Below are positions 1-64,000 of a stretch of 64,000 bases of DNA, piece after piece. The stretch comes from Owenia fusiformis (Eukaryota > Annelida > Polychaeta > Sabellida > Oweniidae), in NCBI GenBank assembly GCA_903813345.2, contig CAIIXF020000009.1:27564740-27628739 (forward strand), in the 5' to 3' direction. The notes beneath the pieces were generated by a model. The model searched no databases and was not told the DNA's origin. It saw only the letters and a program-made list of their open reading frames with translations. The position numbers and the translations under genes were made by a program. Numbering within the stretch: the stretch's first letter is position 1; each line of letters starts with the position of its first letter.

Positions 1-3000
1 TTTAGATCCATGTCGCATCGATTTTAGTAGCTCTTGAGAGGATAGCTCTATCTGTTCTGCACTGATCACTTTCTAGCTTGCCCCAAAGGAAATACGACCA
101 TAATTAAAACGTGTATGGTATCAGACCAAATCCCTACAATGGGATATCAAGGTTATCTTCCCAATTTCCCAATCATGTGATGACACAAATGAAATTACCG
201 ACGCTTTAAAGTTAATTAATGTTACTAAAACGGTGTTTCACTTTGAAAAAAGTAGCTTACATCCGTTGGGCCATCGCCATTGTACAGTCTATACCTTGTT
301 AACCTTGAGTTGTTAACTTCTTATTTTGACAGACTAAAGCAATTTAAGAATCTGCATCTATACAATCGAATAATAACTTGTACTACCAGCTATTTTAATT
401 AGGTGTCATTAATTAAATATATCCGAGTAATCATCCTGAACGTATTGATTACTGCTAAACCGAAATGGCAATTGATCTGCTATTCAAATATGTGTCTCAA
501 TGCCCTTGTAATCTCTCTGAACTAACATTCATTGCAGTTGGTATCACATTCCTTTCAATTGGCCCCAGAAGCTTCGATTTTTACTGTTCAACTCAATCTT
601 ATGGTATAGTACTTGTAATAACTCTTGAATTGTTATATTCCACTTACATATAATATGTTATAGAATATCTGCTGTTTCTGCTAAACCTATTTAGATAAGC
701 TTTATGTCTGCCAATAGTATCAATTAAGATGTAATTGTCGCTAATGAAAACACTGACAATAGTTGCGTATAAGTCAAAAAGAAATTATTTTTAATTAATT
801 GTTGAAAACATAAACTTAATTTTACTTTGACCACTTGGATAGAAGTTCGAAAAATCTAGACGGGATGCAGAATGGGAAACAGTAGGAAATGACTAGCTGT
901 AAAATCGAAAAATATCTTAGAATCGCGGTCTGTAAATTTTTAAATAGACGATATGTATTGAACCTTTATGATCAATATACCAAATTTCAAGAGTAGCGGC
1001 CAACTTTGAGATACAAAGGCCCATACAATCCCCCAAAGCGTTAGTATTGGGAAATCGAGTTGGACAGATTATATTTTGTTTCTAAATTTGATTTTGGGTC
1101 TTATAAACTTTATCCTCCCTTTGAAACCAGAATTAATGATTTTCTTTTTTACTTCTAGAACATTATCGAATTATTGGTTACGCAATAAGAAACATATCAC
1201 CTGAATCAACATCTTAATTAAAACGTACAAAAACACAAGTTGAGATTTACGCCCCAAACCAATAAGAATATCAAAATATGATATGTTCCTGACAGAATCA
1301 GAAATCGTAGCACTGAAACAAAAGTAAATCAAATCTTGCAATAGCTCAGTTCAACGAATTCAAGAGATGTCGATATATTCGATCAAATTGTATGTTGAAT
1401 TGTGGACATTCCTTATTACAATTCAAAACACGGCGTTGCCTTGGGAATTCATGTCACAACAAAGGATCCCCGATCTATGATGAGATGTGTGAATAAAAGA
1501 TTCAGTTCAATAAAACCAAACTATTGGATTTTTCGTCCATTGTTATCTTGGTGTTATAGTTTTTGACCACCTATTTTTACCTCAGAAATGTTCATATCCA
1601 AAATCTATTTATCTTTTTTCTTGAAATTTTCATGTTTTTCTTAGATTGATATGTCCCGAGACAAATATTTGTCAATCAGCTCATTTACAAAAATGTCGGT
1701 CATCTATCACATGTTATTTGTGGTATTATTAATGATAATGATGTATCTTCAACAGTCTTAAATCTTCAATGTTGATTTCCATCTCTTTTTCTCTTTTTTC
1801 TCTTTTTCTGTCATTCGTCATTTGAGTTATCAATTAAAAAGTTGTCATTATCTGAGATATCGTAAGAATGGTATGCTCCCCCCCCTCATAAGTTTTTACT
1901 TTACAATAGTTTGAAAATGCATGACACAGTACATTTAATTAAAAAGCTTTGCTTAATACGTGATCCAAAAGGAAACTTCCGGGTGCAAAAAGAGGAGGTG
2001 TAAGTTGATTGTCACAAAATGTATACCTGAATAGGGAGGGGGGAGGGGCGTACAAGAAATTGTTTATTTGTAAGTTAGAACCTGATTTGGGGTATTGGGG
2101 ATTGTTTTTTCATGAATGGTATCGGTTGTGATCTTAGTCTTATCTCCATTTTTTCTCAATGTGTTTCGCAGCTGGCTTTGGATTTTGGATTGCTCTTGGA
2201 TTCTCTTGAGGCACCTCGGCTTAAATTGTCAAAGGACACGGGGCAATTAGAATTATGTGAAAGACATTCGATAGTGATGCGAAAGAAGTAGGCAAATTGG
2301 AGTTGCATTGGTTACTCTGAAACAAAGGATCGAATCCTATGCTTAGGGCAAAACAATGCCCCGCAAGATCACTCTGCTGCCAGTATTCTTCAGATTCCAA
2401 GTCTGACTGATTCCGCTACTACTAGACATAAATGTTCAGTTATATACTGTAGTATATAGATGCAAAGTGTTTTATATTGTTTCGTGCATTGTAAAACCAC
2501 TTTCATTTAACAAATTTGGCACCCAAATGCAGTCCTGACAGTTTTGTCCACCGTGACTCGTGTATACGTAGTCTTTGGCCTCCAAGGTTTGGAGTTGATA
2601 GTCCAGTTATCATTGTTAAAATCTCTTCTGCCCTTTCACAATGTGTGGTGTATACCCCTTGTATAGTTTCATAGTGGGGTAGCATGAGTTTGTGTGGCTT
2701 TGAGACCAAATGAAGTTTGAATTCAAAATGAAGTTGGAGAATTGCAGCTGTTTCTTGGCTGTGTCTGAGATGAAATTTATGACTATTGAACCGTGGCGAC
2801 ATAACAATTACAATGCCAAATGTCATTATTTTACTTGGTGACACCATGCTGAATGAATTATATATAATTATGATAACTCAAACATTTTGATAATTTAAAA
2901 GAAAGAGATTAATAAAGGTATATAGCACTTGAGCTTTTCGAGCACCCTCGAACTATTGCATGTAGCAAAACTATGCCAAGCTGACATTTCAGAGATTGCA

Positions 3001-6000
3001 ATAAATGTACAATTGAAAATAATTTAAATAAAATGACTTTTGACATAAGCCTTGATAATATATAATAACACTGACATAACAAAAACGTTCTCGGAATAGC
3101 TACGCATGTATTGATGGCAATGCCGGAAATATGAGGATACATTTGCAAGTCAATATTATGTGGAGGTGAACATGACAATATCATATTTTTAATTTACGTA
3201 ATAATACCCTATTAGATGAGGAAAAGACCTTGGATAAAATATTGAAATCTAGAAAAAAAGGAATACATGTACGCTTAAGGTCAAATATATCGACTTAGTA
3301 TTGTGGTGACTGTATGGCCAATTCGAATCCAATAAAAACCAATAGGCACAACAATCTTATCTTGAATTTGGAGGGAATTGGATTCCAATATTGATTCCTT
3401 GATGATAAATGCGCGACAGAAACTCTAAACTCCCTGAAATTGGCATCGTTACCAAAAGAAACACTTAGCGAAATGAGACAACCATCTTGGAATCAAAATT
3501 CACGACATGTAATAAAGACTTGGAGAAGATGTTAAAAATAGTATCAAAGTGAATGGCGAAGGGGAATTAATTTAACATATGCCTGTGCTTCTACTTTATA
3601 TTGTCCAATCTGAGATGATAATTCTTGTTATGAAGTCCAAAGAACACTTAAATGAAAGATCAATGGGCAAACTTTTGATTCCCTGTGGAATTTCCCACTG
3701 TTTCTATTAACTCAATCACAAAATGGACCAATCCGCGAAAATAACTAATCAGGTTTAGCAATCGAATTTAGTCGATGTAGACAAATATCAATTTTCAATG
3801 CACACTTCGCCAGAAAGAGCATTGACTTCCTACCGATTGCGCAACCAATAAATAATCAACACTCCGCCAATCTTGCAATGACAAATCGAATAAAAGTGAC
3901 GTCAGCCTAATTAACATATATCGATACGCGGTCGATTTTGGGCAATGTCGGAATTCCTTTGCGGGATCGGGAGACCTTCCATTTAAGTTAAGACACCGAT
4001 TGACACAGGACTTGTGATTGATTTGGCGCTGGAATAATAGCTGAATATTACGCTGCTAAGACACGAACTCTTCCAGGTGAAAAAACATCATCAAACATAC
4101 TTGACAACTTTTAAGGGTCCTCAATACAGAGAAAACGAGGTTTCGCGATTAGAAAAGATTTCTTAGTTTCTGATTTAGCTCATTAAGACACGACTAGCAT
4201 TAATCAAGATTGCGTTTATTACCATCTTCAAAAGATAAAAAGCTTCTCGATAAAGTTTTACCATGTGCTTTTCTCGCTCCATTGCAGGCCCCCTCTTCCA
4301 CGTTTGATGTATCCCAGAGTGGACTAGTCGTAAATGAGGACGACAATTTTCAAATATTCTCAAGGATTCGGATATCGTACGTTCGTCCATAACAACAGAT
4401 GTTGAAAGGTAATTATACTTTTAAATTGTTTTTCATTAAATAAGTAAATTAATATGAAAGTTAAATCGAAAATGAATAAATTAATAAATAAATTAATAAA
4501 TATATTTTTGAGATTAACTTTCTGCCGATTATAAAACGAAGAGGTAGGGAATAAAATACCTGATTTTCGGGAAATCATTACTCGTTATTATAATGAAACC
4601 TACTTGTCTATATTACGGACGGTCCCGGGCAGACGGTCCATAATGCTGACGGAGACATTCGTTCAGAATGTATGATAAAACCCTTTGGGAGTGGTTCACT
4701 AATAAATACAAAAAATTGAAATTGACATAAATTCTGACAATTCTAATAAATACATAGTGGCTGTACCAGTGAATGCACCGGTAAACTACACTTCTTGTCT
4801 CAAGTGACACATTCATTCATATTTTATTAAAGGACTGTCATTCAAATTAAAGAAAACTGAGTTTTGTAAGAAAGTATAATTGTTAATCAAGGGCATGTAT
4901 ATCCTCAGGCGAAATGTAATTGGGAAAGACAATACCAACGATAGATAAGATTTGAAAATAGTATCACTTTGTGTGTCTAAAAGGATACTATATCCAAGAC
5001 GCTTGTGTGATAGTAATAAGAACATTTATGACACATTAAAGGATGAATATCATAATTGGGAAATGTTTTCAGTCTCCTAATGAAACAAGTTCGGACCATT
5101 GTTTTTTCTTAGTTACTTTAAAGAAGAACTGGCATAGCGACGCTTTTGGCTATTTGAACATTGTATAATCAGTTGACGCAAAATTGATCCTCCGACTAAA
5201 TCGACACGTTTAATGCTAGTAAAGATGATGACTCGAATCTAAACGTACTTGTTCATAATAGTTACGAACTTTTCATGCACATTTCCAAGATTTTTTTCTT
5301 ACGAGAAAATTTAGCCCTTGGTTATTTCTTGGATATAATTTGGTGCAAATACAGGTTAAAATGGCAGCGTGTCTATTTTTTGTAGTCCTTTCTGTCTTCA
5401 CTTTGAATCGCTCTATCTTATTGTAATAGAACGACAACTCTGACATTATACACGGGGGTGATACATTGATCAGTTTAAGAAATTCCAAGACATACACGAA
5501 GTATCAAAGATCTTATTGAAGCCTAGCAACGCATGTGAAAAATTATTTGTTCCAGCAAAAATATCAATTATTCAATAAAATAGTTCGATTGCGACACTGG
5601 GTAGAATCCAGAACTATTGACATTTCCTGACGTGGGAACACACACCTGTATATGGGGCTTGATAGGGTAGCTTGTCATGCTAGTAAAATACAATGTCAGT
5701 GAGCGCATACAACGTACATGTACGCCTAGAGAAACTTCTAGAAATAATGTGTCATGATATAATGATTTTAGATCGACCCCCCGACAAGACGGTTATTTAT
5801 GACATAAAATATCAATACGCATGCCAGTACCCAGTTTTCATGGAGGGGTTTCGGATATGTTTCACAAGGGTGTGTCACAACTCACAAGGCAATTAAAAAA
5901 TATGCTCAAAATTAAAGAATATCACTTTTGAAAAGACATAAACTTATTTTTATATCAACCCATATACTGTTGCTCTTTAGGAAAATTTAAAGCAAAGCAA

Positions 6001-9000
6001 TGTTCAACTATCCTGCTACAACTTATGCGCACTGCTTTAGTGCATTTAAATTAGAAATTTTGGTCTGTGCATTTCATACTTAAAATGATTAAATAAAATT
6101 GACATATTGACCTACTTTCACTTCAAAGGGTCATCAAAACTTTATAGAGAGTTTGAAATTCAAAATGTTCGATCCGCATGTGATCGCTAACAAAATCTCT
6201 CTAAAACATTCGGAAAGTATCTATTAAGTAGAGTAGATCAGCTTTTTATCCGAGATTAACACGAAGCAACAGAAGATATCCAAATCAAGAGATGGCCGCG
6301 GATCATTAACGTTGATTCTTCGAAAAACGTTGCGTCTCTACTTAACTATAACTGTTAATAGTAGTTATCATATATTATAAATAAATTTGAATTCTATATA
6401 AAAAAGGAAAAAACTACATAATTCTTTACTATTACTTTATATTCGTTCGGGACTTGAACTCGCGACAAATATTCCATACATGAGGCAGAATAAAGACAAG
6501 TCTACCAGGTAATTAGGGACGAGATATGCCAGATGCATTCTTAACCAAATAGCAAGTCTGATCAAGCGGCTTCTTGGCTTAGAAAGATCAATTCCATCTC
6601 GGCATATTAAGCACAATAACTCAATCAAAGTTATGTATTTACATAAAGCTTATTCAATTTAGAGAATTACAATCAACGTTGGTGTACGAACTAACAGAGA
6701 TATTGGTAATCATGGCAATTCCCGGAAGACTCCACTTTCCTATTTTCGTGCTCCGGACGGAAACCATTGACTATGTTTTCAAAATTATCCGTTAAATGAG
6801 TTCCCACCGGAATCATTGAATACTTCATAAATGGCCCCAAGGTAGAAGTATAAACAGCATATATCACCAATGTCGAACGATGGATTCCGATATATCTCGT
6901 AGTTGTTACTGGAAAGACATCGATCTCTAATATAAAGTAAATATTTGCAATTGTTACATTTTTTCTAAAGAGCAACAAAGAAAGGAAAAGTTCGTTGTTA
7001 TAAAATAATTAAGCCTTCCAGACGTTGACATGCGTATTTGAGAGATTGAATCGAGATGATGCGCCTTTCGAAATCAACAAATTCCCTTTAGTTAAGTTCT
7101 TGAAGAAAAAACAACCTACGTTGTGGCGTTTGGTTCACTTGGAAGGCGTTCGTATTCAAATCTATTGATCCATCTATTTGCCCATGATAGATTATAAGAT
7201 ATGTCTGGCCCATGGGCCTCATCCATATATAAGACAAAATTAGCTGGGAAGCCATTTATTAATTTTATTCGTCTGCAGGATATAGAATTCTTCACTTCAT
7301 TGTAAGGTTATGAGCATGACACCAATCGGATACATACAACATTTTAAAAGACATGGTACATTGATATTTATTTGTTGACAGCGTATTTCAATTAATTACT
7401 TCTTCCATGTGTTTGGTATTACTGTTAATCTATTGCTAAAAAGAATGTTCAATATTAAATGTTACGTAATGGGAGGTTTTGGCGTTTATTCCAAAAGATT
7501 ATATATATTCCCTAGGGTTCGCATAGAACGAGAAAAATATGTATATTTCCCGAAGAAATATATCCAAAACCGCTGAACTAAAACTCTGTACCAAGAGCGA
7601 CTTTTTCGTACATCATTAATTTTCAATTCACATAAAAATGATGAAAGTTAAATCATAAATATGGTTGAAAATGTCTAATATATAAATTTCGCATCCCTTG
7701 TTACCCGACTAAAACCATACAACGATGGATGGGTAAATTATGGCATAAATGAAATTTACAGTATTTGGGCTACATCATGTACTGTGTGAAAATGTCGCTT
7801 ACTTACTTTAATTTTAAGCTTTCCCCAATCGGGAAACAATTGCGGTATTTTTCAATTAAATGAATGTGCCAAAAGTAAATGGTTTTCTGTAAATTCTATC
7901 AAACGAATTCTCATTTTGAGAATAGAAATAATTGATATGATCTCCAAACTTAACTGACCACCAACAATGACAATAAAATCAATATCTACCATTTTCTCCT
8001 AAATTTGAATTCTCATCTTGATACTTATGGGACCCACGTGTGCTTCGGCGTTAAGATTCAAAATGTCTGTTTGATTGCTTTGCCCTCTACTTCAAGAAGC
8101 TTTAAAGTGCTTTGACTAATCTGTTTTTCTTTAGTTTGGGAATCATTTATAAGAATTCAGACATTCTCAATTTGAGAACCAGTTGGGACCAAATTGATAT
8201 GGTCTTCGGGAACTGGGTTATTATTCTCCCCAATTATAGAAATACCATCTGTGTTTCACTTTGCGTACGTATACATACAAGTATAAGCATTGCCTGTCGG
8301 TTTATATTAACCACTGGGCTTCATGTCAAAATTTGAACATTTATTAGCTTTGAGCCTAACGTTCTGTTGCAAATCTTCGATAAGGAGCGTGATTGGATTT
8401 CGCGTTGTCAACCGCCATACACATTGGCAGAACTTTCCAGTAATTATTCCCTAAGGAGTCTAACTTCATTAGGCCTATTTTCCACAACCATCCCTTAATG
8501 AAATTATCATAGGATTACAGTGCGGCAATCTTTCTCTAGCCGCTCAACTGTCAGTGTTCTAATCAGATTGTTAGGTGAAAAATAAATAGGATCATCTACT
8601 ACGTATGTCTTATTAGCTCAATTCAGGTCTCAATTGCATAAAATAGCGTGAAAATCTCCCAGTCGTGATTGATTAAACATTTGGTCTGTAAATCTCATCC
8701 ATCCGCGCACTGCTCGGAATAAAACCAATTCAAACACGAATGGGCTCAGTGGAAGGAAAGCTGTCTCCAAATATGTTATTCTTCTCTATCATATATCAAC
8801 TATTTATTAATGTTTAGGCCTATTTAATTTAATTTTCTGATAAAATTGTGTCTGTGAACTAAACATGAAAAAGAAAAAGTATCATCCTACTTCCAATTTC
8901 AAACTCACTTTAACATTGCAGGTATGAGAAAAATATCATGTTTAAGTGATCGTAAGGATTTAAAAAAGAATTAAAATGGTGTGCCATGGTTTTCAAAAAA

Positions 9001-9880
9001 TTACAGAATTATTAAATGAATCGTAAACAGAAATTATGTTCTCTTTTATGTCTTTTCTCCTATAGTCCTGGTATCGTTAAATGGAGTTCTGGTGACGGCC
9101 ATATTGGAATACTAAATTCAAAATGGCAGCTCTCGGTAGGGTATACAAATATATATTTAAAAGCTATCCTAAATCCCAAAATATGAGTGGCAATAGTTGA
9201 AATCCATGAGCAAAACGAATAGGGAAATATTTTAGTTTATAATGAATACCATAGAATTGCACAAATATATTGAGGATTTTAAATCATTTAAAATTGCGTT
9301 CCTGGAATTTTCACAGTATTATCGTTTATGGGAGATCACCGTTATTAAAGGATTTAAGCCCTGGACACTGGGCATTGTTTGCTGAATCATACCATGAAGG
9401 TTTTGTTTCCAAACCTTTGCATGACCGCGCAGCGGGAATGCAAAGTTAAGGAAACAACGCCTTGGAGTGGAATGAAGCAGCTACAATGCATTGAGTTTTG
9501 GGCTTAAAATCTTTTCACACATAGCATTTTTCAATAGAATCATCTAAAAGGAACGAAATCACTAAAAGAACACATTTTCAATGAAATCTTTTGCAAGGGT
9601 CAAGTTGGCAAGTCATCAAATCCAATGTGAAAATCCATTCATCACCATGACAACTGTTTAACTAGTGACCTTGCATGTGTTATTGATATTTCACACACTA
9701 TTCATTGTGTGAATACTCTGTTCGAATTGGCTGGAATCGGACACGCCTTGCCTAGCTATGTGTGAATACATAACAATCGTTTTATTCATGTTATATAATT
9801 ATCTCGCACATTACATTTACAAGCAAGGTTGGCACTAGATACCCACAATAAGGGGGTAATTCTAATTTCATAAACTATGA

Positions 9881-9924
9881 TATTGATTGATTGATTGAGT
9901 TATTGATTGATTGGTTGATTGAAG
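9881..9924. repeat. (TGAT)n microsatellite
   Basis: An imperfect run of the tetramer TGAT/GATT with two interruptions. Confidence 0.8.
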
Positions 9925-10651
9925 CAGGCTTATATATACAGTATTAAATTAGGACCATTTTCAAACTGCGATTGCAATTAGTCTAAAAATTATAGCTATA
10001 TACGATATAGTCTGTAGCAGCATATGGGGAAACTTTATCTTGGAGATATTTGATCATCCATTTCCAACCCATTATTACTTGCTGGGAATATTGGGAGCCT
10101 CTCGTATTCGCTTGCTCAGGTGGTTTTCACCCTTGCACTTTCTAGAAAAGTGAGACCCTGCCTGGTGACGAGAATAGAATATAGAACCCGATTAGATTTC
10201 CTAATAATCTCCGTCTCTTATGTAGTATCATTAATTTACGTGTTTTGAAATAAGAAAGACACAGCAAGTTCTTCAAATAACTTTTCTTACATAACTCCAT
10301 ATTATTCCTTTAACATCGAATTCCAAACTTCAATGGAATAAATCAAACTGAATCGAATTGATGAATATGTAGAGATACCCTCTTATGAATGTAGATTTAG
10401 TTTTTTTAAATTCATTTTAGGGCGGATGTCAACATCTCTGGTTCAAAACAAAGTATGAAGACATTAAGTGTATCGCCCCTTTTTAGGAAGGTACATTCAC
10501 AATGATCAACTTTATGTAAACCGTGTCAGAGGTCAAAACTAACTTCAGAAAATTCAAAATGGCCGCCTTTTTTCTATTTTCGAAATATCGGCTTCAAGTT
10601 TTTCAAAACACCAGATACCATAAAACTCATATCTGATTTGCCTTAAATTAT

Positions 10652-10785
10652 GCCTGGATCACATTTGCCAGATCGGCCAGCGCCCAGCCGATTGAGTGTT
10701 TTGTTCAAATTTGTAAATGAATTTTGAACAAAATACTCAATCTGACGGGCGCCGTAGTGAAAATCGGAGCAAATGTGACCAAGGC
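10652..10785. mobile_element. 134-bp inverted-repeat MITE
   Basis: The ends are inverted repeats of about 60 bp: the left begins GCCTGGATCACATTTGC and the right arm, reverse-complemented, begins GCCTTGGTCACATTTGC. Both arms run through a GCGCC block and TTTTGTTCAAA. Almost the whole element can fold on itself. One arm of the same family recurs at 22799-22860. No coding capacity, so a non-autonomous DNA element is inferred. Confidence 0.65.
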
Positions 10786-11150
10786 ATTAGATGTTGTATG
10801 CATGCCTTTCAGTAAAATACACTCATGCTTTCATGTTTCATTTTGAACCTGAGAATAACATGATTAGGTATATTGCATTTTTTCACAAATGTTACATTGT
10901 AAATCTACCTTAACACGTGACCTACTTGCACTGAATATTTCACTTATTCGTCTATATCCATTCTAACATCAATAATTAGTAGTTCATAGTTAGGTTTGGC
11001 GTGCAGACCAGGGACATATAGCATGTGGACCATTCTGAAATAAAAACTATTGAATGGGAAGGTGTTACATTCAGTGCAGTGAAAATGGCAAGTTTTGAAA
11101 TGTCGTTTGCTTCCCCCACATCTCAAGTGTCCATCTCTTTGTATTCTTGC

Positions 11151-11152
11151 AG
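11151..11152 (+). promoter_or_regulatory. Candidate splice acceptor in VAChT leader
   Basis: A pyrimidine-rich tract ending TTGTATTCTTGCAG precedes position 11153. If used, it would join an upstream shared exon of the cholinergic locus to a roughly 700-nt untranslated leader in front of the VAChT start codon. That leader would carry several upstream ATGs. This is inference from one splice-like motif. Confidence 0.25.
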
Positions 11153-11177
11153 GTGGTATCATGCTATAGTCCCAACG

Positions 11178-11260
11178 CCAAATCTAACTACACATAGCAA
11201 CAAGAGCCAAACCTAACTACACATAGCAACAAGAGCCAAATCTAACTACGCATAGCAACT
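11178..11260. repeat. 29-bp tandem repeat, about three copies
   Basis: Three near-identical head-to-tail units beginning CCAAATCTAACTACACATAG, the last one shorter and diverged. They lie about 600 bp upstream of the VAChT start codon. Confidence 0.75.
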
Positions 11261-11855
11261 AGATCAAACTACCAATAACAAGAGGGCGGCATAGGCTACT
11301 GTCTTGACATTGAACAAATCGAACCCCTGTGTCATCAAGAGGAAATAGTCAAACAAACTACTTCTAATACATCCGTATTAAGTTATCCGCAGAAGTATTG
11401 ATGGAAATTCCAACATAGTACAATCATCAAAGAAAAATTAAGCTGGAAATCGAGAAAGATTTAACATTGATCAAATCTCGATTAATTTTTAATGCTGTCG
11501 ATAGTGTAGGACAATAGTTCCAAACTGTCTAGCTTACTTACACAAAACGTGGATGTGTACCTATGGCCCATGGGCAACTGATAACCATAGCCCTGTTTTC
11601 TTCAACGATGCCACTGAACTACAGATCAATAATTACGAAGATCTAGACAAGAAACTTTATAAGCATTGAATCAATCGTGTCATTGCAAAACAATTGCCAC
11701 TTCCGTCAGCGTGGGATTGAAAAATATAGTGTGACATTCTCGGGTTGAGCTCTGCCGCACACTCATTTGAACCATTGCCGTAGCCAATTAGCACTGCATC
11801 ATTAACATATATTTCGTCTGAATCTCTCCATTGTTGTAAAATACCAAATTCCAAG

Positions 11856-13589
11856 ATGCCTGTTATTCCAATCATCAATAAAGACATGAACGTTGTCATG
11901 GAAATGATAAAGGACAAAATTGCCGAGCCAAAATCCCAACGCAAGATCGTGTTGGTGATAGTATGCATAGCTCTATTGCTAGATAACATGCTGTATATGG
12001 TCATCGTACCTATAATACCCGCATTTCTTAGAGATATCAATGCATTTGAGAAATCGTCAACTGAGATCGAGGCAACTTCCACCCCAGCACCTACTAGTAG
12101 CTCTAGTGCATGGAACGAGACCTATACGTCTTCTTGGATCAATTTCACATCATCCCCAAAAAAGATTACGCCTTTAGTTGATTATAGCGCGGCTGAAGAC
12201 ACATCAGTTGGAATTCTGTTCGCATCAAAGGCCATTGTACAGCTGCTGGTCAACCCCTGCTCTGGAGCTATCATAGATAGAATAGGTTACGACTACCCGA
12301 TGGTCATCGGTTTGACTATTATTTTCTTCTCTACCACTATATTTGCATTTGCCAAAAGTTTTCTTACATTATTCGTTGCAAGAGGCTTACAAGGCGTAGG
12401 ATCAGCATTTGCAGATACATCAGGCCTTGCTATGATTGCCGATAGGTACACGGATAAAGCAGAGAGAACAAAGGCGCTTGGCATAGCTTTAGCGTTCATC
12501 TCATTCGGATGCTTATTCGCACCGCCATTTGGGGGAGTTCTTTATCAATTTGCCGGTAAAGAAGTCCCTTTCGTACTCTTAGCTGTGCTTGCGCTTCTCG
12601 ATGGAATACTTCTCCTTGTGGTCATGAAACCAGTTCGCCAACAACGGAAAGAAATGAAACAATCAGGGAATCTCCCGAAAGGTACACCAATTTGGCGACT
12701 ATTTATTGATCCCTATATCACTATTGCAGCCGGGGCGTTGGCGATGGCGAATGTTTCCTTGGCGTTCCTTGAGCCAACTATTGCCATTTGGATGAAACAA
12801 ACCATGGACGCCGATGAGTGGCAAATGGGATTTATATGGCTACCAGCGTTCTTCCCTCACGTGTTGGGAGTTTATTTGACCGTTAGGCTAGCAAGCAAAT
12901 ATCCCAAGTACCAATGGTTAATGGCGGCTATAGGACTTGCATTAGAAGGGCTATCTTGTTTGATTGTGCCATTTGCTACAAATTTTGGCGTTCTCGTAAT
13001 ACCACTTATGACCATATGTTTTGGTATAGCCCTTGTTGATACTGCATTGCTTCCTACGATGGCGTACCTTGTCGACGTCCGTCACGTTAGCGTGTATGGA
13101 AGCATCTACGCCATCGCCGATATCTCCTATTCACTGGCCTATGCATTTGGGCCGATTGTTGCGGGTGGTATTGTCTCCTCTATAGGGTTTACAGCTTTAA
13201 ACATTGGCATATGTGTTAGCAATGTTGTCTTTGCTCCCATTCTTATAGGCCTTAGGCATATATATGACTATGCCCCATTCAAGAATGAAGAAGATATCCT
13301 TATTGATGGCGAGACCCCGAAACCATCCTATAAAACCTATATGATGAATGATGAGTATGGATCTGGGCAGAAGGAGATTAACACACAAGAGCCAAACCAT
13401 TTAGCTTACAAATCAAGTCACACTGATGATAGTGAAGATTCGGACGAAGTAATTGATACCAATTTACAGACAGTTAATGATAATCAGCCCCATGATCCTT
13501 GGAACGCACCACAACAACCTGTTAGAAGTCCGAACAATCCCTTTCGCCCACACGAAAACTCAAATAATGATTACCAAGGGTTTCGATAA
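11856..13589 (+). CDS. SLC18A3: Vesicular acetylcholine transporter (SLC18A3 type), intronless
   Basis: A 577-residue proton/acetylcholine antiporter of the SLC18 branch of the major facilitator superfamily, which fills cholinergic synaptic vesicles. Membrane segment 1 (about residues 30-58) has DNMLYMVIVPIIP; the tyrosine-methionine form separates VAChT from the monoamine transporters. Asp43 in segment 1, Asp395 (ALVDTALLP) in segment 10 and Asp422 (ADISYSLAY) in segment 11 are the charged residues expected in the family. The lumenal loop between segments 1 and 2 (about 60-115) carries two N-glycosylation sequons (Asn87, Asn96). RGLQGVGSA (176-184) is a family signature. The cytoplasmic tail (about 468-577) has an acidic-dileucine-like signal, EEDILID, like the vesicle sorting motif of vertebrate VAChT. 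The single-exon structure and position just 5' of the ChAT start exon are typical of the cholinergic gene locus. The chosen ATG is the first in frame. Confidence 0.95.
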   Translation: MPVIPIINKDMNVVMEMIKDKIAEPKSQRKIVLVIVCIALLLDNMLYMVIVPIIPAFLRDINAFEKSSTEIEATSTPAPTSSSSAWNETYTSSWINFTSSPKKITPLVDYSAAEDTSVGILFASKAIVQLLVNPCSGAIIDRIGYDYPMVIGLTIIFFSTTIFAFAKSFLTLFVARGLQGVGSAFADTSGLAMIADRYTDKAERTKALGIALAFISFGCLFAPPFGGVLYQFAGKEVPFVLLAVLALLDGILLLVVMKPVRQQRKEMKQSGNLPKGTPIWRLFIDPYITIAAGALAMANVSLAFLEPTIAIWMKQTMDADEWQMGFIWLPAFFPHVLGVYLTVRLASKYPKYQWLMAAIGLALEGLSCLIVPFATNFGVLVIPLMTICFGIALVDTALLPTMAYLVDVRHVSVYGSIYAIADISYSLAYAFGPIVAGGIVSSIGFTALNIGICVSNVVFAPILIGLRHIYDYAPFKNEEDILIDGETPKPSYKTYMMNDEYGSGQKEINTQEPNHLAYKSSHTDDSEDSDEVIDTNLQTVNDNQPHDPWNAPQQPVRSPNNPFRPHENSNNDYQGFR

Positions 13590-14274
13590 CCAGAGGATAC
13601 CCTAGACAGTTTGCCAAATGATAACTTGCAATAATATATGTGATACAAGCTTTGTTTTATTAGTAATTCATAACCCGATTTCTTGAAAGAGCGTATTATG
13701 TCATGTAACAATAGCAATGGCAATATACTTTGTTATTTGTTAAATTTTTAATGACTTGCTTCTTAGAAGATGTAGAATGGCATTGATATGATGTTAGTTT
13801 GAAACCATTGCTTCCGTCACTTTGTGTATCTAGGTAGCGTAATGAATATATCAATATTGGAATAATAGTTTAATTACGTCTTATCTTTGTAGTCTCACAA
13901 GAAGTAGATAAAATTATCTTTAGGACCATTGTTTGTGTGTGCTTTCCCTTATAGATTCTTCCCAAGAATATGTCAACAATACTTTATTTTTGTTTTTATG
14001 AATTTGGTTTTTAATTATCCTGTATTTTTTCTCAATACTCTTCTCATCAATTTTTCTATTTTGCACCTCCTTGTTATCTTATACTTGTCATATCACATCT
14101 CTGTAACTCTATCCTTTCTTTATCACACACCCATCCTTTATCACACTCCTTATTACACTATTTACATTGCGATATGTTGCTCATACTGAACCAAATTTAT
14201 TAGTTTTTCTATCTCTCTTTCATTACTTTACTCATTCTATGAAATTCTAATTTTCAGTTTTTCTGACTCTAAGG

Positions 14275-14437
14275 TAGTATTCGCGAATTCAACTGACGGC
14301 TGACGGTTTAACATACTTGTATATGGTCAACTCATTTAAATATGAATTGGATAATGACAGAACTATCCATATTTAAATGAGCTGTCCATAAATTAGTGGG
14401 TCAATCCGCAAGCCGGGAGTTGCATTCGCGAATACTA
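14275..14437. mobile_element. MITE family 1, copy A
   Basis: About 163 bp with inverted ends (TAGTATTCGCGAAT at left, ATTCGCGAATACTA at right) and an inner inverted pair around CTCATTTAAATATG. The same family occurs at 42856-43027 and 43814-43985. No coding capacity. Confidence 0.8.
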
Positions 14438-14879
14438 CTTAACTTTTTTATTTGTTTGTTTTAATTTTATTTGATTTAAAGTTGACATAAACATACAATA
14501 GGTGGATAAATACAAAAATGATACTGAATAGAATATGTGTGTAGTACCCTGCGTGCAGAGTCTAGTTACAAACTACCGAAGACGAAGCTCTCTTTTAAGA
14601 AGTGAAGTTGAACGGATGCAAAGGGTATGTTAGTAGTAGAGTCAAGTTGAAATATGAGAATGATGCTGTTATTGAATCCCATTCTGAAGACCACACTCTC
14701 TTTCATTGGGAACCTTTCTTACTTTATCGCCCTCTCTATCGCTATGTTTTCCAACGCTCTATCGTTACGCTTATTCTTTAAGCTTTCCACAACTCTCGAC
14801 AGTTCTACAGTTATTTTATCATGCTACCATTTCTCATTCTTCCCTGTGTATGACTTTACATTTATTTTATTTGGTACCC

Positions 14880-15065
14880 ATCTCTCTTTTGGGCTATAAT
14901 CTCTTTCGCTTATATTCGCTCTATCTACTTATCATCCTCTTCCTTTTCCTCACAATCTACATCTCATCCTCTTACTCTCTCTCTCTCATTTACTCTTCAT
15001 CTCTCCCAATCGCTCTATTTCCATCTCTCTCTTTCTCTCCATCCCCTCTCTATCGCCATCTGTTC
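14880..15065. repeat. CT-rich low-complexity tract
   Basis: A pyrimidine-rich stretch with many CTCT and TCTC runs. It keeps reading frames open in this area without encoding a recognisable protein. Confidence 0.7.
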
Positions 15066-18000
15066 CTCTCTCGCTGTCCATATCGCAAGAAATTTCCAAT
15101 TTACGAGAGTAAATAATTGGCTAAAACACTGTCAGTATTGCTAAGGAAGAATACCCAAGATTATCTGAAAATTTATGAATACAAGAGGAGTTTGGCATAA
15201 TGCTACAAAAATATACTCTCCATTGTTGGGACAACGTGTGACTAATCATTATGAATGTTTTTGTTATTTTGTTTGTACGTTTTATATAAATTTTCATTTC
15301 TGTGCCACCTATGATGTAACGTTGTTGGATGGAAAGTAAAAGTATTTACTGAAAGTATATGAGTAAATATCATGACAATTCTTTATTCAGTAATGGTGTT
15401 GTTAAAAAGATAAAGTAGATAGATCGGGCCTTTCTTCTAGGTTGTGGTATATAGCACTTGTACATCATATTTACCACATTGGTTAAGAACCGTAGCTGTT
15501 GTCAAATTGATTTTCATAAAATTTATTTATCTACTCGATTATCGATAATTATGTTGTTTATGTAAGTGTCAAACAATGGAAATATCGTTAATGTACATAA
15601 TTAAGTTGATTACCGTTAGCTTGATAGTGTAATTTCCGGATGTTGGTACAAATTACACTTCGATTTGGAAATATAATTATCCGTTTTGTAACAATGTGCA
15701 TAGAGTTTTATTTGTTCTTAACATCCCCGAAGGTTTCTGCGTATAATGGTAACTACATCTCCCCACGGTGAGCACTTGTTTGCCATATATAGTAAAATGA
15801 TAAAATACTCTCATCCCAGTCTGTCAGGTAGATGCGGGGTGAAATAAGAAAAGATCATCTTGTCTGAACTGTAAGTTTTGTTATATTTAAATGATTCAGA
15901 TACTGAATCACCCACACAAAACCCAAAGGCCAAAATTAAAAAACGCAATAAACGAAACCCCGATACACTTATTAATCAATACCAACTGTATCAAACGTCC
16001 CAATTAAAAAATGGATAATCTAAAAGTAGTAAATTTTCTTTCTAGAGAACAGGAAGATGATTATATTATGTTGTATGACCATTATCAGTAACGTTCTCAA
16101 CTTGAAATTTCTCATCAGTGGTTACAGTTTGAAGACAGCGAACTAAGCCAATGAATGAATAGCTTGTTAATGATGTATAAAATCCAATTCCACCAGTCAA
16201 AGGACAGCACAATTTGGAACATTATTGCCTTAATGAGCAATAGGGGCGGCTAATTTCTTTAGCTCATATAGCATCTTGGATGAATCGAAAGAACTGGATA
16301 AAACATCGGGAAATTCACTAATTTGTGTTCCATCAAGTAAACAGTTCATCTAGCAGATTTGAATTATCTTTGGGTGCAATAAGCTCATACCAACATAGAA
16401 TAAAAATCCATTGAACTGAAGTCTGAGCTGAACACGTTTAGAATTGCATACGATAAATAGATCGTACGTATGCATGCCGCATCTTCACAATTCATACGCT
16501 GACCATACTCCATGAAGTAAATCGTTAGTGTTTTGGATCATCCAGCTCTCATCTCTAAGACATCGATCTTTTATAAAAATCTTCTGCAGGATTAAGCCAT
16601 AAAAGACATGCATTAATCTCACAAATTCGCACATTATGACAGGCTATTAATTTGATGATACTGTTATGATCCATAATTCCTTCGCAAAGGAAAATAATCC
16701 CAGATAGTCGGAATTAATACTATTTATTCCGATTATTTTCCTATGCACTATTCTATAACTTAGCACTATTAATAGTCGTTTTTGTTTAAATACAACTACC
16801 TTTTAAATCAAAAGAAAAGCAAAAAGAGTGATTAATACCGTCAGAAAAGGCTGAAGAGTACAATCGAACATAAAGATATAAACTTCGACAACCCAATCAC
16901 CGATCGTAAGTATCAAATTCAAAACACACCATCTCCCCGTCGTTCAAGAAACATTATCTAAAACTATAAGACCATGGGGGGGGGGGGCATTTCAGTCATT
17001 CTGAGCCGAGAACATTGGGGCTATATTTTTGTATTCCCTCGGTGAAAGTGAATTGCATAATATTTTTTATAAATTAGCCCTGCAGTGATCATTACACGCT
17101 CATGTGTTATCAACAAAAATAGCTCATCCAAGCGCACTTACACTCTCACATTATTCTTTTGAAAGATATCACGGTGTGTTGCAATCGAACTCCCGTAGTG
17201 CACTAGCAACTAGCCGACACTGTTGACACACACGGTTAGCCGACAGGATTGACACATCGTAATTAGCGGTGTTAGTGCGCTTAGATGAACAGTTTTTGAT
17301 GAAAACGTGTGGCCATGTAATTTGCACATTATCAAATATTATGCAATTGACTTGCACCGCGGGCAGTTCAAAAACACATCCTAGGTGAAATTCTCTTTTT
17401 TTAATGCACTTGCACATTTCAAAATGTCAAAACATAATACACGTTCTGTACGATTTTTTTTAAAGAAATGTATACCATTAGTAGTTCTATTCCATACATA
17501 TTTTAAAGCTCGTTTGATAAGATATTTGGAGCTAAAACATGCATGCATACATCATCTTCTTCAGAAATAATTCTACTGAGCATCGAAATCAAAATTGCCA
17601 GCATAGTATCCTACAGACATGAGTGAAATTATTTCCGTTGACACCAACATGCACGTGAACTTTCAGATTTCCCGCTCTAAACAAACACGAAACACGAAGC
17701 TTAACGGTATTTAAACGCATACAAAAGTATGCGCGCGCACACATGATAGAGGTCACCCAGAGCATGTCATCAAAATGTCAATTTTCTCTGGAAATTTTTT
17801 TTTTCAACGCGTGAAAAGCTCAACCACAATTTTATCCATACTTGGACAAGACAGCAATTTTCAACACTGTTCTAAGTCCCCGGTGCATTTGGTAACTCTT
17901 TAGATCTATTCAATGGCACATCACACTTGATGTCATATATACCAGCCTTCAATTGGACAGTTTTCAAACCCTTGAATTGTGCACGAGGGACATATTTTTC

Positions 18001-18194
18001 GAGATAATGTACTTTTTAATACAAGAACCCTGGAAAACTATTACGGTATGTAGTTTACACAAGGAAAAAGACGTACAGAATGTGAAGAGAACCCAACTTT
18101 TTCAACCCTAAAAGTACTACAGTGTTGAATGTATTCAAAAAACCATTGCGAATGCATAATCTTACACTCCATTTCGTTGGAGACCAAATTCCTA

Positions 18195-19030
18195 CCTATT
18201 AACCTCATGGACGATTGTTTACACCCCACCCCCATAATAAGTATGGAAACCAAATTAATATACAGAGACATTCGTGTAAGATGATTGTATACATCCTCCT
18301 ATTATAAGTATGGAAACCAATTCCTAAATATAAACCTCGTGGATGATTGTATACATCCCCAATAATAAGTATGGAAACCAAATTTCTATACAGATACATC
18401 GTGTAAGATGATTGTATACATTCCCCTATTATACGTATGGAAACCAATTCCTAAATATAAACCTCGTGTAAGATTATTATATAATTCCCCTATAATAAGT
18501 ATGGAAACCAAATTTCTATACAGATACCTCGTGTAAGATGATTGTATACATTCCCCTATTATAAGTATGGAAACCAATTCCTACATATAAACCTCGTGTA
18601 AGATGATTATATAATTCCCAATAATAAGTATGGAAACAAATTCCTACATATAAATCTCGTGTAAGATGATTGTATACATTCCCCCATACTGATTTATCAG
18701 AGTCTCTCTTCTCCACCTAATGATTGTGTTTTCCAAGGGATAGTACACGCTGTGAATCCCACAATGACATCCCCCAATAATATGGAAACCAAATTTGTAC
18801 AGATAAACCTCTTGTCCATGATAAATCTATACACCCCCTCCAGATTCCTGCAAATAACCCTTCTGTACATATTGATTTTATACACTCCCCCTCCATAATA
18901 TGGAAAATAAATTCCTGCAAACAACCCTTCTTTACATAATGATTGTATACACCCCCTCCTTAATAATATAGAAACTAAATTCCTGCAAACAATCCATCTG
19001 TACATAATGATTCTATACACCCCATCCATA
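18195..19030. repeat. ~65-bp tandem array (minisatellite)
   Basis: The marker TATGGAAAC recurs at 18242, 18309, 18370, 18436, 18500, 18566 and 18629, giving spacings of 61-67 bp. Each unit also has a GATTGTATACA block and a CCTCGTG block. After about 18.72 kb the array continues as diverged units with TACACCCC blocks up to about 19.03 kb. It lies in the long interval between VAChT and the ChAT start exon. Confidence 0.85.
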
Positions 19031-20519
19031 AATCAAATATCTATTTTCATAATAACTGTAGAAAAAATATTATGGATTTCGCAGACGAGATCTTAAACAA
19101 AGAGTAATGGGGAACTTTTGTTTTTAGATTAATTTAGCGGATTTTTTCCTATTCAAAACTTCAAAGTACACAACCCTTGTGTATTGTAGCCTTTTTTGAA
19201 CTTATACAATAAAGTTGGTAAGATCTATACTGATTACTTACAACCCCCATCGGACACATTTATGAATATTTTCATTTTTGTTTTATGTATATTTGAAGGC
19301 ACATGCAGGGGAGATTAATCAATACGATGTATTTGGCTTGATTGCATCATTTAGTATGCCTTTACCTCATGCGATCCCCTGACGCAGATATGTTACATGG
19401 GTCTAAATTAAAACATTCTTCGTTTTATGTGACTAGCATGAAATGAACACCGTGTGGGATTGAATGGAAACCAGCTCGATTACGTAGATTGGCATTATTA
19501 ACTTATACTTAATTTCAACGTAGATATTAGGAACGTGTGTGTTTTATCTTGTCAATGAAATGAGTAAAAGTATTTCATTTGGGAAAATTTGAAGGACATA
19601 CTGCTTCTAAATTGTAGACTACTATTAATATCAAAAGTCGTGTAGTAAATAATGAATTGCATGTTTCTTTTTGGGAAAGGTCACAGTTTGGATGGAAAAT
19701 CCATTTACAGTACAGAGGCAACATGAATCTTTTGTTTTTCTCTAATCGCCAAAATTCAGTCTCTTGGGCTACATTGTTCAATGAAGGGCGTCCATGTAGG
19801 ACTTACTGCAAAGATATATGAGCTGACTGGGATTATTCGCAGCCCTGGAGAGCACCTACAATTATTTCTAAACGGTGATCATTTAATCAAATGCTAAAAC
19901 TCCTTGTATTGCCTTCGAGTTCGATGTGCTTTATTTCCATAAGCTACACTCGTCACAATTACGCTCGAGTGTTTCAGACCTTTTGATATGCCTTTTTAGG
20001 TCTTATCAGCATTAGTTATTTCAAAGTTTTAGTTGTCTTTTGATTGGATAAAACTAACCATCGGTCGTCAATTGTGTAAAACGCAACAGGTCAACTTGAA
20101 TTTGTCTGCGAATCTAAAACCTCATGAAAATATTAACCAGTGAATTGGGCTGTTGATAAGAAAATTGCAATTTTCAAGCAAAATCGAATCCAATTTGCAC
20201 ATGTGTCGATCTTAGACCTCAATCTTCAGTTAAACAAATTATTCAGAGAGCAATTTAAGGATTGGAATCAAATAAAATTGTTTGCTATTCTGAATGATGA
20301 ACAAGATCACCAATTCATTTCCTTGTAATGCAATTTCAAACCAAAATTGAAAAAAACTTCCACTGATTTTTTCCCAGTCAGTTTTAGTATGGTATATTGA
20401 TTCGTTTTATAACATTGGAAAAGTACATGTACATTGATAATTTTAGCTGATTTTTTAAAGTTTTACATTGAAAACTTTGAAATGATAATATGCACGATTT
20501 TGTTTTTATCTATTTGCAG

Positions 20520-20623
20520 AAAGTCAAAGTTGGACTGTGTTTGTGACAGAAAATACATGACGTAAATCCGGTACATCAACCAATTAAACAGTCTATTTTG
20601 GGTTAGCGCATGCGTTGTACCCC
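20520..20623 (+). other. ChAT start-exon 5' untranslated part
   Basis: A strong splice acceptor (TTTTTATCTATTTGCAG) ends at 20519, so this exon is spliced to an upstream non-coding exon. The leader contains a minimal upstream frame ATG-ACG-TAA at 20557-20565 and a second upstream ATG at 20610 whose 14-codon frame ends at 20651, overlapping the ChAT start out of frame. An in-frame TAA at 20585-20587 means the ATG at 20624 is the first usable start in this exon. Confidence 0.65.
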
Positions 20624-20701
20624 ATGTCCAACCCGGTCAGAGAATACGTAAAGCGAGTTGCATCTATTGATCTAGAATCATTCCCAAGATGGGACTTAAA
20701 G
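20624..20701 (+). CDS. CHAT: ChAT coding exon 1
   Basis: Encodes residues 1-26, starting [16 protein letters not shown] and ending in FPRWDLK. It ends phase 0 before a GTAATG donor. The start is the first ATG after an in-frame TAA in the same exon. The N-terminus is not conserved enough to confirm the exact start by homology. Confidence 0.8.
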
Positions 20702-23700
20702 GTAATGTATATAGAAAGGTAAAAATTAATTGATAAAACATGAAACTTCTTCAGTGATATTCTTTATTTATTTTATTTTTTTTATTATAATTTTTTTATT
20801 TCAAAGAATAAGCATGTTAAAGCAATTGCAAAAAACAATTACAGTACAGTTACATGATAAACATACATTTTACAATTTTACAATACAATATTCTTTATTT
20901 TTATATCACTGTCATATTCCTCTCTCTCAGATTTCGCTATGTCCTACACGTGACTAAAAATAACAAACTTCAACGGAAGTCACGTGACACGTGAATTTCA
21001 AATGATACCCAGTCAGGACTTAGTCCAGTTTAATTTTAGATTCATATATCCCTGGAAGTACACTGATATTTTTTAATTATACATCCATATTTCTTTTATT
21101 CTAGTATGAACAAGGGATATAAAAGTGAATACTAAAACAATTATTAACTTTTCTAAATTGAAAAAACTGTAGGACGAATTATATTATTTTAAATGGTAAT
21201 CACTGAATAAGCAATAGTTTACACCAATACATTTCGTACATCCTAATCTATTTTGTGCTGAAAATTAAGATTATTAGTTGGACAACTCATAAGCCCAGAA
21301 CAGTGGTTCAATAAAGACATTTTACAAAATTAGTTCTCATGGAAAGCATTGGCACAAAAGTATGAACAAGACTCTTATTGCCATTAATGCCATTTCAATT
21401 AATTTTGATTGTTAAGCTTATTCAGAAAATATAAGAAAACATTTTGTGCACATTAAATAATCTATCCTATGAAATATATAATATCATGAGCATAAAGCGT
21501 ATAAAGTGTTGAATTTGTTGATCTAATAATCGATACTTTTGCTACAAAAATGGTAATTTAATATTTGAAAATTAAATGAGCAACTTTTTCAAAGGCCATC
21601 TTTTTTAAGTGATGACAAATAGTATTTAGATGCAAAAAAATATGTTCAAACTGTGCACGGGGTCTTTAACGGAATGTGCATCTGGTAGTTGGTATACAAT
21701 ACTAATTAAATGAACTTGAATTGCACCTTTAAATGTAACTGTATCAATAAGGTGTACCAAAAGTGTCTAACCGAAAACCACGAAGACATCTTCGTATACT
21801 TCATTTGTAGTTCTTTGTTCAGGAGAAATATTCGAATCGTCTATTCTATTTCAATGTCTTATCACTACCGATAAGTCAAACTATATGGCGGATATGTCTA
21901 AGCCAATTACTCCCAATAGTGGGATGAAAAATTGCAGTACCACAAATGAAACGTCATACTTGTCTTTACTGGATGAATTCTATTAAAACACAAGTCATAA
22001 AAGCAATTCTTTTTACCAAACAATAATCCCGAAATTGAACGAGGGTGTATTACGACTCTTTCTGCCATAACACTTTGACCCCAGTTGGAATTGACTTTTT
22101 GTTGTAATTATAAAAACGGAAATCAAATTTTATAGATAAATTTCACATGGGAGTTTGATAAATATAACAAAAACGCATTTGATATGTTTTTAGTATTAAT
22201 TAATGTTTGGGAGCTTTATTTTTTGCTCCAGAAAGTCAATTCTAAAACGGGAATGGGTTGGTGTTCAATAAATATATAGTGAGCCAAATTCGATCCGATG
22301 GTGCGTGAAATTAGGTAAATGGTCCGCCTTGCTGTTAATGTTAGCGTTAAATTAATGTCATGGCATGTCTAATTCGTCAAAACTGGTGATCCAAATGAAA
22401 GATTTTAACACATAAAGCTATCCAATAAAGATAAAGAACGATCGATATGCCTTCACTGAATTACTCTCTTTCTGAGGAATATTGCTCGATGTTCCATCTA
22501 TTCAATGGTTCAAGTATTTAAAATCGTGGCGTTAAAGGCATATTCAAACATTCTATTTTATTTGAATTAAGATGGCACCTTTCCGTAATATGTCTACCAG
22601 AACTTATTGGATATGGAATTGGAGATTGTATTGAGTGTTGGTTTCTGACATCATTTAGAGACACCTTCACAGAGTATCTCCAATGACACTGTTTCCCACA
22701 CCCAGCTATCATGAATTGGCAAAGCATAATGATCAGGTTCTTAGAACTCACTGACAACTACTGTACTACACGTAATGCCCAAATGCCATTCATCTTATGC
22801 CTTGGTCACATTTGCTTTTTCACCACGGCGCCCGGCCGACTGTGTATTTTGTTCAAAATTGACCCATAAGTAAAGATTATTAGGTAGCTGAGCTAGTATT
22901 GCCTATGGATGGGGGACAGTCATTATGAAACACCCTGAAGCTGTGTACAATATTATTTGTTTAGGAATTGATTGGGAAGATTCAGTGTCAGTCGACGAGT
23001 ACAGTATTCTGTAAGAGCACGAAAAACTAATGCAGATCGATTGACAAAACCAAACATTATAGTTAGTCCAGTACTTTTATCGGTATACATTTATAATGTA
23101 AAATGATAAATCAGTATGTACCCAGAGAATTGAGCACATGAACTAGATCAATGAATAGACAAGGGCATATACATATTACATACGGGGTCTATAATGCCCA
23201 GTGTTTATATAATGTTGTATCTGACACTTCTAGAAACATCATATATAAATGGAGGATATCACAATTCTCGAATATTTAACTGGATGTGGTCTTAAATGTG
23301 AAAAACAAAAGTTAAGTATGCTTTCATAGTGAGTGAGTTAATGTGCGACTATTATTTAAATTTAAAAAATGTCACGATTCTTTTTTGAATTATGCTAAGC
23401 ATATAAATAAATCCAGTGCTTCGGGTTTAATTTCTCATCGATCATATTTCTATGTATTATAAATTGAGGTATTTTTAGTAGTATTTTTATTAATGTTATA
23501 TATTTTTGTTTTCTTGTTCTAACATTGCGTAACAAGGGATAGTCTAATCGTATTTTTATTTCATTAAAAAATTTCCACGAGTATTCAAGCTTCCCAACTA
23601 GTTTTTGAAATATATATACGTTCAACATTACAAATAAATTGAATTATTTCAATTATAACTAAATGAAATATATCTATATTTTAGAAACCCCTTCCAAAAC

Positions 23701-26700
23701 TGCCTGTGCCCAGACTTCATGACACTATTGGTCGCTACCTGTTGGCAATCCAACCGTTAGTTAGTGATGAACAATATGACAAAACTGCTAAACTATGTAG
23801 AGACTTCCTGGAGTCTGGCGGGCTGGGTGAAGAACTGCAAGAAAAACTCTTGGACATCGCGGATGAAAGTGACAACTGGGTATGTTATTTAGTGAGATTG
23901 ACAAATGTGTGGTATAAGTGATAAGGGGGTAAAGACAAATAAGAAACATGCTATTGTATAGCCAGTCATTAATATCATGTATATTTAAGTGCCAAAGTGT
24001 GACAATCCTTTCGCAATAGGTTAACATATGTATGAAAGTGCTAAATGAAATATGAACATAACGAACAGAATGTGTTAAAAGTCCCTTCGCAATAGATTAA
24101 CATATATTTACTAGCTGTGAACAATAATTCGTCAATGCTGTAGAGGTGTTCGAAATAAACTTCAAATTGAGACTCAAATACGAGCAAAATGATGTTTCAG
24201 TAAACACCAATTCCATTTGTTCAGTGTCATAATAACATTATAGGTTAATGGTGTTTACTGAAATATATCAGAAAATAAAAAAAATATTTTTAAAACCCAA
24301 TCAAATTACAGAAACTTGTTTGCGGAAATTAAGCTGATTCAAATACTTGTATTCCCTTTTCCTCCATTTTTACTGAAATTGTGTAAGTTCTTATTTTATA
24401 ATTAATTATGGCAACTATTTGTCAAAGTTCGGAGATAAAAATGAAATTTCGCTATAAACATTACAAAAATAATCTTATCTACCTTGGGTTTTCAACTAGA
24501 AGCCCATGTATCTACTAAACCGTTTCATTGAAAACCTGCATGTATCCATTAATGTACTCACGGTACTCATGATTGTCAAACTTCTCGCTTTTATTTCAAT
24601 ACGACTATGTCTTTACAGAATCTATGTGAGAGACCCTTTATCATATCTACCCTACAAAACAACAACCTTGAGATCATTATCAGAAACTTCGTAAAGTTAG
24701 AAATTCTATAAATATATTGTCATGGTAGAATAACAATTATCTTAGGAATCTTCATTTTTACAAGATACTTACACTTACGTAACAATAAGGTAAATTATTA
24801 ATTTCTATAAAAAACGTTTATATGTTTAATTTAGCGCCTGAAATACATAATTAATATGAATTGTTCATTGTTTTTGCTATCTACCAGGTCTATCAGTTCT
24901 GGTTGGACGATATGTATATGAAACCCAGACTCTCATTACCTGTGAACTCTAACCCTGGAATGGTGTTTCCCAAGCAATATTTCGAAGACCAAGACGCCCA
25001 ACTGAGGTAATGAAATACATCTCTATAGTTAAAACATTGTATTCGTACGTATTTAACGTTTTATTTTCATATTTATTTTTATATACATGTAAAAGTTATC
25101 ACACTCCGATTATATTTAAAAAATTACAAAGCATAATAATACAATAAATATTATTATTTACAAAGAATTACGAGAAAGAAGTATTTGTGTACCTAACGAA
25201 CTTTCCTCCAGAGAATATTGGATAGGTTAGGACTTTTCAGATCTGCCACATTTTCGGAAAATAGTATAAAAAAATTCCCCTCGGGAATATCCTGTCCACT
25301 TGCATGTTCCCTCTGCCTGCATGCCTAGGGAACATGTCAGTGGACAGGATATTCCCTCTGGAAAAATATTTTGCACTATTTCACCAAAGGCAATCACTAT
25401 TTGTATAATAATCTGTCCATATCGTCAGCTCCTCTTTTTTAAATGTTAAATAACTCGATAATGACCACATATTTTAGATTTTACGAGGTAGGAGAAATAT
25501 TTTTAATATACAGATACATTTACGAGAGCTACAATTTAGTAGTATAAAATGTCACTCTTTGCTAAGTGCAATCTTCAGTCTCATCCAAAACAATTCCTTT
25601 TCTTTTTCTGCACCACTGTCATGTTTATCCCATGGCCATTGGAGGTATGTTATATTGTTCATCAAAGCTTTCATTTGTGCTGGTACTTTTTCTTTGTCAG
25701 GTTTTTCTAAAAATATTAGTATTATAACACTTCGTCTTTCTTCGAATAGTTTGAGAAGAGCCATTTGAAATTCAAAGCTGCACCATTTGCTCAAAAAGTA
25801 CGCTTTGCTTACGACCATAATCACACGCCGACTGTTGCGCATACACTCTTCAATATTTCCCGTGATTGGTTCTCCAACTTCAAAATCCCGTTGATGAATA
25901 CATAACCGGAAGAGCATCCGCTCGGGATCTAATTCTGGCAAGTTATTGAGATCATATAGTCCGATATCATCTAACAATTCTTGGGGACATCCATCTCTTA
26001 TTGTTTGCTGGACGTTTTCAACGTTTTCACGGAGATCAATGTTTGGAAGTAATTCTGTACGGATCCAGCCAATGTCCTGCCTATTGTACACAACGAATGC
26101 CGAATATTTGTAATGCTCTTTTCTTGTGGTATGGTTTTCGCAACAATCACTACGACATCTGTTGTATCTTTGCAAAAGACACCAGTATTCAATGTGCCAT
26201 CTATACTTCATTAATATGGCAACTATGGCACCAAGGAGCAACAATGGCCCCAATGTCGCCATCACTAGAGCAATTTGAAGATTATGGTCACAATCTATCC
26301 AGCTCAAGTCATAATTCGCAACGGTTTGGTTTTCCATAGACTTTGGCAGACCACATAGCTGATGTACTCCTTGTATCCACGTGTTGCATTCAGTTTCAAG
26401 GTATTTCCTCATCCAGTTACGGAAATCTCGCAACTTGCAGTCACAGAAAAATCTATTTTCTTCAATGTTGATATACTTTAACTTCTTTAAACCATGGAAA
26501 TTTCTAGGGTCCAAATAGGTGAGTAAGTTTCCTTGTAAGTGGAGGGCTTCGAGGGATTTCAGTTCATTGAATATTCCGTCTACAAGGACTCCCAACATAT
26601 TGTTGCTTAGGTCCAACACCTGGATATTTTCTCCCCCGCTGAATAGCCCAGGTACTATTAGTTTTTCGGTAAACTTCGACTCAGCAAGGATGAGTTCTTT

Positions 26701-29700
26701 CAAATTATCTAGCTGTATCTCAGCCACCATTTTACTTAGCATGGTATCCTTGAGAAACCCAAAATCATTTTGGCTGATGTCCAACTTGACTAGATTTCTA
26801 GCTTTTGAGAGCATATTGAAAAACTCGATGCCTTCAAATCTGTCCTGGTTTCGATACACCAAAACATGAAGTTGATCTAGTATAGTGTCTGATATATTCA
26901 CATTCACCAATTTTGTTCCGATTTTGATCATGTGGAGCTCCCTTAGTTTTGGCAGGTTGTAAATCTGGTACTTTAGAGGGTCGAGTGTGTTGCAAATAGT
27001 TAAACTTTCGAGATTTGGAAGGTTGGAGATAACGACTGGTTTTTGTGTACTCGTGTGGTCCTGTAGATTACATACTTTTAAACGTTTCAGGCTTTTAGGG
27101 AAATGAGCTGACATGGGGGATTGACGGTTATCTATTATCATTTGATCAAACTCTAAGGCTCTAAGTCGCTTTAGCTGCAACAATGATTTGTTGTTTGGTA
27201 GATTTGTCATATTCAGCGATATCAAGCTCTTGGCTAAATGCATAAAAGCATTACATTCATATCTCCAAATATTATTACCGGATGTATCTAAATGTTTCAC
27301 TCCGGTCTTCTTCAATGGCTCGAAAAATGAACTGTTCAGGAATGGTACAGATATACCACAATGCGCAAGGTTGAGCGAGTTGACTTTCTTATATCGTAGG
27401 TTATTTAAAAGGTCATGGATGCACGTATTTAAATCATTTCGGTCGAAAATTAGGGCGTCAAACCTTTTAATCTTATTAAAACAACCAGTTTCCACCTGTC
27501 GAAGATTATTTCCTGACAAGTCTAGGGACACAATTTTAAAAACGGAATAGTATGTCATTCCATCCTTAGTTAGAGTCTCGATACCCGCCTTATTCGTTGC
27601 TATCACCCTCAACATCAGGCCAACGGTATAGCCTCCTATCCTTGGATAGGTCTCCAAAGACAAATCAGTAACAGACCCGCTCTCAATGTCCGCCCGAATT
27701 CTGCTTTGTTTGAATTGGTTTGTTCCATAACTCTCAACCATAAACACTGGTATCTGTCGTATTGCACGACCATTTAGAATTATTATGTGCAAGCAAGGTA
27801 CATCTTTCAGAATAGATCGATAGAAATCTGATTCTAAAACAACTTTATTGGTCTCTAACCGAAGCTCTTCAAGTCTATCTAGGTATTTTAGTACGTAAAT
27901 ATTCATGTCTAAAATGTCGACGTCAATGCTAAGCATGATTAGCGATTCGGGCAAGATAAAATGTCCAGAGATGTTCGTATTCCCCTCGAGGTTCAAAACC
28001 CTTAGTTTTGAGAGTTGTGCTAGAGACTTTTCGGATATGTGGGTGATCATATTGCGACTTATGTTGAGAAAGAAGAGGTTACTGACTTCAATGAAATCGT
28101 CATCTGACAATTCCGTTATGTTGTTCCCGCTCAGGTCGATGTGGTTTACATCCGGGAGCCCTTTAGGAACTTCTTTTAGACCCCTATAGCTGCAATCCAT
28201 GATTTTGATGTCATCCACTGTACTTTTACAAGTACAAATAGCTGGGCATTTCATGACAATATGATGAAGATTGCATTTATTATCTCCGGGTTGTATTTGG
28301 AAAACTTTCTGGTTTTGAACAATCTCTATTCCGTTACGCCACGACTCTTTGTACAGATAGACAAGGCCGAAGACGTATACAACTGCTAAACCGATCAATA
28401 CCCTTTTGAGTGCACGTCTTCTGCAGTAAAAAGGCATTCTTCAAAAAAGTCTGGCAATACCATACACAATCTGGAAGTATACAATAACGGACTAGTCATG
28501 TGACGAAGCATATCACAAAAAGTATTCCCAAAACGCAAGCACAATGCTACGCACAACTGATGTAAGTCATTGACAAATCGTTGTTCAATGTAGTTATACA
28601 TGTTCGAATGCAGACCTCCAGAATAATAATGAATAAAATACAGAATGATAAATTAATAATGTATTTACCTTCTTCCTCCAAGATATGAGCACAAGTACGA
28701 AGTTTGCCTGCAAAAAGTTCCGCCTGTCTTGCACTGTCTATTGCCTGCAGTTAAAGGCTAGTGGTGTCTGGGTGTGACACTATAAATGACAACCTCTTAA
28801 ATACTGTCCGGCAGTGTTGTTCTAAATGAATATATATAATAAATATAACTTCCTTGTATATGAACTCGATTGCACTAAACATGAAATCCGATAACACATG
28901 TGTACTAGATACAAAAGGTTTTAGGGACTCGAGTGTTTTATCATGTCTCTCGTAAGTGACACGCTAAATTATAGACTTTGATAACATTTGTAATTTTTAA
29001 AGTTCGAGGGTATGTGTACTTTTGTAAAATGAAAGTAATTAAAGTAATCACGTGATTTGGTCATTCGAATAGTACCTGTGGATTTTGTGAAACAAAATTG
29101 CCAAGAAACGAAAAGACGTTATTTACATTACCACCAAATTAAAACTACATTTTACATCAATGAATGAAAACCAACTAGTATACAAAGGAGCACATGAACA
29201 AGAACTGGAACTACTACCTGCGGGTAAAAGACCGGAACCAAAACACACACATGAGATAACATTTTCCTCTTCTGTTTGACCAATCAAAGGCTACTCTCAA
29301 TAACGATAACAAATCTACGAGGAGTACAGAGTCTATATGTCTGATAAACATAATATAAATGTAACAAATAATTATATAAGTCAAGTAGTCAAAAACATAA
29401 ATCTCATCATTAGTTACAAAAATTTTAAAGAGCGGACTGATTAATTATGATTTTCGACAATGTTAATTTGCTAATATTTAATTTGTTTAAGGATGTTCCT
29501 TTTAGGTTTACACTTTTTTGTAGAAATATAGACGTTTTATCAAATAAAGGTTTCTGGGATCCCAACGAGCAAGAATAATTTCAAAACCTAGTTAGTGTGT
29601 TTTTTTCTTATCCAGATAGTATTGATATTTGACAAAGTTGGTATGATTCTTGCAATGGAATTCTTAGAAAAAAAATCGGTTTTCACAAATCACAAGCTGA

Positions 29701-32700
29701 AGAAACTTGTTCTGAAACCCCTAAACATCTAAAATCACCAAAAAGGAATAAGTGGGCTAGACCGCCAGTGGGACGTTCCTAAAGTACACACAATAATACT
29801 CAATGTTTTTTCGTTTTCCCCGAACATTATAATGTTTGTGTGACATGCACATTATTTTGGAGAATATTTCTCACTTAGAAACAATGACGTTTCAGAATCT
29901 TATTGACCTAGATCCATTGTACGACAACACATGACCTATAATAAGTAGAGGTGTAACTCGCCAGAAAAATCCAACTCGAGTTCAACTTGCCAAATATTTC
30001 CAAAACTCGAGTAAAACTCGAGTTCATTCATTTCGTCCAGTACATATTGTAAACCCGGGTATACAAAATTACTGTAACTTTAAGCGGCAAGATTCTCTGG
30101 TTTAGTCACATCAAAAAGGTGTTTAACACGTTGGGGCCATAAGAAAGTGTGGTATTCATTGCAGTTATCTCATATTTCAATCAAAAACGATCTGGTATAG
30201 ACGTCGCCGCATACGGTAAGGACGAGAGATCGCTAGAATCTAACCAAACAATATTTTTGAAAACCCAGAAGGGCCCCTTAAATTAATGAATGGTTTTCCC
30301 GGATTATCTTCATTATTTATACTAAAGACTGCTGTTTATCGATCTAAAGTTAAGACTTATGATCTTAATTTAATGATAGATCATCTTTTTCATGTAAAAG
30401 TTGTGTAAACGACGTGAGAATAGGGGGACCATTTTTATTCAATTTTAGTGACTACTCTATTATCGCCCGCTAAGTTCCTTCGATATTCGATCTTTTTCTG
30501 ATTTTTTTTGGTGTAACTCGTCATTCCACGATATTTGTTGAACTTTGTGAAGCTTTCAGAGTGTTTTTTAGGTGACGGGCGCTAAATATGGCGATCATTG
30601 GTATATTTATTCCACTAATGAAGTAATGTTGCACGATCTTTGGGACCCGAATTCATTTTACATGCTTGCAAGATAGGCGAAACTCGCGAGTTGACTCGAG
30701 TTATAGCTAGCTCGCGAGTTGAAATAGATTGCGAGTTTCTAGAGGACAACTCGAGCCAATGTATAGGCAGCTCTGACGAGCTGTACTCGAGTTACTGACT
30801 CGGGAGTTACACCTCTAATAATAAGATGGTCTGAGATAACCATATTTTTGATAAAAACTATTTTCTTCTTAAAAACTATTTTCAGATTTGCCGCCCGTTT
30901 AATCTCTGGCATATTAGACTACAAGACAATAATAGATTCGTAAGTGTTATCAATATCAGACATCATTTTAAACCATTACTTAGAATACGTATATTGTATA
31001 TGTTTATGTAGATTATAATGTATAACATAAATATATAGTAAAATTTAGATCATATAGTATAATGTAGAAAATGCTAAAATGAAATATAATACCTGCATTT
31101 CTTATTGCTCTACATGTATATTCTTTCCTTATTCAAAGGACGATTCTCGGTTTGGAGAACGAAGTTCATCAATCTAAATGAGCATTATCCCTGCTTCGGA
31201 AAATTTGATTGTTTTACATAATATAGCTTTGAATGTCTTCTTTTCAATAGTCATAATTTAATTTGGGTAATATTTCTAGATTTTTCGCAAAAAATATTAG
31301 CGCAGTACACCGTGATGGACTTCTTTCCCCAAATCGAGACTTGTATTTTATTGAATCGGCCAAATTGAGCGTTATCCCTGCTTCAGACCAATTTGTTATT
31401 TTTACATCTTGTAGATTTAAATGTCCCCTTTTGAATATTCATAGTTTAATTTGGGTAATATTTCTATATTTTTCATGAAAAAAATTATTAGCTCAGGAGA
31501 CTGTTCTCCAAACCGAGAATCGTCCTTTAGTTTTTTAACAATTAATAAGATTCACCAAAAAGAGTGTAGTGTAATGAATAAGCCATTTTTTATAACAATT
31601 ATTGTAGTTATACGCTTTATACAAATTGTAGATCTAGAAGGATATCCAGCGGATTATTGTATAACATATATATAACTAGACATGTAAATTGAACAAGTTC
31701 AATTTAAGACTCCAGATTTAAGACTTGTTTTAAGCTGAGTCATCCAATTACTTGTAAGCTGAGTCATTCACTATAAGCTGAGTCAGCTAGAATATAGACA
31801 TTTAGACAACTCTTAAGAATGTTATCTTCGACTCCATATGCATGACATGGGGATATCATCATATCGACTTTTCGAGACTTCAAACCGCTATTACTATCTA
31901 ACCAGAAGTTTGATCGAAAATTGGTTTGCAGATTCGGATTCCTGAGAAAATTCTACTCTTAATTCATAACTCATATGTAAAATTTGGAGAATTTTTCATT
32001 TTTACCTACTTTTCGGACACCATATCTCAAAAGTGGGTCAAAATACTCTCTGACGGCAAAAGGCTAACACTATTAGCCCACTCTTTGCTACCTGTATACA
32101 AAATTTTGAAGCAAATCCTAAAAGTGTAGTGCCAGAATCGCAAAAATAAGGAAAAACTATGTATTTGACCTAGATTTTGACCTAGGGATTTTGGTGTCCA
32201 AATTTTAAAGCTAGATAGCCTTCGAGGTCCCCTTCTTTTATAGACTTTCAGAATCTTAAGCTGTACTCAGTCTTTATCTGGAATTATACACTTCAAAAAA
32301 ATCTTTGATCTTCGATTTTTGAGCTTTCAAAACGCCATAACTTCCCAACGAAAAGTCGGATTGAAATTTGGTTTGCAGATTCGGATTCCTGAGAAAATTC
32401 TACCCTTAATTCATAACTCATAAGTTAAATTATGAGAAATTTCAATTTAGACCTACTTTACGGACACCATATCTCAAAAGTGGGTCAAAATACTTCCTGA
32501 CGGCAAAAGGCTAACACTATTAGCACACTCTTTGCTACATGTATACAAAATTTCAAAGCAAATCATTAAAGTGTAATGTCAGAATCGCAAAAATAAGGTA
32601 AAACTATGAATATGACCTAGATATTGACCCTAGGCATTTTGGTGTCCAAATTTTGAAGCTAGATAGCTTTTGAGGTCCGTTTCTTTTGTAGGCTTTCATT

Positions 32701-35700
32701 GTGTGAAGCTGTACTCAGTCTATATCTCGTATTTTACACTTCAAAAAAATCTTTTTTCCCATTGCCATAACATGGGGCACCAAATTTAGCGATTTTTTAG
32801 CTTTCAAAACGCCATAACTTCCGAACCAATAGTCGGATTGAAATTTGATTTGCAGATTTGGATTCCTGAGAAAATTCTACCCTTAATTCATAACTCATAC
32901 GTTAAATTTTGAGAACTTTTTATTTTGACCTACATTTTGGACACCATATCTCAAAAGTGGGTCAAAATACTTTCTGACGGCAAAAGGCTAACACTATTAG
33001 CACACTCTTTGCTACATGTATGCAAAATTTTGAAGCAAATTATTAAAGTGTAGTGTCAGAATCGTAAAAATAAGGAAAAACTATAAATTTGACCTAGATT
33101 TTGACCTAGGCATTTTGGTGTCCAAATTTTGAAGCTATATAACTTTTGAGGTCCCCTTCTTTTATAGGCATCCATTATATTAAGCTGAGCTAAGTCTATA
33201 TTTCGTATTTATCACTTCAAAAAAATCTTTTTTCCCATTGACTTAACATGGGCACCAAATTTAGCGATTTTTGAGATTTCGAAACGCTATTACTTCCGAA
33301 CCGGAAGTCGGATCGAAATTTGGTTTGCAGATTCGGATTCCTGAGATAATTCTACACTTATTTGATGATTCACACGTTGAATTTGGAGAACTTTTTATGT
33401 TCTGACCTACTTTTCGGACGTCATTTCTCAAAATCGGTAAGAGTAATCAAAAAACGATTTGCCTTACGGAATTAGCTTTTTATCTAAGGAACATGATGAA
33501 AAAAACCAGGAGCAAAAATACCGAAGGACGACTGAGAAAACTTGTAAAATAGTGAAAACCCACGATTTGACCTAGTTCTTGACCTTTGACCTAGATAATC
33601 ATTTGACATAATTTCCCAGAAACTAGGTATCATTACCTAGTTGACTATGTTAGCAGATTTAAGTAAGCCCTTCTAGTTGCTGAGAAAACTGGTTCGGAAA
33701 GAATAATAATAACTAGATTGGTAAATTGAACAAAGTTCAATTTAAGACTCCAGATTGATTTACTTGAGTAAAGAGCTGAGTAGGAAGCTGAGTACGTAGA
33801 TGATTAAGTAATTGAGTAAGTAGCTGAGTAGGTAGCTGAGTAGGTAGCTGAGTAAGTAGCTGAGTAGGTAGCTGAGTAAGTAGCTGAGTAGGTAGCTGAG
33901 AAGTAGGTAGCTAAGTAGGTAGCCGAATAGGTATGTAGGTAAGTAGGTAAGTAGGAATTGTTGAAAGTATATTTGATGGATCTGCATTGTGGATACTGGC
34001 AAATGTGAAATTTTAAACAAATGTGAATTTTAAAATGGTGTAGAATCTAAACCGGGAGTCGGATTGAAAGTTGCTTTGCAGATTTGGATTCCTGAGAAAA
34101 TTCTACCCTTAATTCATAACTCATAAGTTAAATTTGGAGAACTTTTTATATTGACCCATATTTCGGACACCATATCTTAAAAGTGGGTCAAAATACTTTC
34201 TGACGGCAAAAGGCTTACACTATAAGCACACTCTTTGCTACATGTATACAAAATTTTGAAGCAAATTATTAAAGTGTAATGTCAGAATCGCAAAAATAAG
34301 GAAAAACTATGAATTTGACCTAGATTTTGACCTTGGCATTTTGTTGTCCACATTTTAAAGCTAGGTCGCCTTTGAGGTCCCCTTCTTTTATAGGCTTTCA
34401 TTATGTTAAGCTATACTCAGTCTATTTCTGGTATTTTACACTTCAAAAAAAAAACTTTTTCCCTATTGACATAACATGGGGCACCAAATTTAGCAATTTT
34501 TGAGCTTTCAAAATGCCATTACTTCCGACCTGGAAGTCGAATCAAAATTTGGTTTGCAGATTCGGATTCCTGAGAAAATTCTGCCCTTATTTCATAGCTC
34601 ATATGTTAAATTTGGAGAACTTTTTATTTAACCTACTTTTCGGACAGCATATCTCAAAAGTGGGTCAAAATACTTTCTGACGGCAAAAGGCTAACATTAT
34701 TAGCACACTCTTTGCTACCTGTATACAAAATTTAGAAGCAAATCATTTAAGTGTAGTGTCAGAATCGTAAAAATTAGGAAAAACTATCAATTTGACCTAG
34801 ATTTTGACCTTGCGATTTTGGTGTCCAAATTTTAAAGCTAGATAGCCTTCGAGGTCCCCTTCTTTTATAGGCTTTCATTATGTTAAGCTGTACTAAGTCT
34901 ATATCTCGTATTTTACACTTCGAAGAAGTCTTTTTCCCCATTGACTTAACATGGGGCACCAAATTTAGCGATTTTGAGATTTCAAAATGCTATAACTTCT
35001 GAACCGGTAGTCGGATCGAAATTTTGTTTGCAGATTCGGATTCCTGAGATAATTCTACACTTATTTGATAATTCACACGTTGAATTTGGAGAACTTTTTA
35101 TGTTCTGACCTACATTTCGGACGTCATTTCTCAAAATCGGTAAGAGTAATCAAAAAACGATTTGCCTTACGGAATTAGCTTTTTTTCTAAGGAACATGAT
35201 GAAAAAAACCCGGAGCAAAAATACCGAAGGACGACTGAGAAAACTTGTAAAATAGTGAAAACCCACGATTTGACCTAGTTCTTGACCTTTGACCTAGATA
35301 AAAAGTTGACCTAATTTCCCAGAAACTAGGTTTCATTACCTAGTTGACTATATTAGCAGATTTAAGTAAGTTCTTCTAGTTGCTGAGAAAAAGTGTTCGG
35401 AAAGAAAGAAAGAAAGAAAGAAAGAAGGAAAGAAAGAATAATAGGAAAACTGGCAAAAGCAATAGACTCCAGATTTTCATCTGGAGTCTAATAATAATAA
35501 TAAAACTGGCAAAAGCAATAGACTCCAGATTTTCAATCTGGAGTCTAATAAATTACTGGTGAATAAAAAAAGAGATATAGATTATGAATTGTTGCCTATG
35601 ATTCTGGCAGTGAAGAGTGAAGCATAAACTTTATCAAGAGGCAATTCAAAACACTTTCCATAACTTTTGTTTCCAGACACGATCTCCCTATTGACCGGTG

Positions 35701-38700
35701 CACATCAAGAGAAAAAGGACAGCCACTATGCATGAATCAGTATTACCGTTTGTTTTCCTCGTATCGAGTTCCAGGGGTGAATAAAGACTCTTTGGTCATA
35801 TCTAGCAGTAGTATAATGCCGGAACCGGAACATGTTATCGTCATATGCAAAAATCAGGTATGATATGGAAAGGACCAGCCTGAAGTGCCACGATTCACAG
35901 GTGGTAGAGGGTTTTCGTGTGGGTAATATGGGTAGTAATAACTTTTCTTTTTTTGAGGGAAGGCCTCTCTCAGAATAGTTTAGCTACAAGCTTTTGTGAC
36001 CCCCTCTACTTGACTGAACTCGTTCCGCAGATGTGTGCAAGGGCTTGACGCAAGACTACTCTCAGAATACGTTTGTTTAAATGTCAAATGGTTTTCTTGC
36101 AAATATTATTCGTTACGCCTTCTTGTAGACATTTTTTGGAAGATAGGTTATTGGGTTTCTTTTAAGATAACAAATGTTATGGTTTACAAATGTTAAGATT
36201 CAGATCATCTAAAACATCGAGAGGATGAAGATATTCTAACCATTCAACTTGCAGGTCCATCCCCAACTATGCAACAGTCAAGTATTTCAAATTATGTAAA
36301 TTTTGAAAATGAAGAGCTGGACAACTCTATGATAAATGAGGAGGCAACATACCATGAGTGGGCGATCATGACACCCTTTTTCAAATTTCGACGAAACGAT
36401 TTAGAAATACTGGGAAATGTTAGGTTTATGAATACACTTGAAGATGTAATATAGGTCAAACGTATCTGATCATCAGAGTTGTTTTTCAAAGGAATAAATT
36501 CAAAAATATATTTTTACGCACATACCCCATCACGATCATGACACCCTTTTTCAAATTTCGACGAAACGATTCAGAAATACTGTGAAATGTTAGGTTTATG
36601 TAGACACTTGAAGATATAATATAGGTCAAACTTATCTGATCATCAGAGTTGTTTTTCAAAGAAATAAATTCAAAAAGATATTTTTACGCACATAGCCCAT
36701 CGCTAATTTGAAGCTCTTGGTTATTTTTACATTATCATTAAAATCCTAGCGATAATATGCCATGGGTAGGATGATTGTGACACTAAAACCATTTTGTCGC
36801 ACATACCTTGTCCCTTGCTTGAAAATTACCTTTAAATTTGGTTTCAGTTTTTCGTTCTGGACATTCTTGTCAACTTCACACGCCTTAGTGATGATAACAT
36901 GTATACTCAACTAAAGAGGATCGTAAAACAAGCGAATGAAAGTGAAGAGGACAATGAACTGAATGAGCCAATTGGGATTCTTACAAGTCTAGACCGAGAT
37001 AGCTGGGCTAACAACCGGATACGACTTATGAACGGTATGATATCCATTATTCTGATAAAGATACAAGTGATTATGTATTGTGGGAAAATTTAGAACGTTT
37101 TGTTGTTAAAGATGGCAGCACATCTGAGATCTTTTACTGTGGTTTCAGCTACAGTATAAGATATCCAGAATAGTCCATGGTATGAAATTCCTAGGGCGCC
37201 TAATTAAGGAGCTAGTAACACAAAATAGTGCAGCGATATTTGACTTAATATTTACATACCTTCACATGTCCAGTATTGTTTTTTAACGTTCAATATTCTT
37301 TGGGATTTTGACCCGAATTGTGCATTACATTAGCAGGAGTCAAAAATATTCGTAAAAACTAAATCCCCCTTTTTTACAATTTGGAGTACAACTGCTACAG
37401 AAGATTATTTGAAATAAATTTTGAGTGTATGTTTTACGTTTCTCAACTATAAATTTGATATTTATTTTTCATAAAAATACAAAAAAATACGTAATCACTA
37501 CTAATCAGCACATCGACATTTTGAATTATTTTTTTCAATATTGGTGATGTAAATGGTATCAATGAATCGTTTTTATATGAGAATGAAATATGCTAAAATT
37601 ATTGTTGTTTTAGAAAAACGGGTCGTTATACTTTTTGAGATATGGACTGTCGCCGTCGGGGTCAACTATCAATAAAGGGGGCGTATTGTTCTTCATTGAC
37701 TTACTGTGGCTTCGGCTAAAATATTGAGTAATATCTAGTTAGATATTGCTCAGTTGTTTATAAAACAAACACCAAGACCTGGTCGAATTCTTGAAGCTTT
37801 GAGGAAAAATGGTTTTGATTTTCACCAAAAATCTGATAAGAACCAGAAGTTATGTCTAATTGAGTATATTACCATCAGAAAATCTGATGATATGCAGCAG
37901 TAACGTCGAAAGAGAAATTTAACACGTTTGATTGCATAAATCTCTTATAAACTATAAGACATGCCCTCTGAATATATAAACGTTCTAATACCTCTATATA
38001 ACATTCAAATAGATATATATTTTAAATATTTGTCATTGTTTTATGTTTTATAAAACATTGGAGATTATTTTTTGTTTGACTCCTGGCGATGATAGGTACA
38101 ATTTCATTACATAAAACGTTGAAAAGTTAAAACCTAATATATTTGAGATAATGAATTTTTTAAATAATTCACACAATTTTGTCGAATCTGCTTGACCAAT
38201 ATTTGAAAAAATAAACAAAATAAAATAAGCACATTTATATAATTACACTAATTAACCATCAGAAATTACATTGAAAATAGAAGTAGGGCTGACAGTTGTG
38301 TTATAAAAAGGGACGAGACGAACTTCTTAACTCTGGTATACAATTAATGCCAAACAAAAATTCTATATTATATAAGTTTGCATTATGGTCTCCAGATTCC
38401 ACCAACCGAGATACACTAGACATGATAGAGAGATGTATTTTCGTACTTTGCCTGGACAAGCCCATGCCTCTTTCTTTTAACCACCAGAGAAGCATTGACG
38501 AGACCATGCATAACCTCCGCGATGACGTATCGCTGGCCAGTCAGATGTTACATGGCTCTGGTAGCAAATATAACAGCTGTAACCGGTGGTTTGATAAAAC
38601 AATGCAGGTATAATACAATCATCACAATGGATGTTCTTAAGGGAAATTCACATAATTAGTTTTATTGGTAACATCATTCTATATGTATTGCGCCTAGACT

Positions 38701-41700
38701 GGATAACAATACTTTAAGTTATTGAATGATTTGAAGTGCAATACAGGATATATTCTGTTCGAGAAATTTTGTATTGGAACGAGACAAAGTCGAGTGCCAA
38801 TACAGAATATCGAGACAGAATAAATCCTGTGTTGCACTTCAAATCATTCAATAACGTTTTTATCGTGTGATCCTCTGTATTGCTACTGAGATTGTCCCCT
38901 CCATACCAATATTTTCTGTATTACGACGGAGATGAGGAACGGGGACAACCTCAGTAGCAATACAGATTGGTACAGCACAAGAACTGACCAATCAGAGGGC
39001 TTCATTTTACAGATCATACGATAATTAAAATTATTGAATGGCTTGAAGTGCAATATGAGACCAGTTGCAATACAGGATATATTCTGCTCGAGAAATTCTG
39101 TATTGGAACAGACGAAAATAACATATAGAAATACATCAGTTCCATTAGTTTGTAGTGGATTATTTAGCAATTATTAGAAAGGATCTTACAAAAAATAATA
39201 ACTCAACAAATTACAAATAACAAACTTTGTATGAAAAATCAGCATGGTCGTAAATCATTACAGAAAAGCACAAAAACTAATATAAGATGGTGATATGTAA
39301 TCTGTCAAATTGGTAAATCCTAATTAGGTACTAATAGATATAATGTTCAATCTGCAGTCAAATTCAGCTTGCCGTTGTCATGGGGACGGTGTATACATGA
39401 CACTGTTTATGTGTGTATCCATGATTCTTGTACAGAAGATATGAGAAGTATTTTCTAGTATTCACTTGCGCAATATCGTTTGTAAACCTAATGTCTGTGC
39501 AAAATTCGACTCAATAAAGTTGATGTAATCTAAAAATAGCCCGGATGCATTAGAATTAGTATATATGCAATGAAATTATATGAAATACTGTGTTCTGATT
39601 GGCTGGAATTAGACACACCTTGCATAGCTATGTGTGAATAATCGATATTGAACAGCTACGTATTTACTGGTCCCCGCCTGTTTATAAAGACGTTACGTCT
39701 TATAACAAAATGGATGAACTATACTAAATTTTCATTCTCATCATTTTCACCAAGAAGGAGGTCGATTTGTATCCAATTTTTTACCCGTGTGTTAATTGTA
39801 ACACCTGGTTAATAAAAAGCTAGTCAGTCACCAGCAAATATATCCAGCAGCTCCAATAATCGAGTGAGAACACCTCACTTCAAGAACCAGGTCGTTATCT
39901 GGTGGGTTTCATAACGTCCTGGTGGCTAAATGTGTAATGGCCTATTATCAACATCCTGGTTGCTGAAGTGATTCGATTATTGGAGTCATTGGATGTATAT
40001 ACTCTAAACTGATTCGCTTTTCAGTAACCTGATGCTACTATTAACATAAGGGTAAAGCATTTGGATACAAATCGACATTCTTCTTGGTGAAGATGCTGAA
40101 AATATTGTCCTCCAATGGAAGTTCATCCATAACGTCTTTGTAACCAAGTGGGGACCAGCGGTATTGCAAGAACCTTTGTGTTGAAAATCAACTTTTCAAT
40201 ATTTTCTTCCTTGATCTCCCAAGGCCTCAGTTCTGACTTGTGGATTAGGAAACATTTTCGTATTTTTCAGTTCATAATTTCCGAAGATGGTGCCTGTGGT
40301 TTATGCTATGAGCATTCCCCCTCTGAAGGGATTGCTGTTGTCCGATTGATAGAACATCTATTAGCTTACATGTGAGTATATAAGACATTTGATAAAAGGT
40401 TAACAAACATCTTATAAAATCTTATGGGGATTATATGACACTTCAGAACATGATATAATCCACATTCATCCAAAGCTCTAAGCCAGAGGTTTACTTTGAA
40501 TTAAAATATTTTTGAAGTGGTAGACACTTGTTAATGAATTGTTTGAAAAATAATAGATTTAATCGTATCAATTTATTATCTTCGATTCTTTATCTGTCTT
40601 CATACAAGCAAAACAAGAGCAATAGTCCTATTCGCGTTAGGAAATTACTGGTCATTAACATAAATATTTCCCGCAATGCAACACGATAAAATGGACAATT
40701 TTCTATTGGTCCGCAAAACACAACGTCATAGGCATTATCCCGATCCAACATTAGTACATATGTATACTAATATTCTATAATCCAGACAATAATTAGAAAA
40801 GAAGATGGAAATTCAATTTGCTTCGATTATTTTTCTATGGCGTCTGAGCAAGTTCCGGGAACTGAGCAAGTTCCGGGAAATCTGTGACGTCACTTGAATT
40901 TTAAACTTAGGATTTTGACGATTCTGGTGAATATATTTTTTAAAAACTTGTCAAATGTCTTTATAATGATCATATCTATCGTATGTGCAAATATAATTCA
41001 TGATAAACCTCTAATAAAGTCACAATGCGTCATTGAAAAACACAGCCAATGTTATTCCAATGGGGAAGTGCCCGGATGTTGAGAAAGTTGTACCACGAAA
41101 CTGAACTCTCCAACGCGGAGATAAGAATATTTCGCACATTAAAAGTTAGCGCGTATAGGTATATTCTGTAATACACTGGAATACAATTCTGCACTTCCTC
41201 ATAACATTTAGGGAAGAAAAACGAAAGAGGCGATTACCCAGAATGCATTCCATATGCGAATTGGCCAAGCCAAGAAAACTCCACTGGAAGACAGATGTGC
41301 AGGTCACAAAAGCAATACAACACGCAAAGTACACTTTAGATAAGTATGTTGTAATCTCTTATATCATATTACATCCGTTTTGCAATCGTAAGATGCTCTA
41401 TTATAACGACATTGACCTTCTCTGAAATGATAAAAAGGAAACGTTACCCTTATAAACCATGATTAGTGTGTTATTAATCCAGTCACTCAAGCGATAGCAA
41501 TAGTTCACAAACTTATAAAGTATAAAGAATTAATTAGACAGAATATACAGGATCGTATTACCTTATATATCTTGCCCTTGTTTAGTATAGCTCATTATCT
41601 AATCTAAAGCTCAATGACACTAGGAGTGACGTATTTTCTTTCTTAGAAATGTCAGTTTTGAGTAAGCATAAGCTTTTCACTAGATGAAAACTGGAAAAGT

Positions 41701-44700
41701 AAATACACAATTACCGTATACACCATGCATTTGCTTCCTATTTTACATTGATTCGGTAAAAAATAACATTGCAAGAAATTTTTTATTTATTTTTATTTAT
41801 TTTTATTTATTTATAATCATATTCATTTAGTATTACATTAACAGAGTTGGCACCCATAAAAGGGCATATCAGTGCTAAAATCAAAAGTTGTACAATACAA
41901 AAATATATTACAATTTATATAAATTGAATGAACTAAGAAATACAAGTATAGATATCATGCCAGTTCATGTTATAAAATACAACAATATACAAAAATGCCT
42001 GCACATAAACAGTTCTCATAGCAATTCTCTTAAGGTGTGTCCAGATCATTTTATATAAAGAAATAATTCTATTTGCAGGCTAATAACAACATTAGATCTC
42101 TATTGCTTGAGATTTGAACATTATGGAAAGGACTTCCCCAAATCCCAGAATATGAGTCCGGATTCATTCATTCAACTGGCTTTACAATTGACGTACTACA
42201 AGTAAGTGTATTACATGTTATAAATACCGTTCAAAAGAATCCAATTAAGATTGTCTTATTGGAGCGATTTTTGGAGACATCTTGCACGTATACAATACTA
42301 TAGTTATCAAGTATCTTTCCGTATTTTGGCCCTACAATTTAACAGATTACACTATTAGTCCTCTCAGGCTATATATAATACATAACGTAGAGTGGGTCAA
42401 AACGTCCATATTTCTTATTTTGACATATTCTCATTATGCACGCATGGATTTCAGTGATATGTTCGCAGGAGATGCAACAATGCCTTATACTTGTAGAAGT
42501 AACAAAAAGTTCTAAAGGCAAACCCAATGTCCTGTGTAAAAACCCATAGTCTTACTAATAAAAATGAATCTGTGAACTAAGTTCAAGGTTATTAGAGATT
42601 CTGACTGCCATTTTATTACATATTTAAAAAAAATTATCCCCGAATAGAAAAAATTGACGTTTTTTTGGCCAACCCGCTGGAGAAACATGTGTAGCGCATG
42701 GCGTACTGTTGTTCTGATTGATTTAATATGTAACTCATTCAGAGATTTCAAAGATTTATCAGAACTAAATGTCAGTACATGATTGTTCTATAATTACCTA
42801 CATGGTTTTTAACCTTGGTGTAACTGCGAACGAGTTAAAATCATTCCCAAAGCTGCATTTTCGAATGCAACTTTCGGCTGTCGGCTACCGGATTAACCTA
42901 GTTTTTTATGACCAACTCATTTAAATATGAATGGAGTAATGGCAGGTATTATTCATATCTAAATAAATTACCCATAAATATAGTTGGTTAATCCGGTAGC
43001 CGACAGCCGAAAGTTGCATTCGCGACTACAAGCTTAGTTCTATGTGGGCTTATCACACTGGATATAGCACTAATGTTATAAGCAACATTGTTGACATGGA
43101 ACAGACTTTATTAGTAATTGTTACTCGGTATATGGCATACATTCATGGTTGCGCGGTATTTGTGATACGGGTGAATATGCCATACTCACCTGCGGTATAT
43201 GGCATATTGCGCAGGTGAGTATGCGATATTCCGCAGTGAATATGCGATACATTGATTTCAGTGAATACCCGATACTCACCTGCGGAATATGTCATACTCA
43301 TTTGCGGAATATGCCATATACCGCAGGTGAATATGACATATACCGCAGGTGAAAATGTGATACAGAAAGCCTTGATTTGATTGGTTGCGAGAATCGACTC
43401 TAAATGTAAAACTACGCTGGATTACCAATATAGTTAGTGCGTCGAGTACTAATATATGAATCCTGGATTGACTGAGTAAGTTAATTACGTGAGATTGGTG
43501 ACTGATACTTCTGCTAAGTTGATATATTCGATACACAGAACTGTTGATTCAATAATCATTATAATAATTTATTAAGTTTTACTTGTTCGTTCAATCGATG
43601 CAATTGACAATTGCGTACTTCCGTATCACGTTCTCATTGGTTAGTGTGTATACCATATACCGCAGGTGAATCTGTCATACACCGCAAGTGAATATGCCAT
43701 ATTCGTTGCGGAATATGACATATTTTTGTATCGTGTTTACCGCGTAGCAGTAATAACAGACCTAGTATGTAGTTGAACAAACTTGGCAAAATAGAACATT
43801 TATAATCAACTAAGCTTGTATTCGCGAATGCAACTGTCGGCTACCGGATTAAATGTTGTGGGCAACTCATTTAAATATGAATAGTAACTGCCACTATTCC
43901 AATCATATTTAAATGAATTGCTTATACAATAGTAGGAACCCGGTAGCCAGTAGCCGAACGTTACATTCACGAATTCAATACAAGGTTGGAAATTCAAAAT
44001 CAATGTATTATGGTTTAAAACGATGGTGGAATCGTCTTATTTTATGCATGACGTATACTAACACATATCTCATTGGTCCTTAGGGTGCATGGGTGCCTCG
44101 TGTCCACGTATGAGAGTGCGTCCATCCGGCGTTATAGGAACGGCAGAGTTGATGTAATAAGGTCTGCCCATATGAAAGCCTTGGAGTGGGTGAAAGCTAT
44201 GGTTGGCGAAACTGAATGTGATGTAAGTTAGCCATCAATCATGATGAAAATTAATGTCAGTGGTATAATTATTTCCGTCGAGACATGCTTGCCATACCGA
44301 TCGACCGATAAGTTTAGAGTCACCTCGTCTCATTTATTTCAAGAAGTCAACTTGTAACCAATGTAGTTAAGAAACGGATACTAACTAGGGAAATGAAGAA
44401 TCTGGAAAAAGAGCTGTCATTTTGTATGTATTTATAATGTATCATCATTTTTAGGAATTTAAGCATTGGATTCTGACCAACGTGCTTATACAAGTGCCAA
44501 AATGGGAAATAAGGAAATAAAAAAAACAGTATATGCAATTAAAAAATAATTCAGAGCAAATCCTAAATATCCCAAAATATGAACTTACAAAAAAGGAAAG
44601 GATGTTGAACACTCCCTCACCCATCACGTCTAGTCTTATTTCAACTTATAGTTGTACAATTTTGAGTTGATCACGTGTCTTCCACGTGCGCGTGTATTAT

Positions 44701-46021
44701 GCTTGCACGTGTTTTAAACCCTACAAGTAAACCATGTGAACTAATTAGAAATATGCGGTTTTGGCGTGTGTGTCGTTGTTGTTCCTGAGCCCACGGATGT
44801 CATAATAATGTGAACCTCCATCAAATACGTTCTTTTGTTTGACAAAAATCTCCGACTAAGGGTCGTGTTCCCTATTAAGACCCGCTGACGTATACAGTGT
44901 ATAATGTCACCCCTGTTTTTCAATATATTTCTGCACTATATAAATATAATATAAATATATATAAATAAAATAAATAAATGAATAATATTAACATATGTAT
45001 AGCTCTCATGGAAAAATAAAATAATAAGATACAATGTACTTTCGATTCTGTTATAGGACACCGAGAAGATGAAATTGTTCCGTGAGGCAGTGAGGCACCA
45101 AACGAGGGTTATGACTCAGGTGAACGACTTCAGATCTTTGTTAATTAATCATGATAAATGGTCAACATGCCAAATACAGCACAACACAAAGCACGTTTTA
45201 TGAACTAAATAAACCAAAGTGTTTGTTCAATAGATATATTTTTAGAACATTGGATTTAAAGTTTCGTCATCCTCTTGTTACCTTCTCTTAAAACGTTCAT
45301 TAATTACAAAGTTATTTCAAACAATTCAAGATGCGTAATATAGCGTTTTTCCTGTTTAGGCAATCCTCGGAGAAGGGATAGATAACCATTTACTAGGACT
45401 ACGAGCTGTAGCAACTGAAGTTCTTGGGAGAGAAACACCAGAGATATTTCAGGACCGAACCTTCATAGAGTCGAATCAGTTCATTTTGTCTACCAGTCAG
45501 GTTAGGTTTTATAAACTTTATATTGTGTTTCCGTTTTGTATGATACTCCAAGTATGAAAATAAAACGTAACTTAAAGCTTGTGTTTAAGATCCCATCTAT
45601 AGACTAGAGGCCCTACCTCGTGTTGGAGCTCAATTTTTACTTCCTAAATCTAAGATTGTAAATTGTATTCAAGAGTCAATTTGTAAGACTGCTCGTGAAT
45701 TGCATGCTTTTAAAGTTGATGTTGCCTTCAATACAGGTTCCGACCACAATGGACACGTTTATGTGTTACGGTCCTGTCGTGCACGATGGTTATGGTGTAT
45801 GTTACAATCCACATCCGGGATATATGATATTTGCCGTGACGTCATTCAACCCATGCGACAAGACGAGATCAGATTTTTTCGCCTACACGATAGAAAGCAG
45901 TTTGAGACAGATGAGAGAAGTCTGTTTGAAAGACTATGAAATGAGACTCTCAAGCACGCCAAACGGAAATGCTAGCCATTCTTTGAAAAGTAATGGAACT
46001 CTAAATGGAGTTTCAAAATGA
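20624..46021 (+). CDS. CHAT: Choline O-acetyltransferase, 14 coding exons (gene span)
   Basis: ChAT transfers acetyl from acetyl-CoA to choline in the cytosol of cholinergic neurons. Joined coding exons: 20624-20701, 23685-23879, 24888-25006, 30886-30939, 35677-35857, 36848-37034, 38396-38607, 40271-40371, 41212-41343, 42079-42201, 44084-44222, 45057-45119, 45360-45500, 45737-46021. All introns are GT...AG and phases agree at every junction. The sum is 2,010 nt, 669 residues, close to the animal family length (about 640-750). Family landmarks in order: [13 protein letters not shown] near residue 28, QPLCMNQYY and [12 protein letters not shown] in exon 5, [14 protein letters not shown] across exons 6/7, the catalytic histidine in CYEHSPSEG (His357), a GRVD-IRS basic motif in exon 11, the STS motif (572-574), and [15 protein letters not shown] in the last exon. 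Carnitine acyltransferases share the fold, but these landmarks and the VAChT neighbour make ChAT clear. Confidence 0.96.
23685..23879 (+). CDS. CHAT: ChAT coding exon 2
   Basis: Residues 27-91. Acceptor CTATATTTTAG, donor GTATGT, phase 0 at both ends. Contains [19 protein letters not shown] and [12 protein letters not shown], both matching the N-terminal helical part of the acyltransferase fold. Confidence 0.95.
24888..25006 (+). CDS. CHAT: ChAT coding exon 3
   Basis: Residues 92-130 plus two bases. Acceptor TTTGCTATCTACCAG, donor GTAATG. Contains [21 protein letters not shown], truncated here as [17 protein letters not shown], a conserved ChAT block. Ends in phase 2, matching the next exon. 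Confidence 0.95.
25283..25356. repeat. 74-bp foldback in ChAT intron 3
   Basis: Left arm GGGAATATCCTGTCCACT and right arm AGTGGACAGGATATTCCC are exact reverse complements of 18 bp, and pairing continues inward to GTTCCCT/AGGGAAC. It lies between ChAT exon 3 and the 3' end of the antisense TLR gene. Confidence 0.8.
25552..28437 (-). CDS. Toll-like receptor, intronless CDS
   Basis: A 961-residue pattern-recognition receptor. An N-terminal basic stretch (RRRALKR) and hydrophobic segment (about 13-29) look like a signal peptide or anchor. An LRRNT-type cysteine cluster (Cys55, 64, 68, 70, 82) precedes leucine-rich repeats (about 95-660, for example [12 protein letters not shown]). One LRRCT (Cys665, 667, 684, 695, 716) precedes the single membrane helix (about 720-743), so it is the single-cysteine-cluster type. 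The cytoplasmic TIR domain (about 777-956) has box 1 YSAFVVYN, box 2 [14 protein letters not shown], the [10 protein letters not shown] block and box 3 FW (950-951). The BB-loop proline of vertebrate TLRs is replaced by the GEPI form. Box 1 and box 2 are about 59 residues apart, longer than the usual 25 or so, implying an insertion near 804-840. The gene lies antisense inside ChAT intron 3. The coding region has no intron; a 5' untranslated intron is possible. Confidence 0.95.
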   Translation of the reverse strand: MPFYCRRRALKRVLIGLAVVYVFGLVYLYKESWRNGIEIVQNQKVFQIQPGDNKCNLHHIVMKCPAICTCKSTVDDIKIMDCSYRGLKEVPKGLPDVNHIDLSGNNITELSDDDFIEVSNLFFLNISRNMITHISEKSLAQLSKLRVLNLEGNTNISGHFILPESLIMLSIDVDILDMNIYVLKYLDRLEELRLETNKVVLESDFYRSILKDVPCLHIIILNGRAIRQIPVFMVESYGTNQFKQSRIRADIESGSVTDLSLETYPRIGGYTVGLMLRVIATNKAGIETLTKDGMTYYSVFKIVSLDLSGNNLRQVETGCFNKIKRFDALIFDRNDLNTCIHDLLNNLRYKKVNSLNLAHCGISVPFLNSSFFEPLKKTGVKHLDTSGNNIWRYECNAFMHLAKSLISLNMTNLPNNKSLLQLKRLRALEFDQMIIDNRQSPMSAHFPKSLKRLKVCNLQDHTSTQKPVVISNLPNLESLTICNTLDPLKYQIYNLPKLRELHMIKIGTKLVNVNISDTILDQLHVLVYRNQDRFEGIEFFNMLSKARNLVKLDISQNDFGFLKDTMLSKMVAEIQLDNLKELILAESKFTEKLIVPGLFSGGENIQVLDLSNNMLGVLVDGIFNELKSLEALHLQGNLLTYLDPRNFHGLKKLKYINIEENRFFCDCKLRDFRNWMRKYLETECNTWIQGVHQLCGLPKSMENQTVANYDLSWIDCDHNLQIALVMATLGPLLLLGAIVAILMKYRWHIEYWCLLQRYNRCRSDCCENHTTRKEHYKYSAFVVYNRQDIGWIRTELLPNIDLRENVENVQQTIRDGCPQELLDDIGLYDLNNLPELDPERMLFRLCIHQRDFEVGEPITGNIEECMRNSRRVIMVVSKAYFLSKWCSFEFQMALLKLFEERRSVIILIFLEKPDKEKVPAQMKALMNNITYLQWPWDKHDSGAEKEKELFWMRLKIALSKE
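28438..28800 (-). promoter_or_regulatory. TLR upstream region with possible leader intron
   Basis: On the minus strand a donor-like AAG|GTAAAT lies near 28670 and an acceptor-like TATACTTCCAG lies about 40 bp before the start codon. These could bound a 5' untranslated intron. No TATA box is obvious. Both splice sites are inferred from motif only. Confidence 0.2.
29946..30817. mobile_element. Non-autonomous hAT-like element with 8-bp TSD
   Basis: The ends are TAGAGGTGTAACTCG at left and GAGTTACACCTCTA at right, typical hAT-like termini. The 8 bp ATAATAAG occurs immediately outside both ends (29938-29945 and 30818-30825), the expected hAT target-site duplication. The 872-bp interior has repeated ACTCGAGTT motifs near both ends and no transposase frame. 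It inserted in ChAT intron 3, ending about 70 bp before the microexon. Confidence 0.88.
30886..30939 (+). CDS. CHAT: ChAT coding exon 4 (54-nt microexon)
   Basis: Acceptor CTATTTTCAG, donor GTAAGT. Completes the codon AG|A from exon 3 and encodes [18 protein letters not shown] then TC| of a serine. This block is conserved in animal ChAT (vertebrate FAASLISGVLSYKALLD). It is 54 nt, phase 2 at both ends, so skipping it would keep the frame. Confidence 0.95.
31135..31528. mobile_element. 394-bp element with 26-bp perfect inverted ends
   Basis: The left end AAAGGACGATTCTCGGTTTG continues six more bases and is exactly reverse-complemented at 31503-31528. The interior holds two diverged direct copies of a ~190-bp unit, each with TTATCCCTGCTTC and TTTAATTTGGGTAATATTTC. 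No coding capacity. No clear target duplication was found. It lies in ChAT intron 4. Confidence 0.8.
31672..33709. mobile_element. HINE/Helentron-like element with ~475-bp satellite core, copy 1
   Basis: The left end reads TAACTAGA...TTGAACAAGTTCAA (a small palindrome) followed by AGACTCCAGATT at 31707-31718. The core is about four units of ~475 bp; the marker GATT(C/T)GGATTCCTGAG recurs at 31931, 32378, 32855 and 33330. The last unit changes into a distinct terminal sequence. The same left end follows at once as copy 2. A 5' motif inversely repeated in a 3' hairpin, with internal tandem repeats, is the HINE layout; assignment is inference. Confidence 0.65.
33710..35550. mobile_element. HINE/Helentron-like element, copy 2
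   Basis: Starts TAACTAGATTGGTAAATTG with AGACTCCAGATT at 33745-33756, then a 12-bp minisatellite, then ~475-bp units (markers at 34081, 34559, 35033), the same terminal unit as copy 1, an AAAG run, and two 3' hairpins (35464-35489 and 35520-35546). Each hairpin pairs AGACTCCAGAT with ATCTGGAGTCT, the inverse of the 5' motif. The 3' terminus is duplicated, with about 56 bp between hairpins. No Rep/helicase frame. Lies in ChAT intron 4. Confidence 0.65.
33765..33955. repeat. ~12-bp minisatellite (TAGCTGAGTAGG)
   Basis: Tandem units of GAGTAGGTAGCT/GAGTAAGTAGCT. The open minus-strand frame with repeated LLSY is a by-product of this array. Confidence 0.85.
35677..35857 (+). CDS. CHAT: ChAT coding exon 5
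   Basis: Acceptor CTTTTGTTTCCAG, donor GTATGA. Residues 149-209: [20 protein letters not shown] runs across the junction with exon 4, followed by [15 protein letters not shown] and [18 protein letters not shown], among the most conserved blocks of the family. Ends phase 0. Confidence 0.96.
36364..36703. repeat. 170-bp direct duplication in ChAT intron 5
   Basis: Two head-to-tail copies beginning GATCATGACACCC at 36364 and 36534, differing at a small number of positions. They end about 145 bp before ChAT exon 6. No protein is recognisable in either copy. Confidence 0.9.
36848..37034 (+). CDS. CHAT: ChAT coding exon 6
   Basis: Acceptor AATTTGGTTTCAG, donor GTATGA. Residues 210-271: [30 protein letters not shown] and [18 protein letters not shown]. 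Ends phase 1 with G, completed to GAT (Asp) by exon 7. Confidence 0.95.
38396..38607 (+). CDS. CHAT: ChAT coding exon 7
   Basis: Acceptor TGGTCTCCAG, donor GTATAA. Encodes [20 protein letters not shown], a signature block, then [15 protein letters not shown], a variable loop, and NRWFDKTMQ. Ends phase 0. The upstream sequence is open for some distance but is intronic: the family resumes exactly at the AT of this acceptor. Confidence 0.95.
38719..38854. mobile_element. 136-bp foldback MITE
   Basis: Left arm TTATTGAATGATTTGAAGTG pairs with CACTTCAAATCATTCAATAA at the right end; inner segments around CAATACAGAATAT also pair. A further incomplete copy of one arm occurs at 39025-39115. Confidence 0.85.
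38875..38965. repeat. 91-bp foldback next to the 38.7-kb MITE
   Basis: Left arm CTGTATTGCTACTGAG and right arm CTCAGTAGCAATACAG are exact reverse complements, followed inward by GTCCCC/GGGGAC. It shares the CAATACAG motif with the neighbouring foldback. Confidence 0.8.
39666..40158. mobile_element. ~490-bp foldback element in ChAT intron 7
   Basis: Several blocks occur in reverse order on the other side: CTGGTCCCC with GGGGACCAG, GGATGAAC with GTTCATCC, TCGATTTGTATCCAA with TTGGATACAAATCGA, and CTCCAATAATCGA with TCGATTATTGGAG. The arms span nearly the whole element. It ends about 110 bp before ChAT exon 8. Confidence 0.8.
40271..40371 (+). CDS. CHAT: ChAT coding exon 8 (catalytic histidine)
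   Basis: Acceptor CGTATTTTTCAG, donor GTGAGT. Encodes [20 protein letters not shown] then [13 protein letters not shown] and AT of a methionine codon. The histidine in YEHSP (His357) is the general base of the choline/carnitine acyltransferase family. Ends phase 2. Confidence 0.96.
41212..41343 (+). CDS. CHAT: ChAT coding exon 9
   Basis: Acceptor CATAACATTTAG, donor GTATGT. Completes AT|G, then [20 protein letters not shown] (a basic, variable loop) and [20 protein letters not shown], matching the vertebrate LPAPRRLRWKCSPE region. Ends phase 2. Confidence 0.93.
   Translation, partial: GRKTKEAITQNAFHMRIGQAKKTPLEDRCAGHKSNTTRKVHFR
41780..41814. repeat. (TTTATTTA)n microsatellite
   Basis: A short run of TTTATTTATTTT units in ChAT intron 9. 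Confidence 0.7.
42079..42201 (+). CDS. CHAT: ChAT coding exon 10
   Basis: Acceptor CTATTTGCAG, donor GTAAGT. Encodes [19 protein letters not shown] and [16 protein letters not shown], the vertebrate FDNYGKTFIKK...SPDAFIQVALQLAFYR block. Phase 2 at both ends. Confidence 0.96.
42856..43027. mobile_element. MITE family 1, copy B
   Basis: The inverted ends match over 37 bp without a mismatch: CGAATGCAACTTTCGGCTGT and onward to GATTAACC at left, reverse-complemented at right. The inner CTCATTTAAATATGA pair is present as in copies A and C. Lies in ChAT intron 10. Confidence 0.88.
43150..43360. repeat. ~20-bp repeat array in both orientations
   Basis: Units of the type CCGCAGGTGAATATGACATA occur head-to-tail and inverted. 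A second, smaller cluster lies at 43650-43725. Both clusters fall between MITE copies B and C. Confidence 0.75.
43814..43985. mobile_element. MITE family 1, copy C
   Basis: Begins CTTGTATTCGCGAATGCAAC and ends with the diverged reverse complement GAATTCAATACAAG; inner TTTAAATATGA/TCATATTTAAA pair present. About 790 bp after copy B, same intron. Confidence 0.85.
44084..44222 (+). CDS. CHAT: ChAT coding exon 11
   Basis: Acceptor TTGGTCCTTAG, donor GTAAGT. Encodes [20 protein letters not shown] then [19 protein letters not shown], including the conserved basic GRVD-IRS motif next to the active site. Ends phase 0. Confidence 0.96.
45057..45119 (+). CDS. CHAT: ChAT coding exon 12
   Basis: 63 nt, phase 0 at both ends: [20 protein letters not shown] plus Q. 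Acceptor TTCTGTTATAG, donor GTGAAC. Matches the vertebrate KLLLLKDAIRAQTAYT region. Confidence 0.92.
45360..45500 (+). CDS. CHAT: ChAT coding exon 13
   Basis: Acceptor TTTTTCCTGTTTAG, donor GTTAGG. Encodes [20 protein letters not shown] and ends [10 protein letters not shown], holding the conserved Ser-Thr-Ser motif. Phase 0 at both ends. Confidence 0.95.
45737..46021 (+). CDS. CHAT: ChAT coding exon 14 (terminal)
   Basis: Acceptor CTTCAATACAG, stop TGA. Encodes [39 protein letters not shown] and a non-conserved polar tail rich in Ser/Asn. The tail resembles the loosely conserved ChAT C-terminus. A canonical AATAAA is not obvious in the next few hundred bases. Confidence 0.96.
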   Translation, partial: VPTTMDTFMCYGPVVHDGYGVCYNPHPGYMIFAVTSFNPCDKTRSDFFAYTIESSLRQMREVCLKDYEMRLSSTPNGNASHSLKSNGTLNGVSK

Positions 46022-46747
46022 TGGAATGACGAGGCAGATGTTAGAATAACGGTGAATATTAGAAGCTGATACATAGTTGCAAACGATTTTTTAAATTAAC
46101 TAAACCATTTTACGTACAATTATTTTATGAAGCATTTAAATTTGTAATTCTATCCGGAATTTAAATGGGCAAGAATTACTTATCAAGAATAAGTAGTAGC
46201 CACGTGATTAATAGTGTTTTACGACCAATCGCTGAGGATGATATGACGTGACGTATGTCTGTAATTCATTTCTACATGAAGAATAATGATCTTGGTATGA
46301 TTGGAAGTTATGATATAATTAACAAATTGGTATCTCAATTAAAGAAATCCTATGAAGAAATATATGGGGATTTTCATGATGTACTATTTAAAGAACACAA
46401 TTGTATACCAGTGGTACATGTAGACTAAAGGGTGTAAATGCCAGTTCCAAACAGTTCCGTAACAAGAGGAGCGTTGACTGGTATTTTGTAATGATCTCAT
46501 TGATGACCTTAAAAGTTCAAAAATTCTCAATTGTCACATTAATATTTTACGTATTTTGAGTCTGTCAAATGTTATAAAATTATCTAATATAATAACTGTC
46601 ATTTAATTTGAATACTGATTAGGATAATTCACATTTCATTTTAAAGCACAATTTTCATATTCTTGTCGCCAATAAGTTCCATGCTAGAAATTGTAAGCAT
46701 GTAAGCATTTAATTTTCAGATCTGTCACATTTGGTAACATTAGCACT

Positions 46748-47432
46748 ATTTACACTATACGCGACATTTCAAGACGTCTTAGCTTGAACGTTTTAGAAAA
46801 ATCATGTTGAGTTTACACCACCATTTTCAAGACGTCTTACGAAATATGATTGAGTTTACACCTGTTTTCCTAAAACGTCTTAGAGATATGTAGGCATACA
46901 TGTAAAATTAAAAAGCATTTCAGCACTGGTTGAAGGACGGTTCAGTCAACATGGCTATTCCTTTCCCGCCTACACCTTCTGCTAAAGAATGCATCGGTTT
47001 CAAAGAATGTCCTAAAGAGAGCATTGTTAAAAGCATGAAAGCGGACAGGAAGATTTTGTGCATATATTAGGATTATGATAGAACGCTAGGCGAATTAGTT
47101 CTTCTTGACAATTTTGGATGATATTGTTAACAAAGGGATGAGACAAGAGAAAGGACCGTGCTACCCATGTAATCAGGAAGTTTCAAAGTTTTCGTTCAGC
47201 GCAACGCATAAAACCGGACTAAGAGCTCTTAGCTAAAACCGATGGATTTACACTCGCTTGTATTTTACGTTTTAACGCTAAGACGTCTTGGCTAGGACTA
47301 GGGTCCTAAAACATTTTAGCTAAGTGCTCTTAGCCGAGAGATCTTGAAAAAATATGGATTTACATTACATTTGTAAAACGTTTTAACGCTAAAACGTTTT
47401 GGCAAAGACGTCTTAGGGCTGTAGTGTAAATC
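46748..47432. mobile_element. 685-bp element rich in AAGACGTCTT palindromes
   Basis: Bounded by TTTACACTA at left and TAGTGTAAA at right. The interior repeats AAGACGTCTTA and AAAACGTTTTA palindromes many times, together with further GTTTACAC copies. No coding capacity. Terminal repeats are short, so boundaries are approximate. Confidence 0.5.
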
Positions 47433-47473
47433 CAACAATTGTAGAAGTCACGTGGGAGACATTCTGGTACTAA

Positions 47474-47755
47474 TCAGTGGCGGATCCAGGAACCAACAGG
47501 GGGGGGGGCCTAAATTTGAGGTCAGAGAAAAAATCTCCGCGCTTGCACGGAAAAAATTTTTGGGCCCCTAAAACCGAAAAGTGGGCCCAAATTTTCAAAA
47601 TTTGGCCTAAAATAAAAAAAATAAGGCCTTAGAAGGCCCATTAATGACCAAAAGGCCCACTTTTTTGGCCTAAAATTTTTTTGGGCCCAACTTTTTTTTC
47701 TGGGCCAACCTTAGGGGGGGGGGCGGCCCCATGGGTCATAGCTAATCCGCCATAG
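47474..47755. mobile_element. MITE-like element, GGCGGATCC ends
   Basis: Left CAGTGGCGGATCC and right ATCCGCCA are inverted; G runs lie just inside both ends. The interior alternates GGGCCC/GGCCTA with A/T runs. A related GGGCCC/GGCCCA-rich fragment occurs at 55780-55875. Confidence 0.55.
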
Positions 47756-50190
47756 CTAATCACATCTTTCTGCCTTCAAATAGAAATACGAGTCTTCTAG
47801 AGAGAAACTATATAGACGGCCTTCTCATGATGCCTGGGCGATATTATGAGATGATTCACATAATTCATGCTTCAATAAGGCGGGGCACTTATTTCGATTA
47901 TGTCTGAAGAAATCGTTCTACTTATTACCTGGTAATACTGGTTAGCCTTATATAACGATTGTGTAGTATACGTCACACTAAAACCTACACCTACATTGGT
48001 GATTCTCAGATAACCATTAATTGATAAATACGTGTTTTGTAATAGGCAATTATAAATTATATAAAATAAATCACGCGCACGTTTGCGGCAGAAATAGGGC
48101 GAGATAATAGTAACGTGTGGTATCAGTTTACTTAAATCACACAGGTGACATTCACTGCTGAACTGTGTGGTTAGTTTAGTTTAGTGGACAGTAAATGCTT
48201 AGTCAATAAAAAACACCAAAGCAATATTTGCAGTAGAGAATTGTGTATATCTTTATTAAGGGACCTATAAAGTAAAGGATGAACCACTTAAATTGATACT
48301 TTTCACAAGATTCATTCTGATAACGTCACCCAAACGATGACAAGAAGATAGTCGAGTGTTGTACAAAACATTACTGTAGAATGCATTTGCACTGGCTCAA
48401 ATCAGTTTTAAGAATCCATTTAGTGGTTCGCCCTGTACTTTATATAAACTATACAGTATATATATGTATTGTCTATATGATATGAGTTGCAATATGTGAA
48501 AGATTTATTATGCATTCCATGTTTATATTTTGTTGTTATTATTTATTGTTATTATTTTAAAGTATAAGATTGTCAGTATATATGGCATTCGTTATAGGTA
48601 TTTATTCGTAATGTTAAGAATAAAAATAGCCTTCATAGATTTTTACATATTTCTTCTGTTTTGATTTTACGAGTATTTAAGCACAGGTGTTACATGGTAA
48701 AAGACCGAAGGGTATTTGAGACAGCCTTCTCCAAGCGTTTCGTTCAGAGCAATCGTGCCTCATTTCTCTTCTCACGCAGATGCCCTGCAGATGCTAAATT
48801 TGCGAGAAAATGTGACCCACTTTTAAACATATTTATTTTTGTGTCTCGTTCATAATAATTACACCAACCTTTTGTAAGAAAAATATTTAAGTAATATAAG
48901 AAACTGCTAGAAATAAGTGAAATCTACGATCTTGAAAATATCTCCCAACCTCATCATTTTAAAACCACTCAGAAAAATATGTCTCTGTCAAAGAGTAGTC
49001 TAGTCTAGCTACAAGCCCGTGTGACCCCACAAGTTACTATGTTGTGGATTAACTAATGGGGGGGGGGGGTTCCGGGAGTCCAGAGAAGTGAAGCAAAATT
49101 TTAGAGGTGATATTCATTCAATTTTCACGTCTCTGTGTTCGGGGCCATGTGTGATAGAATTGCTTTTTAAAACCTGTATACCCTATGAGCACAGATTTTT
49201 ATAGCCCCGCATTAGGCTTAGTCTCAGCACCATGTATCTCCACGATGTTGTTCGGTACAACTTTTCTCCACAGATGAAATATATTAGAGATATTCTTAAC
49301 ATTTGTTTATTTGCGATATCTCTAAAACATTGCCCATTATTTATCATCGGCTTTGCACCGAATCATTCCTTGACTATCTCTCATTATATTGTTTTCCTCA
49401 CTCGATAAATCTCTTGCTCATATCTCCAGGAATTTCCTTTAGAGAACCCCCTTTTCAATTAATCGCAAAGCAAACATATTAGTTCAATTGACAGAGTGAA
49501 GGGATCCATATTTAAACCGATGCGGTAGGTGGTAAGGCGTCAAGCGTAAAATTCATCCCTCCTCTGACTATCTAGCTGTCATGCATGTTTATCGCCTTTT
49601 ACCAGTTTTACGTGCTAAAGCAAAGGTACCGTTTGATTTATCATGATCAGTACTTATCGATTTGTCATGTTTTATTCTTATTAGAAAATACAGTTATAAT
49701 GACATGCCTTCATTGATTTACTTAGGGTGCCGCTCAAAGGTTTGCTCTTACTCCCCTAACGTAATTATTTCGGAAACTTCTACAGAATTGAACTTTTGCA
49801 AAACTTGGATTCCGTCTACATTCGTCTTTATCCAATCATAAATAATTTTCAGAAAATCATTATTCAATCAGAATTCGAGACACTACACTAATTGCCTGTA
49901 GATAGCTGACACTCAGATTATATTTTAAGACCCGTGAAAGCTCATGAAGTAGATCTTTGGATGTGACACATCATTTATTTTTTTATTCATTTTTATTTTT
50001 TGCACCCTAATCTGGAGTTATAAGTACGGTAATAATACAGAAGTAAAATCCATACAATATAAAAATTCATGCAATAAAATATATGAAAATCAAAGAAAAT
50101 CGCAGTCTCGTTTTCATATCATTATATATATTTAGTAAAAAAAATTAAGAACAATAATCAAACTTGGAACTTTGGTTTTTATACCTAGGA

Positions 50191-50395
50191 TAGGCGTAGA
50201 CAGGGGGTGCGATGGATGCGATTAAAAATGCTTTTTATTTTTATTTCAATTTCGAAGGAAGTAGCATCAATTTTTGTGAAATTCAAAATAAATATTTTTT
50301 TTGGTTAGCTAATGCCACAATCACACCCCCTGACTGAAAACCGATTTTTTTGCGATCGCCCCCCCCTGACTAAAAGCTGGCTACGCCCCTGTCTA
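50191..50395. mobile_element. MITE-like element, GGCGTAG ends
   Basis: Left GGCGTAGACAGGGGGTGCGAT and right GGCTACGCCCCTG (reverse complement CAGGGGCGTAGCC) with an inner CCCCTGACT pair. About 205 bp, no coding capacity. Confidence 0.55.
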
Positions 50396-52129
50396 GTATG
50401 GTAATAATCACAGTTCCTCTCTTGGTACTTCCCCATCTGCCAATTCGCTCATCACATTCAGTGGTTTCAAATTGACACCCAATAACTCTAGTTTTTCAAC
50501 AAAGAGGTGTCGTACATAGAATTTTTCTTCAAAGTCACATCTCTTTGGTTAACTCGATATTTTAGAAAGACTATATTTTTCAAAATTTAAATCGACTAAT
50601 CAAATGTAGTATCTAAATGATTGCTATATAAATTTGTTAGTAAATTGAATATGTTGAGCATGTGTTGGAGGATACAAAACATATGGACATTATAAAACGT
50701 GTTATCTTTAATGAGTATGAAATATCAAACAACCCCTTTTGAGACCTGGTCGAAAACATATTATATTGACCAGTTAGAAATTATCGAAGGACTTGATGCA
50801 TGATTTTATTATGTGGTAGAATAGCAAAAATTCATGGATTTTAAGAAATATCAATTGTCGTAAATGCCCAAGTATTAACATGAATACGAATCAACTTGGG
50901 AATATGTTAACAGAGATGATGTTCTATTTAACGCTTTGAAGAAAGACTGGCATATATCCATAACAAATAACATTATCTAAGTCTTGTTTGGTTACGATCT
51001 GTTTATGTTAGAGAGCGTTAGAGATTGGTCCAGTTAGATTCTTCATTACTTCTAAAAGACTTGAACAGACTTACAGTGTATCAAAAATGTATTTAGGACC
51101 ATTAGGTAGATTGTTTTTAAGATAAACAAAAAATCAATCTGTTTCGTGTCTATTAACGCCTCAATACGTTTCCAACCAAAATCTCCAATTATGGGTTCGC
51201 TGACAGGTTTCTACGCAAAATATCTGATCCCATATTAAATTGCATGGATGCATTTGGGTGTTGCTTGATGTTTCGGTCAATACAGATGCCACATTCATCG
51301 AAAATAACAGAATATGTACATATATAGGTACAGGGCATTATTAGATCGTGTTACTAAAACCGTTTCTATTGATGTTACAATATTTAGTAAAGGCACTACA
51401 TAATATCATATTCCTAATACGTTTACACTTGGTTCTAAAATATCATTGACGTTGTCATTTATCTTAAAAAACGATCAATATACATTTGAAGGGTAGTTCT
51501 CTCTTTCCGATTCGCCGTGGTTTGTTTTTGTTTACTAGTAACCGTTTGCTTTGATAACGGCCAGGGATCTCCTGAAACAAGTAACATTTTCGATAACAGA
51601 ATATGCAGTTGAAGTGCCCAAAATCTTGAATCTTGATATTGTTTGCTAAAAATCCCTAGAGAATAGGTTTACTATTATGTCGTTAATGGAACATGTACAT
51701 TTAACAAGTATTTCGTTTGGATCAATGCTTTAACCGATTGCTCATCATGCCAATTAAATTGTTCTTCGTAGTCGGCATATTCATATTGCAAGATATCTAC
51801 CTCATAATTATACTTCTTGTAATAAGTGTGTTTATGTGGCCATATATACATGTCTTACTGAACAATCTATCGAGTTCTAAGACAGTCGAGATGTTTGTGA
51901 ATATCAGTGTGAATGTTGCTTCCGGTGTTTTTGAGCGTTAACACCTGCTCTGGTCAGATAAAAACAATCATGATACAAAATTTGAATCCGAACAGCCGCT
52001 ATTTTGTTCACTTCAACATTTGAATCGTGGACTTTGGTCTTATTTCCTTTCGAATTCCTTTCGAAAAATTCCAAAACTCAATAGAAATGATCGAGATATT
52101 GGTTTTAAACTTTTTAACTGTTTATTTTG

Positions 52130-52770
52130 AATTCTTCATAGTCCAAAATAGCTGTCTTAACATTTATCCAGAATGTCGAAAAACTAATCGGTTCTAAACT
52201 TTCATAGGTAGAAACATCCCTGAGAATTTCAAATGAATCCCTCAAACGGTTTGGCTGGAAACCTGTAGACAAGCCCTGACAGACAAGATTTTAGGACGGA
52301 AAATCCAAAATGACCGCCTTAACATTAACCCAGAATGCCGAAAAACTAATCAGTTCTAAACTTTCATAGGTAGAAACATCCCTGAGAATTTCAAATGAAT
52401 CCCTAAAACGGTTTGGCTGGAAACCTGTAGACAAGCCTTGACAGATCAAGATTTTAGGACGGAAAATCCAAAATGGCCGCCTTAACATTTACCCAGAACG
52501 CCGAAAAACTATTCAGTTTTTGACTTTCATAGGTAGAAACATCCCTGAAAATTTCGAATGAATCCCTCAAACGGCTTGGCTGGAAACCTGTAGACAAGCC
52601 TTGACAGACAAGATTTTAGGACGGAAAATCCAAAATGGCCGCCTTAACATTTACCCAGAATGCCGAAAAACTAATCAGTTCTAAACTTTCATAGGTAGAA
52701 ACATCCCTGAGAAATTCAAATGAATCCCTCAAACGGTTTGGCTGGAAAACTGTAGACAAGATTATTCGGG
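52130..52770. repeat. ~162-bp tandem array, four copies
   Basis: The marker ATAGGTAGAAACATCCCTGA recurs at 52204, 52366, 52529 and 52691, spacing 162-163 bp. Units contain AAAATGGCCGCCTTAACATT. Minus-strand frames of 65-77 codons in successive units are near-copies and a by-product of the array. Confidence 0.92.
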
Positions 52771-55308
52771 ACAAAACACTCGCCCGCCCGGCAAACTGAT
52801 TACAATATAGCACCTTAGGGTGCGATAAAAAGATACAGTGAATTGGCAAGATTCCATTGATTCATGTCATGTTCAAGCTCCCTTAGAAGGCACGGAAATC
52901 GAACCAGCCATTTTCTTCCTAATCGGTAATTCCGCTTATTCTCCCAAAGTACCACAGCTCGTGACGGATGACGAATCGGTAGATGGTGAAAATTTATGGA
53001 ATAACGAGACGTCGCTGACAGTATCATTTATCAGATGAGAACCCTTTGACTTCCGACTTTTAAAATAAACTACTCTTTGAATTCGTTCGACGTCACTTCT
53101 TAAAAGGGAGTTTCGTCTTCAGTCTTCGGTAGTTCATAACTAGACTCTGCGTACACGCGCAGGGTAAAAATAAACTGAACGCGTTCGGGAATTCATCTAT
53201 TCTCATCATTGATACAAAAGCATGGAAAGGGTAATTTGACTTGCGACGACACTGTATTCCCAATGTAGGAGCTGAACTTTTACAACAAAGAAGCTAATAA
53301 AAGGCTGCTCATATCATGTCGGGTTATCATGACTAAGAATTCACATTGGGAAAATAAAGCCTTTTTATGTCCCCAACACATAGTGTGGGATAATATTGTC
53401 GGCCTAAGCGCGTCCGTCCGTCCTACAGTTTTTCTCCAAAACCACAACGGATATCACCTTCAAATTTTCAGGGATAACATTTTCGATAAATGTTTCATGC
53501 CGGCCATTTTGAAGAAAAACGACTTCACCTTAATTTTTAAAACTTTATCATTTTCTTTAACTCACTCCATTCTATATCTGATTTAGGTTTTGGTCATGTT
53601 GGCTTGGTCTTGGCAGCCATTTTGAATGTCTTAAAGACAGAGCCTCCACTATAAAAGCAGCTTGACCAGTAAAAATGGAGTCATTCTAAATTTGAAAATA
53701 TTAGGAATATGAAAAATTCTAATCAAGAGGAATAATTTTGATTTTTTGTTAGTGGTAGCCAACAGATCACCATAAAGATTGTCACAGACGTTTATGAATA
53801 CATTCTCCTTGAAATCTATTAATCAATTATTGCAATTATGCTTTACTTTTTTAGAAATCCTTATTTGAAAATTGGTAATTTTTTTAATTAAGAGGAGTGG
53901 CCTAATTCAAATTTCAACCAATGAGGTGAGGTATTCAGGGTCACATGATGTAAAGTTTGTTTGTAAATCTTTCAAAAGCACATGTTATAAGTACCATTTC
54001 AATAAAACATAATTCATACTATTGTTAATCATAAGAAATGTGTCATTTACTTACCTACATATGGTATATTAAAGATATGACTCCAAAGACATTATATAAT
54101 TACAAAATCCGATGTATTTGCTTGATGTAAAAGACTTCAAGATAGCTGTATACTGTTCCAAAGACTTGCGATTACTGCAATGTACTTGGCCATGGTTCAC
54201 TTGGCTAACATTGATATAAGAAAGTCATCTATTGCCTTTTCAAGAGTTTGATGATTTTACAAAAGTTTTTTTTTGCTCAAACTTGCTTTTACGAGTACTT
54301 TCGACAAGTCAATGTGAAGATAGCTCTGTCTTTAGTTTATTGTTTCATATCCTGTTAGTTCAATCTTGAACATCAGCACTCTGTTTTTCTGATGGTTGAG
54401 ACATGTTCACTGTATAATGACTGTAAGAATGAGGTCTACTGAACTACACAAGCACAAATTCACTATTTTGGATGTTCCATTTGTCCTAAAACCTGTTTAC
54501 AAAGGGTTTTTACCCGAGAGAAAATGTATTAGAACGGGTCCCATATGGAACACCCCTAGGAAATGGGACAATTCATTATCTCTTACCATTTGCATATGGT
54601 TACATAAAGATAAAATATCATCAATTTCAAATTTGGAGACACCCTGGTACAACATGGTAATAGAGGTTGAAAAGTGCAGAATTATTGCATAAATGAAGGG
54701 CATGAATGAGTGCAACCCTTTGTGGTAGGTAGGGACCAGATGAAAGAACCAATATAATTCTTCAATTTGTACAGAATTTACCATACATTTTAAGCTTTTG
54801 TGCTGGTATGTACATTTAATTCTTGAAATGACCCCAAAAGCAATTGCTTTATGATATCAAATTTAGATGTTAGGGATTATTAGAACATGAATCAATTTAC
54901 CTAAAGGAGACCTACATTTACTTTACATATATTAACTGGAAAATCTATGTAGCAAGCATAGCAAAATGTATAAAGACTCTTGTTTAAAAAAATGTTGGTC
55001 AATTGCTATCATTCAGTTCATGTTCACTGACTATAAAGTATGAAATTATAACATGTGCTTTTGTTATGTCTATAAACATAAATATTATCCCATAAAGCAT
55101 CACTATTAGCTGATTGGATAAGGATTTGATTGACAAGCCTAATGGATGTGACTTGCCTTATAAGGTCTAATGAGCAACCAGGTGGTTCAGAAAGTCTGTC
55201 TTTAAGAAAGGTCAGCGAGCAATAGTGCAATTCGTATCATTAGGTGTTTGAGTTCCAACTACTAGTAACTTGGAACCCGTTTAGAAATACGAGCAGCTCT
55301 AGTGATTA

Positions 55309-58145
55309 GAGAGGTTTCGCAAAACGAATTAGCTAAAACGTATCCGCATCCGCATCTCGTTACGTTTACGGATACGTTTTTCGATAATTTTCGTTTCGCA
55401 GTTCGTTTTTTGAAGTACGTAATTATAAACGCATCGCAATCCGTGTTTAATAGTAGTGAAAACTAGGGTCAAATGAAAGGCTTCATCTGCACTAAGATTT
55501 CAAAACACCATTTAATTGGAAGTGTCAGCTTTCAGAATCACAACTCCAAAAGTATTTTTGGTGAGTGCAAAAATACATATTAACCCTTTTATCCCTAAGG
55601 TGTCATTTCTTAATTTCGTGACATCAATTTCAAAATGAAGAATATCCTTTAGGCCAGAAAAGATTATTTCTAGGTTTACAATAACCAATTCAGTGTCAAA
55701 TTATACTTTTGGGAATATTTAAGGGTTTGAAAACAGATAAGCTGAATAGTGCAGTGACGTGCAGTGACTGCATTATGCCCACTTTAAGGCCCACTTTTTG
55801 GGGCCTTTTTGGCTCATAATATTTTTTGGGCCCAATTTTTTTTCTTGGCCCACCCAATATATATATTGGTGGGCCCAGAATATCTCACCATCATAATACT
55901 CTACATCCCCTTTGGGGTCTACACAGAATCAACTGATAAACCAACAACATAATACCCTAAACCGGCCATTTGTTTCTTAACCCAATAAACACCATAACCT
56001 GATCGGACACAGCCCACAACTCGACATATATAACCTATTATAACCAAACACAACCTAGATCACCAATCATGCAACAGTACAATAGAACATAACCCAGTGT
56101 CAAAATACACAGAACGCAATAGAGCATAACCCAGCACCAAAGCCAGCATAGCGCAACCTGGCTTACAACCACCAAAACACAACCAATTGTCAGATTAACA
56201 CAATATGTCACAACCCAATAATAAGACAACAAAGACAAACACAACCAATTGTTGAATTAACTCAACACAATTGTGCACAATCCAACACTAAACAATAGAA
56301 ACACAATCAGGCACAACCAATAAAACACAACTAAACTAACAACCATGAAAACACTTCGAACTGTGAAATTATCACCACACGATTTGGCACAACCAAATGG
56401 TAAACAAACAAAAGCAAACATAGCCCATTGTTCAAGTTACACAACACAATTTTTCAAAACCCAAAACCAAACAATCAAAACTAAATCAAGCACAGGCAAA
56501 AAACACATTAAAATTGTAATACCGAGATAGACAACTGACTTAACCCAATTGGAGACAACGCCAATCACACAACACAATGAGACACAACCAGCTAGCCAAC
56601 CAACATAACATATTCACAAGAGAAAACAACCCATTATAAGATTAACATAACACAATAGGACACAACCTGATACTAAATCACCAGACTAACAACCATCAAA
56701 AGAAAACCGAGTCTCAAACGTACACAAAACAATTCGGCAAAACCTATACCTACTTGACACTAGCCCACCATTACACAACCAGGCTTAACCAAAAACTCAA
56801 TCGATTTACTAAACCCATCAAAACACAATCAGGCACAACCAATAAACCACAACGAAACGTTGATACCGATTTACTCAACTAAGTTATTTCAACTGGAGAC
56901 AATCGCACGAAACAATCGGGGACAACCCGATATCTACTGAATATGTACTTGAATTACAACCTAGGATCAAAGAAATATACTCTACCTGTTACATAATCAC
57001 TGCCGGTGGTTCGGGGAAGCTTGGACACTAAGCTTTAGGGCACTAGTCTTCCTGGACCCCCAAACGAGGTCGCTTACTATTTGACATACAGTAGATCGCA
57101 TGACTTGATGCGTGTTCAAGTCAAACCACCGGAAGAAGCTATACCTGGCTAGAATTTTTTTCAAAATCATTCAGTATTTCATTGTACTGAAGTTTTAAGC
57201 CAAAAAGCCTCTTGCCACAAGCTGGATACGGGCAAGAGTGATGCGGGGCGCCATCTTTAGACCCAATATCACATTAATTGTCGAGGTCAGGACCAAGCTA
57301 CTATACTCAAACTAAGCCCAAGACCCTGCTCTATATGAATTCGGAGTGTGACTTAAGCCACAAAATATATATTCAGGTGGCCTAGCTGCTAACCATTGGT
57401 TTGATATCCCTAAGAAATTGACTACGGTATAAATATTGACCCCAGAAACGATAGACCTTACATCTGCCTATTAGCAAATGCATGGGCTTTCAACTAGAAG
57501 CTTTATTTGTAAAAATTGCAGGCCCCTCGCTTATAATCAAAATCGGCAGATAAGGCTATTACTTCATCAAAATTAGCACGATATACACATGATAACATAT
57601 GTGGGTTACTAAAATTATACATTTAGGGAAAAATTTATCACGATTTGAAGGACAAAATAGATACGGAGACAACTACGCACAGAAAGTGTTAGTTTACGTA
57701 CTTTCGGTATTGCTGTTGGTATCACAAACGTATTGAGTACACTTTTACTCCATCTATGCGTTACAGATTTTGATACGGGTAGCTAAAACGTTATGCGAAA
57801 CATGTACACTGTAATTATTGCAATACCATTCCATACAGTGTAAAATGAATTGAACATACCATTTGAAAAACTCGATTTATTTCAAACAATAAACAAATTC
57901 ATTCACCAAATTTTAGTCAAATTATACACAGCACACTGTGCTTGTTCATATAGTGATGCCTTTAGAACTAAAAACAATATAATCGAAGGATAAAATCGGA
58001 TACGTAAATGACCAACGTACAAAAGCCTCATTTTTCGTGTTTTCCGTATCATTTCACGTATAAATTGAACTGACTACGCATAATTCTGGAAAATACGTTA
58101 CGGATACGGATCCGTGGAGCTAAAAAACGTTTTGCGAAACCTCTC
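55309..58145. mobile_element. 2.84-kb inverted-repeat element flanked by TA
   Basis: Left end GAGAGGTTTCGCAAAACG and right end CGTTTTGCGAAACCTCTC are perfect 18-bp inverted repeats, each with TA outside. Diverged subterminal inverted blocks around ACGGATACG follow. No transposase frame is visible. The interior holds a GGGCCC-rich fragment, a G-poor satellite of about 1 kb and a 129-bp stretch bounded by CCGGTGGTT/AACCACCGG (57003-57131). No 8-bp duplication was found. Confidence 0.75.
55925..56935. repeat. G-poor, CA-rich satellite-like region
   Basis: About 1 kb of degenerate repeats around CACAACC, AACCAATTGT and AACACAATTG, with very few G on the plus strand. It lies inside the 2.84-kb inverted-repeat element. 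The hydrophobic minus-strand frame at 56038-56244 follows from the composition. Confidence 0.75.
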
Positions 58146-59287
58146 TATTTCTAGCCTTACGTATCCGTAAATACGATGTGTACCAATTCAGGATTGATGA
58201 ACGTGTTTATCCACGTCAACGTTTACCGTAAGTGAGTGATGTTCATATCTAAAAAGTTAGCCTAACCTTATTTGTTTACTCTGGGTTTAAAGATTCTCGC
58301 AATCTTTATCCAATCAGCGTTTGCGATGTGTACCGGTATAAAAGGCGAATCCAACTCAAATCCATGCAGGGGTGTATGAGGTACTCGAATAGGAAAGAGG
58401 TCGTGAAATCTGAATTTATATGGACATGGTCAATGTTTACACATGTTTGGAGTTATTGAAGAAAATGTGATATGGGGTGGTTCCGAATTTGAAGTCATTC
58501 CTGGAAAATATGATTTTAATACGTGAAATTATATCTATAAATACAGCACTAAAAATAACAGTACACGTGGAGTACATGTATGATTGTGTGCAGAAATGTT
58601 TGAAACCCTTACGGAAAATTCGGTCTGCATTTTGTCACCATTGCTCTTTCTTCCCGCATTCTAGTGCTGTTTGAATGAATATATTTATTAATGTATTTCC
58701 AACTAAAATATGTCACATTTTTTATAAACCACAAACATTTAGATCATAAAAAAAATATTCAATACTTGAGTGAGCACGATATGCAATGGTTACTAAGTTG
58801 ACACAGTAAATGACCACTGATATTGTGTTAGTCCATGCACACAGCGTATTCTGCTAATACACATTTGCCTTGAACACCCCTAACTTTCCATCGTGTCAGA
58901 ATGCTAACTTTCATAGTGAAGTGATCGTCTGACTAATTGGTTTATGTTTACGTTTTAATGTGTTCCTTGTTACAGCAAGGGGGGGCCAGTAAAGTAGACT
59001 AACATGTTTGCATGGCAGATTTTGATCGAATATGTGAGACACTTTAAACAAATAATTTAGGAACTTCAAAGGAACTGCAGAAGCCTGCTTTAGAATCAGA
59101 TTTCTATAAGCCGGCTTCATATGGGTTCTCAAAACCGGCTTCTGATGCACTTAAAGCAGTTGGCTTTGAAAGCCATCTTTTTTATATTTGCCATCGAACC
59201 TTTCTCAAAATGGCCAAAATTCTCTATCTATAATTCGAAGGGGACTTTTCTGAGCAAATATATTTAAACATATTTAATGCACCCCCT

Positions 59288-60629
59288 AGTTCAATCTTTA
59301 TGCCATTTAATAGGAAAGCTAATATCACTGAACAGAACCAGCATTTACAAGCTGACTTAAATAATTTATGGGAATGGTCACAGAAATGGAAGCTTAAATT
59401 TAAACCTTCTAAAAGTCAAGATATGATTTTTAAAAGGCTCAAGGAGGTCCAATCTCTTATACCCTCCTCTCTACCTAGGATATGAGGTCATTAATAGAAC
59501 CAGAACTCATAAACACTTAGGAGTCATTCTAGATGAGCATTTGAATTTTGAAGCCCATTTACAGGATATCATAAAAGCATGTAATATAATGTTAAATCCA
59601 TTGAAAGTTCTTAAGACCAAGATTCGAGCTAAACACCTAGAGAAGATGTATCTATCATTTATTCTCCCAAACTTAGAGTATGGAAGTATATTATTTGAAA
59701 AATCTACCAAGTATAATATTATGAAACTAGACCAAGTTCATTAAAGAGCAGCATTATTAGTAAGTGGCTGCATTCATGGAACATCTACTGTAAAGGTTTT
59801 GAAATGTCTAAATTGGAATACCCTGTCTGAGCGGAGAAAAGGAGAAACGATTGCGTTTAATGTATGATTAAGATTTTTGATAGTTATCAAAATAAGCAAC
59901 ATAATATTAATTTAAGAAAATCAAGAGAATACACTATTCCAAAGTTAACTGCACGTTCACAAAAGTCACCAATAATAAATGCCATAAGAGAATGGGAAGC
60001 CATTCCAAATTATCTAAAAAGTGCACCATCAAGAGTCACTTTCAAAACCAATTTACGTAAATATTCAGGGAGAATGAAGCATTTAACAACCACAAACCTG
60101 GATCTTACAAGAAAAGAAGAAATTTTACTGAATAGAACGAGATGTGATTTCATTTTTACTGGTCATCTTTTTCAACATAATTTTCAAGGTATTGACAGTC
60201 CCAAATGCATCTGTGGTTTTAAACAACAAACTACAAAGCATCTAATCTTCAAATGCCCTCTGTTGAATGTTATAAGAGAGAAACTTTGGGGGGAACTCAG
60301 GAACATGCCAGAAATGAACATTTTCTTTACAGGATGCTCTATAGAGCAAAAGCTGAATATCTTAATGTATGGCAGGGATGGAGTTAGCATAACATGCAAT
60401 TCTTCAATATTGAAGCATTTTACATCCTTTTTGTGTGAATGCATTGATATAATTATATAGTTTTAACACATTCCTGCCATGCATACATACATGTTGGTAG
60501 TCATTTTGTTGCTATTTTGTAAAGAATAAACTTTGTATTAACAGGGCCAATAATGCTGATTTCAGCCTCGGCCCTGTCATTTGTAGATCATTTTGCAAAG
60601 TAAAATAAAGAAACCATAAAAACTAAACT
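59288..60629 (+). pseudogene. 5'-truncated non-LTR retrotransposon, inactive
   Basis: C-terminal part of a reverse-transcriptase ORF2 of the jockey/CR1 kind: thumb-region text such as WSQKWKLKFKPSKSQDM, HKHLGVILDEHLNFEAHLQD and LPNLEYGSILFE, then a CX1C...H...C zinc-knuckle-like motif (CICGFKQQTTKHLIFKC) near 60210-60258, and a stop at 60458-60460. It is broken by a frame change near 59480, an in-frame stop at 59742-59744 and a frame change near 59860. The 3' tail has a CAGGGCC/GGCCCTG hairpin and AATAAAG. Near-identical ATGCACCCCC(C)T lies at both flanks (59277-59287 and 60630-60641), a target-site duplication. Confidence 0.85.
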
Positions 60630-60630
60630 A

Positions 60631-61243
60631 TGCACCCCCCTCTACAGCAAAAAGTCCTTAATGTGCCATATCGTGTCATACCTCATTTGAAAGATAATTT
60701 AATTCTGGAGTTACTCATCAAATTTCATTTAATAAAACTTGATATTAAAAAAGTAACATTGTTTCAAAGTTTGCTACTTTGGCACTTTGTTTGCTGCTCT
60801 GTTACTGGTTAAAAGTCAAATCGTCAGAAAGTGAAATATGAAAGATTTACCCCAGATTTCAACTGCACTGACCATATGAGTTCATTTCTGAAAAACATGG
60901 TATAGGAACTGATGGGCAAAGAGCCTCTTGAAAAAAAAGACACAGGAACGATATATTTCTGAAGAATGTGAGGAAAGTGTGAAGAGGATTATGCAATGCT
61001 ACACCTTTATGGGAATTTTTATTGAAATCATATCCGTCCAGATAAGCTGCTGTTTGAGCAGCAACTAGTGGTCATACCAACTACTAAGAATCAGCTGTAA
61101 ATCTGTAGAAGTATATGATATAAAGCTAAAATTTATCAGGTAACTCCAGAATTAAATTGTCTTTAAAATGAGATATGATACACTATGTAACATTAAGTAT
61201 TTTTTTGCTGTAGAGGGGGTGCCGTTGTTTTTTGACACCCTGT
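60631..61243. mobile_element. Inverted-repeat DNA element hit by the retrotransposon
   Basis: The left arm (60631-60722, CTCTACAGCAAAAAGTCC ... AATTTAATTCTGGAGTTA) is the diverged reverse complement of 61139-61219 (TAACTCCAGAATTAAATT ... TTTTTTGCTGTAGAG). The right end may extend to CAGGGTGTC at 61236-61243. No transposase frame. The retrotransposon target duplication lies in its left arm. Confidence 0.65.
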
Positions 61244-63307
61244 ACATATTTTTCATTAATGTTATGGCCATAGTCTCATTTGAAGCAAGGCTATACTGTA
61301 TTTTAATTCAAGGCTTGTTGATAAGCTTTGATAAGCCTTGAATTACTTATCTGGCAATTGAGAATCTGTAGACTCATACTCCATGTTTACTCTCCTGCTT
61401 TATGTTAATCTTCGCATCAAGTGTAAGTTATTTCATTCGAGATATTTACATAGGTGAATTAGGGTTGAACATTTTATGAGTAGGAATATACATGCATGTA
61501 GGATGCGATAAATGCCTTCTCTAACCAAATGTTACACTCTGTTTAGCTGCTGTAGCATTTTGTTTCTTTTTCTCCTCTTTCTCACGCACCCGTTTACGTT
61601 TTTCCTCTTTTTTGCTCAATGAGACATAAAGGATCTTCGAGCTTCTCGTCCCTGGATTAAAAATAGAGGGTGTCCCAGAGAAATTTGTACCAAGACAAAC
61701 GAAATTAGGATTTTTGAGAGACAATTTAATTATTATAAACAGGTAACTTTATTTACAGATTCAGTTTTAGAGAAAACCTTGTTTTAGTACCATAGCCAAT
61801 CTTTAGTACCATCACACATCTTTAGTACCATTACACATCTTCAGAATTGCATTCAGTTCTGCATCGATCGTGAAAGAGTTCTTCTAGATCTAGTCATCTA
61901 AATTATGAAACTTCCCAGGAAACTTCTATGACTTTTAACTGCCAATTGAAAATGGATTTTCTTTATCATGTGAAGAGTTCAAAATCGACCTCACTACCCA
62001 CTCTTTGGGAGCCCCAATGTGCACATGCAGTGAACAGCTTGTATTCATGCCACACTACTTTTTTATTAGAATGGATTGTTGTTTGTAATAACTTAAGAGT
62101 ACACGTCGCACACAATGCTGCAAAACAACAATCACTAATGATGGAATTATTGCAACAGAACGCCTTATTTGATCAAGGTCTTGGAAATAAATACTTACGG
62201 TGTATATGTTCTCGGTGTATCAAACGTACTTTAAAATTATTCAGCAAAACTACCTGTTCTGTTTACTTTGTTGTGTGTGCAGTCAAGGACGTCCTTCATT
62301 TCCTTGCTGCAGTGAACGAAAAAATGTCACGGCATTCATGGCAACATTGTTTTTACTCTAATAATAACAATCCGGTAACAAAACCGTACGCGAACTAAAC
62401 TAAACAACGCGGAATCGGTTGAACTTGCACACTCATTTAAAAATAAACTCTTCTAATTTAATCAATTCTCATACTAGTGTAAATTCGGTGCTAAGAGCAA
62501 GGATGGTTGGATCCCGGGGTTCCGACTCAATATTTTTCGTCTCCAAACAATTTGTCCAGTGCTGATTTCTATGGCAAAGAATGCACGAATTAACTGCAAG
62601 AATGGCTGATATTCTAGCGATATCAACAACAATGAAAATGTCGACGTTATTGCCTGACACTATAAATGGCTATAAAAAATGTGGGTTGTTTATTTTGAAA
62701 TTTTGTAAACATGACATGACGCCATACTTGTCAGAATATCGAGTTGGAACTATAGGAGCCGAATCTGACATATATTGCCAAAACCTGTAGACATTTTGTT
62801 GTTAACTTACACAATAAGGCAATTGTGCAATTTCGAGTAAATCGATAGAGTATTATTATAAAACTCCAATTATCATAAACATCCTGCTTGGCCAATGTTC
62901 CCCCTGGGGGTCCCACTGAACCACAGAGTGACAGAGTGACTTGCTTAGCAGGTTGAGGTCAAGGTCAATTATAATTCAATATCTAAACAATAATACCTGA
63001 AAATAATATGTCATAACATTAGATGCAAGGCTCGACAATTTTTCACACTTAGTCCCCTAATCAATCACATCGCTATAATTCCTCATTTACAAAAAATAAA
63101 ATTAGAAATAAGTGTTAAAACGTAACACCGTTGAAAGACGTATGGACAGACAGACGGACGGGTGAGTGATAACAATGGCTCACCATGGAAGCTAAAAACT
63201 GAGGAGTGACATAATTTATCACAGCAACTAATTTGCACACCGTATATTAATCAAGCGACCATAGCCTTGGTATTCATTTTATACGTGCACGTAGTCTAGT
63301 CGATACC

Positions 63308-63315
63308 TATATAAG
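63308..63315 (+). promoter_or_regulatory. TATA box of the receptor gene
   Basis: TATATAAG lies about 95 bp upstream of the receptor start codon. Two very short upstream frames follow (ATG at about 63349 and 63380) before the long frame opens. Confidence 0.5.
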
Positions 63316-63409
63316 GCCGAATGGGATTAGTAAGGTCTAAATTGCAGATGCTCTTGAAAATGTAGACGCATTATACTAATATGGATACTTAACATCTTTA
63401 GGATCAAGA

Positions 63410-63660
63410 ATGAACCTCTTCTCGGCTAAGAAAATGGATTTAGAAATGAACCAATCTTTTAACTCATCAATGTCGAACATTACCCTTAATCTAATATCAA
63501 ACTGGAAATCAGAAAGGGACGACGTTCTGGATTTGGGCGAACATTGGAGAAGTTTTGGACCCCCTCCGCCAGGGATGCACATTTTTATTGGAGTGCTAAT
63601 GATTATTGTGGGTAGCATTGGAGTTACTAGTAACATTATAGTGATCTTCGCATTTTGTGG
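63410..63660 (+). CDS. First coding exon of a rhodopsin-like receptor, probably an opsin
   Basis: 83 codons plus two bases, ending at a GTAAGT donor (phase 2). The N-terminus has three N-glycosylation sequons (NQS, NSS, NIT) and no signal peptide, followed by EHWRSFGPPPPGMH and the first membrane helix IGVLMIIVGSIGVTSNIIVI. HW-F-P spacing before helix 1, G--G--(S)N in helix 1 and an intron after helix 1 are typical of rhabdomeric-type opsins; the usual GN of helix 1 is SN here. The retinal lysine and other diagnostic residues lie in exons beyond the window, so another class-A receptor is possible. A second in-frame Met at residue 9 could also start translation. Confidence 0.6.
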
Positions 63661-64000
63661 GTAAGTTGAGAACATTTCTGTTTACTTGATTTACAAGAAC
63701 TGAACTGAACTGTACTTATGTAAGATAAATTAAATGTAGGACACATGATGTTAGGAGGTTTATTCGAGGGAAATGTATGTATCTCCCGAAGTACAGAAAA
63801 TACAAACGAAAAAGTCAAATTTTCTTTAAATATCAGACACTTTGTTAAAGTAGAACTTTCAAATAAATGATTGTGTATAATGACTAATTCATATTTGAAT
63901 GCCAGTTCTCTGACCAGATTGAATGCATTTTACAGTGAGGGTCGATTCATTATTACGTTCTGAAAATGGTAGGGAAAATTGATTGTCTAAATTGTTATCG

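Follow-up and report, generated by a model that had tools for sequence, protein, structure and literature searches.

Nested genes, antisense intronic ones included, are common and well known. The sequence-only reading of the locus described here knew of no described case; for a Toll-like receptor (TLR) within an intron of choline acetyltransferase (ChAT), our search of the open-licence literature found no report either, and a literature search on annelid intronless TLRs returned nothing useful. In Drosophila, the LRR transmembrane gene 2mit lies antisense in an intron of tim2, its LRRs have TLR3 as their nearest structural template, and honey bee retains this nesting whereas four Lepidoptera do not, according to the available part of the source (PMC3786989). 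In ticks, the first ChAT intron contains the VAChT ORF exon, and the two genes have exon 1 in common (PMC7524744, available in part). The V-type/scc TLRs of spiralians went through multiple independent radiations in Spiralia (PMC8609888, also available in part).

The DNA analysed here (the window) is a stretch of 64,000 nucleotides of the Owenia fusiformis genome (contig CAIIXF020000009.1, C9 below, positions 27,564,740 to 27,628,739). Thirteen ChAT coding exons with AG/GT borders were found on the + strand, and they join into one open frame of 1902 nt including the stop. The first one found is at 23685-23879, followed by 24888-25006, 30886-30939, 35677-35857, 36848-37034, 38396-38607, 40271-40371, 41242-41343, 42079-42201, 44084-44222, 45057-45119, 45360-45500 and 45737-46021, which contains the stop. 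An exon assembly of 625 residues, in which two exons were not yet full length, matched solved ChAT (1.9e-189) and carnitine acetyltransferase (3.6e-152). The first (or shared) ChAT exon was not found, and none of seven candidates was convincing. Upstream of ChAT and on the same + strand, a 601-aa single open frame (stop to stop, 11784-13589) matched the VAChT structure (3.3e-171), which makes this region a cholinergic locus; VAChT, like the second copy on contig C6 presented below, is an addition to this finding of the sequence-only reading. Rfam searches over the window gave nothing at gathering scores.

The largest ChAT intron found (25007-30885, 5,879 bp, + strand) contains an ORF of 961 codons on the minus strand (25552-28437), which runs from ATG to stop in a single frame; when the same intron was shuffled 200 times by mononucleotide, open frames reached at most 173 codons. 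Pfam detected LRR_8 in five stretches (9.8e-28), TIR (PF01582, 1.5e-17) above its cut-off and also TIR_2, while LRRNT was marginally below the cut-off (25.7 against 25.8 bits). Searching solved structures with phmmer returned the acid-labile subunit of IGF-binding protein, an LRR protein, first and then TLR3 and TLR5, and the matches restricted to TIR were TLR2, TLR1, TLR10 and others. The hydropathy peak at residues ~721-744 marks a single transmembrane segment separating the LRRs from the TIR, and a second, N-terminal hydrophobic stretch at residues ~10-28 is taken as a signal peptide or anchor. Ahead of the transmembrane segment, one membrane-proximal cysteine cluster was recognised by eye, where Pfam called no LRRCT model. 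The ORF thus encodes a Toll-like receptor, with extracellular LRRs, one transmembrane segment and an intracellular TIR. Its entire coding sequence is within a single intron of the host gene, and the ChAT frame is intact across this intron, so the earlier claim of a complete antisense TLR within a ChAT intron was confirmed by the ORF, Pfam, the structure matches and the host frame. The flanking ChAT exons were confirmed as well, but their earlier numbers, 3 and 4, presume an unplaced upstream exon, and they are the second and third of those found.

A misjoin of a TLR contig into ChAT would produce the same arrangement, and we consider it extremely improbable. The window contains no N, the splice borders on both sides preserve one ChAT frame, and another contig (C6:12552992-12561379) carries a diverged copy in which the TLR again lies between the same two ChAT exons. 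The duplicated segment corresponds to 24560-30968 of the window, is present with losses and in reverse orientation at C6:12553823-12561379, and is followed there by pieces of 36151-36701, which belong to a later ChAT intron. The C6 copy is derived from the ChAT locus. Since it carries the TLR flanked by both exons, arranged as on C9, the nesting predates this duplication. An 872-bp mobile element (29946-30817) in the host intron is absent from C6. It is flanked by an 8-bp target duplication, ATAATAAG, at 29938-29945 and 30818-30825, and C6 has a single, empty site at this position. A palindromic, MITE-like dispersed repeat (25243-25412) is present in both copies.

The C6 copy is broken: it has deletions, frameshifts and stops, and some nine additional tandem units of 75 bp. 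The TLR frame on C9 is intact. Comparison of the two copies showed that 83 of 2082 sites differed in the TLR coding sequence, against 129 of 1461 in other stretches of the host intron (Fisher 4e-9), and that the differences at codon positions 1, 2 and 3 were 17, 25 and 41, each of about 694. The resulting dN was 0.032 and dS 0.078, with a ratio of 0.41 (Fisher 1.8e-4), a value to which both the C9 and the C6 branch contribute, and on C6 the copy may have functioned for a time. The TLR frame on C9 stayed open, and its substitution pattern looks typical of purifying selection. Upstream of the TLR ATG, 402 bases could be aligned, and they too were less diverged than the other stretches of the host intron (19/402 versus 129/1461, p 0.007), which might hint at a promoter or 5'UTR, an argument weakened by a piece of intron 2 that was equally little diverged (17/325). 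Past the TLR stop and still within the intron, two AATAAA motifs on the minus strand (25060-25077) are candidate polyadenylation signals; AATAAA occurs 171 times in the window, where 161 occurrences would be expected.

At least 123 TIR matches were found in the genome, most of them within open frames of hundreds of codons. The TLR could derive from the mRNA of another TLR, copied back into the intron, which would explain its one ORF without introns; however, 13 other TLRs were examined and all were single-ORF as well, and therefore the lack of introns in this TLR is uninformative. The nearest paralogue outside C6 was 32% identical over the ectodomain and no long match exceeded this value, with TIR-only stretches reaching 40%, among the 48 of 434 candidates that were scored. 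A long T-run, as would be left by the A-tail of a minus-strand copy, was not seen by eye in 25010-25551, though age could have erased one. Retroposition is thus very unlikely, and the earlier suggestion of a retroposed or transposed TLR copy lacks support; the copy on C6 itself came from the ChAT locus.

Nesting was surveyed in the ChAT region and in the regions of 12 further TLRs, including several kb of flank to either side. The 12 were a non-random set, comprising six top matches of the similarity comparison and six hand-picked from the TIR matches, three of which (C11, C7:39.27 Mb and C2) were also among the similarity matches. For Pfam, 21 different flanking ORFs and a join of ORFs from C10 were used, with none from the C3 region. 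A TLR at C10:10100839-10103343 (+) is located between exon-like ORFs of the minus strand, where exons with Nbas_N follow at a greater distance upstream, and this TLR is probably nested antisense in the multi-exon gene NBAS. We take the exon-like ORFs downstream of it to resemble NBAS; neither Pfam nor PDB assigned them to a family (four single ORFs and a five-piece join, best PDB E 0.075 to an unrelated enzyme), and a Sec39 profile search for NBAS at C10 was empty, as it was in every control genome. In the C4 region, an M14 peptidase on the same strand as the TLR ends ahead of it, and in the C7 regions, a DUF3419 ORF and an astacin exon are each on only one side of the respective TLR. Apart from ChAT, C10 thus gave one probable host gene, and the resulting 2 of 13 regions are a rough lower bound. 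With a second, probably nested member, the large, dispersed and intronless TLR family seems to yield antisense intronic TLRs as a by-product.

A selected neuro-immune pairing was also considered, in which ChAT is tuned through antisense transcription or through enhancers common to both genes, or in which the same cholinergic cells use both genes. The nesting predates a duplication of dS ~0.08 and the TLR frame on C9 is still open, the host locus already contains VAChT, and the bases above the TLR ATG diverge roughly as little as the TLR coding sequence. But age by itself is no proof that the placement of the TLR matters, and the probable nesting in the unrelated NBAS makes a specific tie to ChAT unnecessary, so we regard this pairing as unlikely. 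Its stronger form, a three-gene neuro-immune locus in which a divergent TLR was long retained in the cholinergic locus and immune stimulation, by way of TLR transcription, lowers or adjusts the synthesis of acetylcholine in cis, is highly improbable.

The TIR itself has an insertion of ~34 residues between box 1 and box 2 (25936-26037, minus strand), with borders that depend on the alignment of eight TLRs. In the BB loop that follows, the sequence is RDFEVG, compared with R(D/N)F(I/T)PG in the other seven. Both the insertion and the proline-less loop were in none of these seven, which are a small subset of the TIRs of the genome. An RDxxPG BB loop is a usual but non-defining feature of TLRs. 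Given the two changes, ordinary TLR signalling would not be assured. In the C6 copy the insertion is almost identical, with single changes and a 2-base gap. A cryptic mini-intron was considered and rejected: in-frame GT..AG pairs exist, but their acceptors look poor, and C9-C6 divergence there is as low as in the adjoining coding sequence. An exonic insertion is the preferred reading, short of proof.

Taken together, the best explanation, to which we give a probability of roughly 80%, is that of an intact single-ORF TLR which is an ordinary antisense nested gene in a ChAT intron and independent of ChAT. Long ago, an already intronless TLR would have dispersed at the DNA level into the intron. 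It would have a promoter of its own immediately above 28437 and a transcript ending within the intron near 25060, and its product would be an independent membrane receptor signalling via its TIR, while ChAT splicing would remove the TLR along with the intron. No dedicated coupling is expected, with perhaps mild collision if both genes are transcribed in one cell; co-regulation or interference of TLR and ChAT, as the sequence-only reading proposed, is possible. Later, a duplication carried 24560-30968, minus the more recent mobile element, plus pieces of 36151-36701 to C6, and the TLR in this copy decayed.

The relative age of a nested pair can thus be bounded within one genome when a decayed duplicate carries host exons together with the nested gene. 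An immune gene within a neural gene need not imply a functional link if it belongs to a large family of dispersed, intronless members. Should the nesting be conserved with matched expression, neuro-immune regulation in cis could be put to the test at this locus. Like 2mit in tim2, it has an LRR transmembrane gene in the opposite direction within an intron of an unrelated gene; 2mit, however, has two exons and a Ser-rich cytoplasmic part, with no TIR mentioned in the available part of the source (PMC3786989), whereas a single-ORF TLR with a TIR is found here in ChAT. The TLR shares with V-type/scc TLRs, as the available part of PMC8609888 describes them, an LRR ectodomain, a transmembrane segment and a TIR, and differs from the seven other TLRs aligned in its TIR insertion and BB loop. 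V-type/scc TLRs have a single LRRCT beside the membrane, to which the one cysteine cluster recognised by eye here may correspond. As in the cholinergic locus, a single-ORF gene is inside ChAT, and ChAT and VAChT share one strand here; but VAChT runs in the direction of ChAT and in ticks shares a 5' exon with it (PMC7524744, in the part available), whereas the TLR is on the opposite strand, in a later ChAT intron, and functionally unrelated.

A Toll-like receptor (TLR) gene at 25552-28437 (-) was read from ATG through stop as a single open frame of 961 codons, and the longest open frame in 200 mononucleotide shuffles of the host intron was 173 codons. Pfam identified LRR_8, LRR_4 and TIR domains, with LRRNT near threshold, and hydropathy placed a hydrophobic segment at residues ~721-744, between the LRRs and the TIR. 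Among solved structures, the protein matched first the IGF-binding protein acid-labile subunit, an LRR protein, and then TLR3 and TLR5, while its TIR matched TLR7, TLR2, TLR1 and TLR10. The host is the choline acetyltransferase gene (ChAT), whose plus-strand exons were marked by PF00755 matches from 23.7 to 45.9 kb; 13 exons with AG/GT borders formed one open frame with a stop at 46021. The 625-residue exon assembly, in which two of the exons were incomplete, matched choline acetyltransferase (1q6x, 1.9e-189) better than carnitine acetyltransferase (3.6e-152). The TLR lies inside the intron at 25007-30885 (5,879 bp), the longest of ten inter-exon gaps compared, two of which hold a further exon (41242-41343 and 45057-45119). 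The sequence-only reading of a complete TLR antisense in a ChAT intron was confirmed. VAChT, the cholinergic-locus partner, occupies one frame upstream of the ChAT exons (11784-13589; structure 9kkn, 3.3e-171). The first ChAT exon was looked for and not found, so VAChT would lie within ChAT intron 1 by analogy with other animals, on the basis of the tick (PMC7524744). A 477-bp tandem unit forms two arrays in the next ChAT intron (32313-33433 and 34046-35136).

The window corresponds to C9:27564740-27628739 in a genome of 498,259,871 bases (525 contigs). Window segment 24600-25600 (as DNA) and the TLR protein, each used as a query, both matched contig C6 at 12.557-12.561 Mb, and alignment of 17 kb of C6 against the window outlined a decayed ChAT/TLR copy at C6:12552992-12561379. 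Window pieces 24560-25516, 25902-27686, 27608-27740, 28100-29070, 29159-29197, 29183-29605, 29599-29945 and 30865-30968, then pieces of 36151-36701, follow in one orientation, which means that the copy takes in the TLR with the ChAT exon on either side of it, plus a portion of a later ChAT intron. A 170-bp tandem unit at 36363-36701 has several overlapping match places there. The C6 TLR is broken by frameshifts, stops and two large losses, one of which removes the TIR end; within its ectodomain part lie some nine additional 75-bp tandem units, in frame. Copying most likely went from C9 to C6: the exons are part of an intact gene on C9, and a PF00755 search found no further ChAT-like exons near the C6 copy. 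The exon-TLR-exon order occurs twice, in diverged form, so misassembly, the refuting condition named in the sequence-only reading, is largely answered. The ChAT-intron TLR is real, intact and correctly placed, and the decayed duplicate bounds the age of its nesting.

A palindromic dispersed repeat (25243-25412) is common to both copies and is therefore older than the duplication. An 872-bp inverted-repeat element at 29946-30817, flanked by an 8-bp target duplication, is absent from C6, which has a single site; the simplest reading is later insertion in C9 only. A target duplication of this length fits the hAT superfamily. Among 40 of 544 candidates scored, the element had at least 36 other nearly full-length places (87-99% identity), one of them, on C1, 99% identical, so it was probably active recently. 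Elsewhere in the window, 56001-58000 showed strong skew (GC -0.238, AT +0.264), unlike the remainder, with a single short tandem array listed for it, and three open frames at 59427-62398 (+) (105, 199 and 174 codons), without Pfam match, are possibly a neighbouring gene.

In the TLR coding sequence, 83 of the 2082 sites aligned between C9 and C6 differed, a further 95 being gapped; the host-intron stretches 25010-25551 and 28841-29945 together had 129 differences over 1461 sites, so the coding sequence was less diverged (Fisher 4e-9). The region above the ATG, 28438-28840, was also low (19/402; p 0.007 against the same intron count). Codon positions 1, 2 and 3 had 17, 25 and 41 differences. 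Nei-Gojobori analysis of 684 codons gave 32 differences over 432 synonymous sites and 51 over 1620 nonsynonymous sites (dN 0.032, dS 0.078, ratio 0.41, p 1.8e-4), and a ratio near 0.5 would be expected where one copy is under constraint and the other decays freely. The flanking ChAT exons differed at 2/122 sites, in a range that takes in three intron bases, and at 2/53, where C6 lacks one base. But an intron-2 piece was also low (17/325) and alignment columns near breaks are uncertain, both of which count against a simple selection reading.

The genome had at least 123 TIR matches (PF01582; 150 of 152 candidates scored), and the open frames that hold them mostly run to hundreds of codons. Among the matches listed, the best protein match outside C6 was C3:14271106-14273301 (32% over TLR residues 64-801), and TIR-only stretches elsewhere reached 40% identity. 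A tree of eight TLRs grouped the ChAT-intron TLR with this C3 TLR (support 100/100). Their branches are long, at 2.2 and 1.88, and the tree program warns that the position of such rows is unsure. Alone of the eight, the ChAT-intron TLR has ~34 extra residues between TIR boxes 1 and 2 (25936-26037 (-)); the C6 copy also has them, so the insertion is older than the duplication. Its BB loop is RDFEVG, without the proline of R(D/N)F(I/T)PG in the other seven. Both changes could alter adaptor use. TLR radiations are described in Spiralia (PMC8609888).

Twelve other regions held 13 TLRs, all of them single open frames with lengths of 765-957 codons. The TLR at C10:10100839-10103343 (+) is flanked by exon-like ORFs of the minus strand (10095962-10097467 and 10106334-10108792), and Nbas_N exons at 10122541-10157391 are on the same minus strand. 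The ORFs downstream, which we take to resemble NBAS, had no match in Pfam or PDB. This single-ORF TLR is probably antisense within NBAS, a second case that we hold with moderate confidence. A host gene was found in at least two of 13 regions, ChAT included, with few ORFs per region scanned in the other 11 and none from C3.

The ChAT-intron TLR belongs to a large single-ORF family and is an ordinary case of antisense nesting in an intron. The analysis shows its position, intactness and conservation, and the sequence in which the events around it took place. It would be transcribed from its own promoter above 28437, and the transcript may end near AATAAA motifs at 25060-25077, a motif whose frequency is at chance level. 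The product would be an independent receptor, and no dedicated coupling between TLR and ChAT is expected. Titles and abstract starts in open-licence literature gave no intron-nested TLR or further ChAT-nested gene, which does not prove absence. Nested genes are reported to account for ~6% of genes in D. melanogaster, as against 2.1% for C. elegans and 0.5% for human, and they often run opposite to the host (PMC3786989). The same paper describes 2mit, an LRR transmembrane gene that lies within an intron of tim2 and points the opposite way (PMC3786989).
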